Of a stretch of DNA of 64,000 nt, positions 1 through 64,000 are shown piece by piece (the first letter of the stretch is position 1; each line of letters starts with the position of its first letter). The notes under the pieces are model-generated. The model ran no database searches, was not told the origin of the DNA, and worked only from the letters and a program-made list of their open reading frames with translations. The stretch spans positions 1,736,001 to 1,800,000 of the forward strand of contig NZ_CP028908.1 of NCBI RefSeq assembly GCF_024181725.1, written 5' to 3'. Source of the stretch: Bradyrhizobium sp. WD16. Its GTDB lineage: Bacteria > Pseudomonadota > Alphaproteobacteria > Rhizobiales > Xanthobacteraceae. The position numbers and the translations under genes are program-made.

Positions 1-478
1 CCACTGCCTTGCAGGCCTTGATGCAGTCGGCGCAGGAGTCGGCGCAGGCCCGGCACTCGGCATGATGGTCCTGGTGCTTGCGGCACTCGGCCTCGCAGTC
101 GCCGCAAACATCGATGCAGAACTTCGCCAGATCCTTGAGACGCGCAGCATCCTGCGCGGCGAAGCGCGCCAGCGCTGTGCAGATCGGCAGCATGGCCGAA
201 ACCGTACGGACGCAATTCTTCAGTGAGGTGTCCCCGGCGCCGAGCAGCGCGTAGCAGTGGTTGAGACACACTTCGCCCTTGTTGACGCAGGCCAGCGCAG
301 CGTCGACGAGCCCGCGGCGCGGCGCGGGAGCCGCCTGCGGCGCGCTGCCGTGATGGTCGTGGTTGCTGTCGCCCGCCGCGGCCTCCGTGCCCACCATCGC
401 GCCGGCCAGCGCCGCAGCCGCCCCCGCCAGCAGGCCGACGACTTGCCGCCGCGACGCATCTTCAGAAGAATATTCCAT
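1..478 (-). CDS. Tat-exported four-helix-bundle copper-storage protein (Csp1-like), 3' end outside window
   Basis: The frame runs from the ATG at 478 to the window edge without a stop, so at least 159 residues are present and the C-terminus is missing. The N-terminus carries a twin-arginine signal (SRRQVVGLLAG, residues 8-18) followed by a hydrophobic stretch and an His/Ala/Pro-rich linker. The mature part is helical and holds about 14 cysteines, many as CxxxC or CxxC (CVNKGEVC, CIDVCGDCEAEC, CADSCADC, CIKAC). This is the pattern of Csp1 and the DUF326 four-helix-bundle family, which bind many Cu(I) ions inside the bundle. Export by Tat fits Csp1 rather than cytosolic Csp3. The inferred role is copper storage or detoxification in the periplasm. 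The family assignment is by motif only. Confidence 0.8.
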   Translation of the reverse strand, partial: MEYSSEDASRRQVVGLLAGAAAALAGAMVGTEAAAGDSNHDHHGSAPQAAPAPRRGLVDAALACVNKGEVCLNHCYALLGAGDTSLKNCVRTVSAMLPICTALARFAAQDAARLKDLAKFCIDVCGDCEAECRKHQDHHAECRACADSCADCIKACKAV

Positions 479-574
479 GCCCTTCCCCCAGCGAAAGAAA
501 AACGCGCCGCAACAACACGGCGCGACAGTTGAAACCTAGGCGAAGCGTCGCATTGACTCAAGTCGCGCGCTCAG

Positions 575-970
575 ATGCGCCGGCTCGCCGCCTACGCCCT
601 GCCCGACGGCGCGCCCGTCCTCGAAGCCGTCATCGTTCCGAACGACTCGCTCGGCGAGCGGCGTTTTTTCATCTTCGCGACCGCCTTGCTCGTCGCGGCT
701 GCGGCTTTTGATCTTGTCCTGCTCGCCAGCGGCTGTTGGGTCGTCGCGCTGTTCGTCGCCGGCGACGCCATACATCCTGCTGCTCGGTGCCAACGTGCTG
801 TGCCGGCGCAACCTGCGACGCAGCGAGTGCGTCATGATCGTCGGCGGCACCGTCTTGGTCGCGCGCTTTGCGGGGCGGCGTCTCGTCGGCGAACTGCATC
901 TGTCGGTGTTCGGGCTCGCCCTCGAACGCGAGGACGACCCCGACTGGGGCTGCCAGCTGAAGCGGCGCGC
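575..970 (+). pseudogene. DUF2244-like two-helix membrane protein, frameshifted and 3'-truncated
   Basis: The first part, from ATG 575, reads VLEAVIVPNDSLGERRFF followed by a hydrophobic helix and the start of a second one (ALFVAGDA, near 767). The matching continuation (YILLLGANVLCRRN, then a soluble tail with DDPDWGCQLK) lies in the next frame, from about 768. One inserted base near 764-771 would explain the shift. The joined product resembles DUF2244 proteins: a short N-terminal strand, two membrane helices with a tight turn, then a beta-rich tail. The tail runs into the terminator of the gene on the other strand without its own stop, so the 3' end is also lost. The family call is tentative; the frame switch between two matching halves is what can be seen. 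Confidence 0.45.
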
Positions 971-1000
971 AAAAGGCGAAGGGCCGCGATTGCGGCCCTT
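971..1000 (-). terminator. Rho-independent terminator of the rhamnonate operon
   Basis: A perfect 9-bp stem AAGGGCCGC/GCGGCCCTT with a 4-nt loop lies at 979-1000. On the minus strand it is followed by TTCGCCTTTT. It sits 25 bp past the stop of the rhamnonate dehydratase gene. Confidence 0.75.
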
Positions 1001-1024
1001 CCGGAATCTCTCGTCAGCTCGGGA

Positions 1025-2212
1025 TTACGCCCTCGGATATGGCCGGTGCAACTCCATCTCCGGATTGAGGCGCACGCCGAAGCCCGGCCTGTCCAGCGCC
1101 GAGGCCTTCATGCGGCCATTGACCGGTATCGGTTCGTCGAGCAGCAGTGGCGTGAAGGCCGGCAGCACCTTGTCGGCGTGCGGCGCCGTCATGATGATTT
1201 CGGTGAACGGGCTGTTATGGCGCGTGATCACGAAATGATAGCTGTAGACGGACGAGCCGTGCGGCACCACCAGCGCGCCATGGGCATCGGCGAGCGCCGA
1301 GATCTTGATCAGCTCGGTGATGCCGCCGCACCAGTTGACGTCCGGCTGGATGATGTCGCAGCAGCCCATTTCGAGCAGCATGCGGAAGCCCCAGCGGGTC
1401 GCTTCGTGTTCGCCGGTCGTGACCAGCATGCCCTTCGGCACGTTGCGCTTGAGCTCGGCGTAGCCCCAGTAGTCGTCCGGCGGCAGGCACTCCTCGATCC
1501 ATTTCAAGCCGACTTCGTTCGCCTTGTGCGCGAGCCTTGTGGCGTAGTTGACGTCGAGGCTCATCCAGCAGTCGTACATCAGCCAGAAGTCGTCGCCGAC
1601 CTTGCTGCGCATGTCTTCCAGCTTGGCGATGTTCTTCTTCAGCCCCTCGTCGCCCTCCGCCGGACCGTGCAGCAGCGGCAGCTTGCCGCCGATGAAGCCG
1701 AGTTGTTTGGCGAGGTCCGGCCGCGTGCCGGTGGCGTAGAACATCAGTTCGTCGCGCACCGGACCGCCGAGCAGCGCGTGCACCGGTTCCTGCCGCACCT
1801 TGCCGAGCAGATCCCACAGCGCCAGATCGACCACCGAGATGGCGTTCAGCACGACGCCCTTGCGGCCGTAGTACAGCGTCGCATTGAACATCTGGTCCCA
1901 GATCTTTTCGATCTCGGTGATCTTGCGGCCAATCAGGAAGCGAGACAGATGGCGCTCGACGATGAAGGCGCCGATCTCCCCTGCCGTGGTCAGGGCGAAG
2001 CCGACCGTGCCGTCGGAAGCCTCGATCTCGACCAGCAACGTCCCCAGCACGTTGATGCCGAAGGACTGGCGGCTCTGGCGGTACTCTGGATAGCGGGCCA
2101 TCGGCGTCGCGATGTGGTCGTCGATCCAGTGATAGCCGCTCTGGTCGTGATAATCGGCGCCGCCGCCGCGCGTGGTGAAGGCGCGGACGTCACGGATGGT
2201 CGGAACGCTCAT
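1025..2212 (-). CDS. rhmD: L-rhamnonate dehydratase (enolase superfamily)
   Basis: This enzyme dehydrates L-rhamnonate to 2-keto-3-deoxy-L-rhamnonate in the cytoplasm. The 395-residue product shares long stretches with E. coli RhmD as remembered: [20 protein letters not shown] near the start, ESRQ-like [82 protein letters not shown] and [12 protein letters not shown]. These include the Asp/Glu metal ligands and the catalytic His of the rhamnonate dehydratase group. The ATG at 2212 is preferred over the upstream TTG at 2218 because AGGAG ends six bases before it. It is the last gene of a four-gene minus-strand operon and is followed by a terminator. Rhamnonate dehydratases also act on L-lyxonate and L-mannonate, so the true substrate could differ. 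Confidence 0.9.
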
Positions 2213-2254
2213 GATCAACTCCTGATCGATTGTCTTCTTTTGTGGGGTCGCGCA

Positions 2255-3595
2255 TCAGCGCGACTTGCGGTCGAGGGCGACGCTGCCGGCGAGGCCGAGC
2301 AGGCCGAGGCCGAGGATCAGCACCGCACCGATCAGCGTCGTGCCGGCGAGCATGTAGAGACCCGCGGCCTTGGAGGCGAAGGCCGCCTCGGCCCAGGTCT
2401 TCAGATTGGGCGCGACGAAGCCGCCGAGCGCGCCGAGCGAATTGATCAGCGCGATGCCGCCGGCCGCGGCGGCGCCGCCGAGATAGCTGGTCGGAAAGGT
2501 CCAGAAGAGGGGCTGGACGGCGATGAAGCCGGCGGCGGCGACGCACAGCGCGACCAGCGACAGCACCGGCGAAGCGCTCGCCACCGAGGTCGCAATGCCG
2601 ATGCCGGCGATCGCCAGCGTCGCCGCGCCGATCAGCCGCCGCTCGCCGGTCAGGTCCGACAGCCGCGGAACGAACCAGGCGCAGGCGAGCGCGCAAACCC
2701 ACGGAATGGCGGCGACGAAGCCGACGGCGAGGCCGACGTTGCGGCCCATCAGGCCGGCGACCTGGGTCGGCAGATAGAACACCACGCCATAGACGCTCAT
2801 CTGGATCAGGAAGTAGATCAGCGACAGGTAGAGCACGCGGCCATTGCCGAGCGCCGCCAGGGCGCCGGCGGGGCCATGGGCGTGCTTGTGGCTTTCCTCG
2901 GCCGCGATCGCCGCGGTCAGCTCGCGCTTCTCGCTGTCCGACAGCCAGCGCGCATCGGTGGGGCGGTCGTCGAGATAGAAATAGGCCCAGACGCCGACGA
3001 TCGATGCCAACAGGCCCTCGACCACGAACATCCACTGCCAGCCCTTGAGGCCGGCGACGCCGTTGAATTCGAGCAGCAGGCCGGACAGCGGGCTGCCGAA
3101 GATGAAGGCCAGCGGCGCGCCGAAATAGAACAATCCCATGGCGCGGCCGCGCGCCTGCGACGGAAACCAGTAGGTGAGATAGAGGATCACGCCGGGGAAG
3201 AAGCCCGCCTCGGCGATGCCGAGCAGGACGCGCAGCACGTAGAACACCGTCTCGTCGTGCACGAACATCATCGCCGCCGAGACGATGCCCCAGGTCACCA
3301 TGATGCGCGCCATCCACAGCTTGGCGCCGACGCGATGCATGACGAGGTTCGAGGGGATCTCGAACACCGCGTAGCCGATGAAGAAGATCGAGGCGCCGAG
3401 CGCATAGGCGGCGTTGCTGACGCCGGTGTCGGCCTGGAACGCCCCCTTGGCGAAGCCGACATTGGCCCGGTCGAGGAAGGCCAGCACATACATCAGGAGA
3501 AGGAACGGCAGCAGCCGCGCCGTCACCTTGGCGATGAGCGCGGCATTCGCGGCGCGCGCTGGCGCCGCCGCGCCGGTCGAGACGATCGAAGTCAT
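2255..3595 (-). CDS. MFS transporter, anion:cation symporter (ACS) family, probable L-rhamnonate permease
   Basis: The product is 446 residues with about 12 hydrophobic helices. The ACS-type first loop (VLAFLDRANVGFAKGAF), the FEIPSNLVMHRVGAK motif between helices 2 and 3, and GIAEAGFFPGVILYLTYWFP are typical of the tartrate/glucarate/hexuronate branch of the major facilitator superfamily. A strong GGAGG sits just before the ATG at 3595. It lies between the SDR gene and rhmD in one operon. The inferred job is import of the sugar acid used by its neighbours, because the operon has no L-rhamnose dehydrogenase or lactonase and so seems to start from the acid. Substrate identity comes from context only. 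Confidence 0.85.
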   Translation of the reverse strand: MTSIVSTGAAAPARAANAALIAKVTARLLPFLLLMYVLAFLDRANVGFAKGAFQADTGVSNAAYALGASIFFIGYAVFEIPSNLVMHRVGAKLWMARIMVTWGIVSAAMMFVHDETVFYVLRVLLGIAEAGFFPGVILYLTYWFPSQARGRAMGLFYFGAPLAFIFGSPLSGLLLEFNGVAGLKGWQWMFVVEGLLASIVGVWAYFYLDDRPTDARWLSDSEKRELTAAIAAEESHKHAHGPAGALAALGNGRVLYLSLIYFLIQMSVYGVVFYLPTQVAGLMGRNVGLAVGFVAAIPWVCALACAWFVPRLSDLTGERRLIGAATLAIAGIGIATSVASASPVLSLVALCVAAAGFIAVQPLFWTFPTSYLGGAAAAGGIALINSLGALGGFVAPNLKTWAEAAFASKAAGLYMLAGTTLIGAVLILGLGLLGLAGSVALDRKSR

Positions 3596-3696
3596 GAATT
3601 CCTCCTTGATAGATACGTTTCCTCACGCGCCGCCTTCGACGCGCGAGGCGCGTCGGCGGTCTTGGTGTTGTCGTGCGGGCGTTGCCCGCAGCTGTT

Positions 3697-4449
3697 TCAG
3701 TAGGTGGCGCGACCGCCGGAGAGGTCGAACGTCGCGCCGGTCGAGAAGGCGCAGTCGTCCGACGACAGCCAGGCGATCAGCGCCGCCGCCTCCTCGACCT
3801 GGAGGAAGCGGTTCATCGGAATCCGCGACAGCATGTAGTCGATGTGCTCCTGCTTCATCTGATCGAAGATTTCGGTCTTGGCGGCCGCCGGGGTCACGCA
3901 GTTGACGAGGATGTTCGAGGTCGCCAGCTCTTTCGCCAGCGACTTGGTCAGCCCGATCAGCCCCGCCTTCGACGACGAATAGTGCGAGGCGTTGGGATTG
4001 CCTTCCTTGCCGGCGATCGAGGCGATGTTGACGATGCGGCCCCAGCCGGTCTTGAGCATTTCCGGCACCACGGCGCGGCAGGTGAGATAGGGCGCGATCA
4101 GGTTGACCTCGACCACCCGCCGCCACACCGCCGGCTCGAGCTGCCACAACGGGCCGTTGCCGCCGGTGATGCCGGCGTTGTTGACGAGGATGTCGAGCTT
4201 GCCGTGGGCGGCGACGGTGGCGCGCGTCGCCTCGCCCACCGCCGCCTCGTCGACGAGGTCGAGGGCGTGAACGGAGACGGCGCCGTGCTCCGCGAGGCGC
4301 GCCCTCGCCTCGTTCAGCCGCTCGCCGTCGACGTCCCACAGCGCCACCCTGGCGCCGGAGGCGAGCATGCGCTGGGCGGCGGCATAGCCGATGCCGCGGG
4401 CGCCGCCGGTGATGACGGCGACGCGGCCGTTGAGATCGATCTGGTTCAT
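3697..4449 (-). CDS. SDR dehydrogenase, probable 2-keto-3-deoxy-L-rhamnonate 4-dehydrogenase (LRA5-like)
   Basis: A classical short-chain dehydrogenase of 250 residues. It has the NAD-binding TGGARGIG at 14-21, NNAG at 90-93, and the catalytic Ser144, Tyr157 and Lys161 (SHYSSSK). In the alternative L-rhamnose pathway described in Sphingomonas, an SDR (LRA5) oxidises 2-keto-3-deoxy-L-rhamnonate at C4 before a FAH-family hydrolase cleaves it. Both genes sit side by side here with a rhamnonate dehydratase. The start MNQIDLNG at 4449 is chosen because the longer frame extends back through the FAH stop codon and lacks homology-like sequence. The gene starts 7 nt after that stop, so translation is probably coupled. 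A fuconate pathway role is possible but less likely given the dehydratase. Confidence 0.82.
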   Translation of the reverse strand: MNQIDLNGRVAVITGGARGIGYAAAQRMLASGARVALWDVDGERLNEARARLAEHGAVSVHALDLVDEAAVGEATRATVAAHGKLDILVNNAGITGGNGPLWQLEPAVWRRVVEVNLIAPYLTCRAVVPEMLKTGWGRIVNIASIAGKEGNPNASHYSSSKAGLIGLTKSLAKELATSNILVNCVTPAAAKTEIFDQMKQEHIDYMLSRIPMNRFLQVEEAAALIAWLSSDDCAFSTGATFDLSGGRATY

Positions 4450-4456
4450 GGTCAGC

Positions 4457-5305
4457 TCACTTGCGGGCGGGAATGGTGGTCTGGCGCTGTTCGCCGAGAC
4501 CGTCGATGGCAAGGCGCATCACCTGGCCGGCCCTGAGATAGACCGGCGGCTTCTGGCCGAGGCCGACGCCGGGGGGCGTGCCGGTGGAGATGATGTCGCC
4601 GGGCTGAAGGCTCATGAAGCGGCTGATGTAGGCGACGAGGTGCGCGACGCCGAAGATCATCGTGCTGGTCGAGCCCATCTGATAGCGGCGGCCGTCGACA
4701 TCGAGCCACATCGCAAGCTTCTGCGGATCGGCGATCTCGTCGGTGGTCACCAGCCAGGGGCCGATCGGGCCGAAGGTGTCGCAGCCTTTGCCCTTGTCCC
4801 AGGTGCCGCCGCGCTCGAGCTGGAAGGCGCGCTCGGAGACGTCGTTGACGACGCAGTAGCCGGCGACATGAGACAGCGCGTCCTGATCGCTGACGTATTT
4901 CGCCGGCCTGCCGATGACGACGCCGAGTTCGACTTCCCAGTCGGTCTTCTCGGCGCCCAGCGGGATCTCGACGTCGTCGTTCGGGCCGCAGATCGCACTG
5001 GTGGCCTTCATGAACAGCACGGGCTCGGTCGGGATCGCCATGCCGGATTCGGCGGCGTGGTCGGAGTAGTTGAGGCCGACGCAGACGAACTTGCCGACAG
5101 AGCCGACGCAGGCCCCCAGCCGCGGCCCGCCGTCGACACGCGGCAGCGAGGCGGGGTCGATCGCCCGCAGCTTCGCCAGATTTTCCGGGAGCAGCGTCTC
5201 GCCGGCGATGTCCGCCACGACGCCGGACAGGTCGCGCAAGGCGCCGCCGGCATCGATCAGGCCGGGCTTCTCGCGGCCGGCTTCGCCATAGCGCAGCAAT
5301 TTCAT
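4457..5305 (-). CDS. FAH-family 2,4-diketo-3-deoxy-L-rhamnonate hydrolase (LRA6-like)
   Basis: The 282-residue product has an N-terminal domain starting MKLLRYGEAGREKPG and a FAH catalytic domain with VCVGLNYSDHAAESG, the acidic metal site in TDWEVELGVVIGRPAKYV, YCVVNDVSERAFQ, GKGCDTFGPIGPWLVT and the closing MSLQPGDIISTGTPPGVG. Members of this subgroup hydrolyse 2,4-diketo-3-deoxy sugar acids; with L-rhamnonate-derived substrate the products are pyruvate and L-lactate. It is the first gene of the operon. AAGGGAGG lies 7 nt before ATG 5305; a longer frame from 5404 would cover the promoter and is rejected. Regulation is probably by the divergent LysR gene. Confidence 0.85.
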   Translation of the reverse strand: MKLLRYGEAGREKPGLIDAGGALRDLSGVVADIAGETLLPENLAKLRAIDPASLPRVDGGPRLGACVGSVGKFVCVGLNYSDHAAESGMAIPTEPVLFMKATSAICGPNDDVEIPLGAEKTDWEVELGVVIGRPAKYVSDQDALSHVAGYCVVNDVSERAFQLERGGTWDKGKGCDTFGPIGPWLVTTDEIADPQKLAMWLDVDGRRYQMGSTSTMIFGVAHLVAYISRFMSLQPGDIISTGTPPGVGLGQKPPVYLRAGQVMRLAIDGLGEQRQTTIPARK

Positions 5306-5421
5306 CGTGTGTCCTCCCTTACGTCTTCGCGTGGCGGACGCGCGTCTCGTCGTCGCGAGACCGGCGGCGCCGCAGTCTTGGAACCTGACTAGAAGAAACG
5401 GCAATTACCGGATAATGAAAG
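5306..5421. promoter_or_regulatory. Divergent control region between rhamnonate operon and LysR regulator
   Basis: This 116-bp gap must hold both promoters. Two dyads stand out: GTCTCG-N6-CGAGAC at 5344-5361 and ATTACCGGATAAT at 5404-5416, directly before the lysR start. LysR regulators usually bind such T-N11-A-like dyads between themselves and their target, so these are candidate operators. No clean -35/-10 pair was assigned. Confidence 0.5.
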
Positions 5422-6396
5422 ATGGTGCTCAGCCAATTCCAAAAGGTGATCGCCTTGAAACCGCTGCCGCCGACCGCGCTGCTCGCCCGGATGCGCTTCA
5501 CCCATCTGCGGCTGCTCGACGTGCTGGGGCGGACCGGCAACATGCACCGCGCCGCCGAGGAGATGCATGTCACCCAGCCGGCGGCGACCAAGATCCTGCA
5601 CCAGCTCGAGGACATCCTCGGCGTCGCGCTGTTCGCGCGCACCTCGCGCGGCATGGCGCCGACCGAGATCGGCCTCGCCGTGGTCGGCTATGCACGGCGA
5701 ACCTTGAGCGACGGCGAGCGCTTCGCCGTCGGCCTCGACAATCTCAAGCGCGGCGGCTACGGCGCGCTGTCGGTCGGCGCCATCATGGCGACGGCGTCGG
5801 ACCTCCTGCCGAGGGCGATCGCCGAGCTCAAGCGCCGGCGGCCGCTGATGACCATCCACCTGCTCGCGGCGACCAGCGACATGCTGATGACGGCGCTGGA
5901 GCGGCGCGAGCTGGAGCTGGTGATCGGCCGGCCCACCGATGGGCGTCATGCCGCCGAATTCGCCTTCGAGCCGCTGTCGAGGGAGGAGCTCTGGCTGTTC
6001 GCCGCCGACACCCATCCGTTCGCCGGGCGGCGCAGGCGCCTCGCCATCGGCGACCTCGCCGGCGCGGCCTGGGTGCGCCAGCCGCCGCCGAGCCCGATGC
6101 GAAATCTCCTCGATGCCATGTTCGTCAAGGCCGGCATCGGCATCCCCGACAATGTCGTCGAGACCACCTCGGTGTTCGCGACGCTTCAACTGGTGCGCCA
6201 CGCCGGCATGATCGCGGTGCTGCCGAAATCCATCGTCGCCGAGGAAGTGCGACGCGGCGGCCTGACCCGCCTGCCGCTGGAGATGGCGGCCGAGCTCGAC
6301 AGCTACGGCATCGTCACGCCCGTTGGCGGCAGCCTCAGCGATAACGCCAAGGAGTTCGTGGGGATCGTCAGGGGGCTGGTGAGGGCGCGGGGGTGA
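5422..6396 (+). CDS. LysR-family regulator, probable activator of the rhamnonate operon
   Basis: A 324-residue LysR protein. The winged helix-turn-helix is MRFTHLRLLDVLGRTGNMHRAAEEMHVTQPAATKILHQLEDILGVALF at roughly 24-71, then a linker helix and a periplasmic-binding-like effector domain (VGAIMATASDLLPRAIAEL onward). It resembles the GbpR/galactose-binding-regulator branch, whose members sense sugars and sugar acids. It is divergent from the rhamnonate operon with a 116-bp gap, so it most likely controls that operon. Its stop lies only 14 bp from the stop of eda on the other strand. A second, partial copy of its C-terminal coding region is found at 15,815-15,957. Confidence 0.85.
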   Translation: MVLSQFQKVIALKPLPPTALLARMRFTHLRLLDVLGRTGNMHRAAEEMHVTQPAATKILHQLEDILGVALFARTSRGMAPTEIGLAVVGYARRTLSDGERFAVGLDNLKRGGYGALSVGAIMATASDLLPRAIAELKRRRPLMTIHLLAATSDMLMTALERRELELVIGRPTDGRHAAEFAFEPLSREELWLFAADTHPFAGRRRRLAIGDLAGAAWVRQPPPSPMRNLLDAMFVKAGIGIPDNVVETTSVFATLQLVRHAGMIAVLPKSIVAEEVRRGGLTRLPLEMAAELDSYGIVTPVGGSLSDNAKEFVGIVRGLVRARG

Positions 6397-6410
6397 GGTG
6401 GAGTCGCGAG

Positions 6411-7070
6411 CTATCGCATGAGCGTTGCGGCAGCGCGGGCAAGCGCCTCGATTTCGTCCCATGCGCCGGCGAGGACGGCGCGGCGCGGCGCAATCCAGGA
6501 GCCGCCGACAGCGACGACATTGGGCTCTGCGAGCCACGCGCGCGCATCCCGTTCGCTGATGCCTCCCGTCGGACAGAAGCGCACCTGCGGAAATGGCCCG
6601 GCCAGCGCACGAATTGCAGAAATCCCCCCGGCAGGAACTGCGGGGAAAAATTTCACGATCCCGAAGCCGCGCGTGACGCACGCCATCAGCTCGGACGCCG
6701 TCTGCACGCCGGGGATGAAGGGGAGTTCGAGCGCGCGCGCCGCGTCGAGCAATTCGGACGTGGCGCCGGGACTGAGCGCAAAGGCCGCTCCCGCGTCGAT
6801 CGATCGCTCGAGGTCTTGCGGCGTCAACACGGTGCCGATGCCGACGATCGCCTCGGGGACCTCGGCGCGGATCGCTCTGGCGGCGTCGAGGCCGGCGGCC
6901 GTTCGCAAGGTGATCTCGATCGCGCGAAGGCCGCCGCGGGACAATGCGCGGGCCAGCGGAACGGCATGCGCCGCATCTTCGATCGTCACGACCGGCACGA
7001 CCGGAGCGAGCGCGAACAGGGATTGAAGGCTGGCGCAGCGGCGTGCCGCCTGGTCGGCGTCGGGGATCAT
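6411..7070 (-). CDS. eda: 2-dehydro-3-deoxy-6-phosphogluconate aldolase
   Basis: A class I aldolase of 219 residues that splits KDPG into pyruvate and glyceraldehyde-3-phosphate. Visible landmarks are PVVPVVTIEDAAHA, the catalytic glutamate in AIEITLRT (Glu52), GIGTVLTPQDLERSIDAGAAFALSPG, and the Schiff-base lysine in GIVKFFPA (Lys140), followed by the phosphate loop CPTGGISERDA. It is the last gene of the nine-gene sugar-acid operon. Its ATG overlaps the kdgK stop (ATGA at 7067-7070), so it should be translated by coupling. It would finish the route from altronate through KDG and KDPG to central metabolism. Confidence 0.93.
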   Translation of the reverse strand: MIPDADQAARRCASLQSLFALAPVVPVVTIEDAAHAVPLARALSRGGLRAIEITLRTAAGLDAARAIRAEVPEAIVGIGTVLTPQDLERSIDAGAAFALSPGATSELLDAARALELPFIPGVQTASELMACVTRGFGIVKFFPAVPAGGISAIRALAGPFPQVRFCPTGGISERDARAWLAEPNVVAVGGSWIAPRRAVLAGAWDEIEALARAAATLMR

Positions 7071-7996
7071 GGGCAGGGGACCTTCCTTTGCAGCTCGGTC
7101 GGCATCGCCTCGCGCGGGATGATCGCGCCGGGATGGCTGATCACCACGCCGGCCAGCCGATGTCCGGCGCGCGCCGCCTCTGGGGGAGCGGCACCGGCAA
7201 TTCGCGCGGCGAGATACGCGGCGTTGAACGAATCGCCGGCTGCCGTTGTGTCGACCGGGTCAATGCGCCGGTCCGGCGCAACCTCCGTCCGGTCGGTCCC
7301 GGCGAACACGATGCAGCCGCGCGCGCCCTGTTTGACGACGATCTCCTGCACGCCGGCGCGATGCAGGCGCGCCGCGCAGGCATCCGCGTCGGCATCGCCG
7401 AACAAGGCCTGTTCGTCTTCCAGCGTCGGCAGGGCGAGATCGACATAGGGCAGAATTTGCCCGAAGGCCCGACGCGCGCTGTCCGCATCCGGCCAGCCGC
7501 GCGGGCGGAAGTTGCCGTCGAAGGCGATGCGCCCGCCCCGGCGGCGCGTCGCCGCGAGCAGTTCGGCGAGCCGTGCGCGGCCGTTGTCGCCATAGAGCGA
7601 CAGGCTGATGCCCGAGAAACAGAGCCAGTCGAATTTCGACAGGCGCTCCAGCGTCGCCTCGTCCGCACGATCGAAGAACTCCCGCGCCGGCGCGCGATCG
7701 CGCCAATAGAGGAAGCTGCGTTCGCCGCGAGCGTCGCGCTCGATCATGTAAAGGCCGGGCATGCGGCCGGAAAGGCACATGACCTCGTCCGTCCGAACGC
7801 CTTCGGCTCGCCATGCGGCGATCATGGAATCGCTCAACGGATCGTTGCCGAGCGCGGTGACATAGGAGACGTCGACGCCGAGCCGCGCCATGTAGAGCGC
7901 GGTATTGAGCGTATCGCCGCCGAAGGCGCGCGCGAACCGGCCGCCCCCGACCTCGGCGAGTTCGACCATGCATTCACCGATCAAGGCGAGTCTCAT
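7067..7996 (-). CDS. kdgK: 2-keto-3-deoxygluconate kinase (PfkB family)
   Basis: It phosphorylates 2-keto-3-deoxygluconate to KDPG with ATP. The 309-residue product has the PfkB fold: N-terminal LALIGECMVEL, the glycine-rich FGGDTLNTALYMARLG at about 25-40, and the C-terminal anion hole/catalytic signature DTTAAGDSFNAAYL, with the catalytic Asp at about 255. The start at 7996 follows GAGAGGGG, 5 nt away; a longer frame from 8395 only runs into the uxaA gene. It is sandwiched between uxaA and eda, which fixes its place in the pathway. Confidence 0.92.
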   Translation of the reverse strand: MRLALIGECMVELAEVGGGRFARAFGGDTLNTALYMARLGVDVSYVTALGNDPLSDSMIAAWRAEGVRTDEVMCLSGRMPGLYMIERDARGERSFLYWRDRAPAREFFDRADEATLERLSKFDWLCFSGISLSLYGDNGRARLAELLAATRRRGGRIAFDGNFRPRGWPDADSARRAFGQILPYVDLALPTLEDEQALFGDADADACAARLHRAGVQEIVVKQGARGCIVFAGTDRTEVAPDRRIDPVDTTAAGDSFNAAYLAARIAGAAPPEAARAGHRLAGVVISHPGAIIPREAMPTELQRKVPCP

Positions 7997-8027
7997 CCGG
8001 CCCCTCTCCGACCACACGCGCCGGCCG

Positions 8028-9548
8028 TTACATCGTCGCGCCGATCTGCCAGGGCACGAACTCGTTCCGGCCAAAGCCAAGCCGCTCGGACTTCGACCGC
8101 TCTCCGGACGCGACGCGCAGGATGGCCTCGAAGATCTCACGCCCTTTCTGCTCGATCGTGACGCCGTCGAGAATGTCGCCGCAATCGATATCCATGTCTT
8201 CCTCCATGCGGCGGTAGAGATCGGAATTGGTGGCGAGCTTGATCGAGGGCGTCGGCTTGCAGCCGTACACCGAGCCGCGGCCGGTCGTGAAACAGAGAAC
8301 ATTGGCGCCGCCGGCGACCTGCCCGGTGGCGGCGACCGGGTCGTAGCCCGGCGTATCCATATAGACGAGGCCGCTGCGGTCGATCCGTTCGGCATAGCGG
8401 TACACGCCGCGCAGCGTCGCTGAGCCTGCCTTGGCGACCGCGCCGAGGGACTTCTCGAGAATGGTGGTCAGGCCGCCCGCCTTGTTGCCGGGGGACGGAT
8501 TGTTGTTGAGCTCCGCGCCCGCGCGCGCCGCATAGGCTTTCCACCACGCGATGATGTCGACGATCTTCTGCCCGACGTCGCGACTCTCGGCACGGCGGGT
8601 CAGGAGATGCTCGGCGCCGAAGATCTCGGGTGTCTCCGAGAGGATCGCCGTGCCGCCTTGCCGCACCAGCATGTCGACGGCGGCGCCCAGAGCCGGGTTC
8701 GCGGTCAGCCCCGAATAGCCGTCCGAGCCGCCACATTGCAGCGCCAGCTTCAGCTCCGAAGCCGGCACCGCCGTGCGCCGGCAGCTGTCGGCGGCGGGCA
8801 GCATGTCACGCAGCTTGGCGACGCCGGCCGCGACCGAACGGCGGGTGCCGCCGCTCTCCTGAATCGTGAGGCTCTGGAACTGCGCGCCTTCGGCGATGCC
8901 ATAGCTCTGCTTGAACCGCGCGATCTGGAGAACCTCGCAGCCGAGACCGACGACGAGGACCGCAGCGAGGTTCGGATGGCTGGCGTAGCCCCAGAGCGTG
9001 CGCGTCAGCAGATCGAAACCCTCGCCCGCGCCGGCCATGCCGCAGCCGGTGCCGTGGTGAAGGGGAATGACGCCGTCGATATTCGGATAGTCGGCCAGCA
9101 CGCCGGACCGCGCGATCTCATCGGCGATGAAATCGACGATGGTCGCCGAACAGTTCACCGAGCTCAGGATGCCGACATAATTGCGGGTGCCGGCCCGGCC
9201 GCCGGGGCGGCGGAATCCCTCGAAGAACGCCGGCGCCTCGTCCGGGCGCAGCGTCTGATCCGGCTGTGCGTCGGTTGCGAAGGCGTAGTCGCGCTCGAAC
9301 TCCTGGAGGACGACGTTATGCTCGTGCACCCAGGCGCCGGCGGGAATGTCCCGCCCGGCAAAGCCGATGACCTGACCGAATTTGCGGATCGGCTGGCCCT
9401 GCGCGATGCCGGCCGCGGCGAGCTTGTGGCCCTTCGGAATCCGCTCCAGCGCATTGACGCCGGCGGCGGCGGCTCCCGGCTGGACGGCGTCGACCGCGAC
9501 GACGACGTTGTCGTCCTGGTGAAGACGCAAGACGCGTGGCGCTGCCAT
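8028..9548 (-). CDS. uxaA: Altronate dehydratase (UxaA family), fused N- and C-terminal domains
   Basis: It dehydrates D-altronate to 2-keto-3-deoxy-D-gluconate. The 506-residue protein has an N-terminal SAF domain (about 1-95, ending DYAFATDAQPDQ) and the large dehydratase domain with GFRRPGGRAGTRNYVGILSSVNCSAT, IPLHHGTGCGMAGAGEGFDLL, VLVVGLGCEV, LALQCGGSDGYSGLTANPALG and VLCFTTGRGSVYGCKPTPSIKL. These cysteine-containing loops are typical of the iron-dependent UxaA/GarD group. The start MAAPRV at 9548 lies 5 nt after the stop of the preceding dehydrogenase; longer frames into that gene are rejected. The family includes galactarate dehydratase, but UxaB and KdgK neighbours favour altronate. 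Confidence 0.9.
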   Translation of the reverse strand: MAAPRVLRLHQDDNVVVAVDAVQPGAAAAGVNALERIPKGHKLAAAGIAQGQPIRKFGQVIGFAGRDIPAGAWVHEHNVVLQEFERDYAFATDAQPDQTLRPDEAPAFFEGFRRPGGRAGTRNYVGILSSVNCSATIVDFIADEIARSGVLADYPNIDGVIPLHHGTGCGMAGAGEGFDLLTRTLWGYASHPNLAAVLVVGLGCEVLQIARFKQSYGIAEGAQFQSLTIQESGGTRRSVAAGVAKLRDMLPAADSCRRTAVPASELKLALQCGGSDGYSGLTANPALGAAVDMLVRQGGTAILSETPEIFGAEHLLTRRAESRDVGQKIVDIIAWWKAYAARAGAELNNNPSPGNKAGGLTTILEKSLGAVAKAGSATLRGVYRYAERIDRSGLVYMDTPGYDPVAATGQVAGGANVLCFTTGRGSVYGCKPTPSIKLATNSDLYRRMEEDMDIDCGDILDGVTIEQKGREIFEAILRVASGERSKSERLGFGRNEFVPWQIGATM

Positions 9549-9553
9549 CGGTG

Positions 9554-10564
9554 TCAGACCTCCAGGATCGCTTTGATGACGCCCGCCTCGGGGCGCAGCC
9601 AGTCGCGGAAGAGCTCCGGACCCGCGCTCAGCGGCCCGCGATGGGTCCGCATCGCCGTCGTCGGCACGCGCCCTGCCTGCATCTGGCGCACCACCTCGGC
9701 GAAGTCGTCGGGCTGCGCATTGCGGCTCGCGAACAGGGTGGTCTCGCGCTTGTGGAACTCGGGGTCGGAAAAGGTGATCTCGGTCGGCACCACGCTGACC
9801 AGCACGTAGCGCCCGCCGTGCCCGACGAAGCCGAAGCCGCGCTGCATGGCGGCCTGATTGCCGGTGCAGTCGATCACCACGTCGAAGAAATCGCCCGCCG
9901 TCGCGGCCGCGGCCTTGCGCTCGGCATCCGCATCCGCCCACAGCAGGGCGTCGGCGCCCAGCCGGTCCTGGGTGAAGGCCAGGCGATCCTCACGCAGGTC
10001 CATGACCGTGACATGCGCGCCGCGCGCCTTGGCAAATACGATGGCGGACATCCCGATCGGGCCGGAGCCGACGACGAGGACGCGGTCGGCCGGGGAGATG
10101 CCGCCGCGCTTCACGCCATGGGCGCCGATGGCCAGGAACTCGATCATCGCCGCATCGTCGAGCGAGGTATCGCCGACCGGAATGACATAGCTCGCCGGAA
10201 CGCAGAGCAGCTCCGCCATGCCGCCGTCCATATGGACGCCGAGCACGCGGATGTTCTGGCATGCGTTGGTGATGCCCTTGCGGCATGCGACGCAGCGCCC
10301 GCAGGACAGGTAGGGGACGATATAGACGTTCTGCCCAGGCTGCAGGCCGCTGCCGGCCGGCGCGGATTCGACGGTGCCGGAGAGCTCGTGACCCATCACC
10401 CGCGGATATTGCAGGAAGGGATGCTTGCCCTGGAAGATATGGAAGTCGGTGCCGCAGATGCCGATGCGGCGGATGCGGACGAGCACCTCGCCCTCGGCCG
10501 GTTGCGGCGGCGGGCGATCGACGACGCGCAGCTGGCCCGGTTCGTCGCAAAGCAGGACTTGCAT
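9554..10564 (-). CDS. Zinc-dependent medium-chain dehydrogenase, probable L-galactonate 5-dehydrogenase (LgoD-like)
   Basis: A 336-residue zinc alcohol dehydrogenase. The catalytic zinc site is Cys37 (GICGTDFH) and His59-Glu60 (VMGHELSG). The structural zinc site is Cys88, Cys91, Cys94 and Cys102 (CGRCVACRKGITNAC). The Rossmann fold is seen in VLVVGSGPIGMSAI. This resembles the RspB/YjjN (LgoD) subgroup that oxidises L-galactonate to D-tagaturonate. With UxaB, UxaA, KdgK and Eda in the same operon, an L-galactonate 5-dehydrogenase would complete the route; this is an inference from context. L-gulonate oxidation is the main alternative but would need mannonate dehydratase, which is absent here. 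Confidence 0.78.
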   Translation of the reverse strand: MQVLLCDEPGQLRVVDRPPPQPAEGEVLVRIRRIGICGTDFHIFQGKHPFLQYPRVMGHELSGTVESAPAGSGLQPGQNVYIVPYLSCGRCVACRKGITNACQNIRVLGVHMDGGMAELLCVPASYVIPVGDTSLDDAAMIEFLAIGAHGVKRGGISPADRVLVVGSGPIGMSAIVFAKARGAHVTVMDLREDRLAFTQDRLGADALLWADADAERKAAAATAGDFFDVVIDCTGNQAAMQRGFGFVGHGGRYVLVSVVPTEITFSDPEFHKRETTLFASRNAQPDDFAEVVRQMQAGRVPTTAMRTHRGPLSAGPELFRDWLRPEAGVIKAILEV

Positions 10565-10663
10565 CGGTTGGGGTCTTTCCTTGATGGTTGTGGGCGTGGC
10601 GCTCCGGCCCGCCGTAAGCGCGGCGGACCAAAGCTCGCTCTGGCTGCGACTTAGGGTCAGGTC

Positions 10664-11452
10664 TCAGGTCAGCATGTCCGCCGGCAGATCCGCGCCGTGG
10701 TACTTCTTGTAGATCGCGTTGAGCTTGCCGTTCTTCAGGTTTTCATGCACCCAGTCGTTGAGCGCCGCCTTGAGCTTGTCGTCGCCCTTCCGGATGCCGA
10801 TCGCATAGGGGAAGGTGCGCATCACGATCTTGGTCTCGAAAGGCACGGGCGGCTTTCGCCCGTTCGCGGTGTTGACGATCTGCGGCGACGTCGCCACGAG
10901 GTCGACCTGGCCGGAGATCATCGCGGTGGTCAGTGTCGCATCGTCGTCGAAGCGCATGATCTGCGCGCCCTGGGCCCGGGCGGTGACCTCCTTGTCGTTG
11001 GTGCTGCCGCGGGTGGTGCCGATGCGCTTGCCGGCGAGGGCGGCGTAGTCCGCGACGGCCTGCCCCTTCGGTCCGGCGACGACGGCCTGGATCACGCCGT
11101 AGGGGTCGGAGAAGTCGATGACCTTGAGCCGTTCCTCGTTGACGCTGAAGCTGGCGATGACCATGTCGGCCTTGCCGGTCAGCAGGAAGGGCACGCGGTT
11201 CGGACTGGTCACCTGCACGATATCCATCGGCATTCCCCAGCTGTCGGCCAGCAGCTGAGCCGTCTCGACATCCGAGCCGGTGGGACGCATCTCGCCGTCG
11301 GTCATGCCGAAGGGCGGTGAGCCGAGGTCGAGCGCGATCATCAGCTTCTTGCGGCCGCGGATCGTGTCCAGCGTATCGGCCAGGGCGGGCGCCGCCAGCG
11401 CGGCGACCGCCATGGCGGACACGCCGCCGGCGAGAAAAGTTCTGCGTTTCAT
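10664..11452 (-). CDS. ABC transporter periplasmic binding protein, PAAT family, with non-amino-acid-like ligand site
   Basis: The product of 262 residues has a Tat-like signal (MKRRTFLAGG then an Ala-rich helix, cleavage near APALA-DT at 26). The rest is an SBP_bac_3 domain: LDLGSPPFGM, ADMVIASFSVNEERLKVIDFSDPYG (Arg108, which in the family binds a carboxylate), GKRIGTTRGSTNDKE and SGQVDLVATSPQ. Amino-acid binding members carry an Asp in the last motif to hold the alpha-amino group; here the place is taken by Thr-Ser (188-189). Together with its place inside a sugar-acid operon, this suggests a hydroxy-acid ligand such as L-galactonate. ATG 11452 follows AGGAGG; an upstream TTG at 11473 overlaps that site and is rejected. 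Confidence 0.85.
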   Translation of the reverse strand: MKRRTFLAGGVSAMAVAALAAPALADTLDTIRGRKKLMIALDLGSPPFGMTDGEMRPTGSDVETAQLLADSWGMPMDIVQVTSPNRVPFLLTGKADMVIASFSVNEERLKVIDFSDPYGVIQAVVAGPKGQAVADYAALAGKRIGTTRGSTNDKEVTARAQGAQIMRFDDDATLTTAMISGQVDLVATSPQIVNTANGRKPPVPFETKIVMRTFPYAIGIRKGDDKLKAALNDWVHENLKNGKLNAIYKKYHGADLPADMLT

Positions 11453-11479
11453 TTGGGGCGTCCTCCTCTTCAAGTTATT

Positions 11480-12208
11480 TCAGAAGTCGTGGCCGATGAA
11501 CTCGCGCAGCTCGGGCGTGCGCGGTGACTCGAGCTCGCAACCGGGCAGGGTTTCCCAGATCCGGCCCTGCCGCATGTAGATGACGGTGTCCGCGACCTTG
11601 CGGGCGAAACTCATCTCGTGCGTGACCAGGATCATGGTCATGCCGCCGCGCGCGAGATCCTCCATCACCTTGAGGACCTCGCCGGTCAGCTGCGGGTCGA
11701 GCGCCGAGGTCACCTCGTCGAACAGCATGACCTGCGGCTGCATCGCCAGGCTGCGTGCGATGGCGACACGCTGCTGCTGCCCGCCGGAGAGCTGCTCGGG
11801 GTAGTGGTCGGCCTTTTCCGCCAGCCCGACCCGCGCGAGCACGTCCAAGGCGAGCTCCCGCGCCTCACGGCGGCCGATCCGCTTCACGCAGGTCGGCGCC
11901 AGCATGATGTTCTGCGCCGCTGTCAAATGCGGGAAGAGGTTGTAGCTCTGGAAGACAATGCCGATCGCCTGGCGCAGCGCCTGCTTGTCCAGCTTGCCGC
12001 TGTGGATCTGGAATCCGCAGACCTCGATGCTGCCCTGCTGGATGGTCTCGAGCGCGTCGATGCAGCGCAGTGCGGTCGACTTGCCCGAGCCGGACTGCCC
12101 GATCAAGGCCACGACCTCGCCACGCCGCACCTCGAAGGAGATGCCGTCGAGCACCTTGTGGGAGCCGAAGCTCTTGTGGACGTTGCTGAGCTTAACGACG
12201 GCCGACAT
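11480..12208 (-). CDS. ABC transporter ATP-binding subunit, PAAT family
   Basis: It energises the importer formed with the two permeases upstream and the binding protein downstream. The 242-residue subunit has Walker [10 protein letters not shown] (37-45), the Q-loop in [14 protein letters not shown], the signature [15 protein letters not shown], Walker [14 protein letters not shown] and the switch histidine in LVTHEM. This is the GlnQ/HisP type. Its start overlaps the end of the preceding permease gene by 17 bp, so translation is likely coupled. The C-terminus is slightly degenerate ([10 protein letters not shown]) but complete. Confidence 0.92.
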
Positions 12209-12845
12209 TGAGCCTCCTCTCGAGCCGGCGGCTCCAGGCCGACAGCGGATAGCAGATGACGAAGTAGAGCGCGGCCACGGTGGCGAAGACGGTGAAGGGC
12301 TGGAACGTCGAGTTGTTGATCAGCTTGCCGGCCTGAGCCAGCTCGACGAAGCCGACGACGGACGCGAGCGAGGTGTTCTTCACGATCTGCACGAGGAAGC
12401 CGACCGTCGGCGCCGTCGCGATCCGCATGGCCTGCGGCAGGATCACCCGCGTCAGCCGGTCCCAGCGCGACAACGCCAGGCACTCGGCGGCTTCCCATTG
12501 GGTCTTCGGCACGGATTCGATGCAGCCGCGCCAGATCTCGCCGAGGAAGCCGGACGAATAGATCATCAGTCCGGCGCCCGCCGCGATCAGGGCGGGAAGC
12601 TGGTCGAAGCCCGCGATCGCCAGACCGAAATAGATCATGAAGAGCAGGATCAGCAGCGGCGTGCCCTGCACGACCTTGATGTAGGCCGAGGCGAGGCCGC
12701 GCAGCAGCGCATTGTCCGAGATCCGCGCCAGCGCGACGGCGAAGCCGAGGAGCCCGCCGCCGAGGAAGGCGATGGCCGACAGCGCGATGGTCCAGCCGGC
12801 GGCGACGACCAGGAACCAGAGATGGTTGGATCCGAAGGTGGGCAT
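12192..12845 (-). CDS. ABC transporter permease subunit, PAAT (HisM/GlnP) family
   Basis: A 217-residue inner-membrane protein with about five helices. It has the EAA-loop signature of polar amino-acid-type permeases ([45 protein letters not shown]) and the preceding [19 protein letters not shown]. The pairing with a second, different permease indicates a heterodimeric channel. It follows the first permease by 9 bp and overlaps the ATPase gene. Confidence 0.9.
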
Positions 12846-12854
12846 GGCGGACCC

Positions 12855-13538
12855 TTACAGCGGCGTGCCGAGCTTGCGGCGGCGGGTGAAGACCAGCATG
12901 CCGAAGCCCCAGAAGGCCCAGCGCACGACGAACGACAGCGCGAGATAGATCAGGCCGACGACGATGTAGGTCTCGAAGCTTCGAAAGGTGTCGGACTGGA
13001 TCCGGTTGGCCACCGCCGTGAGCTCCTCCGCCGAGATCTGCGAGGTGATGGAGGAGGCCAGCATCAACAGCACGTATTGGCTGACGAGCGCGGGATAGAC
13101 GCGCTCGATCGCCGGGCGCAGCACCACGTGCCAATAGATCTGGCGGCGGGAAAGGCCGAGGCACTCGGCCGCCTCGATCTGCGCCTTGTGGACGCTCTCG
13201 ATGCCGGCGCGCATGATCTCGCAGGTATAGGCGACCACGTTGACGACCAGGGCGGCTGCCGCCGCCAGATTGGCGTCGACCCGCAGGCCGAGCACGGCGA
13301 TGCCGAAATAGACCAGGAAGATCTGCACCAGCAGCGGCGTGTTGCGGATCGCCTCGACGTAGCCGCCGACGAGCCGCTTCAGCCAGGGCGGCCCGTCCGC
13401 GCGCGCGATGGCGCAGAGCGCGCCGCCGGCGAAGCCGAGCACGGTGGCGATGGCGGACAGCTGCAGGGTGAGCAGCACGCCGCCGGCGAAGTCCCGCCAG
13501 TAGGGCAGCAGCGCCGAGAAATCGAACTGATAGGTCAC
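12855..13538 (-). CDS. ABC transporter permease subunit, PAAT (HisQ/GlnP) family
   Basis: A 227-residue membrane protein. It shows LLTLQLSAIATVLGFAGG, the YVEAIRNTPLLVQIFLVYFGI segment and the EAA loop CEIMRAGIESVHKAQIEAAECLGLSRRQIYWHVVLRPAIE, standard for the PAAT family. Its ATG overlaps the uxaB stop (ATGA at 13535-13538), showing that the transporter is cotranslated with sugar-acid enzymes and is not a chance neighbour. It forms the second half of the channel with the gene below. Confidence 0.9.
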   Translation of the reverse strand: MTYQFDFSALLPYWRDFAGGVLLTLQLSAIATVLGFAGGALCAIARADGPPWLKRLVGGYVEAIRNTPLLVQIFLVYFGIAVLGLRVDANLAAAAALVVNVVAYTCEIMRAGIESVHKAQIEAAECLGLSRRQIYWHVVLRPAIERVYPALVSQYVLLMLASSITSQISAEELTAVANRIQSDTFRSFETYIVVGLIYLALSFVVRWAFWGFGMLVFTRRRKLGTPL

Positions 13539-14671
13539 GGCCGCCCTCCGGCCGCGTGTCGCGCCACGATGGCCGCGAGCGCCGGCGCCGCGACCGGCGC
13601 GCCGCCCTCACCCACCCAGCTCAGGAAGCCAGCGATCCGCCGCTCGACCTTGGCCGCATGGTTCTGCGCGATGTCGGCGAGGCGATGGGCCAGGAACGGG
13701 TTGAGGAAGCGCTCGAGCGTCGTCGCCACATAGGCCTCCGCCTCGACGCGCAGCCCGCGGGCGGCAAAGCCGGGCACGACCTCGTCGCGATAGACCTGCT
13801 CCAGAGGGGCGCGGATCGCCGGCTGTGCCAGCATCTCGCGAACCGTCTCCGTCGGCGGCCGCGCCTCCTGGAGCCAGAGGTCGGCGAGCACGGTGTGGCC
13901 GAGATTGAGAATGTGAAGCTTCAATCGCTCGAACGGCTCGAGGTCGTCGGCGAGGATGATGCAGGGATGCTCGCACGGCGGCGTCAGGCCGGGACGCCGT
14001 TCGATCACCCAGAGCGCATAAGGTTCGGCGACCGCGCCGATCGGCTCCAGCGCCTCGGACACGATGCGGTCGACCAGCGTGTTGGCCCACAGCACGCCGT
14101 CGCGCAGCCAGTCGAGGAAGCCTTGCGCGGCATCGGCGCGCTTGGCGAGCTCGAGCACTGCAGCCTGCAGGGCGCGGCCGTTCCGGTGCAGCAGTTCGCA
14201 GGGCAGGATGGTCAGGGGACGGCCGCCGGCCTGCCAGCGATGATGAAGCAGCGCGGTCAGCTTGCCGGGGAAGGATGCCGGCGCCGCGCCGGCCAGCAGG
14301 CCGGGACCGAGATCCGCGGCGGCGATGTCGTAGCCGACGTCGCCGGTGTTCGAGACGACGGCGTCGGCCGGCCCGGCGAACAGCGCGCGCAGCTCCGCCC
14401 AATCGGCCGCCGCGGAGAGGCCTTGATCGACGCTGGTGACCGTCACCCGCCGCTCGACCGGCGCGCCATGCTCGACGCCGCGGATGATCACGGGATAGCC
14501 GCCCGGGGCGCCGAAAGCGGCGACACGGCCGGCGCGCGCCGCCGAAGCGGAGGTCTGCACGACGGTGATCGGTCCGACCGCCTGGCCGGCGGCTCGGGCC
14601 TCGTGAACGAACAGGTCGACATGCGCCTGCAGGAAGCGGCTGGTGCCGAACTGGATGATGCGGCCGCTCAT
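13535..14671 (-). CDS. uxaB: Tagaturonate reductase / mannitol dehydrogenase family
   Basis: It would reduce D-tagaturonate to D-altronate with NADH. The 378-residue protein starts RIIQFGTSRFLQAHVDLFVHEA, the nucleotide-binding beginning of polyol-specific long-chain dehydrogenases, and has the catalytic K-x4-N-x2-H motif in LKLHILNLGHT. It is shorter than E. coli UxaB (about 480) and fits the compact subgroup seen in alphaproteobacteria. It is the first gene of the nine-gene operon and faces the GntR regulator. Fructuronate reductase (UxuB) is in the same family; UxaA in the operon supports the tagaturonate assignment. Confidence 0.82.
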   Translation of the reverse strand: MSGRIIQFGTSRFLQAHVDLFVHEARAAGQAVGPITVVQTSASAARAGRVAAFGAPGGYPVIIRGVEHGAPVERRVTVTSVDQGLSAAADWAELRALFAGPADAVVSNTGDVGYDIAAADLGPGLLAGAAPASFPGKLTALLHHRWQAGGRPLTILPCELLHRNGRALQAAVLELAKRADAAQGFLDWLRDGVLWANTLVDRIVSEALEPIGAVAEPYALWVIERRPGLTPPCEHPCIILADDLEPFERLKLHILNLGHTVLADLWLQEARPPTETVREMLAQPAIRAPLEQVYRDEVVPGFAARGLRVEAEAYVATTLERFLNPFLAHRLADIAQNHAAKVERRIAGFLSWVGEGGAPVAAPALAAIVARHAAGGRP

Positions 14672-14748
14672 GCCGCCCCATCCGTCTGCGAACGGGCTAA
14701 ATTGCGCATCGACCCACCTTGATGACCGTCCCTGAGGCCCCTTTGTAT

Positions 14749-14803
14749 TTTATGCACAAAAAACTACCGCTCATGGGCTGTCAAGCGGTTCTTTGTGCAT
14801 AAA
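14749..14803. promoter_or_regulatory. Operator candidate: perfect 12-bp inverted repeat between uxaB operon and GntR gene
   Basis: TTTATGCACAAA at 14749-14760 is repeated in perfect inversion at 14792-14803, with a 31-nt spacer. The spacer holds TTGACA on the minus strand (14784-14779), a good -35 for the operon, although no convincing -10 was found. The arms sit between the divergent gene starts at 14671 and 14871, where a GntR repressor would act. Each arm could also be a separate half-turn site. Confidence 0.7.
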
Positions 14804-14870
14804 TAGACAGGGGATTGCGGCGTGGGTCGCCGTCCCGCAAGGTCGGAACCTTAAGGAAGGCACCACCGGC

Positions 14871-15809
14871 ATGAAGGCGAATACGGTCTACAAGCGCGCC
14901 TATAATGATTGTTTGGCGCTGCTGGCGGCGCGGCCGCTGGGCGAATGGCCCGCTTCCGAGGCCGAGCTGTCCGAGCGGCTGCAGGTCAGCCGCACCACGG
15001 TGCGCGCCGTTCTGGCGACGCTGATCGAGCGGACCATCGTCAAGAAGGACGGACCGCGGCGCCTGCTGTGCCGCCACCCCGGCGAGGACGATTATTTCCC
15101 GGACACGCAGACCGAGACGGTCGCCCGGCTGGTCGAGCGCAAGTTCATGCAATGGGTGCTGCGCGGCGATTGCCGCCCTGGACAGACCGTCAACACCTCA
15201 GAGCTGGCCCGGCAGTTCGGCGCCTCCACCACGGCGGTCCGGGAATTCCTCACCCGCTTCAGCCGGTTCGGGCTGATCAAGCGGCGCGAGAACAGCGGCT
15301 GGATCTTCGCCGGCGTGACGGCGGAATTCGCCAGCGAGATCTACGAGGTCCGCGAGATCTTCGAGCTGCGCTCGGCCCGCAGCTTCATCGAGCTGCCCGA
15401 CCATGCCCCCGCCTGGGCGCAGCTCGACGCGCTCGAGCGCGAGCACCACCGGCTGCTGCGCGAGCTCGACGAGCGCTACAGCGATTTCTCCGGCCTGGAC
15501 GAACGCCTGCACCGGCTCATTCACGACGCCCTGTCCAACCGCTTCATCCGCGAGTTCGACGACGTCATTTCCTTCATCTTTCACTACCACTACCAGTGGG
15601 ACAAGAGCGACGAGAAGGAGCGCAACCGCGTCGCGCTCAGCGAGCACCTCAAATACATCGCCGCGCTCCGTTCGCGCGATCCGCAGCTCGTGGAGAGCGC
15701 GTGTCGCGCGCATCTGCACACCGCCCGCGCCACGCTGCTGCGCTCGATCGACCTGGCGCCGCATCGGGAGATGCAGGCTCCCGGCGCGGCGAACGGCGCG
15801 ATGGCTTGA
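14871..15809 (+). CDS. GntR-family regulator with two winged-helix domains and an FCD effector domain
   Basis: A 312-residue protein. A first helix-turn-helix lies at about 31-52 (ELSERLQVSRTTVRAVLATLIE) and a second, GntR-type winged helix at about 108-145 (ELARQFGASTTAVREFLTRFSRFGLIKRREN). The rest is an FCD domain (about 152-292) with the usual metal/ligand residues Asp210, His214, His259 and His281. FCD regulators bind carboxylic or sugar acids. Two DNA-binding domains in one chain are unusual for GntR proteins, which normally have one. The start at 14871 has AAGGAAGG 10 nt upstream; the frame from 14793 would begin inside the operator. It is divergent from the L-galactonate-type operon and most likely controls it. 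Confidence 0.85.
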   Translation: MKANTVYKRAYNDCLALLAARPLGEWPASEAELSERLQVSRTTVRAVLATLIERTIVKKDGPRRLLCRHPGEDDYFPDTQTETVARLVERKFMQWVLRGDCRPGQTVNTSELARQFGASTTAVREFLTRFSRFGLIKRRENSGWIFAGVTAEFASEIYEVREIFELRSARSFIELPDHAPAWAQLDALEREHHRLLRELDERYSDFSGLDERLHRLIHDALSNRFIREFDDVISFIFHYHYQWDKSDEKERNRVALSEHLKYIAALRSRDPQLVESACRAHLHTARATLLRSIDLAPHREMQAPGAANGAMA

Positions 15810-15814
15810 GCGAG

Positions 15815-15957
15815 GCCGGCATGATCGCGGTGCTACCGAAATCCATCGTCGCCAAGGAAGTCCGCCGCGGCGGCCTGACCCGCCTGCCGCTGGAGATGGC
15901 GGCAGAGGTCGACAGCAGTGGCTTCGTCACCGCGCTCGGCAGCCAGCTCAGCGACAC
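15815..15957 (+). pseudogene. Remnant of a LysR-family gene (C-terminal part)
   Basis: The segment reads AGMIAVLPKSIVAKEVRRG followed by GLTRLPLEMAAEVDSSGF, matching almost residue for residue the C-terminal part of the LysR regulator at 6,202-6,344. By eye about 85% of bases agree over 143 bp, with the first 90 bp closest. It starts 5 bp after the GntR stop, has no start codon or DNA-binding part, and loses similarity at about 15,958. It is a fragment left by duplication or exchange. Confidence 0.75.
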
Positions 15958-16181
15958 CGCGGGTCCGTCTTGGCCTCGATCAACAGGGGCGTGAACTTCT
16001 CGACCTGCGCGTCGGCCGGCGGCTCGCCGAGTTCACGGGTCAGGATGTCCCGCGCCCGGATGTCCAGCGCCTCTTCGTCGTCCGGATCGTCCGGCTCCGC
16101 TGCGAGAGCGGAGATCATGTGGTCGCGCCAACGGCCTGCGTCCGACCGCGTTTGGATTAGCTGCGAGGGGGATTGCGGCAT
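15948..16181 (-). CDS. Small hypothetical protein, probably truncated
   Basis: The 77-residue frame reads MPQSPSQLIQTRSDAGRW and then an acidic, helix-like stretch (AAEPDDPDDEEALDIRARD, ELGEPPADAQVEKFTPL). I do not recognise a family. It begins 34 bp after the autotransporter stop on the same strand. Its last codons and stop lie inside the LysR remnant, so the original 3' end has probably been replaced by rearranged sequence. No strong ribosome site is seen. It may be a non-functional remnant. Confidence 0.35.
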   Translation of the reverse strand: MPQSPSQLIQTRSDAGRWRDHMISALAAEPDDPDDEEALDIRARDILTRELGEPPADAQVEKFTPLLIEAKTDPRCR

Positions 16182-16214
16182 GTCCGAAAGGTGCCAAACC
16201 CGGAAATCACCGCT

Positions 16215-19200
16215 CTACCAGGCGTACCTCACCACGCCCTTGCCGGCGTAGCTCTCGGTCACGCTGGAGAACTCGCCCTCGAAGGTAGCGGCGATCGACC
16301 AGCCGCTCAGCCATTTCTTTTCGGCGGCGGCTGTGACCAGCGCGGCGTCGCTTGCCTGCCTTGCGCCGTTGACGACGAAGGCAGCCCCCGGCAGCGCCTG
16401 GAAGGTAGCGCCGATGCCGCGATCGGAATTGTAGTCATGCGCCCAGGCGACGCGGCTGCGCAGCGTGAGGATGCCGTCCTGCATAACGAACGATTTGTCG
16501 CCGCGCAGGCCGAGTTCGCTGCGGCTGCTGGTCACGCTCTTGGCGCCGTAAGCGAGCGCGAAGGTGCTGGCGCCTGCAACGACCGATTCCGCGTAGGCCG
16601 GCAGATCGAACGTGGTGAACTGGCCTGCGGCGTAAGGCGTGATGCCGACCCCTCCCGCGACGGGCGCGACAAAGCGGTAGCCGCCTTCGACACGGCCAGA
16701 CCAGGCATTGGCGTTGAAGCGGGCCCGCAACTGATCGATGCCGGCGATAGTCACCGTGCGATCCGTGGTGACATCCTGCCAGCCGTAAGCAAACGCTCCG
16801 GAGATGTAGGCTGCGCCGACGTTGTGCCGGACGAACGCGCCGGCCTGGAACAGATCGGAGCGCCCGGTCCCGTTGTTGGCCACGCTGAAATTGGTGCCGC
16901 CGCCGGCAAGCGCGAAGCCGGCGATCGTGAACGGCGAGAAGCGGTAATCGGCGCCGACGGCCGTGCCGTAGATCCGCGATGTCGTCGTGTCGGAACCGAC
17001 GGCCGTATTGCCATCGGTGGTCTGCACCCCGCCGAAGCCGGCGGCCCAGACGCTCCAGCGCTGGTCCGGTATCGCGGCGGGAGCCGCCTTGGTGTAGATC
17101 GCCGCCAGCGCATCATTCGGATTGCGCCGGCGCGCATATCCCAGGGCTTGCTCATCGGCGTAGCCATTGGCGTTGCCGCCCGCGCTGGCGCCGTCGCCGC
17201 GGCCGGCGATGAACGGATCGGTCATGATTCCCATGAACTGCGTCATGGCGCCGAACGTGGTCTGCTGCGATCCGGTCGCCGTCTGCCCGGCAGACTGCGA
17301 CAGGCCGTTAGCCGTAAGGTTGGCGTAGACCGCAGGAATGCCGCCGGTAGCGTTGAAGAAATTGGTCAGCGCGTTGCCGACGTTCTGCTGATTGACGTTC
17401 AAGCCGCCGGGAATCGAGAAATTCAGAGCGAGGTTGAGATACGCATTATTGGCATCGTAACTCAGGGTCGGAGTCATGTTCGTCGGCGTGTTCGTGCCGG
17501 TCACCGCGCCGAACGTGCCGTTGATTCCGCCGGTGGCCGTGAGGATGGTGTACTGCTTCTGCACATAGGCTCCGGATGCGAAAGTCGCGCCGACATTGGC
17601 GCCACCCAGCGTCGCCGTACCGGTGACAGTCGCAAACGACGCCGTGGCCGGATTGACCTGGAGCAGATATTGCGCGCCGGCCTGGAAGGCGAGATTGCCG
17701 GTGATGGCCATCGACGAGGTCGGCGTGCCGTTGCCCGGCGCGAACGTCCCGCTGATGGTGCTGTTGGCTCCGGTCACGGCGCCGGCGCCGCTCAGGGAGC
17801 CGAACGTCCGGTTGAAGCCGTTCAAATCCAGCGTCGCTCCGGCACCCACGGTAAAGGCGGTGCTGGCCCCAAACGCGCCGGCGGATCCGGCGCGCAACGT
17901 TCCGCCATTGACGTTGGTCGCGCCCGTATAGGTATTGGTCCCGGAGAGCAGCAAGGTGCCCGCGCCGTTCTTGTTGAGCGTACCGGCTGACGCGCCGTCG
18001 GCAACCACGCCTTGCAGCGTCGTCATGGTCGCGTCGGCAACGTCGATGGTCGACGCGCCGGCGAGCTTGAAGCCGCGGCCGTTGGCGAGCGTCGTCGTCG
18101 CCGTAACCGCCAGCGTGCCGCCGTTCGAAATGACGACGTCATTGGCGACGTTGCCGAGATTGACGGTGCTGGAAATCGAGACCGTACCGGCGCTGATGTT
18201 GACGTTGCCGATAAAGGTATTGGTTCCGGATAGCGTCAGCGTGCCCGAACCGGTCTTGTTGATGGCGGAGTTAATTCCCCCGGCCGTGAGGCCGGTGCCA
18301 CCGATGGTGTTGGCGTAGGTTACGTTGCCGCCGGACACGCCGATATTCGCCAAGACGCCGCTGAGGAAAATGCCGGCCCCCTGCGCCGCGCCCGCCGAGG
18401 TGCCGAACCCATTGATGGCACTTGGGCCCTGTCCGGTACCGGAGCTACCGGCGGCGCCGCCGGTGACGGCGGCGCCCGAGATCGGCGAATCCAGAATGGT
18501 CAGGGTGCCGCCGGTAGCGACGTAGATGGCGCCCCCGTTCGCGGCGCCGCCGTTGCCGCCAGTGCCGCCGTCGGAGCCGGGTCCAGGTCCGCCAGCACCA
18601 CTGGCATTGGTAGCGCCGTCGCCGCCCGTTCCGCCGGAACCACCGTTGGCGTTGCCGGAACCGCCACTGTTATTCGGGGTGTAGGTCGAGCTGTTGGTGG
18701 TTCCCGAACCACCGCCACCGCCACCGCCGTCGCCCAAGGTTCCGCCCGCCGTGCCTGTCGTGCCTTGGCCGCCGGCGTGCCCGCCGGTCCCGCCTGCGCC
18801 GCCGCCGCCGCTGGCGCCGCCATTATTGGCCGCACCGCCGGCGCCGCCATCGCCGCCTTTGACCGGATCGGCGGCAACGTTCTGGGCGCTGCCGCCATTG
18901 CCGCCGGCGCCTCCCGTGGCGGTGTTGCCGGTGAACGTCACCGCCGTCAGGGTGACGTTAGCGCCGCTTCCGACCAGCAGGCCGCCGCCCGCGCCGAGGC
19001 CGCCGCCACCGCCACCGCCCGAGCCGTATGCAAGCCCGCCGCTAAAATAGCCGTTCTGGCCGTTCTGGCCATTACCGCCGATCGCCGCGGTGTTTGTGAT
19101 GGCAAGATTTGAAATGCTCACCGTCGGCGCGTTGGCGCCGTTGACCTGGATTCCCTGAAAGGATGACGCACCGTTGATGGTCTGGCCGTTGCCGGTAATG

Positions 19201-19508
19201 TTGACGATGACGTTGGCGTTGCTGGCCTGAATTTGCGCGAGCGAACTCGAAAGCGTAAATCCGCTGACGAAATTGATGCTGACGGTCGAGTTCGCGCCGG
19301 CGGCAGCGACGGCTGCGACAGCGGTATTCCAGTCCGTCTGGTTGGCTACGTCGATCGCCATCGCCGGCGTGGCGAACAAACCTGCCGCCGCAATAATGAA
19401 CAGAGCGCCCCATCGCGGCATACGCTTTTCAGCGGCGACAGGCACAAGTGCCGTCGTTCGAAGCAGGAAACCGGTGTCCGCCTCGAAATCGAATCCGGCA
19501 ATCGACAT
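16215..19508 (-). CDS. Glycine-rich autotransporter (type V secretion), beta-helix passenger plus barrel
   Basis: From ATG 19508 the product is 1,097 residues. A long signal region ends near LFATPAMA (about 51). A beta-helical passenger follows, broken by a very glycine-rich segment (coded at about 18,530-19,060; repeats such as GGNGGAANGG and GGGGGGSG) that recalls mycobacterial PE_PGRS composition. Two autotransporter-associated beta-strand repeats are visible (SGTLTLSGTNTFIGNV and AGTLLLSGTNTYTGATNV). The last ~270 residues form an outer-membrane barrel (WSVWAAGFGGVQ... to VVRYAW) ending in Trp. No protease or pertactin-specific motif was seen. The role is probably surface adhesion. A later start at 19421 (MPRWGALF) would give a shorter, more ordinary signal peptide. 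Confidence 0.85.
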   Translation of the reverse strand: MSIAGFDFEADTGFLLRTTALVPVAAEKRMPRWGALFIIAAAGLFATPAMAIDVANQTDWNTAVAAVAAAGANSTVSINFVSGFTLSSSLAQIQASNANVIVNITGNGQTINGASSFQGIQVNGANAPTVSISNLAITNTAAIGGNGQNGQNGYFSGGLAYGSGGGGGGGLGAGGGLLVGSGANVTLTAVTFTGNTATGGAGGNGGSAQNVAADPVKGGDGGAGGAANNGGASGGGGAGGTGGHAGGQGTTGTAGGTLGDGGGGGGGSGTTNSSTYTPNNSGGSGNANGGSGGTGGDGATNASGAGGPGPGSDGGTGGNGGAANGGAIYVATGGTLTILDSPISGAAVTGGAAGSSGTGQGPSAINGFGTSAGAAQGAGIFLSGVLANIGVSGGNVTYANTIGGTGLTAGGINSAINKTGSGTLTLSGTNTFIGNVNISAGTVSISSTVNLGNVANDVVISNGGTLAVTATTTLANGRGFKLAGASTIDVADATMTTLQGVVADGASAGTLNKNGAGTLLLSGTNTYTGATNVNGGTLRAGSAGAFGASTAFTVGAGATLDLNGFNRTFGSLSGAGAVTGANSTISGTFAPGNGTPTSSMAITGNLAFQAGAQYLLQVNPATASFATVTGTATLGGANVGATFASGAYVQKQYTILTATGGINGTFGAVTGTNTPTNMTPTLSYDANNAYLNLALNFSIPGGLNVNQQNVGNALTNFFNATGGIPAVYANLTANGLSQSAGQTATGSQQTTFGAMTQFMGIMTDPFIAGRGDGASAGGNANGYADEQALGYARRRNPNDALAAIYTKAAPAAIPDQRWSVWAAGFGGVQTTDGNTAVGSDTTTSRIYGTAVGADYRFSPFTIAGFALAGGGTNFSVANNGTGRSDLFQAGAFVRHNVGAAYISGAFAYGWQDVTTDRTVTIAGIDQLRARFNANAWSGRVEGGYRFVAPVAGGVGITPYAAGQFTTFDLPAYAESVVAGASTFALAYGAKSVTSSRSELGLRGDKSFVMQDGILTLRSRVAWAHDYNSDRGIGATFQALPGAAFVVNGARQASDAALVTAAAEKKWLSGWSIAATFEGEFSSVTESYAGKGVVRYAW

Positions 19509-19779
19509 GACGGAGCACCCCAGCAATGTGTGATTGTGGCTCGAAAAAGATGTACGCGACGCTCGCAATCCATGCAGACAACTTGAGGGTAATGACTCGC
19601 TTGGCATTCTACTCGATGGCGAGTGAAAAGAGGGGTTCCACGGGCGCTTTGCAAGCCCGGCCCCGGCACTTTGCAAGCCGATGTTGCCGATCAGCAACAA
19701 TCGGCCGGCAACGAGCGGACCGTCGCTGGATCAGGCGCAACTTCCGTTCTGGGTCACGTGCGGACGGCGCCCTGGCAAG

Positions 19780-19935
19780 AACCTTCTGACGTCTTGCAGC
19801 ATTGGCCGGGTGCTGCTTCGGCGCCAGCCCGATCCAGGCCGCAAGACTGCGCCCCGATGAGAAGGTATTCCAGTCGCCGATCTCGGCAACCAATGCGGCG
19901 GCGGCGGCCGGGCCTGGGATCTCCGCCGGCCGCCG
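19780..19935 (-). pseudogene. IS110-family transposase fragment
   Basis: The minus-strand peptide EIPGPAAAAALVAEIGDWNTF followed by SSGRSLAAWIGLAPKQH matches the second (Transposase_20) domain of IS110 transposases, where a helix-hairpin-helix precedes the AEIGD and AWxGLxP blocks. The conserved Gly of PGxG and the following SGGK block are missing or out of frame. Only about 50 codons remain, so it is inactive. Confidence 0.6.
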
Positions 19936-20529
19936 GTGAAGGTCGGGATTAAGGAGGTCGACGAACTGCTCGACGCGATCCAGCGCTACACGGGCCTTAG
20001 TGACGTCGGCGCGAGTCTGCTGACCACGTTCCCGGTGTTGTTGATGGGCATCTGCCTGCTGGGGACGGCATGGCTGCGCGGATGGATGGGAAAGCGGGCT
20101 GGCATCGCCTCCGGTGCCCTGCTCATTCTTCTCGCCTGTCTGGTCCGCTGGGTATGGGCGCAGGCGGTCGCGCTGGTGTTGACCGCCATTATCGGCGGCG
20201 ACGGCATCGCCATCGTCCAGGCGTTGATGCCGGGCGTCATCAGCCGCCGGGCTGGAGCACGCAGCGGCCGCCTGATGGGCTTCTACTCCACCGCGATCAT
20301 GGGAGGAGCGTTGATATCCAGCACGGCCTGCGCCTGGATCGGGCAGGTCTGGGGCTGGCCGACCGCGCTGGGCATCTGGGCACTGCCAGCTCTCCTCGGG
20401 CTGGGCATCTGGCTTCAGGTGGCGCAGGGGCCGCAAGAGTTTGGGAGATTAGTGCAACGCCGCTCGGTGCACCGTGCGCCACGCGCATGGTTGTTGATGC
20501 CGTTCTTCGGCCTCGGCACGGGTGCCTAA
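19936..20529 (+). pseudogene. CynX/NimT-type MFS transporter fragment
   Basis: The frame of about 195 residues holds roughly five hydrophobic helices (TGLSDVGASLLTTFPVLLMG, IASGALLILLACLVRWVW, IGGDGIAIVQALMPGVISRR, GALISSTACAWIGQVWGW, ALGIWALPALLGLGIWL). These match the N-terminal half of cyanate/2-nitroimidazole transporters of the CynX family, including the MPGVI-type block. The true N-terminus is replaced at about 19,975 by sequence next to the IS110 fragment, and the second half is missing after LLMPFFGLGTGA. It cannot make a full transporter. Confidence 0.65.
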
Positions 20530-20575
20530 ACACATCGGCCGGGAACTGATTGCCAAGGGTTAGTTTCATCAAATT

Positions 20576-20677
20576 CCAAATGATCATCTGCGCAAGGCCA
20601 ACCGCCGCGCGTTGCTCGCCGAATTCGATATGCAGGGCTTGCTGGAGCCGGGTGATGCGGAGGTCCAGGTCGATGAC
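20576..20677 (+). other. Orphan coding-like fragment read into repeat element A
   Basis: One plus frame gives NDHLRKANRRALLAEFDM and then QGLLEPGDAEVQVDD with no stop before it meets the A element at 20,678, through which it stays open to the TAG at 20,750. The peptide looks protein-like but I do not recognise it. There is no start codon with a ribosome site. It is most likely the tail of a destroyed gene. Confidence 0.3.
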
Positions 20678-20752
20678 CTAGTGTCCCGTCTCCGAATTAC
20701 CGCTCCATTTGCCTCACCCTCGCACGGTCATTCGGAGACATCGGGACACTAG
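20678..20752. repeat. Palindromic element A, copy 1
   Basis: A 75-bp palindrome bounded by CTAG. The left arm CTAGTGTCCCGTCTCCGAAT pairs with a right arm ATTCGGAGA-CATCGGGACACTAG, which has three extra bases (ATC) bulged. The central loop carries GCTCCATTTGCCTCACCC. The plus strand is open in one frame (VSRLRITAPFASPSHGHSET) up to the closing TAG. Confidence 0.9.
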
Positions 20753-20765
20753 CAAAATCAAAAAG

Positions 20766-20844
20766 CTAGTGTGGCTCATGTCTCGCAATTGCCTGCGAGA
20801 GACTGGCCGCAAAGTCGGTAGGCAATTGCGAGACGCCACACTAG
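20766..20844. repeat. Palindromic element B, copy 1
   Basis: A 79-bp palindrome, also bounded by CTAG. The left arm is CTAGTGTGGC-TCAT-GTCTCGCAATTGCCT and the right arm is its complement without the TCAT bulge. It is joined to element A by the linker CAAAATCAAAAAG and shares its last CTAG with the next A copy. Confidence 0.9.
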
Positions 20845-20915
20845 TGTCCTGTCTCCGAATTACCGCTCCATTTGCCTCACCCACGCACGGTAATTCGGAG
20901 ACATCGGGACACTAG
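20841..20915. repeat. Palindromic element A, copy 2
   Basis: Same design as copy 1, with a few substitutions (GTCCTGTCTCCG in the left arm, GGTAATTCGG in the right arm). It begins in the CTAG that ends B copy 1, showing a head-to-tail A-B-A-B array with a unit of about 163 bp. Confidence 0.9.
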
Positions 20916-20928
20916 CAAAATCAAAAAG

Positions 20929-21007
20929 CTAATGTGGCTTATGTCTCGCAATTGCCTACGAGAGACTGGCCGCAAAGGCGGTAGGCAATTGCGAGACGCC
21001 ACACTAG
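20929..21007. repeat. Palindromic element B, copy 2
   Basis: Same as B copy 1 apart from scattered changes (CTAATGTGGC at the left end, AAAGGCGGTAGG in the loop). It closes the tandem array 18 bp before the VOC pseudogene. Confidence 0.9.
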
Positions 21008-21025
21008 TGGAGCGAATTTGAACGT

Positions 21026-21469
21026 TCAGATCCCCGTTTCACGGCAGACGACAACGCGCCAGCCATCCGGGTCTGAGTACGTGAAGCTGCGCCCAAGCCG
21101 ATATGGATTCTCCGGCTCAACCGGTGCATGGCCCATCCGATACATACGGTCGTTCAGCCAATTATAGGCTGCGGTTTCCGTCACATAGAGGACGATGAGG
21201 CTATCGAGACTGGGGGCAGGGCAAGCACTGCCTGCTTCACGCTGGGTAAATTTCAAGATGCACGGCCTTTCCGGGAAGCCCAAGCATAACGCCGTCATAG
21301 TCGGCATGCGCCTGGAAGCGGGCGAGTTCCGGCAAGCCCAGTCCATCCCGGTAGAAAGCAATCACATCACTGAGCTTGTCCGTTGGCCGAGCGCGATACG
21401 CACCTGGACGGCCACCGCGTTTTCGCCAAGCGCGTATTGGGTTTCTCGCGGTTGGTTATGATCGTTCAT
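21026..21469 (-). pseudogene. VOC (glyoxalase/bleomycin-resistance) family protein with two frameshifts
   Basis: The gene starts with a good ribosome site (GAAGGAG) and ATG 21469 and reads MNDHNQPRETQYALGENAVA. It then shifts near 21,410, where an extra CT would restore VRIARPTDKLSDVIAFYRDG and the following LGLPELARFQAHADYDGVML. A second shift near 21,250, one extra A, separates LPGKAVHLE from FTQREAGSACPAPSLDSL. The tail NWLNDRMYRMGHAPVEPENP and DPDGWRVVVCRETGI is typical of VOC proteins. Removing three bases would give one intact protein of about 147 residues. It was probably cotranscribed with the YdcZ-type gene 22 bp upstream. Confidence 0.8.
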
Positions 21470-21491
21470 GTTGCTTCTCCTTCTTTGAAAT

Positions 21492-21965
21492 TTACGTGCC
21501 GGGCTGGGTCAGGCGCCAGAGGCTTGGCCACTGCATGACAAGGACGCCCGTGACGACGACAGCGGCTCCAATGAGACGAGGTAGGGTTAGCGGCTTGGCC
21601 TCAAATCCCACCAGGCCAAAATAGTCGGCGGCCAGCGAAGCCAGGATCTGCCCAGCGATGACGACGGTCATGAAACTGGCGGCACCCAGTTTCGGCGCCA
21701 GCAGAAGTGCCGCTGTTATGTAGATCACCCCCACGATGCCGCCGATCCATATCCATCTGGGTTGGTCTGCCAGACTGGCGATCGACGGGCCTGAGACCCG
21801 AAGCGCCAACATGACCGGCACAACGCAAATGGCGCTCACCGCCAGCGACAACATCGTCGCCCAGAGAGGATGCCCCAAGGCCCGGCCGAGGGCCGCATTG
21901 GCGCCAGCCTGCAGGGGCACAAGCGCCCCGGCGATCAGCGCAGCAATGAAGGTGACAGATTGCAT
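21492..21965 (-). CDS. DMT-superfamily small membrane transporter (YdcZ/DUF606)
   Basis: The 157-residue protein consists of five hydrophobic helices. Landmarks are AGALVPLQAGANAALGRALG, HPLWATMLSLAVSAICVVPVML, GGIVGVIYITAALLLAPKLGAAS and VVIAGQILASLAADYFGLVGF, a signature of the YdcZ/DUF606 family. The start MQSVTF at 21965 is chosen because it begins the first helix. Function in this family is poorly known; small-molecule efflux is assumed. It faces a LysR gene across 81 bp and precedes the VOC pseudogene. Confidence 0.82.
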   Translation of the reverse strand: MQSVTFIAALIAGALVPLQAGANAALGRALGHPLWATMLSLAVSAICVVPVMLALRVSGPSIASLADQPRWIWIGGIVGVIYITAALLLAPKLGAASFMTVVIAGQILASLAADYFGLVGFEAKPLTLPRLIGAAVVVTGVLVMQWPSLWRLTQPGT

Positions 21966-22046
21966 CGGAAGACCTTTCGCAAAGGGCAGGGTCTCCCTCC
22001 TATCCATTTGCCCTTCTTATTTGAAATTCATATTTTCCCACATATT

Positions 22047-23024
22047 ATGCACAGCATGAATAATCTTCGCGGAATCGACCTCAACCTGCTTGTTGTTCTC
22101 GATACGCTGTTGGTTGAACGGCATGTGTCACGCACGGCGCTGCGCCTGAATATGAGCCAACCAGCCGTCAGCCATGCGCTCGCACGATTGCGTTCTTTGC
22201 TCGATGATCCGTTGTTTACCCGGCAAGGCGGCGGTCTGGCGCCGACCATACGGGCCATGGAACTATCGAAGCCACTGGCTGAAGCGCTGGCCCAAATCCG
22301 CACCGTGCTTGGGCCGGATAGCTTTGAGGCCGGTCGCACAAAACACACCTTCAGGCTGGCAATGTCCGACTATGGCGCGGAGATCGTCTTGCCAAACCTA
22401 TTGCGCGCACTGCGGCGCTCCGCCCCGAGTATCGATCTTGCTGTCACCCAACTGAGCCGCGAGGGAATGATCGCCGGAATTATGGATGGAGACATCGATC
22501 TTGGACTGGGTGTGTTTCCGCTATTGCCCGAGCAGATCCTTCCCGAATTTTTGCTCAACGATGACTATGCCTGCCTGATCGACCGGGCCACACTTCCCCT
22601 CTCCGCGCACTCGATCGACCTGGACACTTATCTCGCCCGCCCCCATGCGCTCGTGGCTGTTCATGGCGAGGCGTCAACGGAAATCGATGAAGCTATCCAT
22701 GCGGCCGGATATGCCCGACGTGTTGCACTTATCATCCCGCATTGGAGCGTGGCGCCAAAGACGATCGCGGGAACGGATCTGATTTTGACCGTGGCCCGGA
22801 ATAGTCTGCAATCCTCCCTGGAGGACAAACGGCTGGCCGTTCTTCCGCCACCGATCCCGCTTCCGGCCATTCCCTTCAGGCAGATTTCACACAAAAGACG
22901 CCGGAGCGATCCGGCACTTCGCTGGCTGCGGGAGATGATCGTTGCGTCTACGGCGCATTGCGCCGAACTGGCATATCCGCCGGTTGCATCGCCGCAACCG
23001 CCATCGTCAGGCAATATCAAATGA
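22047..23024 (+). CDS. LysR-family regulator
   Basis: The product is 325 residues: a winged helix-turn-helix of the NodD/SyrM-like branch (NLRGIDLNLLVVLDTLLVERHVSRTALRLNMSQPAVSHALARLRSLLDDPLF) and an effector domain starting at about 95 (TFRLAMSDYGAEIVLPNLL). The ATG at 22047 or the one at 22056 could be used. It is divergent from the YdcZ-VOC pair, with TTTGAAATTCATATTTTCCC in the gap as a possible operator region. Base composition is a little less GC-rich than the neighbours, in line with an accessory origin. Confidence 0.85.
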   Translation: MHSMNNLRGIDLNLLVVLDTLLVERHVSRTALRLNMSQPAVSHALARLRSLLDDPLFTRQGGGLAPTIRAMELSKPLAEALAQIRTVLGPDSFEAGRTKHTFRLAMSDYGAEIVLPNLLRALRRSAPSIDLAVTQLSREGMIAGIMDGDIDLGLGVFPLLPEQILPEFLLNDDYACLIDRATLPLSAHSIDLDTYLARPHALVAVHGEASTEIDEAIHAAGYARRVALIIPHWSVAPKTIAGTDLILTVARNSLQSSLEDKRLAVLPPPIPLPAIPFRQISHKRRRSDPALRWLREMIVASTAHCAELAYPPVASPQPPSSGNIK

Positions 23025-23145
23025 GTCCTGAGCCTGGCACTACTTTGGCAGATTTTTGGCTGAGAGTAGCCTGTGGCAGTGCGGGCATTGATTCCGTGTG
23101 GCCATCGCGCAGAATATCGCGCCATGGCGTATAATCGGCGGCAGC

Positions 23146-23235
23146 TGGCGGAGAGGGAGGGATTCGAACCCCCGATAGGCTTGCACCTATGCCGCATTTC
23201 GAGTGCGGTGCATTCGACCACTCTGCCACCTCTCC
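23146..23235 (-). tRNA. tRNA-Ser (anticodon CGA)
   Basis: The minus strand folds as a class II tRNA: acceptor GGAGAGG/CCTCTCC, D arm AGAGTGGTCGAATG, anticodon stem CCGCA/TGCGG with loop CTCGAAA, a long variable arm, T arm with GGTTCGAATCC and an encoded CCA at 23146-23148. It reads UCG. Its 3' end faces the rearranged accessory region. Confidence 0.95.
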
Positions 23236-23563
23236 GCGGGGCCGGACGGCGCGAGGCGGTCCGAGGTCGGGGCGTGTTCTAGGCGAGGAATCTTCCAGAG
23301 ACAAGGCCGGACGGGACACTCGCCGCAGCCATGACCGGCCGCGGATTCGGAGACCCTGTTTTCGAGACACCCGCGGCGCGGGCGCCTCAGGATGAGGACA
23401 GCCTTCGAGCGATTGCGAAATCCGGTCCGCAGGGGCAGTGGCAACCGGTCGAGATAGACGACGACAACGGTGGGGCGCGGCTGCCGGGGCTGCCCGCGGG
23501 CCCAAGACGGCAAAAAGATTCGCCAGAACAGCCACTTGGGGGCATTCTCGACGCTATTTCGAC
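23236..23563. other. Intergenic region without a recognised gene
   Basis: No coding frame with a ribosome site or family resemblance is seen. The stretch CGGCGCGGGCGCCTCAGGATGAGG at about 23,371-23,394 resembles a degraded REP-type repeat with a small CCTCA/TGAGG hairpin. The remainder has no structure that I can name. Confidence 0.4.
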
Positions 23564-23591
23564 TTGACTCCTCGCCCTCGGCGGCTATAAC
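23564..23591 (+). promoter_or_regulatory. Predicted sigma-70-type promoter of rplU-rpmA
   Basis: TTGACT at 23564-23569 and TATAAC at 23586-23591 are 16 bp apart, pointing at rplU. The leader of about 165 nt contains a hairpin GGATC-GCAT-GATCC at about 23,713-23,726, a possible site for ribosomal-protein feedback. Confidence 0.6.
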
Positions 23592-23760
23592 TCCTCCGAC
23601 CGGCGCGGGGGATCTCGCGCCGTTTGTTTTGGCGCGTGTCGTCTGGCAAGCCGTCTTGGCGGGACCAGCGCAGGCGCCGAATTAAACCCAACGACTGGAA
23701 AAAGCCCGCCCGGATCGCATGATCCGAGGCGTGGACCATAGAACACGAAGGACAAAAACG

Positions 23761-24156
23761 ATGTTCGCAGTCATCAAAACCGGCGGCAAGCAATACCGCG
23801 TCGCCCCGGATGATGTGCTTGAAATTGGCAAGATCGAGGGCGAAGTCGGCTCGATCGTGCAGCTCGGCGAAGTCCTGCTGCTCGGCGGCGACACGCCGGT
23901 GGTGGGCGCCCCGCTGGTCGCCGGCGCCTCGGTGGCCGCCGAAGTGGTGGACCACAAGCGCGGCCCGAAGGTCATCGCCTTCAAGAAGCGCCGCCGCAAG
24001 AATTCCCGCCGCAAGCGCGGCTATCGCGACGAGATCACCGTGATCCGCATCACCGAGATCCTCGCCGAGGGCAAGGCGCCGAGCAAGGCAGCCAAGCCGA
24101 GGGTGAAAAAGGCCAAGGCTCCCAAGGCCGAGGCCGCGCCGGAAGCGGCGGCCTGA
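23761..24156 (+). CDS. rplU: 50S ribosomal protein L21
   Basis: A 131-residue ribosomal protein with the L21 core (MFAVIKTGGKQYRVAPDDVL to RKRGYRDEITVIRITEI). The last ~28 residues are a Lys/Ala-rich tail (KAAKPRVKKAKAPKAEAAPE) beyond the usual 100-odd residue length, as is common in alphaproteobacteria. A GAAGGAC precedes the start. It is the first gene of the rplU-rpmA operon. Confidence 0.97.
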   Translation: MFAVIKTGGKQYRVAPDDVLEIGKIEGEVGSIVQLGEVLLLGGDTPVVGAPLVAGASVAAEVVDHKRGPKVIAFKKRRRKNSRRKRGYRDEITVIRITEILAEGKAPSKAAKPRVKKAKAPKAEAAPEAAA

Positions 24157-24239
24157 GCCAGGCAACCTGAGACAAACAAAACGTGAAATGATTCCGTCAA
24201 GGAATCGGGTTAAAGACACAGCGAGTTTGGAGACGAGCA

Positions 24240-24509
24240 ATGGCTCATAAAAAGGCAGGCGGTTCGTCGCGCAACGGGCGCGATTCCGCTGGCAAGCGCC
24301 TCGGCATCAAGGCCTTCGGTGGCGAACACGTCATCCCGGGCAACATCATCGCGCGTCAGCGCGGCACCACCTGGCATCCCGGCCTCAACGTCGGCATGGG
24401 CACGGACCATACGATCTTCGCCAAGGCGGAAGGTCGCGTGGAATTCCGCGCCAAAGCCAACGGCCGCACCTTCATCTCTGTCATTCCGATGACCGAGGCG
24501 GCCGAATAG
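24240..24509 (+). CDS. rpmA: 50S ribosomal protein L27
   Basis: The 89-residue product reads [20 protein letters not shown] and continues with GVKxFGGExV-type and GTxWHPGxNVGMGxDHTIFA-type blocks of L27. It lines the peptidyl-transferase region of the 50S subunit. There is no N-terminal extension of the type that needs cleavage in Firmicutes. It follows rplU by 83 bp and is followed by a terminator. Confidence 0.97.
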
Positions 24510-24569
24510 ACGGTGGACCAAAGCTTCGTCCGCCGGCCCTGTTGAACCGGCGGAGCAGGCGACAGCTCC

Positions 24570-24608
24570 AAAGGGGAGGCGGGTGACCGGCCTCCCCTTT
24601 TCGTTTTC
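24570..24608 (+). terminator. Rho-independent terminator after rpmA
   Basis: Stem AAAGGGGAGG (24570-24579) and CCTCCCCTTT (24591-24600) with an 11-nt loop, followed by TCGTTTTCG. It ends the rplU-rpmA transcript and lies about 40 bp before the next gene. Confidence 0.8.
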
Positions 24609-24648
24609 GCGTTTGATTTGTTGCCCTCGCGAATTTCAGGAGCGTCCC

Positions 24649-25239
24649 ATGCTGCAGGAACTGCCCTCTTCCACCTTGCGTGAAGCGTGTAGCGTCGTCC
24701 TCGAGACGGCGCGGCTGGTGCTGCGCCAGCCGACCCTCGCGGACGTTAAAGCCATCGCGCGCCTCGTGAACGATCGCCGCGTGGCCGACAATCTCGGCCG
24801 GGTGCCGCATCCCTATACGCCCGACGACGCCATTTCCTTCGTCACCGCGGTGGCGCGCGCCGACCGCGACACCGCCTTCCTGATCGAACAGGCCGGCGAG
24901 CCGATCGGCATGGTCGGCCTCGAATGGCGCACGCCGGAGCTGCCCGAGCTCGGCTACTGGTTCGGGGTCGAGCACTGGGGCCGCGGCTACGCCACCGAAG
25001 CGGCGCGGGCGGTGATCGACTACGCCTTCGACGAGTTCGACTGCGAGCGCCTCCTCTCCTCCGCGCGGGTCACCAACCCGGCCTCGCGCCGGGTGCTGGA
25101 GAAGTGCGGCTTCCAGTGGACCGGGGTCGAGCTGCATCGCTTTACCGCCCTGGGCTCCTCGGCGCCGGTCGATGCCTTCCGCTTCGACCGCTCGGTGTGG
25201 GCCTCCCTCAAGCACTGGCAGCCGGCCCGGAGGCGGTGA
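24649..25239 (+). CDS. GNAT-family N-acetyltransferase (RimJ/RimL type)
   Basis: The 196-residue product begins the acetyltransferase domain at VLETARLVLRQPTLADVKAI (about 16-35). It contains LPELGYWFGVEHWGRGYATEA, whose QxxGxG/A-like coenzyme-A loop is RGYATEA, and ends the fold with SARVTNPASRRVLEKCGFQWTG. This is the RimJ/RimL-like group that acetylates protein N-termini or small amines; the substrate is unknown. ATG 24649 follows AGGAG, 7 nt away. It sits between rpmA and obgE, a position kept in related genomes. Confidence 0.85.
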   Translation: MLQELPSSTLREACSVVLETARLVLRQPTLADVKAIARLVNDRRVADNLGRVPHPYTPDDAISFVTAVARADRDTAFLIEQAGEPIGMVGLEWRTPELPELGYWFGVEHWGRGYATEAARAVIDYAFDEFDCERLLSSARVTNPASRRVLEKCGFQWTGVELHRFTALGSSAPVDAFRFDRSVWASLKHWQPARRR

Positions 25240-25243
25240 CCTC

Positions 25244-25506
25244 CGTCATCGCCGGGCTTGTCCTGCACAAAGCCGGGCATGACGATGGAGAGAGTGGCGG
25301 CGCAGCCGCAAGGGGCACATGCTGCTGGCGCGCGAAACCACTAACGCCGTCATGGCCGGGCTCGTCGCCCGGAAGTCGGATGTTTCCGACTTACGGCATT
25401 AGAGAAAACGCGATCCGGCGAGAGCCGGATCGCTACGCATCCACGTCTTCCTTTCGCTGAAACGCCATTAAAGTCGTGGATGCCCGGCACAAGGCCGGGC
25501 ATGACG
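25244..25506. repeat. Cluster of REP-like hairpins
   Basis: Three partial copies of a GTCATGGCCGGGCTTGTC-type repeat are seen: 25244-25284 (CGTCAT...ATGACG arms), 25346-25372 and 25475-25506 (GGATGCCCGGCACAAGGCCG). Between them are two perfect hairpins, GTCGGA-TGTT-TCCGAC (25373-25388) and GCGATCCGGC-GAGA-GCCGGATCGC (25408-25431). Such repeats are common between genes in the Bradyrhizobium group. Confidence 0.7.
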
Positions 25507-25518
25507 AGGAGAGAATGA

Positions 25519-26664
<1,146 letters not shown>

Positions 26665-26748
26665 TGCTTTGGCGCCGGCGAATTGCCGAACCCGGCGCGC
26701 TGTGACAGGCCCTCGCCACTCCGAATCGACCACCGTTCCGACCCGATC

Positions 26749-27870
26749 ATGTCCGCACCCGAGCTGAAATCGTTCCGCCGCATCGTCGTCAAGGTCGGCT
26801 CCTCGCTGCTGATCGATGCGGCGCGCGGCGCGGTGCGCGAAAGCTGGCTGGCGGCGCTCGCCGACGACATCGCCGCGCTCCACCGCGACGGCCGCGACCT
26901 GATGATCGTCTCCTCCGGTTCGATTGCGCTCGGCCGCAGCCGCCTCAAGCTGCCGCGCGGCGCCTTGAAGCTCGAGGAAAGCCAGGCCGCCGCCGCGGTC
27001 GGCCAGATCGCGCTGGCGCGGACCTGGTCGGAAGCGCTCGGCGCCCGCGGCATCGGCGCCGGCCAGATCCTGGTGACGCTGCAGGACACCGAGGAGCGGC
27101 GGCGCTATCTCAACGCCCGCTCGACCATCGAGAAGCTCTTGGAGTGGCGCGCGGTGCCGGTGATCAACGAGAACGACACGGTGGCCACCGCCGAGATCCG
27201 CTACGGCGACAACGACCGCCTCGCCGCCCGCGTCGCCACCATGGCGAGCGCCGACCTGCTCGTCCTGCTCTCGGACATCGACGGGCTCTATGACGCCCCG
27301 CCCGGCGCCAATCCCGACGCCAGGCTGATTCCCGTGGTCGACAGCGTCACCGCCGAGATCGAGGCCATGGCCGGCGGCGCCGAATCCGAACTGTCGCGCG
27401 GCGGCATGTTCACCAAGATCGAGGCGGCGAAGATCGCCACCACCGCCGGCACCCACATGCTGATCGCCTCGGGCAAGATCGAGCACCCGCTGCGGGCGAT
27501 CGCCGAGGGCGGCCGCTGCACCTGGTTCCTGACCCCGGCCAATCCGGTCACCGCGCGCAAGCGCTGGATCGCCGGCTCGCTGGAGCCCAAGGGCACCCTG
27601 ACCATCGACGCCGGCGCCGCCGCCGCGCTGCGCGCCGGCAAGAGCCTGCTGCCGGCCGGGGTGATCCGGGTCGACGGCCAGTTCGCCCGCGGCGACGCGG
27701 TGATCGTGCGCGATCCGGACAATCACGAGATCGGCCGCGGCCTCGTCGCCTATGACGCCGCCGACGCCGAGCAGATCAAGGGCCGCTCGTCGGCCGACGT
27801 CACCCTCATTCTCGGCGGCTCCGGCCGCTCGGCGATGATCCACCGGGACGACCTCGTGATCCGATCCTGA
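26749..27870 (+). CDS. proB: Glutamate 5-kinase
   Basis: The first enzyme of proline synthesis, phosphorylating L-glutamate. Of the 373 residues, about 1-260 form the amino-acid kinase domain ([26 protein letters not shown] with [28 protein letters not shown]). About 280-373 is a PUA domain ending [20 protein letters not shown]. The start MSAPELKSF at 26749 matches the family; an in-frame ATG at 26683 overlaps the intergenic region. It is followed 96 bp later by proA. Confidence 0.96.
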
Positions 27871-27966
27871 CATCTATTTTGGCATCGCGCTCCGCCCCGC
27901 CGCACCTCGCACTGGACGCTCCGCGGTGTTAAATAACCTCCGACATTCAACGCCGGACCGTTTCCG

Positions 27967-29274
27967 ATGACCGCCCTCAAAGCCGTAGCTTCCCCTGACG
28001 TCGCCGCCGCGGACAAGGATCTGCCGGCGGTGATGCACGCCATCGGCGAGGCCGCCCGCGCCGCCGCGCGCACCCTCGCGCTGGCCCAGGCCGAGCAGAA
28101 GAACGCGGCCCTCGCCGCCATGGCCGATGCGATCCGCGCCGGCGTTCCGGCGATCCTCGCCGCCAATGCCGAGGACGTGGCGGAGGCCCGCGCCAACGGG
28201 GTCAGCGGCTCCTTCATCGACCGCCTCGTGCTCGACGAGGCCCGCGTCGAGGCGATCGCCCAAGGCATCGACGACGTCCGCGCCATTGCCGATCCGGTCG
28301 GCCAGGTCACCGAGCGCTGGCAGCGGCCGAACGGCATGGTGATCGAGCGGGTGCGGGTGCCGCTCGGGGTCATCGCCGTGATCTTCGAGAGCCGGCCCAA
28401 TGTCACCGCCGATGCCGGCGTGCTGTGCCTCAAGTCCGGCAATGCCGTGATCCTGCGCGGCGGCTCCGACGGCTTCCGCTCGTCGACGGCGATCCATGCC
28501 TGCCTCGCCGCCGGATTGCGCGAAGCCGGCCTGCCCGAGGCGGCGATCAGCCTGGTGCCGACGCGCGACCGCGCCGCGGTCGGCCTGTTGCTGTCCGGGC
28601 TCGAGGGCAATGTCGACCTGATCGTGCCGCGCGGCGGCAAGAGCCTCGTCGAGCGCGTCGAAAAGGAAGCGCGGGTGCCGGTCTTCGCCCATCTCGAGGG
28701 CGTCAACCACATCTACGTCGATCACACCGCGCGGCTCGACATGGCCAAATCGGTGGTGCTCAACGCCAAGATGCGGCGCACCGGCGTCTGCGGCTCCGCC
28801 GAGACCCTGCTGGTCGAGCGTGCCGCCGCGCCGACCCATCTCGCGCCGCTGGTCATCGCGTTGCTCGACGCCGGTTGCGAAGTGCGCGGCGACGCCGAGA
28901 TCGCCCGCGTCGACGGCCGGGTGAAGCCGGCGACCGAAGCCGACTGGTCGGCCGAATATCTCGACGCCATCATCGCGGTGAAGCTCGTCGACGGCGAGGA
29001 TGCGGCGATCGCCCATATCGACCGCTACGGCTCGCACCACACCGACGCCATCGTCAGCGAGGATGCCGCCGCCGCCGCGAAATTCCTGCGCGAGGTCGAT
29101 TCCGCGATCGTGCTGCACAACGCCTCGACCCAGTTTGCCGACGGCGGCGAATTCGGTTTCGGCGCCGAGATCGGCATCGCCACCGGCAAGTTTCACGCCC
29201 GCGGCCCGGTGGGCGTCGAGCAGCTCACCAGCTTCAAATACCGCATCCACGGCACCGGGCAGATCCGTCCGTGA
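27967..29274 (+). CDS. proA: Glutamate-5-semialdehyde dehydrogenase (gamma-glutamyl phosphate reductase)
   Basis: It reduces gamma-glutamyl phosphate made by ProB, using NADPH. The 435-residue protein shows [54 protein letters not shown], the active-site cysteine in [13 protein letters not shown], and [21 protein letters not shown] near the end. Its stop overlaps the GTG start of nadD. Confidence 0.97.
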
Positions 29275-29975
29275 CGGGGGCACAGCAGGGGCGAGAGATC
29301 GACAGCCGCGTCGTGCTGCCGCCGCATGCGGCGGGCATGCGCATCGGCCTGCTCGGCGGCTCGTTCAACCCGCCGCATGCCGCGCACCGCGCCATCAGCC
29401 TGTTCAGCATGAAGCGGCTCAAGCTCGACCGGGTATGGTGGCTGGTGTCGCCGGGCAATCCGCTCAAGGACACCAGCGCCCTGAAGGAACTCGAGGCGCG
29501 GGCGGCGGCGGCGGAGGCCGTCGCCGACGATCCGCGCATCGACGTCACCTGTCTCGAAGCCGTCATCGGCACGCGCTACACTGCGGATACGATCAGCTAT
29601 CTGCGGCGCCGCAGCGCGGATGTCCGCTTCGTCTGGATCATGGGCGCCGACAACCTCGCGCAGTTCCACCGCTGGCGAAACTGGCAGTTGATCGCCGGTC
29701 AGGTTCCGATTGCCGTGATCGACCGTGCCCCGCAAAGTATTCGCGCGCTCGCCTCTCCCGCGGCCCAGGCCATGGCCCCATATAGGATCAGCGAGCAGCA
29801 TGCCGGGCAACTGGCCCTGAAGCGGCCGCCAGCCTGGACTTTTCTGACCGGTTTGAAACTGAAACTGTCCTCGACAGCCCTGCGGAACCGCGACGGGACG
29901 TGGAGGGAGACGACTGCTTCGAAGGATGATCCTTGCGGGGAAAATCCGTTGAAGGATACCGCCAGCGATGCCTGA
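29271..29975 (+). CDS. nadD: Nicotinate-nucleotide adenylyltransferase
   Basis: It converts nicotinate mononucleotide to deamido-NAD. The nucleotidyltransferase fold is clear: [17 protein letters not shown] (T/HxGH-type site), [44 protein letters not shown] and the closing [14 protein letters not shown] 29271 overlaps the proA stop (GTGA) and gives 234 residues. ATG 29337 would give 212, but LPPHAAG just before it resembles the PHxxxGM start region of other Hyphomicrobiales NadD proteins, so an upstream start (29271 or GTG 29313) is preferred. The tail after RNRD ([16 protein letters not shown]) is poorly conserved. Confidence 0.9.
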
Positions 29976-30136
29976 ATTGGACACCTGGGATTGGTTACGG
30001 CGGCATTCCGCCACAACGCGGGTGTGCAATTTGGCAATTGAAAGCGTTAACCGTGCGTGCGTAAACTCACCGCCGGGCGCCAGGGATTCGGCGCTCGCGA
30101 TACAGTGAAAGGAATTGGTCCCTGACCACACCTGTA

Positions 30137-30532
30137 TTGTCCCGGGCAAAGCCTCAACCTGCGCCCGTTGCGGCCTTGAAGGCGCGACCTGACGCCGACG
30201 AGACCCTCCGCCTGATCCTCTCCCGCCTCGACGACATGAAGGCTGAGGAGACGGTCACCATCGACCTCCGCAACAAGTCCTCCCTCACCGACTTCATGGT
30301 CGTGACCTCGGGCCGGGTAAACCGGCACGTCGCCGCGATCGCGGAAAACGTGATGAAGGGCCTCGGCGAGGCGGGAATCAAAAACCCGCATGTCGAGGGG
30401 CTGCAGAACGCCGACTGGGTCCTGATCGATGCCGGCGACGTCATCGTGCATGTCTTCAGGCCCGAGGTCCGCGAGTTCTACAATCTCGAGCGGATGTGGA
30501 ACGCGGACGACAAGGTCGTGCGCAAGCGCTGA
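30137..30532 (+). CDS. rsfS: Ribosomal silencing factor RsfS
   Basis: It binds L14 on the free 50S subunit and blocks joining with the 30S. The DUF143 domain covers about 22-120 (LRLILSRLDDMKAEETVTIDLRNKSSLTDFMVVTSGR, DWVLIDAGDVIVHVFRPEVREFYNLE). No ATG is available at the 5' end. TTG 30137 is used here, but AAAGGA at 30107-30112 is too far from it and sits 9 nt before an in-frame CTG at 30122, which may be the real start (LTTPVLSRAK). Confidence 0.92.
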   Translation: MSRAKPQPAPVAALKARPDADETLRLILSRLDDMKAEETVTIDLRNKSSLTDFMVVTSGRVNRHVAAIAENVMKGLGEAGIKNPHVEGLQNADWVLIDAGDVIVHVFRPEVREFYNLERMWNADDKVVRKR

Positions 30533-30613
30533 CGCTCCCGCGCCGGCAACGCCCGGACTGACCTGCATCACGCCGCGATCGGCTGCGATCCGGCGACACG
30601 GATCTGAGCGCGC

Positions 30614-31096
30614 ATGCGCATCGTCGTCATCGCCGTCGGCCGGATGAAACAAGGGCCGGAGCGCGACCTCGCGGAGCGCTATCGCGGCCGATTCGCCGAA
30701 TTGTCGCGCCGCCTCGGCTTCCGCGCCCTCGACGTGATCGAACTTCCCGAAAGCAAGGCCCGCGATACCGCAACCCGCATGGCCGAGGAGGCGGCGGCGA
30801 TCACCGCCGCGATGCCCGAACCCGCCGCGCTTGTCGTCCTCGACGAAGGCGGCAAGGCGCTGAGCAGCGGCAGTTTCGCCGAGCGTCTCGGCCGCTGGCG
30901 GGACGATCAGACCGCCAATCTTGTTTTCGTGATCGGCGGCGCGGACGGACTTTCGCCAGAATTGAAGCGCAAGGCAGCCCTCGCATTCGCCTTTGGCGCG
31001 GCAACCTGGCCCCACCAGATGGTGCGAATCATGCTGCTGGAACAGCTTTACCGGGCGGCCACGATTCTGGCAGGACACCCCTATCATCGTAGTTAG
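30614..31096 (+). CDS. rlmH: 23S rRNA (pseudouridine1915-N3)-methyltransferase RlmH
   Basis: A 160-residue SPOUT methyltransferase that modifies helix 69 of 23S rRNA. It shows MRIVVIAVGRMKQGPERDLA, LVVLDEGGKALSSGSFAERL, NLVFVIGGADGLSPELKRKA and ATWPHQMVRIMLLEQLYRAA, with the trefoil-knot glycine loop IGGADG. The protein ends in GHPYHRS, as usual. It follows rsfS in the standard order. Confidence 0.96.
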   Translation: MRIVVIAVGRMKQGPERDLAERYRGRFAELSRRLGFRALDVIELPESKARDTATRMAEEAAAITAAMPEPAALVVLDEGGKALSSGSFAERLGRWRDDQTANLVFVIGGADGLSPELKRKAALAFAFGAATWPHQMVRIMLLEQLYRAATILAGHPYHRS

Positions 31097-31121
31097 GCAG
31101 TTAGCGACCAACTTGGCTGAG

Positions 31122-32615
31122 ATGCTCTCGACCATGCCGCCTGCGCCGATCGAACACGTGCCGACAACACCGGCGCGCGGCAGAATGGTGCGTGGCCACC
31201 GTCCGGGCGGCCAAGGCCGGCCGGCGATCGCGCTCGGCCTGATGCTCGGCGCCATTCTGGCGGCAGCACCGGCGCCGGCGCAATCCAGGAGCGGGCCCAA
31301 GCCGGCGGCAACAGCCGAAGCCGCCAAAGCCGAAGCCGCCAAGACCAAAGCCGAGAAGGCGACGACGCCGGTCGCCGTCGCGCCGGCGGCACCTGACTCG
31401 GCCCCGAGCGAGGACGCCATCCGCGCCAAGTCCGAGGAACTGGAGACCGCGCGCAGCCAGCAGAAGAGCGCGGAAGAGACGCAGCAGAAGCTCAAGGCGG
31501 ATATCGCCGCCATCGGCCAGGACCGCAGCAAGCTCAACCAGGAATTGATCGACACGTCGGCGCGGGTGCGCGCCATCGAGACCCAGATGACGGCCACCGA
31601 GGCCCGCCTCCAGCCGCTCGATGCCCGCGAGCGGGAGATCCGGACCTCGCTCGAATCCCGCCACGGCGAGATCGTCGAGGTGCTGGCCGCGCTGCAGCGC
31701 GCCTCCCGAAGGGCGCCGCCGGCGCTGCTGGTGCGCCCCGAAGATGCGCTGGCCTCGCTGCGCACCGCGATCCTGCTCGGCGCCGTGGTGCCGGAACTGC
31801 GCGCCCGGGCCGAGGCGCTCGCCAGGGACCTCGGCGAGCTGGTGTCGGTGCGGCGCTCGATCAACGAGGAGCGCGACCGCCTCGCCGCCGATCGCGACCG
31901 CCTCAGCGCCGACCGCACGCGGCTCGCCGCACTGGTCGACGAACGCCAGCGCCAACAGAGCGCGGTAGAGAAGGACATGGAGGCGGAGCGATCCCGCGCC
32001 GCGACCTTGTCGAAGCAGGTCGAAACGCTGCAGGACCTGATCGGCAAGATGGAGCGCGATCTCAAGAGCGCCGCCAAGGCGGCGGCGACCGCTAGCCTGT
32101 CGACCCCCGCCACGGTTAACGGCAAGCCCAATCTCGCCGCGCTCAAGGATCCCGGCCGGCTCAGCCCGGCGATCGCCTTCGCCTCGGCGAGGGGCCTGCT
32201 GTCGTTTCCGGTCAACGGCACCAAGATCCGCGATTTCGGCGCGGCTGACGGCGTCGGCGGCGTGGAAAAAGGTATTTCTTTGGCAACGAAGCCGGGCGCT
32301 CAGGTCACAACCCCGTGTGATGGCTGGGTGGTGTATTCCGGCCCCTTCCGCAGCTACGGACAACTCTTGATCCTCAACGCTGGCGGCGGGTATCATGTTT
32401 TGATTGCCGGGATGGAGCGGATTTCGGTGAATATCGGCCAGTTCGTGCTCACGGGAGAGCCAGTGGCCATAATGGGGACGACATCGCAGGTCGCCTCGAT
32501 TTTGGCGGCAGCCACCAGTCAGCCCGTGCTCTATGTCGAGTTTCGCAAGGACGGGACTCCGATCGATCCAGGCCCATGGTGGGCCGCAAGTGAAGGCGAA
32601 AAGGTTCGCGGATGA
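31122..32615 (+). CDS. EnvC-like murein hydrolase activator with degenerate LytM domain
   Basis: The 497-residue product has a signal-like hydrophobic segment (ALGLMLGAILAAAPAPAQ, about 38-55) and an Ala/Lys-rich linker. Two long coiled-coil stretches follow (about 95-180 and 240-330, with heptad-rich ERDRLAADRDRLSADRTRL), then a C-terminal M23/LytM domain. The zinc ligands of active M23 peptidases are missing: the first His region reads GVEKGISLAT and the HxH region GYHVLIAGM. This is the state seen in EnvC, which activates amidases for cell separation and does not cut itself. Start at 31122 is the best ATG; the 3' end overlaps ctpA by 4 nt. Confidence 0.88.
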   Translation: MLSTMPPAPIEHVPTTPARGRMVRGHRPGGQGRPAIALGLMLGAILAAAPAPAQSRSGPKPAATAEAAKAEAAKTKAEKATTPVAVAPAAPDSAPSEDAIRAKSEELETARSQQKSAEETQQKLKADIAAIGQDRSKLNQELIDTSARVRAIETQMTATEARLQPLDAREREIRTSLESRHGEIVEVLAALQRASRRAPPALLVRPEDALASLRTAILLGAVVPELRARAEALARDLGELVSVRRSINEERDRLAADRDRLSADRTRLAALVDERQRQQSAVEKDMEAERSRAATLSKQVETLQDLIGKMERDLKSAAKAAATASLSTPATVNGKPNLAALKDPGRLSPAIAFASARGLLSFPVNGTKIRDFGAADGVGGVEKGISLATKPGAQVTTPCDGWVVYSGPFRSYGQLLILNAGGGYHVLIAGMERISVNIGQFVLTGEPVAIMGTTSQVASILAAATSQPVLYVEFRKDGTPIDPGPWWAASEGEKVRG

Positions 32616-33967
32616 TGCGCAAGACTTCTCTGGTTCTTCTCAGTGCGGCGGCAGGTGCGGCAGCTACCCTGTTGGTCACTCAACCGCGCGCTGTGATGGT
32701 CGGGTCGACTGCCCGCGCCGCCGCGTCCGACACCTACCGCCAGCTCAACCTGTTCGGCGATGTGTTCGAGCGCGTCCGCAGCGACTATGTCGAGAAGCCC
32801 GACGACGGCAAGCTGATCGAATCGGCGATCAGCGGCATGCTGACCGGCCTCGATCCGCATTCGAGCTACATGGACGCCAAGAGCTTCCGCGACATGCAGG
32901 TGCAGACCCGCGGCGAGTTCGGCGGCCTCGGCATCGAGGTCACCATGGAGGACGGCCTGATCAAGGTGGTGTCGCCGATCGACGACACGCCCGCCTCGAA
33001 GGCCGGCATCATGGCCAATGACATCATCACCAATCTCGACGACGAGGCGGTGCAGGGCCTGACCCTGAACCAGGCGGTCGAGAAGATGCGCGGCCCGGTC
33101 AACACCAAGATCAAGCTGAAGATCGTCCGCAAGGGCCAGGACAAGCCGATCGAGGTGACGCTGACCCGTGACAACATCCGCGTGCGCTCGGTGCGCGCCC
33201 GGGTCGAGGATGGCGACATCGGCTACATCCGCATCACCACCTTCAACGAGCAGACCACCGAAGGCCTCAAGCGCGAGATCGGCAATCTCACCAGCCAGAT
33301 CGGCGCCGACAAGGTGAAGGGCTTCGTCCTCGACCTGCGCAACAACCCGGGCGGCCTGCTCGAGGAGGCCGTGTCGGTGTCCGACGCCTTCCTGCAGCGC
33401 GGCGAGATCGTCTCGACCCGCGGCCGCAATGCCGAGGAGACCCAGCGCCGCACCGCCAAGTCCAAGACCTCCGACCTGATCAAGGGCAAGCCGCTGATCG
33501 TTCTGATCAACGGCGGCTCGGCTTCGGCCTCCGAGATCGTCGCCGGCGCGCTGCAGGACCACAAGCGGGCGACCGTGCTCGGCACCCGCTCCTTCGGCAA
33601 GGGCTCGGTGCAGACCATCATCCCGCTCGGCTCCGGCAACGGCGCACTGCGGCTGACCACGGCGCGCTATTTCACGCCGTCGGGCAAGTCGATCCAGGCC
33701 AAGGGCATCGTCCCCGACATCGAGGTGGTGCAGGACGTGCCGGACGAACTCAAGGCGCGCACCGACACCAAGGGCGAAGCCTCGCTGCGCGGCCATCTCA
33801 AGGCCGAAGGTCAGGAAGAGACCGGGTCGCAGTCCTACGTCCCGCCGGAAGCCAAGGACGACAAGGCGCTGAAGTCGGCGGACGACATGTTGCACGGCAT
33901 CAAGGTCAATGCCTCCAACACCGCGACGCCGCCGTCGCCGGCGACGCCGCCCGCCAAGCCGAACTGA
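32612..33967 (+). CDS. ctpA: Carboxy-terminal processing protease (S41 family)
   Basis: The exported 451-residue serine protease has a signal (MMRKTSLVLLSAAAGAAATL) and an N-terminal helical part with LTGLDPHSSYM. A PDZ domain lies at about 95-175 (GEFGGLGIEVTMEDGLIKVV, PASKAGIMANDIITNLD). The S41 core carries the nucleophile Ser in NGGSASASEIVAGAL and the general-base Lys in SFGKGSVQTI. The C-terminal tail is Pro/Ala/Lys-rich. Its start overlaps the stop of the EnvC-like gene (ATGATG at 32612), so the two are coupled; both act on the envelope. Confidence 0.95.
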   Translation: MMRKTSLVLLSAAAGAAATLLVTQPRAVMVGSTARAAASDTYRQLNLFGDVFERVRSDYVEKPDDGKLIESAISGMLTGLDPHSSYMDAKSFRDMQVQTRGEFGGLGIEVTMEDGLIKVVSPIDDTPASKAGIMANDIITNLDDEAVQGLTLNQAVEKMRGPVNTKIKLKIVRKGQDKPIEVTLTRDNIRVRSVRARVEDGDIGYIRITTFNEQTTEGLKREIGNLTSQIGADKVKGFVLDLRNNPGGLLEEAVSVSDAFLQRGEIVSTRGRNAEETQRRTAKSKTSDLIKGKPLIVLINGGSASASEIVAGALQDHKRATVLGTRSFGKGSVQTIIPLGSGNGALRLTTARYFTPSGKSIQAKGIVPDIEVVQDVPDELKARTDTKGEASLRGHLKAEGQEETGSQSYVPPEAKDDKALKSADDMLHGIKVNASNTATPPSPATPPAKPN

Positions 33968-34001
33968 ACGGCCGTCGGGCGACGACGAGACATCCTGCTG
34001 C

Positions 34002-34032
34002 AAAGGGCGGTCGCGCGACGCGGCCGCCCTTT
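34002..34032 (+). terminator. Probable terminator after ctpA
   Basis: Stem AAAGGGCGG (34002-34010) and CCGCCCTTT (34024-34032) with a 13-nt loop, followed by GTCGTCGG. The T-run is short, so the call rests on the stem. Confidence 0.6.
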
Positions 34033-34168
34033 GTCGTCGGCGGCGACGCTTCCTGCTTCGTTGGCCCGGCTCTGCTGCGACAAGCCCCGGCCGGCGAGGC
34101 TTTCCCGCCAAGCGGTGGCGCCGATCATGTTAGTGTCGGCCGACTGATTCGCAGGGAACCGTCAGGCC

Positions 34169-35404
34169 GTGACCACGGATGATCTGAGTGCCCCCCTCGG
34201 CCAGGGCGCGGTACGGAAACGGCGCTTTCGGCTGCCCCTGAGCGGGCTGCATGTGCTGGCGATGCTGCTGGCCGCCTTTCTGCTCGCCTTCGCGGGCTTC
34301 GCCCTGTTCAACCACGACCCGCTCGGCGGTGAACCGATGGCGCGACTCGCCTACGATCCCGCGGCGCTGCCGGGCGACAAGCTGGCGCCGAAGCCGGCAA
34401 CTGGACCTGCAGCGCCGGGCTCTGCGGCGACGGCGCAGCCGGACGGCGGCGAGGCGGCGGCCGGGCCGGGGCAGAAGACCATCACCATCATCGATGGCTC
34501 GAGCGGCACGCAGCATGACGTCGTCGTCGCCAATCCCGGCAGCGGCGGCGCCGGCAGGAGCGGCGACGGCGCCGATGCGGTCCCGACGACGCTCGGCAGC
34601 GGCGTCGATCCGCGCCTCGTCGAGACCTCCCGCTACGGTCCGGTGCCGATCACCGCGGGCGCACTGACGCCGTTCCGCGCCTACGCCGCCGGCAGCGACG
34701 CCGACCGGGCCCGCGCCGCCAGGATGCCGTGCATCGCCATCGTCGTCGCCGGGCTGGGGATCGGCGCCGCCCGCACCAATGACGCCATCGTCAAGCTGCC
34801 GGCGGCGGTGACCCTTGCCTTCACGCCTTACGGCGCCGATCCAGCCAGGCTGGCGGAACGGGCGCGAGCGCAGAAGCATGAGATCCTGCTCCAGATTCCG
34901 ATGGAGCCGTTCGACTATCCCGATAACGACCCGGGTCCGCGCACATTGATGACCTCGCTGCCGGCGGACCAGAATCTCGATCGTCTCGCCTGGCATCTCA
35001 GCCGCCTCGGCGGCTATGTCGGCATCGCCAATTTCATGGGCTCGCGTTTTGTCGCCATGGACGGCGCCATGGCGCCGGTGATCAAGGAGGCGGCCCGGCG
35101 CGGCCTCGCCTATCTCGATGACGGCGTCTCGCCCCGCGGCGTCGCCGCCCGGCTCGCCGAAGGCACCACATTGCCCTTCGCCCGGGCGGAGCTCACCATC
35201 GACAGCGTGCCGACGCCGCTCGAGATCGACCGCGCCCTCGCCCGGCTCGAGACCATCGCCCGCGAACGCGGCAGCGCGGTGGGCGTCGCCGCCGCCCTTC
35301 CGGTCTCGCTGGACCGCTTGGTGGCCTGGTCCAAGACCCTGGAAGCACGCGGGATTTTGCTTGTGCCGTTGACAACCGTAATGCTCAAATCAAAATCGAG
35401 CTGA
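34169..35404 (+). CDS. YibQ-type divergent polysaccharide deacetylase family protein
   Basis: The 411-residue product starts with GTG and has one membrane helix ([20 protein letters not shown], about 27-46). A 130-residue Gly/Ala/Pro-rich linker follows, then a NodB-like (PF04748) domain: [71 protein letters not shown] and [17 protein letters not shown]. The canonical aspartate and histidine metal site of deacetylases is only partly kept. It often sits beside the ctpA-envC group, which suggests a cell-envelope role. The exact substrate is unknown. Confidence 0.85.
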
Positions 35405-35463
35405 CCGGCGATGCCGGGCGGGGCGCGCACCGCGACAAGACACCAAGAAGGGCCGGGCCAGCA

Positions 35464-35967
35464 ATGCCTCGTTACGACGATCTGCCTTACCGAACCTGCG
35501 TCGGCGTCATGCTGATCAACCCGCAGGGTCTTGTCTTCATCGGCCGGCGCGCCGGCGGCATCGAGCATGTCGACGACAGCCATGTCTGGCAGATGCCCCA
35601 GGGCGGCGTCGATCACGGCGAGGACACCTGGGCGGCGGCGCGGCGCGAGCTCTACGAGGAGACCAATGCCCGCTCGATCGAGAAGCTCGACGAAATCGGC
35701 GACTGGCTGACCTACGACATTCCGCGCACCATCGCCGGCCGCGCCTGGAAGGGTCGCTATCGCGGGCAGAAGCAGAAATGGTTCGCCATGCGCTTCATCG
35801 GCCGCGACGACGAGATCGATGTCGCCAACCCGGCCGGCGGCCATCACAAGCCGGAATTCGTCGCCTGGCGCTGGGAGCCGATGGAGAATCTGCCCGAGCT
35901 GATCGTGCCGTTCAAACGGCCGGTCTATGAGCGCGTGGTGCAGGAATTCAAGAAATACGCGCGCTGA
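35464..35967 (+). CDS. rppH: RNA 5'-pyrophosphohydrolase RppH
   Basis: It removes pyrophosphate from the 5' end of triphosphorylated mRNA and so starts decay. The 167-residue Nudix enzyme has [53 protein letters not shown], which contains the Nudix box with REL-EET, and the RppH-type end [17 protein letters not shown] with [24 protein letters not shown] paralogue follows 19 bp later. Confidence 0.93.
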
Positions 35968-35986
35968 GCTTCGTTCCCCGCCGGTC

Positions 35987-36490
35987 ATGATCACCAGCAA
36001 GCCCTATCGCCTCAATGTCGGCATTGCCCTGTTCAATGCCCGCGGCGAGGTGCTGATCGCCCGCCGCTTCCGCGACGACGGCCCGGAGGTGATCTATCCC
36101 GGGCTGGAATGGCAGATGCCCCAGGGCGGCATCGACGCCGACGAGGACCCGCGCGAGACGAGCCGGCGGGAATTGTGGGAGGAGACCGGCGTCGCCGACA
36201 CCGCCTATCTCGGCGAGACCGGCTGGCTGACTTACGAGTTTCCGCCTTACGACGGACCACCACACCGTCTCGCGGTCTTTCGCGGCCAGCGCCAGAAGTG
36301 GTTCGCGCTTCGCTTCGCCGGTGACGACGGCGAGATCGATCCCTGCGCCGTGCGCAACGGCCAACCGGCCGAATTCGATGCCTGGCGCTGGGAACGCCTT
36401 GCGCGGGTGCCGGAGCTCGTGGTGCCGTTCCGCCGCGAGGTCTATGCGGCGGTGGCGGCGGCCTTCGCGCCGTTTGCGGCGGACAACTAG
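35987..36490 (+). CDS. Second RppH-like Nudix hydrolase
   Basis: Also 167 residues and clearly related to the gene upstream. It shows YRLNVGIALFNARGEVLIARR, EWQMPQGGIDADEDPRETSRRELWEETGVADT (Nudix box), WLTYEFPPYDGPPHRLAVFRG, QKWFALRFAGDDGEIDP and AWRWERLARVPELVVPFRREVYA. The insertion RFRDDGPEVIYPGLEW before the Nudix box separates it from the first copy, hinting at another RNA or dinucleotide substrate. The start MITSKPY at 35987 is 19 bp past the rppH stop. Its TAG stop lies inside the left CTAG of palindromic element A copy 3. Confidence 0.9.
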   Translation: MITSKPYRLNVGIALFNARGEVLIARRFRDDGPEVIYPGLEWQMPQGGIDADEDPRETSRRELWEETGVADTAYLGETGWLTYEFPPYDGPPHRLAVFRGQRQKWFALRFAGDDGEIDPCAVRNGQPAEFDAWRWERLARVPELVVPFRREVYAAVAAAFAPFAADN

Positions 36491-36558
36491 TGTCCCGTCT
36501 CCGAATTACCGCTTCGTTTGCCTCACCCTCGCACGGTCATTCGGAGACGGGACACTAG
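36487..36558. repeat. Palindromic element A, copy 3
   Basis: A 72-bp copy with perfect 20-bp arms: CTAGTGTCCCGTCTCCGAAT at 36487-36506 and its exact complement at 36539-36558. It lacks the three-base bulge found in copies 1, 2 and 4. It overlaps the last codon and stop of the Nudix gene. Confidence 0.9.
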
Positions 36559-36566
36559 CAATATCA

Positions 36567-36591
36567 AAAAGCCCGGCTCACGCCGGGCTTT
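36567..36591. terminator. Bidirectional terminator between the Nudix gene and atpC
   Basis: AAAAAGCCCGGC-TCAC-GCCGGGCTTT forms a perfect 7-bp GC stem flanked by A and T runs, so it can end transcripts from both sides. It lies 29 bp past the atpC stop. Confidence 0.8.
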
Positions 36592-36619
36592 CGATCGTCT
36601 TGCGTCCCGATCGGCGCGC

Positions 36620-37030
36620 TCAATGCATCGCGGTCGAGCTGATCTGCTGCTGGATCGCCTTGAAATGATCGAGCCGGCTGATGGCGTGATCGAGCTCGTC
36701 GCCGGCCTCCTCCGCCTTCAGCTGCTCTTCCATCTCGGAGATCTGCTGGGCGAACGCGGCGTGGTCGAGCTCCTCGATCGAGGTCGCGGTCTCGGTCAGC
36801 ACCGTCAGCCCCTTGTCGGAGACTTCGGCGGTACCGCCGAGCACGATGATCTTCTCGTGCTTGCCGTTCACCGTGACGGTCAGGATGCCGGGCCGCACGC
36901 TGGCAACCAGCGGCGAGTGTCCGGCGAGCACGCCGAAATCACCCTCCAGCCCGGGAACGTCGACCTGCTCGACCTCTCCCGAATAGGCGATCTTTTCCGG
37001 CGATACGAGGTCGAAGTGGAACGTGGCCAT
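36620..37030 (-). CDS. atpC: ATP synthase F1 epsilon subunit
   Basis: A 136-residue central-stalk subunit that couples gamma rotation to the c-ring and can inhibit ATP hydrolysis. The beta-sandwich domain is [20 protein letters not shown] to [17 protein letters not shown] (about 1-88). A C-terminal helical domain ([20 protein letters not shown]) follows. It is the last gene of atpHAGDC, 14 bp after atpD. Confidence 0.96.
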
Positions 37031-37044
37031 GATGCGCCTTCGCC

Positions 37045-39409
<2,365 letters not shown>

Positions 39410-39510
39410 TCTGCGTCTACCCCTGCGGTCGCCCGATGCGCGAACCGCGAACCCCGGTTTGGCCCGGCCGGCATGATGCCGGCCGTGACCGTCTATTCAG
39501 GCGAAATGCC

Positions 39511-41600
<2,090 letters not shown>

Positions 41601-42363
41601 GAATGCGCTCTATCTGGCTGTCGGATGGCCAAGCCCAAAGATCGTCGCCACGCGGGTGGCAGGCGATCAAAGTCCTTGGAATTCAAGCTGGACTTTTGTT
41701 TTCGGGACGACAGGCGTGCGCCGCCGCCGCTAAAAATCGCGGTTTGCTAACATACGCGACGCGCAGGCGCAACATGACGAGGCCCTGCTGCGACCATTGT
41801 CGCGCGGGCCAAAAACCGGCCGCAGCGATACCGCGACGCGCGTCGCGACAGCCCCGGCCACGCCGTTGTGACGGTACGCCGTAACGCAGGGCCGCCCGCC
41901 TCGCCGACCGAGCGAAGCGACGGGCCGCCCTCCCTCGGCCGCGCGTTCCCGTCGAGGGCGAGGGACCCGGCTCCACCCACGGCGAACTGCCGGATCACAG
42001 CCAAGTACCGAGGTACCGCAAACGGCTTCCCTGCTCCCGCGTGGCGCAATAGTGCATTGCCGCCACCGCATAGCTGGCCCGCCGACCGTCCCCGCCACTT
42101 CATCTTGCGGGTGGCTAACGAAATCTTAGCGCCCAAGTCGAGGCGCGGATCTCAACGTTAAAAATTCGTTAAATAGAAGTATTTTTAAAGTTAACCAGAT
42201 TTGGCCCAGGTTAGCCAAGTCATCCCGCGAGATTAGGGAACAAGATCCTGCGCCGCGTTTCCGCCTCATTGTCCGGTGCACGGTCCTGCCCATCCAAGCC
42301 GACCGGCTATAGCCAGGACGGAGACAAAAATACCTTCCATTTACGCTACATAGGGACAAGTTG
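41601..42363. other. Long non-coding gap between atpH and rlpA
   Basis: No convincing gene is visible; open frames here lack ribosome sites and read as low-complexity Arg/Ala peptides. Noteworthy are a perfect 16-bp palindrome CGCGACGCGCGTCGCG at 41832-41847 and an AT-rich stretch at about 42,150-42,200 that carries a CtrA-like box. The gap must contain the divergent promoters of the atp operon and rlpA. Confidence 0.6.
42158..42172. promoter_or_regulatory. CtrA-like box upstream of rlpA
   Basis: TTAA-AAATTCG-TTAA fits the TTAA-N7-TTAA consensus of the cell-cycle regulator CtrA exactly. A further half site, AGTTAACC, follows at about 42,191-42,198. The box lies about 190 bp before the rlpA start in an otherwise GC-rich sequence. 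Confidence 0.55.
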
Positions 42364-42813
42364 ATGAATTTAAACGTGAACTTTGCGCCGTGGCGCGCCA
42401 CGACGGGACGCAAGGTCGTGACCGCAGCCATCGCTATTTCGGTCCTCGCCGCCGGCGTCTCGACCGCCTCTGCCCGCTCCCGTCACCATCATCATTCCAA
42501 CTGGCGCAACGCCAACGCGTCGATTTCCTTGAGCCATGGCTTCTCCGGCATGGCCTCCTTCTACGGCAACGAATCCGGCTCCCGGACCGCTTCGGGCCAG
42601 CGCTTCAACCAGAACGCCCTGACCGCCGCCCACCGCAGCCTGCCCTTCGGCACCCGCGTCAAGGTGACCCATGCCGGGCGTAGCGTTGTCGTGACCATCA
42701 ATGACCGTGGCCCGTTCGTGCGTGGCCGGGTTCTGGACCTCTCCACCGCCGCCGCGCGCGCCGTGGGACTGACTGGCCGCGGCGTCGGCATGGTCTACGC
42801 CGAAGTCCAGTAA
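42364..42813 (+). CDS. rlpA: RlpA-like double-psi beta-barrel protein
   Basis: The 149-residue product has a signal segment (VVTAAIAISVLAAGVSTASA, ending at about 36), a short His-rich stretch (RHHHH), and a DPBB domain: GMASFYGNESGSRTASGQRF, LTAAHRSLPFGTRVKVTH, VTINDRGPFVRGRVLDLSTAAARAVG. RlpA proteins are septal or cell-wall proteins, some with lytic transglycosylase activity. There is no SPOR domain, so septal targeting by SPOR is not expected. ATG 42364 is preferred to the TTG at 42361. Confidence 0.88.
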   Translation: MNLNVNFAPWRATTGRKVVTAAIAISVLAAGVSTASARSRHHHHSNWRNANASISLSHGFSGMASFYGNESGSRTASGQRFNQNALTAAHRSLPFGTRVKVTHAGRSVVVTINDRGPFVRGRVLDLSTAAARAVGLTGRGVGMVYAEVQ

Positions 42814-43027
42814 GCTTCGGTCCAGAACGCTTCGCGGCTTCCATCGCTGAGAAGCCGAACTCGAAAAGCTGAAGTCGAACGAGGTCGGGCGACACCCTCG
42901 CCAGCGATCGCGCTGATGGCTGTCCCGATCCGCCCGGTGCGATCAGGGCGGCCGCCGGCGTTTGGGCGTGCCGGCATCGGCCCGCGCGGCACCGCAGCTC
43001 ACGGTTCGAGACGGGACACGACCCGCC

Positions 43028-45217
43028 TCAGACGAAACTCTGGGGGTCGACATCGACCTCGAGCTTGAGGGTGCCGGTGACCTTGGGCACGTCCGTCAGC
43101 CAGTCCCGCAGATAGGCCGAGAGATCGTAGCTGCGCGTCGTTTTCACCAGCAGGCGAAAGCGGTAGCGGCCCTTGATCACCGCCAGCGGCGCTTCCGCCG
43201 GCCCCAGCACCAGCACTCCCTCGGCGGTCGGCGCCAGCGCCGCCAGCCGTCGGGCATAGCCTTCCGCGATCGGCCGATCGCCCGCCGAGACAATCAGGCT
43301 GGCGAGGCGGCCGAACGGCGGGTAGCCGGTGCGCTCGCGGGCCTCGATCTCACTGTCGTAGAAGGCCTCGCGGTCGCAGGCCACCAGCGCCTTCATCACC
43401 GGATGTTCGGGCTGGTGGGTCTGCAGATAGCCGATGCCGCGGCCCTGCTCGCGGCCGGCGCGACCGATCACCTGGTTGAGGAGCTGGAAGGTGCGCTCGG
43501 CGGCGCGGGGGTCGCCGTTGCCGAGGCCGAGATCGGCGTCGATGACGCCGACGAGATTGAGGCGCGGGAAGTGATGGCCCTTGGCCACGAGCTGGGTGCC
43601 AATGATCAGATCGACCCGGCCCTCGGCGATCTCGGTGAGCTCCGCGCGCATGGCTTCGATCGAGGTGATGAGGTCGCTCGACAGCACCATGCTGCGGGCC
43701 TCCGGAAACAACGCCGCGGCCTCTTCCTGCAGCCGCTCGACCCCGGGGCCGATGGCGGCGAGGCTCTCCTCGGCGCCGCAATGGGGGCAGAGCCGCGGCC
43801 GCGGCATCGAGAAGCCGCAGTGATGGCAGACGAGGCGCTGGCGAAAGCGGTGATCGACCAGCCAGGCGTCGCAGATGTTGCAGGAGAAGCGATGGCCGCA
43901 GGCCCGGCACAGGGTCAGCGGAGCATAACCGCGACGGTTGAGAAAGAGCAGCGCCTGCTCGCGTCGCTCGATGGCGTTGCGCACCGCCTCGGCCAGAGGC
44001 GGGGAAATGAAACGGCCGCGCGCCGGCCCCGCGCGCCGCAGATCGATGGCCTCGATATGGGGCATGTGCTGGCCGCCGAACCGCGCCGGCAACGCGATCC
44101 GCTTGTAACGACCCTTGCGGGCATTGACCTCGGTCTCCACCGAGGGCGTCGCCGAGGCCAGCACCACCGGGATTTTGGCGATATGGCCGCGCACCACCGC
44201 CATGTCACGGGCGTGATAATGGGCGCCGTCGTCCTGCTTGTAGGCCTGGTCGTGCTCCTCGTCGACGACGATCAGGCCGAGATCGGCATAGGGCAGGAAC
44301 AGGGCCGAGCGCGCGCCGATCACCGTCTTTGCCTCGCCGGCGGCGATCGCCGCCCAGTTGCGGGCGCGGTTGCGCGGCGTCAGTTCCGAATGCCATTCCA
44401 GCGGCCGGACGCCGAAGCGGGCGGCGAAGCGGTCGAGGAACTGACCGGTGAGCGCGATTTCCGGCACCAGGATCAGTGCCTGGCGGCCGCGGCGCACGGT
44501 CTCCGCCACCGCCTCGAAATAGACCTCGGTCTTGCCCGAGCCGGTGACGCCGTCGAGCAGGGCGACCTGGAACGCATCCGCGCCGGCCAGCGCGCGCAGC
44601 GCCGCCGCCGCCGCCTGCTGGACCGGCGTGAAGTCGGGAACGGCGAAATCCGGGTCCGGCGCCGGCGGCGACGGAGGTTTCGGCATCACCTCCACGGTGA
44701 GCGTGCCCTCGTCGACGAGGCCGTCGACCACCCCCGCGGATACGCCGGCTTCGCGCGCGGCCTCGGATTTGGCGTGCAGCAATCCGTCGGACAGCACCTC
44801 GATCAGCCGGCGCCGTGCCGCGGTCAATCGTTGCGGCGGCTCGCCGACGAGACGTACGCCGAGGCGGGCGCGTTCCGGGCCGAGATGCTCACCCATGCGC
44901 AGTGCCATGCGCAGTACCATGCCGCGGGCCGACAAGGTGTAATTGGCGACCCAGTCGACGAAATTGCGCAGTTCGCCGCGCAGCGGCGGCACATCGTATT
45001 TGTCGGCGACATCCTTGAGGCGGTTATGCAGCCGCGGATCGGGATTGGCATTCTCGGCCCACACCACCGCCATGGTGGCCCGGGCGCCGAGCGGCACCGC
45101 GACGACGTCGCCCGGCGACAGTTCCATCCCTGACGGCACGCGATAGGAATATGTCTGGTCCAGCGCCACCGGAACCAGGACATCGACGACGCGGGAAGCT
45201 GGGCGGGGTGGCGTCAA
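43028..45217 (-). CDS. priA: Primosomal protein N' (PriA helicase)
   Basis: A 3'-to-5' DNA helicase that restarts stalled forks. The 729-residue protein has an N-terminal DNA-binding domain (VDVLVPVALDQTYSYRVP), the Walker A site LLDGVTGSGKTEVYFE, LIVVDEEHDQAYKQDD (DEEH box), and a zinc region with CRACGHRFSCNICDAWL and CHHCGFSMPRPRLCPHCG. The C-terminal domain has IIGTQLVAKGHHFPRLNLVG and LNQVIGRAGREQGRG. It begins with TTG 45217. Position next to xerC and the F1 genes is common in alphaproteobacteria. Confidence 0.96.
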   Translation of the reverse strand: MTPPRPASRVVDVLVPVALDQTYSYRVPSGMELSPGDVVAVPLGARATMAVVWAENANPDPRLHNRLKDVADKYDVPPLRGELRNFVDWVANYTLSARGMVLRMALRMGEHLGPERARLGVRLVGEPPQRLTAARRRLIEVLSDGLLHAKSEAAREAGVSAGVVDGLVDEGTLTVEVMPKPPSPPAPDPDFAVPDFTPVQQAAAAALRALAGADAFQVALLDGVTGSGKTEVYFEAVAETVRRGRQALILVPEIALTGQFLDRFAARFGVRPLEWHSELTPRNRARNWAAIAAGEAKTVIGARSALFLPYADLGLIVVDEEHDQAYKQDDGAHYHARDMAVVRGHIAKIPVVLASATPSVETEVNARKGRYKRIALPARFGGQHMPHIEAIDLRRAGPARGRFISPPLAEAVRNAIERREQALLFLNRRGYAPLTLCRACGHRFSCNICDAWLVDHRFRQRLVCHHCGFSMPRPRLCPHCGAEESLAAIGPGVERLQEEAAALFPEARSMVLSSDLITSIEAMRAELTEIAEGRVDLIIGTQLVAKGHHFPRLNLVGVIDADLGLGNGDPRAAERTFQLLNQVIGRAGREQGRGIGYLQTHQPEHPVMKALVACDREAFYDSEIEARERTGYPPFGRLASLIVSAGDRPIAEGYARRLAALAPTAEGVLVLGPAEAPLAVIKGRYRFRLLVKTTRSYDLSAYLRDWLTDVPKVTGTLKLEVDVDPQSFV

Positions 45218-45269
45218 GGGGCGACTCGGGCGGTAGACATCCTGACCCTATTACATCATCGGCAGCCGC

Positions 45270-45320
45270 GGTTAAGGCGCCCGGCACAGCTTTTCACGCC
45301 ACGGGCGAGGCGCCTTAACC
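45270..45320. promoter_or_regulatory. Perfect 12-bp inverted repeat between priA and xerC
   Basis: GGTTAAGGCGCC at 45270-45281 and GGCGCCTTAACC at 45309-45320, 27 nt apart, lie between the two divergent starts (45217 and 45373). The arms hold TTAA steps as in CtrA half sites, but spacing does not fit a CtrA box. It lies upstream of both genes, so it is more likely an operator or extruded hairpin than a terminator. Confidence 0.6.
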
Positions 45321-45372
45321 AAGGCTGAACCGCCGCGGCCGATGATGGCGCGATCGTTGGCGGGGAAGGATC

Positions 45373-46368
45373 ATGGCGAACCACGGGACAAAGCCAAAAC
45401 AGGAGGCGCAACAGTCGGCCGAGGCTGTCCTGCTGCCCTGCGCCGGCGCCGATCTCGTCGCCGAGATGACCCGCTGGCTCGGCCATCTGCGCGCCGAACG
45501 GCGGCTGTCGCCCAAGACGCTCGAAGCCTATGCCCGCGACCTGCGCCAGTTCGTGCTCTTTCTCGGACAGCACTGGGCGCAAAAGGTAACGCTGGCGCGC
45601 TTCGCAGGACTGGAAGCCTCCGATGTGCGCTCCTTCATGGCGGCCCGGCGCGCCGAGGAGGTCGCCGGCCGTTCGCTGATGCGGGCGCTGGCGGGGCTGC
45701 GCTCTTTCGCCCGTTTTCTCGAGCGCGAGGGCAAGGGCCGCGTCGGGGCGCTGGCCGCGATCCGCGCGCCGAAGGTCGCCAAGAGCCTGCCCAAACCGCT
45801 GCAAATGACCGCGGCCAAACGCATCGTCGACGCCGACCTGCGCGCCGGCGAGGACCGCGAGCCGTGGATTCTCGCCCGTGACGCCGCGGTGCTGGCGCTG
45901 CTCTACGGCTCGGGCCTGCGCATTTCCGAAGCGCTCGGCCTCAAGCGCCGCGACGTGCCGGCGCCGGGCGAGGGCGACGTGCTGGTAGTCACCGGCAAGG
46001 GCAACAAGACCCGCATGGTGCCGGTGCTGCAGAACGTGCTGCAGCTGATCACCGATTATGTCGCGGTCTGTCCCTATCACCTCGCCCCTGAACAGCCCAT
46101 CTTCGTCGGCGCCAAGGGCGGGCCCTTGAGCCCGCGCATCATCCAGCTGGCGATGGCGAGCCTGCGCGGCGCGCTCGGACTGCCGGACAGCGCCACGCCC
46201 CACGCGCTGCGCCATTCCTTCGCTACCCATCTCCTGGCGCGCGGCGGCGACCTGCGCGCGATCCAGGAATTGCTCGGCCACGCCTCGCTCTCGACCACTC
46301 AGATCTACACCGGGGTCGATGCCGAACGACTGATGGACGTCTACCGCTCCGCCCATCCCCGATCATGA
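45373..46368 (+). CDS. xerC: Tyrosine recombinase XerC
   Basis: It resolves chromosome dimers together with XerD at dif. The 331-residue protein has the core-binding domain ([19 protein letters not shown] to [11 protein letters not shown]). The catalytic domain has all six residues: Arg183 (SGLRISEAL), Lys209 (VTGKGNKTR), His277 and Arg280 ([10 protein letters not shown]), His303 (LLGHASLS) and Tyr312. This is the chromosomal type and not an island integrase, because no island genes surround it. Confidence 0.93.
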
Positions 46369-46472
46369 CGGCTGCTTGACGGCTCGGCGCGACGGTATTT
46401 GGCGCTTGCGGACTGGGCGGCGGTTACGGCAAACAGGCGCGCGGAACTCGAACCGGGCGGAGGGAATCGACC

Positions 46473-47063
46473 ATGAGCGCGCATGAAAGTATCGAGCACG
46501 CCGAGCATGCCGAGCATGCATCCAGCGAGAACAAGAAGATCGCCCTCCTGATCTCGGTGATCGCGCTCTGCCTCGCGCTATCGGAAACCCTGGGCAAGGG
46601 CGCCCAGACCGAATCCATCGGCAAGAATGTCGAAGCGGCCAATCTGTGGTCGTTCTTCCAGGCCAAGACGATCCGCCGCACCGCGGTCCAGACCGCCGCG
46701 GAGAGCCTGAAGATCACCGTGCCCGGGATCAGCGACGAGGCCCAGAAGGCGGCGGCGCTCAAGCAGGTCGAGGACTGGCAGAAGACTGCGGCGCGCTACC
46801 GCTCGGAGCCGGAGACCAACGAAGGCAGCGAGCAGCTCGCCGAGCGCGCCAAGCATGCCGAGCACGAGCGCGACCTGGCGCTTGCCAAATATCACCACTT
46901 CGAGCTCGCTTCGGGCGCCTTCCAGATCGCCATCGTCCTCGCCTCGGCGACCATCATCACCGGCATGCTGGCGCTGGCCTGGATCTCGGGCCTTCTGGCG
47001 CTCGGCGGCGTCGCCTTCACCGCACTCGGCCTGTTCGCGCCCCATGCGGTGCATTTGATGTGA
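46473..47063 (+). CDS. DUF4337-family membrane protein
   Basis: A 196-residue protein with an acidic, His-rich N-terminus (HESIEHAEHAEHASSENKK). The first membrane helix (IALLISVIALCLALSETLG) is followed by the family block NLWSFFQAKTIRRTAVQTAAE. A periplasmic helical part ends in HAEHERDLALAKYHHFELAS, and two C-terminal helices follow. This matches DUF4337, whose function is unknown. No operon partner is evident. Confidence 0.85.
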   Translation: MSAHESIEHAEHAEHASSENKKIALLISVIALCLALSETLGKGAQTESIGKNVEAANLWSFFQAKTIRRTAVQTAAESLKITVPGISDEAQKAAALKQVEDWQKTAARYRSEPETNEGSEQLAERAKHAEHERDLALAKYHHFELASGAFQIAIVLASATIITGMLALAWISGLLALGGVAFTALGLFAPHAVHLM

Positions 47064-47205
47064 GGCGATGGCGCCCGAGGGTGCGATGACGCAGACCGGC
47101 GCGGCGCGCACTTGCGGACGACCATAAACCGGGCGACGACAACATCGGGTGTGCTGCGCACTGACATCTCTGCGCGCCGCAGCTCGAAGGATGAGCAGGA
47201 ACTCG

Positions 47206-47754
47206 TCAGTCCACCGCGGACTGCTTCGTCGATGTCGCCTGAACCCGCCGGCGGAAGCGCTGCACCAGCTTGAGCCAATGTGACCGCGCTGTCGGACGCA
47301 ACGCCCTCGCCATCGCGCGCAGATGGGCGATGTAAGGGTCGGCCAGACGATGGGCGGCATCGCGCCAGCCGATCACCAGCTCGTAGCCGCGGCGAAACCA
47401 GTCGAGCTGCAGCAACTTGTCGCGGGTGACGTCGAAGGCGAAGGCGGTGATCGCGGCGCCGATGATCTTGGCCGCGGCCAGCACGATCAACGCCAGCAGC
47501 CAGTGACCATAGGCCAGCGGCCACAGCGCCAGCAATTCGAGACCGAAATAGATCGCCGCCGGGATCAGGAAGACCACCAGCGTCGCCGTCGGCGACAGAT
47601 GATCGATGGCAGCGGCGATCTGCTGCTTGAGGCGGCGCCAGGGAATGATGTCGACGATCCAGCGGATCGCCGGCACCAGATGGTCCCACAGCCACTGCTC
47701 CAGCAGGAAGAGCAGCGCGAGCAGGAACCAGAGCGGCCTCAGCAGGCGGTGCAT
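47206..47754 (-). CDS. Hypothetical membrane protein
   Basis: The 182-residue product has three hydrophobic helices (LWFLLALLFLLEQWLWDHLV, LVVFLIPAAIYFGLELLALW, WLLALIVLAAAKIIGAAITA). A basic cytoplasmic tail of about 70 residues (RGYELVIGWRDAAHRLADPY, ending TSTKQSAVD) follows. Start MHRLLRPLW at 47754 follows GAGGACGACC; the longer frame from 47781 is not needed. I recognise only a general resemblance to membrane proteins conserved beside lpd in Bradyrhizobium relatives. Function unknown. Confidence 0.7.
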   Translation of the reverse strand: MHRLLRPLWFLLALLFLLEQWLWDHLVPAIRWIVDIIPWRRLKQQIAAAIDHLSPTATLVVFLIPAAIYFGLELLALWPLAYGHWLLALIVLAAAKIIGAAITAFAFDVTRDKLLQLDWFRRGYELVIGWRDAAHRLADPYIAHLRAMARALRPTARSHWLKLVQRFRRRVQATSTKQSAVD

Positions 47755-47931
47755 GGTCGTCCTCGGCCCCGGCTCAGCCATTCAGTTCACCTGCTCTCTC
47801 GGCTGCGCCAATTGGCGCCAACCCGTCGATCATCAGCGCCCGATCAACCCAATTCGCTGATGCCCCCAGGGTTCGCCCCCGGCCCGGAACCGCCATCGTG
47901 ACGGAACTCCGTGCCGTGCGCCAGCTCACAC

Positions 47932-49335
47932 TTACATATGAATGGCGCGCTTGCCGACCGACAGCGCCGCTTCCTTGATCGCCTCGGAACGGGTCGGATG
48001 GGCGTGACAGGTGCGGGCCAGATCCTCCGCCGAACCGCCGAACTCCATCAGCACCGCCGCCTCGTGGATCATTTCGCCCGCCTCGCGGCCGACGATGTGA
48101 ACGCCGAGCACCCGGTCGGTCCTGGCGTCGGCCAGGATTTTCACCATGCCATCGGTGGTCTGGTTGACCTTGGAACGGCCGTTGGCGGTAAAGGGAAACT
48201 TGCCGACGGTATAGGCGATGCCGGCGGCCTTGAGGTCTTCCTCGGTCTTGCCCACCGAGGCGACCTCCGGCGTGGTGTAGACCACACCCGGAATGACGTC
48301 GTAATTGACGTGGCCGGACTGGCCCGCGAGAATCTCGGCGACCGCGACCCCCTCGTCCTCGGCCTTGTGCGCCAGCATCGGACCCGCGATCACATCGCCG
48401 ATGGCATAGACGCCGGGCACCGTGGTGGCGAAATGCGCGTCGGTCTGGATCCGGCCGCGATTGTCGAGGGCGACGCCGGCCTCCTTGAGACCGAGCCCGT
48501 CGGTAAAGGGCACGCGGCCGACGGCGACCAGCACGACATCGGCTTCCAGCGTCTCCGCCCCGCCGCCAGCGGCGGATTCGATCTGCGCCTTGAGCTTCTT
48601 GCCCGAGGCATCGACCGCCGTCACCTTGGCGCCGAGCTTGAAGGCGATACCCTGCTTCTCAAGGATGCGCTGGAACTGGCGGACGATCTCGCCATCCATG
48701 CCCGGCAGGATGCGATCCAGGAATTCCACCACGGTGACCTGCGCGCCGAGGCGCCGCCACACCGAGCCGAGCTCGAGGCCGATGACACCGGCGCCGATCA
48801 CGACCAGCTTCTCCGGCACCTTGTCGAGCGATAGCGCACCCGTCGAGGAGACGATGCGCTTCTCGTCGATCTCGATGCCCTTGAGGCGGGTGACGTCGGA
48901 GCCCGAGGCGATGACGATGTTCTTCGTCTCGAAGATTTCGGTCTTGCCGTCGGCCGCCTTGACCTCGACCCGGCCGGTGCCGAGCACCTTGCCGGTGCCG
49001 CGCAGCACATCGATCTTGTTCTTCTTCATCAGGAAATCGACGCCCTTGACGTTGCCGTCGATGCCTTCCTGCTTGAACTTCATCATCGCCGGCAGGTCGA
49101 GCTTGGGCGTGGGAACGCCGATGCCCATCTTGGCGAAGGAATGCTCGGCTTCCTCGAACAGTTCCGACGCGTGCAGCAGCGCCTTGGACGGCATGCAGCC
49201 GACATTGAGGCAGGTGCCCCCGAGCGTCGGCTTCTTCTCGACCACGGCGACCTTCATCCCAAGCTGCGCCGCGCGGATAGCGCCGACATAGCCCCCCGGG
49301 CCGGTGCCAATGACAATCAGATCGTAGCTCGCCAT
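47932..49335 (-). CDS. lpdA: Dihydrolipoyl dehydrogenase (E3)
   Basis: It reoxidises dihydrolipoamide in 2-oxoacid dehydrogenase complexes, passing electrons to NAD. The 467-residue flavoprotein has FAD-binding [18 protein letters not shown], the redox cysteines 42 and 47 ([15 protein letters not shown]), NAD-binding [20 protein letters not shown], and the C-terminal [20 protein letters not shown] and HAHPTRSEA with the catalytic His. It is the last gene of the odhA-odhB-SDR-lpdA unit. Confidence 0.97.
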
Positions 49336-49373
49336 GAGTGCTCCTGTTCGGGACTTGAAGTGCCGCGGCTTCT

Positions 49374-50120
49374 TCAGCGGCCGCCGGACACGTCGAGGAT
49401 GGAAGATGTGACGTAGGACGCATCGTCGGACATCAGCCAGACGATGGCATTGGCAATTTCATCCGCGGTGCCGACGCGCTGCATCGGCACGTTCTTGGCG
49501 AGGCGGAAGGCGCGGTCGGGCTCCCCGCCGCTGGCGTGAATGTCGGTATCGATCAGGCCAGGCCGCACCGCCGTGACGCGGATACCCTCGGCGGCGACCT
49601 CGTAGCCGAGGCCGAGGGTGAAGGTGTCGATCGCCGCCTTGGAGGCGGCGTAGTCGACATAGGTGTTGGGCGAGCCGAGCTTGGCCGCCACCGACGACAG
49701 GTTGACGATGACGCCGCCCTTGCCGCCGTGGCGGGTCGACATCCGCTTCACCGCCTCGCGGGCGCAGAGCATGCTCCCGGTGACGTTGACGGTCATGATG
49801 CGGGCGATGCGCGCCGCGCTCATGTCTTCCACCCGCGCCGAGACGTCGACGACCCCGGCATTGTTGACCAGCGCGCCGAGCTCGCCGAAGCCGTCCGCGG
49901 CCTTGAACAGGCCGAGGATGTCGGCTTCGGAAGCGACGTCGCAACGGGTCGCCATCGCCGCGCCGCCGGCGGACGTGATGGTGGAGACCACCTCCTGCGC
50001 CGCTTCGGCGTTGCTGGCGTAGCCGATCAGGACACGCCAGCCGCGCTTGGCGGCGAGCAGGGCGGTGGCGCGGCCGATGCCGCGGCTGCCTCCGGTAATG
50101 ACGGCAACGCGATCGCTCAT
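49374..50120 (-). CDS. SDR-family oxidoreductase between odhB and lpdA
   Basis: A 248-residue short-chain dehydrogenase. It has [19 protein letters not shown] (NADP-type, with Arg after the glycine motif), NNAG at 86-89, Ser142/143, Tyr157 and Lys161 ([10 protein letters not shown]), and the C-terminal [20 protein letters not shown]. It resembles the FabG/glucose dehydrogenase-like group. It is 20 bp from odhB and 38 bp from lpdA, so it is cotranscribed with the 2-oxoglutarate dehydrogenase genes, but no role in that complex is known to me. The substrate is unknown. Confidence 0.85.
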
Positions 50121-50140
50121 GACCTAACCCCTGCGCGCGA

Positions 50141-51364
<1,224 letters not shown>

Positions 51365-51522
51365 GATGTTTTCCCTTTTGCGCCGACGCCTGTCGCGGCG
51401 CGGCGTTCTAGATCTCTGACTTGAAGCGAACGGCCGGAGACCCGGCCCGGAAAATAATCTGGTGATGCAGCCGGCCGCGCCGCGAGCACTTCGCCCACGG
51501 CACGGCCGTCGTCAGACATTCG

Positions 51523-54474
51523 TCAGTTCAGCGCCTCGTCGAGCAGCGCCTTGAGCTGGGCGAGATGCTTGGACATCAGACCGGTGGCGGTCGCCGCCGA
51601 GGCGGCACGGCCCGCATAACGCGGACGCCGGCTGGCGGCGCCAATCTGGTTGAGCACCCACTCGAGATACGGCTCGATGAAGTGCCAGCTGCCCATGTTG
51701 CGCGGCTCTTCCTGGCACCACACCATCTCCGCCGTCTTGAAGCGGCCGAGCTCGTGGACCAGGGTCTTCATCGGCACCGGATAGAGCTGCTCGAGGCGCA
51801 GCAGATAGACGTCGTTGACGCCGCGCTTCTCGCGCTCCTCGAGCAGGTCGTAGTAGACCTTGCCCGAGCACAGCACGACACGACGGATCTTGTCGTCGGC
51901 GACCAGCTTGATCTCGCCGCCCTTCTCCGCATCGTCATGCAGCACGCGATGGAACGAGGTGCCGAGCGAGAGTTCGTCGAGGGTCGACACCGCGCGCTTG
52001 TGGCGCAGCAGCGACTTCGGCGTCATCAGGATCAGCGGCTTGCGGATCTCGCGCTTGAGCTGCCGGCGCAGGATGTGGAAGTAGTTCGCCGGCGTGGTGC
52101 AGTTGGCGACCTGCATGTTGTCTTCGGCGCAGAGCTGCAGAAAGCGCTCCAGGCGCGCCGACGAATGCTCCGGCCCCTGACCCTCGTAGCCGTGGGGCAG
52201 CAGGCAGACGAGGCCGGACATGCGCAGCCACTTGCGTTCGCCCGAGGAGATGAACTGGTCGAACACCACCTGGGCGCCGTTGGCGAAGTCGCCGAACTGG
52301 GCTTCCCAGACCGTCAACGCGTTCGGCTCGGCGAGCGAATAGCCGTATTCGTAGCCGAGCACCGCCTCTTCCGACAGCAGCGAGTTGATGACCTCGTAGC
52401 GGCCCTGCTTCTCGGAGAGATGGTTGAACGGCGTGTAGCGGCTCTCGTCTTCCTGGTCGTAGAGCACCGAATGGCGCTGCGAGAAGGTGCCGCGCTCGCA
52501 GTCCTGGCCGGACAGGCGAACGCGGAAGCCGTCTTCCATCAGCGAGCAGAACGACAGCGCCTCGGCGGTCGCCCAGTCGATCCCCTGGCCGGTCTCGATG
52601 GCCCTGGCGCGGTTGTCGAGAAAGCGCTGCGCGGTGCGGTGGACGCGGAAGCCCTCGGGCACCTTGGTGATCTTGCGGCCGATCTCCTTGAGCAGCGGCG
52701 CATCGACCCCGGTGACCCCGCGGCGCGGATCCTCGTCGACGTCGGCGATCTTGAAGCCGGCCCACTTGCCGTCGAGCCAGTCCGCCTTGTTCGGCTTGTA
52801 GCCGGCGCCGGCCTCGAACTCGGCGTCGAGGCGCGCCCGCCAGTCGGCCTTGGCCTTATCGACCTCGCCTTCGGTGACGACGCCGTCGGCGACGAGGCGC
52901 TTGGTGTAGATCTCCAGCGTCGACGGGTGCGAGGCGATCTTCTTGTACATCACCGGCTGGGTGAACGAGGGCTCGTCGCCTTCGTTGTGGCCGTGCCGGC
53001 GATAGCAGAACATGTCGATGACCACCGGCTTGTGGAACTTCTGCCGGTACTCGATCGCGACCTTGGCGGCGAACACCACCGCCTCGGGATCGTCGCCGTT
53101 GACGTGGAAGATCGGCGCATCGATCATCTTCGCCACGTCGGACGGATAGGGCGAAGAGCGCGAATAGCGCGGATAGGTGGTGAAGCCGATCTGGTTGTTG
53201 ACGATGAAGTGCAGCGAACCGCCGGTGCGGTAGCCCTTCAGATCCGACAGGCCGAAACATTCGGCGACCACGCCCTGGCCGGCGAAGGCGGCATCGCCGT
53301 GCATCAGCAGCGGCAGCACCGAGGTGCGCTGATCCGGCGGATCGCCGTGCTGGTCCTGCTTGGCGCGGACCTTGCCCAGCACCACCGGATCGACGATCTC
53401 GAGATGCGACGGGTTCGCGGTCAGCGACAGGTGGACCTTGTTGTTGTCGAACTCGCGGTCGGACGAAGCGCCGAGGTGGTACTTCACGTCGCCGGAGCCC
53501 TCGACCTCGTCGGGATTGGCCGAGCCGCCCTTGAACTCGTGGAACAGCGCCCGGTGCGGCTTGGCCATCACCTGGGTCAGCACGTTGAGGCGACCGCGGT
53601 GCGGCATGCCGACCACGATCTCCTTCACGCCGAGATTGCCGCCGCGCTTGATGATCTGCTCGAGCGCCGGAATCAGCGATTCGCCGCCGTCGAGGCCGAA
53701 GCGCTTGGTGCCGGTGAATTTGAGGTCGCAGAACTTCTCGAAGCCCTCGGTCTCGATCAGCTTCATCAGGATGGCGCGCCGGCCCTCGCGGGTGAAGCTG
53801 ATTTCCTTGTCCGGCCCCTCGATGCGCTCCTGGATCCAGGCCTTCTGCGCCGGATTGGAGATGTGCATGAACTCGACGCCGAGCGTCTGGCAGTAGGTGC
53901 GCTGGCAGATCGCGACGATCTCGCGCAGGGTGCCGAATTCAAGGCCGAGCACGTGGTCGAGGAAGATCTTGCGGTCCCAGTCGGCGTCGGTGAAGCCGTA
54001 GGACCGCGCGTCGAGTTCCTCATGGTCCTTCTGGCCCTCGATGCCCAGCGGGTCGAGATTGGCATGGAAGTGGCCGCGCATGCGGTAGGCGCGGATCAGC
54101 ATCAGGGCGCGAATCGAATCGCGCGTCGCCTGCTGCACGGCTGATGCCGTCAGTTCGCCGCCGCTGGCCTGGGCCTTGGCCTGCAACTTGGCGCCGAGCA
54201 CCTTCTCGGCCTGGGGCCAGTTGCCGTCGAGGGCGGAGGTCAATTCGTCGCTGGGCGCGACCGGCCAGTTCGCCTTCTCCCACGACGGGCCCTGGGCATT
54301 ACGGGCGACGTCCGCCGGCTGGTCTTTCAGGCTCTTGAAAAATTCCCGCCACTCGGCATCGACCGATGCCGGATCCTTCTCGTAGCGGCCATAGATCTCG
54401 TCGATATAGGCGGCGTTGCCACCGTAGAGAAACGAAGTGAGGGCGAAAGCGGCGTTCGCGTCCTGGCGAGACAT
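51523..54474 (-). CDS. sucA: 2-oxoglutarate dehydrogenase E1 component
   Basis: A thiamine-diphosphate enzyme of 983 residues that decarboxylates 2-oxoglutarate. It has the N-terminal region with FLYGGNAAYIDEIYGRYEKD, the E1 core with KRFGLDGGESLIPALEQIIK, GMPHRGRLNVLTQVMAKP, VAECFGLSDLKGYRTGGSLH and the TPP loop in HVNGDDPEAVVFAAKVAIEY. The C-terminal part has EQLYPVP and EEPRNMGSW. ATG 54474 (MSRQDANAAF) has AGGA 8 nt upstream; an upstream start at 54690 would run through the terminator region. It begins the sucA-sucB-SDR-lpdA unit. Confidence 0.97.
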   Translation of the reverse strand: MSRQDANAAFALTSFLYGGNAAYIDEIYGRYEKDPASVDAEWREFFKSLKDQPADVARNAQGPSWEKANWPVAPSDELTSALDGNWPQAEKVLGAKLQAKAQASGGELTASAVQQATRDSIRALMLIRAYRMRGHFHANLDPLGIEGQKDHEELDARSYGFTDADWDRKIFLDHVLGLEFGTLREIVAICQRTYCQTLGVEFMHISNPAQKAWIQERIEGPDKEISFTREGRRAILMKLIETEGFEKFCDLKFTGTKRFGLDGGESLIPALEQIIKRGGNLGVKEIVVGMPHRGRLNVLTQVMAKPHRALFHEFKGGSANPDEVEGSGDVKYHLGASSDREFDNNKVHLSLTANPSHLEIVDPVVLGKVRAKQDQHGDPPDQRTSVLPLLMHGDAAFAGQGVVAECFGLSDLKGYRTGGSLHFIVNNQIGFTTYPRYSRSSPYPSDVAKMIDAPIFHVNGDDPEAVVFAAKVAIEYRQKFHKPVVIDMFCYRRHGHNEGDEPSFTQPVMYKKIASHPSTLEIYTKRLVADGVVTEGEVDKAKADWRARLDAEFEAGAGYKPNKADWLDGKWAGFKIADVDEDPRRGVTGVDAPLLKEIGRKITKVPEGFRVHRTAQRFLDNRARAIETGQGIDWATAEALSFCSLMEDGFRVRLSGQDCERGTFSQRHSVLYDQEDESRYTPFNHLSEKQGRYEVINSLLSEEAVLGYEYGYSLAEPNALTVWEAQFGDFANGAQVVFDQFISSGERKWLRMSGLVCLLPHGYEGQGPEHSSARLERFLQLCAEDNMQVANCTTPANYFHILRRQLKREIRKPLILMTPKSLLRHKRAVSTLDELSLGTSFHRVLHDDAEKGGEIKLVADDKIRRVVLCSGKVYYDLLEEREKRGVNDVYLLRLEQLYPVPMKTLVHELGRFKTAEMVWCQEEPRNMGSWHFIEPYLEWVLNQIGAASRRPRYAGRAASAATATGLMSKHLAQLKALLDEALN

Positions 54475-54688
54475 AATCGCGTCCTGGGTTCTTTTGTTGT
54501 CGCGCGGGAGTACTGGCGGCAAATACCCGGCCGACGAAACCGGCCGAGTCCGTGGCGCCTCCTTTAACCCATTTAGGTCAAACTTACGCGTCGAAAAGCA
54601 CCTAGAGTTGAATCCAAATTCACGGCAATGTGGATCGGGATTCCAGTGCCAACATCTTGATCGGCAAAGCTTTCCTAAATCGTCCGAC

Positions 54689-54721
54689 AAAAAAATGAGC
54701 CCCGGACGAGATCCGGGGCTC
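54689..54721 (-). terminator. Rho-independent terminator of mdh-sucC-sucD
   Basis: On the minus strand a perfect 10-bp stem GAGCCCCGGA/TCCGGGGCTC with a 5-nt loop (54697-54721) is followed by A and seven T. It lies about 65 bp past sucD and separates that operon from sucA. Confidence 0.92.
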
Positions 54722-54784
54722 TGCTTGAATTTCAGACTTGTGACAGGGCCTCACCAGCCCGGTCCTGGCATGCCAACCGGCCGT

Positions 54785-55669
54785 TCAGCGGCGCAGCAGT
54801 TCCGCCAGCGTCTTGCCAAGGCGCGCCGGCGACGGCGAGACCTTGACGCCCGCCTCTTCCATCGCCGCGATCTTGGAACCGGCATCGCCCTTGCCGCCGG
54901 CGATGATGGCGCCGGCATGGCCCATGCGGCGCCCCGGAGGGGCGGTGCGGCCGGCGATGAAACCGACCATCGGTTTCTTGCGGCCGCGCTTGGCCTCGTC
55001 CTTGAGGAACTGGGCCGCATCCTCCTCGGCCGAACCGCCGATCTCGCCGATCATGACGATCGATTCGGTCTTGGGATCGGCCAGGAACATCTCGAGCACG
55101 TCGATGAACTCGGTGCCCTTGACCGGATCGCCGCCGATACCCACCGCCGAGGTCTGGCCGAGGCCCTCCTGGGAGGTCTGGAACACCGCCTCGTAGGTCA
55201 GGGTGCCGGAGCGCGACACAATGCCGACGGTGCCGGGCCGGAAGATATTGGCCGGCATGATGCCGATCTTGCATTCGCCGGCGGTGACGACGCCCGGGCA
55301 GTTCGGGCCGATCAGGCGCGACTTCGAACCCGACAGGGCGCGCTTGACCCGCACCATGTCGAGCACCGGGATGCCCTCGGTGATGCAGACGATCAGCGGG
55401 ATCTCGGCATCGATGGCCTCGCAGATCGCATCCGCAGCGCCCGGCGGCGGCACATAGATCACCGAGGCGTCGGCGCCGGTCCTGGCCCTGGCTTCGGCCA
55501 CGGTGTCGAACACCGGCAGGCCGAGATGGGTCGAGCCGCCCTTGCCCGGCGAGGTACCGCCGACCAGTTTGGTGCCGTAAGCCAGCGCCGCCTCGGAATG
55601 GAAGGTGCCATTCTTGCCGGTGAAGCCCTGGGTAATGACCTTGGTATTCTTGTCGATCAGGACGGACAT
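54785..55669 (-). CDS. sucD: Succinate-CoA ligase alpha subunit
   Basis: The 294-residue subunit binds CoA and carries the phosphohistidine. The Rossmann part has [28 protein letters not shown]-like [20 protein letters not shown], and [20 protein letters not shown]. The active-site His251 is in [20 protein letters not shown]. It starts 4 bp after the sucC stop, so the two subunits are made together. Confidence 0.97.
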
Positions 55670-55673
55670 CGGC

Positions 55674-56870
<1,197 letters not shown>

Positions 56871-56986
56871 CGTGAACCTCTGGTGGGATCAAACCGTGCG
56901 GCGGACCGCGGCGAAGGGCGTTGGAGCATGATCCGGTGCGCGATGGCTGTTCGACTGGAAGCTATCGCGCTCCGGAACGGGACCTC

Positions 56987-58048
<1,062 letters not shown>

Positions 58049-58190
58049 TCAAGTCGACGCCGCCGCGCCACGCCTCGTCCATTCGGCGATAGCCTCGCGC
58101 CCCGCCTGAGACGGGGGCCTGGCCGCGCGGAGATCCGACAAGCCCCGGCGCGTGCCTGAAAACTGGTCAGTTGCGCCTGGATACGCCGGA

Positions 58191-59381
58191 TCAGGTTTCG
58201 ACCAGACCTGTGCTGGCGCCGCTGGCGGCGGAATCGACGCTGCGGCCGTGAGGCAGTGCCAGATAGGATTCCGAGCCCATTTCGATCAGGCGGGACGAGG
58301 TCCGCTTGAATTCATTGGCCTCGACACCTTCGGTGGCGCGATAGAGCGACACCGGATCGGCTGCAGCCGAGGCGAGCAGCTTGACGCCGTTATCGTAAAG
58401 CGTGTCGATCAGAGTGATGAAGCGCTTGGCAGCGTTGCGGTCCGCATAATCCATCGCCGGCACATGATCGAGCACGATGGTGTGATACTCGTGGGCGAGG
58501 CGCAGATAATCGGACGCCGCGAGCGGCTCTTCGCACAACTGTGCGAAGGAGAACCGCGCCACCCCGTGCGCCGCGCGTGGAACACGCAGCCGCCGGCCCT
58601 TGACGAGAAAATCATGCGGCTCGCCGTGGGCGCCGCCGGTCAGCCGCAGGAAGGCCTTGTCCAAGCCGATCTCGGCCTCCGCGTCGTCCGGCACCAGCCA
58701 GCATCTGGCGCCGGCGAGTTTCTCCAGGCGGAAATCAGTGCGGGCGTCGAGGCGCAGCACCTCCATATGATTCTTGATCTGCGCAATGAACGGCAAGAAC
58801 AAAGCGCGGTTGAGACCGCCTTTGTAGAGATCGTCCGGCGCCACGTTCGAGGTCGCGACCACCACGGTGCCGAGCGCGAACAGCCGCTCGAACAGGCGAC
58901 CGAGGATCATGGCATCGGCGATGTCGGTGACATGGAATTCGTCGAAGCAGAGCAGCCATGCCTCATCGAAAATGGTCTGGGCGGCGAGCCGGACCGGATC
59001 GGCCTCTTCGATCTCGCCGGCGACGATCTTCTGGCGAAAACCGTAGATCCGCTCGTGGACGTCGGCCATGAATTCGTGAAAATGGGCGCGGCGCTTGTGA
59101 CTGACATTGCTGCCCTCGAAGAACAGGTCCATCAGCATGGTCTTGCCGCGGCCGACCTCGCCGTGAATATAAAGCCCGCGCAGCGGTGTCGCGGCTTTCT
59201 TGTCGCCGAACAGCCGGCCGAGGAAGCCGTTCCTGGCGCCGGGCCGATAGTCGGAGAGCCGTGCCTCGAGCGCTGTATAGGCTTCGACGATCTGCGCCTG
59301 GGCCGGGTCGGCCTCGATCTCACCACTACGGACGAGCGACTGATAACGCGCGCGGAACGAAACGTCGGAGGCAGAGACCAT
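58191..59381 (-). CDS. zapE: Cell division protein ZapE (AFG1-like ATPase)
   Basis: The 396-residue AAA-type ATPase has Walker A in GLYIHGEVGRGKTMLMDLFF, FHEFMADVHERIYGFRQ, Walker B in LLCFDEFHVTDIADAMILGR, and the AFG1 block VVVATSNVAPDDLYKGGLNR. The later HxYHTIVLDHVPAMDYADRN and KRFITLIDTLYDNGVKLL blocks follow. In E. coli ZapE acts at the Z-ring under stress. The start at 59381 (MVSASDVSF) is preferred over 59438, since GAAGGG precedes it and the longer N-terminus looks non-coding. Its neighbour mdh is the common context of AFG1 genes in alphaproteobacteria. Confidence 0.93.
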   Translation of the reverse strand: MVSASDVSFRARYQSLVRSGEIEADPAQAQIVEAYTALEARLSDYRPGARNGFLGRLFGDKKAATPLRGLYIHGEVGRGKTMLMDLFFEGSNVSHKRRAHFHEFMADVHERIYGFRQKIVAGEIEEADPVRLAAQTIFDEAWLLCFDEFHVTDIADAMILGRLFERLFALGTVVVATSNVAPDDLYKGGLNRALFLPFIAQIKNHMEVLRLDARTDFRLEKLAGARCWLVPDDAEAEIGLDKAFLRLTGGAHGEPHDFLVKGRRLRVPRAAHGVARFSFAQLCEEPLAASDYLRLAHEYHTIVLDHVPAMDYADRNAAKRFITLIDTLYDNGVKLLASAAADPVSLYRATEGVEANEFKRTSSRLIEMGSESYLALPHGRSVDSAASGASTGLVET

Positions 59382-59574
59382 CGCAGCGGCAAGCCCTTCT
59401 GGGCAGTGAGGGGGCGGACGGAGCAGAGCGGGCGCCAATTGCCCGACCGACCGGAGGACTGGCCGCTAACGGCCAAAAATTTGTCAAAGATGCAAGGGGA
59501 AAAGCCGCAGCCGCGCCATGCGCGGCGACCTTATCGGCCGCGCCGCGGGGCCTGCACGACCGGCCGAATGCGGT

Positions 59575-60111
59575 TCAGGGGCTCAGGGCGTAGGTATCCT
59601 CGATCACATAGGGGCCGCCGCCCACCGACGAGCGCGACGAGAACAGCACGAAGCGCGAGGCGGTGAAGACCCGAGTCGGGAAATAGCCGCGCACCGACAG
59701 ATAGTCGGCGACGTCCTGGTTCGAGGAGTCGCGCAAGCGCGCGAGCGTCACGTGCGGCGTGAATTTGCGGCCCTCGGGATCGAGCCCGAACCGCTGCATC
59801 AGCCGCTCGAGCTCCGCCTGCAATTCCATCAGGGGACGGCTCGGCACCACGGATGCGACCACGGCGCGGGGCTTCTTGCCGCCGAACGACGCCAATCCCT
59901 GCAGGGCGACTTCGAACGGCCTGCGGTTGACGCGGAAGAGAGTCGAGGCGATCTCGTTCGCCACCATGCCATCGATGTCGCCGATGAAGCGCAGCGTGAC
60001 GTGGTAATTTTCCGGATCGATCCAGCGGGCCCCTGGCAGGCCGCCTCGCAAACTCGACAGCGTCTGTCCGATCTCGGCGGGAATTTCCAGTCCGGTAAAT
60101 AGACGCGGCAT
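59575..60111 (-). CDS. thpR: RNA 2',3'-cyclic phosphodiesterase (2H family)
   Basis: The 178-residue protein has the two catalytic HxT motifs of the 2H phosphoesterases: His37 in YHVTLRFIG and His120 in TPHVTLARL. Other family blocks are RLFTGLEIPAEIGQTL and ARWIDPENYHVTLRF. Family members open 2',3'-cyclic phosphates on RNA and earlier were called 2'-5' RNA ligases. ATG 60111 is used; a GTG at 60114 is possible. It lies 193 bp from zapE on the same strand. Confidence 0.92.
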   Translation of the reverse strand: MPRLFTGLEIPAEIGQTLSSLRGGLPGARWIDPENYHVTLRFIGDIDGMVANEIASTLFRVNRRPFEVALQGLASFGGKKPRAVVASVVPSRPLMELQAELERLMQRFGLDPEGRKFTPHVTLARLRDSSNQDVADYLSVRGYFPTRVFTASRFVLFSSRSSVGGGPYVIEDTYALSP

Positions 60112-60384
60112 CACGAAAACCCTCGATGCAGAGGCTGGTGACGAATCACTCGCACCTCCTTTCTAACGCAGCTCGATGACAGAGCGAAGGGCGGCCACCA
60201 TCACGTCGCGCGGATCGGGCGAGTCAGTCTTTCGGCGCGGCAGGGCTGCCCATGAAACAGGCTTGGCGCGCCGGATTTGCCGCCAATCCTCGGCACGCAA
60301 ATCACAGTCATGCGAGTGGTCCGATTCCAACATCGCCATCCCGTCCCGGCCGGCGCCCGTGCGAGTGTCAGAATTAAGGGACCG

Positions 60385-60488
60385 CTAGTGTCCCGTCTCC
60401 GAATTACCGCTTCGTTTGCCTCACCCGCGCACGGTCATTCGGAGACATCGGGACACTAGCAAAATCAAAAAGCTAGTGTGGCTTATGC
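60385..60488. repeat. Palindromic element A, copy 4, with stub of element B
   Basis: Element A spans 60385-60459 with the ATC bulge. The linker CAAAATCAAAAAG and the first 16 bases of element B (CTAGTGTGGCTTATG, from 60473) follow, after which similarity stops. This shows that A and B travel together as one unit and that B can be lost. The flanks (60,112-60,384 and 60,489-60,630) show no gene. Confidence 0.85.
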
Positions 60489-60630
60489 GGTGGATCTGCC
60501 GTTCGTTTCAGCATCGCAGCGAATTCTTCAAACGCGCGTCGGATCCAAAACCGCATTACAATCATAATGATGCGAGTGTCCCTTCGTTTCCAGCGTGCGT
60601 GGAAGCGCCTGCTGCAAAGGGATACGAACG

Positions 60631-61341
60631 TTAGAACCGGGACGCGAGGAGCGCCTCGACGCTGGGCATGATCCGGCCGACGATGACGTCGACGCCGGCG
60701 GCGGTTGGATGCAGCCCGTCGGGCTGAGTGAGTTTCGCATCGCCGGCGACACCGTCGAGAAAGAACGGATAGAGCGGCACATCGTGGGCCTTGGCGAGTT
60801 CGGGATAAATCGCATCGAATTTGCCGACATAGTCGGGACCGAGATTGCGCGGCGCGTACATCCCGCACAGCATCACCGCGATCCCGCGCTGCTGGAGGCG
60901 GGTGATGATCTCGTCGAGGGCGGCGCGCGTCACGCTCGGATCGACGCCGCGCAGGGCATCGTTGGCGCCGAGTTCGACCAGCACGGCGCGCGTGCCGTCG
61001 GGGATCGACCAGTCGAGCCGGTCGCGGCCGCCGGAGGCGGTGTCGCCGGACACCCCGGCGTTGATGATGTCAACCGCTATCCCCTTGTCTGCAAGGGATT
61101 TTTTCAATCGCTCCGGGAATGCCGCCGCCGCCGGCAGACCGTAGCCTGCGGTCAGGGAATCACCCAGTACCGCCAGCCTGAACGGCGCGCTTGCATCGGC
61201 GCGGGCCGCCGTCGCTGCCAACATGGGTCCAAAACCCGCCATCAAGACTCCCGACAACAGGGCCAGCGCCATCACGCTTGCGCGAAGCGCCCGTCGCGGC
61301 CACTCGACCCGGCCGGCGAAACTCCCATATGACAGTTCCAT
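60631..61341 (-). CDS. tesA: Arylesterase / acyl-CoA thioesterase I (TesA), SGNH hydrolase
   Basis: The exported 236-residue esterase has a basic N-terminus and hydrophobic signal (SVMALALLSGVLMAGFGPML, ending ATAARA at about 50). The SGNH blocks are LGDSLTAGYGL (Ser nucleophile), GVSGDTASGG, ELGANDALRG and DGLHPTAAG with the catalytic Asp/His. ATG 61341 gives the longest sensible signal and has GGTGAG 7 nt upstream; ATG 61272 would cut it to the hydrophobic core. It is divergent from the ABC gene with overlapping start codons, the tesA-ybbA-ybbP order known from E. coli. Confidence 0.92.
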   Translation of the reverse strand: MELSYGSFAGRVEWPRRALRASVMALALLSGVLMAGFGPMLAATAARADASAPFRLAVLGDSLTAGYGLPAAAAFPERLKKSLADKGIAVDIINAGVSGDTASGGRDRLDWSIPDGTRAVLVELGANDALRGVDPSVTRAALDEIITRLQQRGIAVMLCGMYAPRNLGPDYVGKFDAIYPELAKAHDVPLYPFFLDGVAGDAKLTQPDGLHPTAAGVDVIVGRIMPSVEALLASRF

Positions 61342-62119
61342 GGACAAACTCACCCAAGACAATCTCGCCCAAGACGAACGCAGCCCAGACGTCGACCGCA
61401 CCACACCTCCAGGCAGCTCCGACCCGATCGTCGTCGCTGGCGTCAATCTTTCCCTCGGCGAGGGCGCCGCGCGGGTCCACATCCTCAAGGATGTGAATCT
61501 GCGGATTGGCGCGGGTGAAGCGGTCGGACTGATCGGCGCATCCGGCTCTGGCAAGTCGACGCTGCTCATGGTCATGGCTGGACTGGAGCGACCCGATAGT
61601 GGCGAAGTGGTGGTTGGCGGAGTGGCTTTCAATGGTCTCGACGAGGACGGGCTGGCCAGGTTCCGCGGCCGTCATGTCGGTATCGTCTTCCAGGCCTTCC
61701 ATCTGATCCCGACGATGACGGCGCTGGAAAACGTCGCGGTGCCGCTCGAACTCGCCGGCGCAAGCGACGCCTTCGGCCGCGCCGCAGCCGAGCTTGAGGC
61801 GGTCGGGCTCGGCGAACGCCAGCATCACTATCCGGCGCAATTATCCGGCGGCGAACAGCAGCGCGTGGCACTGGCCCGCGCACTCGCCCCCGCCCCGGCG
61901 ATCCTCGTCGCCGATGAGCCGACCGGCAATCTCGACGAGACCACCGGCAAGCAGATCATGGACCTCTTGTTCGCCAAGCACCGCGAGCGGGGCATGACGC
62001 TGGTGCTGGTGACCCATGACGCGGCGCTGGCCCGGCGCTGCAACCGCGTGGTGCGCCTGCGCTCGGGGCGGATCGACAGCACTGCCGCCCATCACCCCAC
62101 CGAGACGGTGGCTCCATGA
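61340..62119 (+). CDS. ABC transporter ATP-binding protein (YbbA/LolD type)
   Basis: A 259-residue ATPase of the MacB/LolD group. It has VGLIGASGSGKSTLLMVMAG (Walker A), GIVFQAFHLIPTMTALENV, LSGGEQQRVALARALAPAPA (signature), LVADEPTGNLDE (Walker B with D-loop) and LVLVTHDAALARRC. The first ~35 residues are a variable lead, so the exact start is uncertain. It is read directly into the permease gene. In E. coli the pair YbbAP next to tesA has been linked to envelope lipid or glycolipid handling, which is only suggestive here. Confidence 0.9.
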   Translation: MDKLTQDNLAQDERSPDVDRTTPPGSSDPIVVAGVNLSLGEGAARVHILKDVNLRIGAGEAVGLIGASGSGKSTLLMVMAGLERPDSGEVVVGGVAFNGLDEDGLARFRGRHVGIVFQAFHLIPTMTALENVAVPLELAGASDAFGRAAAELEAVGLGERQHHYPAQLSGGEQQRVALARALAPAPAILVADEPTGNLDETTGKQIMDLLFAKHRERGMTLVLVTHDAALARRCNRVVRLRSGRIDSTAAHHPTETVAP

Positions 62120-62126
62120 GGGTTCC

Positions 62127-64000
62127 ATGAGTATTGCCCTCGATGGCGCAAAGCCGTCGCGCACCGCGCCGGACAAGCGACTGGGCGGCCTTTCGCTACG
62201 CTATGCCATGCGTGAATTGCGTGGCGGGCTTTCGGGCTTCTACGTGTTCATCGCCTGCATCGCGCTCGGCGTGATGGCCATTGCCGGCGTCGGCTCGGTG
62301 GCGGCGAGCCTGCATGACGGCCTCTCCCGCGAAGGCCGCACGCTGCTCGGCGGCGACATCGCCTTCGCCCTGATCCAGCGTGAGGCAAACGAAGCCGAGC
62401 GCGCCTTTCTCGACGCCCACGGCGCGGTATCGGCGGCGGCGACCCTGCGCGCCATGGTGAAGGGGCCGAGCGGCGAATTCGCCCTGGTGGAAGCCAAGGC
62501 GGTGGACGACCGCTATCCGCTGCTCGGCAAGGTCGTCCTCGCGCCCGATCAGCCGATTGCCGCCGCGCTCGCAGCCCATGACGGCGCCTTCGGTGCCGTA
62601 GCCGACCCGGTTCTGCTCTCACGGCTCGATCTCAAGGTCGGCGACCGCATCAGCATGGGCGCCACATCGCTCGTCATCAAGGCGGCCCTCGAAACCGAGC
62701 CCGACCGGCTCGCGGGCGGCGTCGGCTTCGGCCCGCGACTTCTGATCAGCCAGGACGCGCTGCGGGCAACGGGACTGCTTCAGCCCGGCAGCCTGGTGCG
62801 CTGGACCTATCGGCTGCGGCTGCCGGACGCGCAGAGCGACGACCGCGCCGAAGCGGCAGTGATCGACGCGGCCCGGGCACAACTGCCCGAAGCCGGCTGG
62901 GAGATCCGCAGCCGGAGCAACGCCTCGCCGCAACTGGAGCGCAGCATCACGCGCTTCACCCAATTCCTCACTCTGGTCGGTCTCGCCGCGCTGCTGGTCG
63001 GCGGCGTCGGCGTCGCCAATGCGGTGAAGAGCCATATCGACGGCCGGCGCGAGGCCGTGGCGACGCTCAAGAGCCTGGGCGCCACCGGACGCGAGGTCTT
63101 CACCATCTACCTTGTCCAGGTGCTGCTGCTCGCCGCCGTCGGCGCGGCCATCGGGCTGCTGCTTGGCGCGGCGCTCCCATTCGTTCTGGTCGCGCTGTTC
63201 GGATCGCTTCTGCCGCTGCCCGTCGTGCCGGCGCTGCACCCCACGGCGCTGCTGCTGGCGCTGCTCTACGGCCTGCTGACGGCATTGGCTTTTGGCCTGT
63301 GGCCACTCGGACGCGTGCACGACATCCCGGTGGCGAGCCTGTTCCGGGATGCGATCGATGCCGACCGAGCGGGCTACTGGCCGCGGCGCCGTTATCTTGT
63401 GCTGACCGCGGCCGTCGTCGCCCTGCTCGTCGCGGTGGTGATCGGGCTCGCTTATGACCGGCTGATCGCGGCGATCTTCGTCGCCGCCGCCGTCGTCGTT
63501 TTCGCCCTGCTGCGCATCGTCGCCGCCGCGGTAATGGCGCTGGCGCGCGCCCTGCCGCGACCGCGCGGCACCATGCTGCGGCTCGCCGTCGGCAACATCT
63601 ACCGTCCCGGGGCGCTGACCCCGACGGTGGTGCTGTCGCTGGGTCTCGGGCTGTCGGTGCTGGTCACCATTACCCAGATCGACGGCAACCTGCGCCGCCA
63701 GTTCCTGGCGGCGCTGCCGGACAAGGCGCCATCGTTCTTCTTCCTCGACATCCCGGCAAAGGAGGCCGACCGCTTCGCCGCCTTCGTCCAGGCCGCGGTG
63801 CCCGACGGGCACGTGGAGCGGGTGCCGATGCTGCGTGGCCGGATCACGGCGGCGCACGGCGTCCGCGCCGAGGACATCAAGCCGTCGAGCAGCGCCGAAT
63901 GGGCCCTGCAGGGCGACCGAGGCATTACCTATGCGTATGACGTGCCGAAAGGGTCGACGGTGGTGGAAGGACAATGGTGGAGCCGCGACGATGACGGGCC
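62127..64000 (+). CDS. FtsX-like ABC permease (YbbP type), continues beyond the right edge
   Basis: From ATG 62127, 7 bp after the ATPase stop, the frame stays open to the window end, giving at least 624 residues. It starts LRYAMRELRGGLSGFYVFIA (helix 1) with a MacB-like periplasmic domain (DGLSREGRTLLGGDIAFALI). The FtsX domain follows (FLTLVGLAALLVGGVGVANA, RREAVATLKSLGATGREVFT), then further helices and the start of a second FtsX repeat (RLAVGNIYRPGALTPTVVLS). Two FtsX domains in one chain of about 840 residues is the YbbP layout. The C-terminus lies outside the window. Confidence 0.9.
   Translation, partial: MSIALDGAKPSRTAPDKRLGGLSLRYAMRELRGGLSGFYVFIACIALGVMAIAGVGSVAASLHDGLSREGRTLLGGDIAFALIQREANEAERAFLDAHGAVSAAATLRAMVKGPSGEFALVEAKAVDDRYPLLGKVVLAPDQPIAAALAAHDGAFGAVADPVLLSRLDLKVGDRISMGATSLVIKAALETEPDRLAGGVGFGPRLLISQDALRATGLLQPGSLVRWTYRLRLPDAQSDDRAEAAVIDAARAQLPEAGWEIRSRSNASPQLERSITRFTQFLTLVGLAALLVGGVGVANAVKSHIDGRREAVATLKSLGATGREVFTIYLVQVLLLAAVGAAIGLLLGAALPFVLVALFGSLLPLPVVPALHPTALLLALLYGLLTALAFGLWPLGRVHDIPVASLFRDAIDADRAGYWPRRRYLVLTAAVVALLVAVVIGLAYDRLIAAIFVAAAVVVFALLRIVAAAVMALARALPRPRGTMLRLAVGNIYRPGALTPTVVLSLGLGLSVLVTITQIDGNLRRQFLAALPDKAPSFFFLDIPAKEADRFAAFVQAAVPDGHVERVPMLRGRITAAHGVRAEDIKPSSSAEWALQGDRGITYAYDVPKGSTVVEGQWWSRDDDG

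Follow-up and report, generated by a model that had tools for sequence, protein, structure and literature searches.

In E. coli, the L-galactonate pathway involves LgoD, UxaB, UxaA, KdgK and Eda, together with LgoT and LgoR. Uptake proceeds via LgoT, which is annotated as a galactonate:H+ symporter, and the lgoD, uxaB and uxaA genes are scattered (at 4.60, 1.61 and 3.24 Mb, respectively), as the first-pass annotation of the locus described here had pointed out.

Other bacteria group these functions. The published description of Halomonas and Chromohalobacter reports one locus with lgoD, uxaA, uxaB or uxaF and a dedicated binding-protein importer, which is of the TRAP type, and L-fuconate genes are joined in (PMC5507952). 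In Luteolibacter, the chain of enzymes leading from L-galactonate to pyruvate has been shown, most of the genes being in one cluster (PMC12632266). This cluster, lguABCDEF, codes for altronate dehydratase, tagaturonate reductase, L-galactonate dehydrogenase and KDPG aldolase, all biochemically shown there, but the pathway starts from L-glucose or L-galactose, the KDG kinase is encoded elsewhere and the main text does not contain the word transporter (PMC12632266). The L-gulonate operon of Haemophilus (GulPQM, GulD, UxuB, UxuA, KdgK and KdgA), as it is reported, follows the same five-step logic and has its own importer, but the latter is a TRAP system and the enzymes are those of the mannonate branch, UxuB and UxuA (PMC5788505).

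The locus that we describe here, in a window of 64,000 nucleotides from Bradyrhizobium sp. WD16, is likely, judging from its sequence, to be a complete and regulated operon for L-galactonate catabolism that includes an ABC importer of the polar-amino-acid (PAAT) type. That an operon of this kind should carry a PAAT importer had been noted as unusual; the type of importer is indeed new, but it is the only new part, since L-galactonate loci that are likewise self-contained, with an importer of the TRAP type, had been published before (PMC5507952). In the literature searched, we recognised no report of a PAAT-type importer for L-galactonate or for sugar acids.

L-galactonate arises in plants. Pectin is another source, by way of the galacturonate pathway of fungi, as described in PMC6353982, and a dedicated, ATP-driven importer would allow bacteria to scavenge it at low concentration.

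Layout of the operon and its catabolic enzymes

All nine open reading frames are present in the interval 6411-14671, each of them on the minus strand, and profile matches assign each of them to the family given in the first-pass annotation. The widest gap, calculated from the coordinates, is 99 bp (10565-10663), in agreement with the earlier figure of about 100 bp at most. ATGA couplings had been described at both ends of the operon: the one at the kdgK/eda junction stands and is the sole ATGA coupling, whereas the overlap between uxaB and the gene of permease 1 is GTGA.

The zinc dehydrogenase (9554..10564, domains ADH_N and ADH_zinc_N) is 42% identical to LgoD and 32% to RspB, in a comparison with a handful of E. 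coli proteins, and shares with LgoD, but not with RspB, the stretch FSDPEFHK.ETT...SRNA.P.DFA; by these features it is classified as a putative L-galactonate 5-dehydrogenase of the LgoD type. The UxaB-type protein (13535..14671, 378 aa), of the mannitol dehydrogenase family, is a short form, in which the C-terminal ~100 residues of E. coli UxaB have no counterpart. Its identity to E. coli UxaB is 30% and to UxuB 27%, its best NCBIfam model is tagaturonate reductase (NF002969, 207 bits, cut-off 359), and it has the stretch KLHILNLGH, whose Lys, Asn and His are also present in UxaB and UxuB.

The predicted D-altronate dehydratase, of the UxaA type (8028..9548), most likely starts with the ATG at 9548. 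It is slightly closer to GarD (39% identity) than to E. coli UxaA (35%), matches the GD_AH domains (GD_AH_C 349 bits, GD_AH_second 154 bits) and SAF (27 bits), and scores 408 bits with the galactarate model, which requires 731. The putative KDG kinase (7067..7996, PfkB) has KdgK as its best NCBIfam match (NF052444, 355 bits, cut-off 400). UxaB, UxaA and KdgK are thus all below the curated cut-offs of the closest NCBIfam models. Eda, the KDPG aldolase (6411..7070, PF01081 224 bits), passes those of TIGR01182 (240 bits, cut-off 156) and NF004325 (260 bits, cut-off 241).

All the enzyme families are present for the route that had been proposed, from L-galactonate to tagaturonate, altronate, KDG, KDPG and finally pyruvate and glyceraldehyde-3-phosphate. 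Each enzyme would catalyze the same reaction as its counterpart among E. coli LgoD, UxaB, UxaA, KdgK and Eda.

The importer and the pocket of its binding protein

The importer consists of two permeases with PF00528 and TIGR01726 matches (permease 1, 12855..13538, whose GTG start lies over the uxaB stop, 90 bits with TIGR01726; permease 2, 12192..12845, 85 bits; cut-off 42), a GlnQ-like ATPase (11480..12208; 53% to E. coli GlnQ; GlnQ equivalog NF007027, 306 bits, cut-off 379) and a solute-binding protein (10664..11473, starting at TTG 11473 or ATG 11452; SBP_bac_3, 105 bits). These matches bear out the earlier assignment to the PAAT family. The domain make-up and the fold are those of the PAAT importers GlnHPQ, HisJQMP and TcyJLN, from which the present system differs by the replacement of an Asp by a Ser, by an extra Arg, and by its sugar-acid operon context.

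The two substitutions are in the ligand pocket. The Arg at position 77 of HisJ and LAO, which we take to be the residue that holds the carboxylate of the ligand, is kept as Arg115; the Asp at position 161, which presumably holds the α-amino group, is replaced by Ser196; and Arg155 is added at HisJ position 118. Among 87 binding-protein matches, two short ones were removed and the remaining 85 were reduced to 71 distinct sequences. The clade of the binding protein, which a branch with support 86/94 separates from the rest, has 56 members, including the protein encoded in the window, and every one of them has the added Arg, the carboxylate-binding Arg and, at the position of the Asp, S, A, G, V or P. 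Outside the clade, 15 members of the family were examined, and not one combines the lack of Asp with an added Arg: the seven E. coli amino-acid binders all have the Asp and lack the added Arg, and among eight other members from the same genome six have the Asp and none the added Arg. The carboxylate-binding Arg is invariant in the 15-row alignment. The hold of the binding protein on an amino group thus appears to be lost, and this pocket argues against an amino-acid ligand. The fold matches (VIA-align) are amino-acid-type and related binders, including the opine binders SocA and OccJ, and are uninformative regarding the ligand.

Of 20 clade loci whose context was inspected, 19 adjoin sugar or sugar-acid genes (UxaA-family, rpiB, MR/MLE or FAH/SDR); they were chosen by their similarity to the binding protein of the window, so the common context partly reflects common descent. 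Besides the putative L-galactonate genes found here, the modules include UxaA-family genes with DapA and ALDH, UxaA-family genes with AraD1, and rpiB-kinase sets. We lean, with some reserve, towards the idea that, in Proteobacteria, an entire clade within the family of polar-amino-acid importers was re-tuned to sugar acids by one common pocket change (Asp lost, Arg gained at HisJ 118, carboxylate-binding Arg kept) and serves several catabolic modules. The permeases and ATPases of this clade are named as amino-acid transporters in public records. If the two-residue signature predicts the class of substrate, many binders filed as amino-acid-binding could be re-assigned from sequence, and the prediction could be tested in bulk. 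As a point against, at another locus (L146), an Asp-bearing binder from the same genome is close to a FAH-type gene.

Regulator and conservation of the locus

A GntR/FCD regulator is encoded divergently from the operon (14871..15809, plus strand). It is co-linear with E. coli LgoR over its full length (36% over 277 aa, E 7e-57) and had no match at 1e-3 to ExuR or UxuR, in a small set made of these three proteins, which places it as a candidate LgoR-type regulator. A motif search in 15 of the 21 non-E. coli intergenic regions collected (L037, L038, L044, L047, L049 and L121 were excluded; most are near copies, L049 is not) returned operator-like dyads, and 12 of these regions have two of them at a distance of 43-45 bp from each other. 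Those of the window are GTATTTTATGCACAAAAAAC (14745..14764, score 26.9) and, 43 bp away, GTTCTTTGTGCATAAATAGA (14788..14807, score 18.2). The motif was not found in the E. coli lgoR/lgoD region, where the best score is 5.2. Control of both promoters would lie with the LgoR-like protein, which probably binds the pair of dyads, spaced by about 44 bp. The first-pass annotation mentions neither the divergent regulator nor the dyads, nor how widely the locus is conserved, nor the insertion flank described below.

That annotation had suggested a search for the same gene order in other genomes. The seven core genes occur together in 14 of 31 loci that were fetched with UxaB alone, which shows that their grouping is not due to chance; the set is also present in another genome (G218, locus L119) and on a Diaphorobacter plasmid. 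Xanthobacter autotrophicus and an Ancylobacter are among the carriers of the core operon. In the same 14 loci the importer accompanies the zinc dehydrogenase and uxaB, and on this ground the idea of a chance neighbour was rejected.

In some other loci, a different transporter takes its place. In Methylobacterium (L039), the regulator (70%), uxaB and the zinc dehydrogenase are followed, in the slot of the importer, by an MFS protein, the nearest relative of which, among three compared, is LgoT (34% over 413 aa, E 2e-70, vs 31% over 303 aa, E 3e-44, for ExuT). In L046 and L055, a sugar-type ABC importer (Peripla_BP_4/BPD_transp_2) adjoins the zinc dehydrogenase and uxaB genes. One more locus (L045) has the regulator, uxaB, the zinc dehydrogenase and uxaA, and we recognised no importer alongside.

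Conversely, closely related importers and regulators occur with other enzymes, and without uxaB, in G266 and in G198/G150, so it may be that the importer is broader than one acid. FAH and SDR matches had suggested that the partner in G266 is an L-fuconate pathway; this was dropped once the proteins had been identified: one resembles 2-isopropylmalate synthase, another is an SDR, and the third, which is FAH-like, has no NCBIfam match at 1e-50.

Substrate of the pathway

L-galactonate is the best-supported substrate, and the PAAT-type importer would bring it in at the expense of ATP. The first-pass annotation had made the same choice, which is now supported by the LgoD-like enzyme, the LgoR-like regulator and the LgoT homologue in the slot of the importer (the LgoR, LgoD and LgoT similarities being ranked among a few E. 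coli proteins rather than the whole E. coli genome), and by the absence of any match to UxaC (PF02614), UxuA (PF03786) or UxaE in the genome. The same searches in 14 control genomes find UxaC in seven, UxuA in five and UxaE in one.

In E. coli, UxaB and UxaA serve in the use of galacturonate, and the dehydrogenase GulD is reported to serve L-gulonate in Haemophilus (PMC5788505), so that a D-galacturonate or an L-gulonate pathway could be considered. The lack of UxaC, UxuA and UxaE matches argues against these routes, and it is hard to see what a C5 dehydrogenase would do in the former; we judge them very unlikely. An L-gluconate pathway of the lgn type (LgnA-I of Paracoccus laeviglucosivorans), which we consider improbable, agrees with the report that Luteolibacter LguD takes L-gluconate and L-galactonate about equally (PMC12632266) and with the analogy that has been drawn between the lgn operon and the L-galactonate pathway of E. 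coli (PMC5969746), but not with the kinship of the dehydrogenase and the regulator to LgoD and LgoR, nor with the LgoT homologue; moreover, L-gluconate is described as requiring a separate epimerase in Luteolibacter (PMC12632266).

Family membership and the structural matches to SocA and OccJ would fit an importer of an amino acid, or of an opine-like amino-acid conjugate, merely co-located with the enzymes. This is scarcely credible considering the pocket position devoid of Asp throughout the clade, the recurrent association with the zinc dehydrogenase and uxaB, and the MFS or sugar-type ABC importers found in the same place elsewhere; none of the nine genes codes for a deaminase or a deglycase. 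A carrier of several L-sugar acids (L-galactonate, L-fuconate, L-rhamnonate), shared with the adjoining L-rhamnonate dehydratase cluster, overlaps with the L-galactonate reading and is possible, if rather doubtful. TRAP importers with dual specificity for L-fuconate and L-galactonate have been published (PMC5507952), and in G198 and G266 related importers accompany different sets of enzymes, but an MFS carrier belongs to the L-rhamnonate cluster itself, and all six of the same-family genomes inspected have this cluster and lack the operon.

Last, the operon block, which adjoins this cluster, is bordered on each side by a copy of a LysR 3′ end: the left one (6194..6347, plus strand) is the 3′ part of an intact LysR gene, and the right one (15807..15960, plus strand), at the right border of the block, is a second, partial copy, 85% identical to the first over 157 bp. 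The block looks to have been inserted between them.

Make-up and conservation of the operon

The minus strand from 6411 to 14671 is filled by nine genes (uxaB, two permeases, an ATPase, a binding protein, a zinc-dependent dehydrogenase, uxaA, kdgK and eda), whose products could all be assigned at family level by family scans, several of them scoring under the cut-offs of narrower NCBIfam models. The scans and the coordinates bear out the nine-gene, single-strand arrangement described in the first-pass annotation, and its spacing of at most about 100 bp, adjacent genes being either overlapping or separated by 99 bp at most. The ATGA couplings that it placed at both ends hold for kdgK/eda, but the uxaB/permease overlap is GTGA. 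A divergent gene encoding a GntR/FCD regulator (14871–15809), absent from that annotation, is part of the set. The eda gene of the operon is not the only one in the genome, since outside the window (G000:C1:732210-732788) there is another full-length match to an Eda-type aldolase, of 223 bits.

A search for the same gene order in other genomes had been proposed. Using UxaB alone as the query, we fetched 31 loci, 14 of which contain the first seven genes together (from uxaB to uxaA, the core). The order of the window, with the regulator gene adjoining uxaB, is found in 12 of these 14 (five Ancylobacter, two Xanthobacter, and one each of Acetobacteraceae, Azospirillum, Rhizobium, Ferranicluibacter and a Rhizobiales bacterium), while it is shifted in Acidovorax and in the record labelled Pantoea sp. 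18069. Further instances of the core come from a genome of the same order as that of the window (G218, locus L119) and from a Diaphorobacter plasmid. The complete core is missing from the other 17 loci: contig ends truncate some of them (L032, L053), others have a different importer, one has the regulator, uxaB, the dehydrogenase and uxaA with no importer recognised (L045), and one gives a weak partial match only (L061). In the window, the core is followed by both kdgK and eda, as it is in L033, where the two are swapped; eda is also present in L054 and L057, together with a weak kinase match (28%). This is a real and widely distributed operon, for a pathway that was already known.

Substrate of the pathway and of the importer

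Among the E. coli proteins compared, the dehydrogenase is closest to LgoD (42%), then to RspB (32%), and the alignment reveals a stretch which is common to LgoD and missing from RspB. Of the same set, the regulator matches LgoR alone (36% over 277 amino acids), with which it is co-linear over its full length. No match to UxaC, UxuA or UxaE was found in the genome, using models that are positive in 7, 5 and 1 of 14 control genomes, respectively. Tagaturonate should therefore not arise from galacturonate via UxaC, and mannonate lacks the UxuA route. L-galactonate is our preferred substrate.

In a Methylobacterium locus (L039), an MFS carrier comes after the regulator (70%), uxaB and the dehydrogenase; of the three proteins with which it was compared, LgoT of E. 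coli is its top match (34%, E 2e-70); in L046 and L055, a sugar-type ABC importer adjoins the dehydrogenase and uxaB. That importers are swapped within a fixed enzyme setting suggests that they carry the substrate of the neighbouring pathway. In L050, an alpha-L-fucosidase family gene (7703–8977) directly precedes the dehydrogenase and uxaB, behind a LacI-type regulator; the source of the substrate might there be L-galactose or L-fucose glycosides.

The binding protein belongs to a clade which lacks the aspartate that binds the alpha-amino group and has an added arginine (56/56 members). We inspected 20 clade loci, of which 8 come from the 40 plasmid matches listed and 12 are genome stretches; they were selected by similarity, so that shared descent explains part of their common context. 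All adjoin genes for the catabolism of sugars or sugar acids (UxaA-family in nine, rpiB in seven, MR/MLE in two, FAH/SDR in one), except one that stops at a contig end; six of the seven rpiB loci also have a sugar kinase or a HIBADH-type dehydrogenase. By the same test, none of the eight other family members of the genome has UxaA, rpiB or ribokinase neighbours; a FAH-type gene (65%) is near one (L146), and a partial ALDH match near another (L151).

Cousins of the importer occur in a module with GntR, a HIBADH-type dehydrogenase, rpiB and ribokinase (L112, L116, L118, L124–L126, L129), some parts of which were not found in L125 and L126. In L120 and L121, a related importer and regulator accompany a different zinc dehydrogenase, an SDR, a RraA-like protein and a shorter, perhaps split, UxaA-family dehydratase.

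L-galactonate loci described in Halomonas and Chromohalobacter combine LgoD, UxaA and UxaB/UxaF with TRAP importers (PMC5507952), unlike the polar-amino-acid-type (PAAT) importer of the window; the enzyme chain was demonstrated in Luteolibacter (PMC12632266), and an L-gulonate pathway fed by a TRAP importer was tested in Haemophilus (PMC5788505). For the Paracoccus L-gluconate operon, an analogy with the pathway of E. coli has been drawn (PMC5969746); going by the letters, lgnA-I would comprise nine genes, and lgnA-D might, at a guess, be an importer. Our searches of open-licence papers turned up no PAAT-type sugar-acid importer. Judging from sequence, what is new here is the PAAT importer type and the pocket signature of its binding protein, within a known pathway.

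A candidate operator

Two operator-like dyads (14745–14764 and 14788–14807) lie between uxaB and the GntR gene. The motif search used 15 of 21 collected intergenic regions, six having been omitted beforehand, mostly near copies. The palindromic motif GTTTTTTATacATAAAAAAC reaches a total score of 554 over the 15 regions, versus a maximum of 241 for ten control sets, which were plain shuffles with fewer restarts; a palindrome was required in both cases. Pairs of sites with a spacing of 43–45 bp are present in 12 of the 15 regions, a count which does not amount to independent events because several regions come from close relatives; L039, L120 and L123 have a single good site each. The lgoR/lgoD region of E. 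coli yielded no such motif.

Possible insertion next to an L-rhamnonate cluster

Upstream of the operon block, an L-rhamnonate cluster (1025–6396) encodes a dehydratase (767 bits, cut-off 393), an MFS carrier, an SDR, a FAH hydrolase (447 of 500 bits) and a LysR regulator. The latter is matched at E 1e-60 or better in 10 of 149 same-family genomes, including this one. The MFS-SDR-FAH-LysR order is kept in the six same-family genomes fetched, DNA similarity extending into the dehydratase; none of the six has operon genes beside it, save generic ABC ATPase matches several kb away in two. In an order-wide draw, UxaB is matched at 1e-30 in none of the 18 same-family genomes listed; over the whole draw the count is 46 of 397 genomes, this one among them.

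The last ~157 bp of the LysR gene (6194–6347) are repeated in part, in direct orientation and with 85% identity, immediately after the GntR gene (15807–15960). The block 6397–15806 therefore has a LysR end on either side, suggesting an insertion, or a duplication followed by loss.

Farther along the window, a minus-strand ORF (16215–19700, 1161 amino acids) is glycine-rich, with repeat-like stretches, and autotransporter-like by eye, and a 169-bp sequence is present in tandem copies (20678–20846 and 20841–21009) that are 96% identical.
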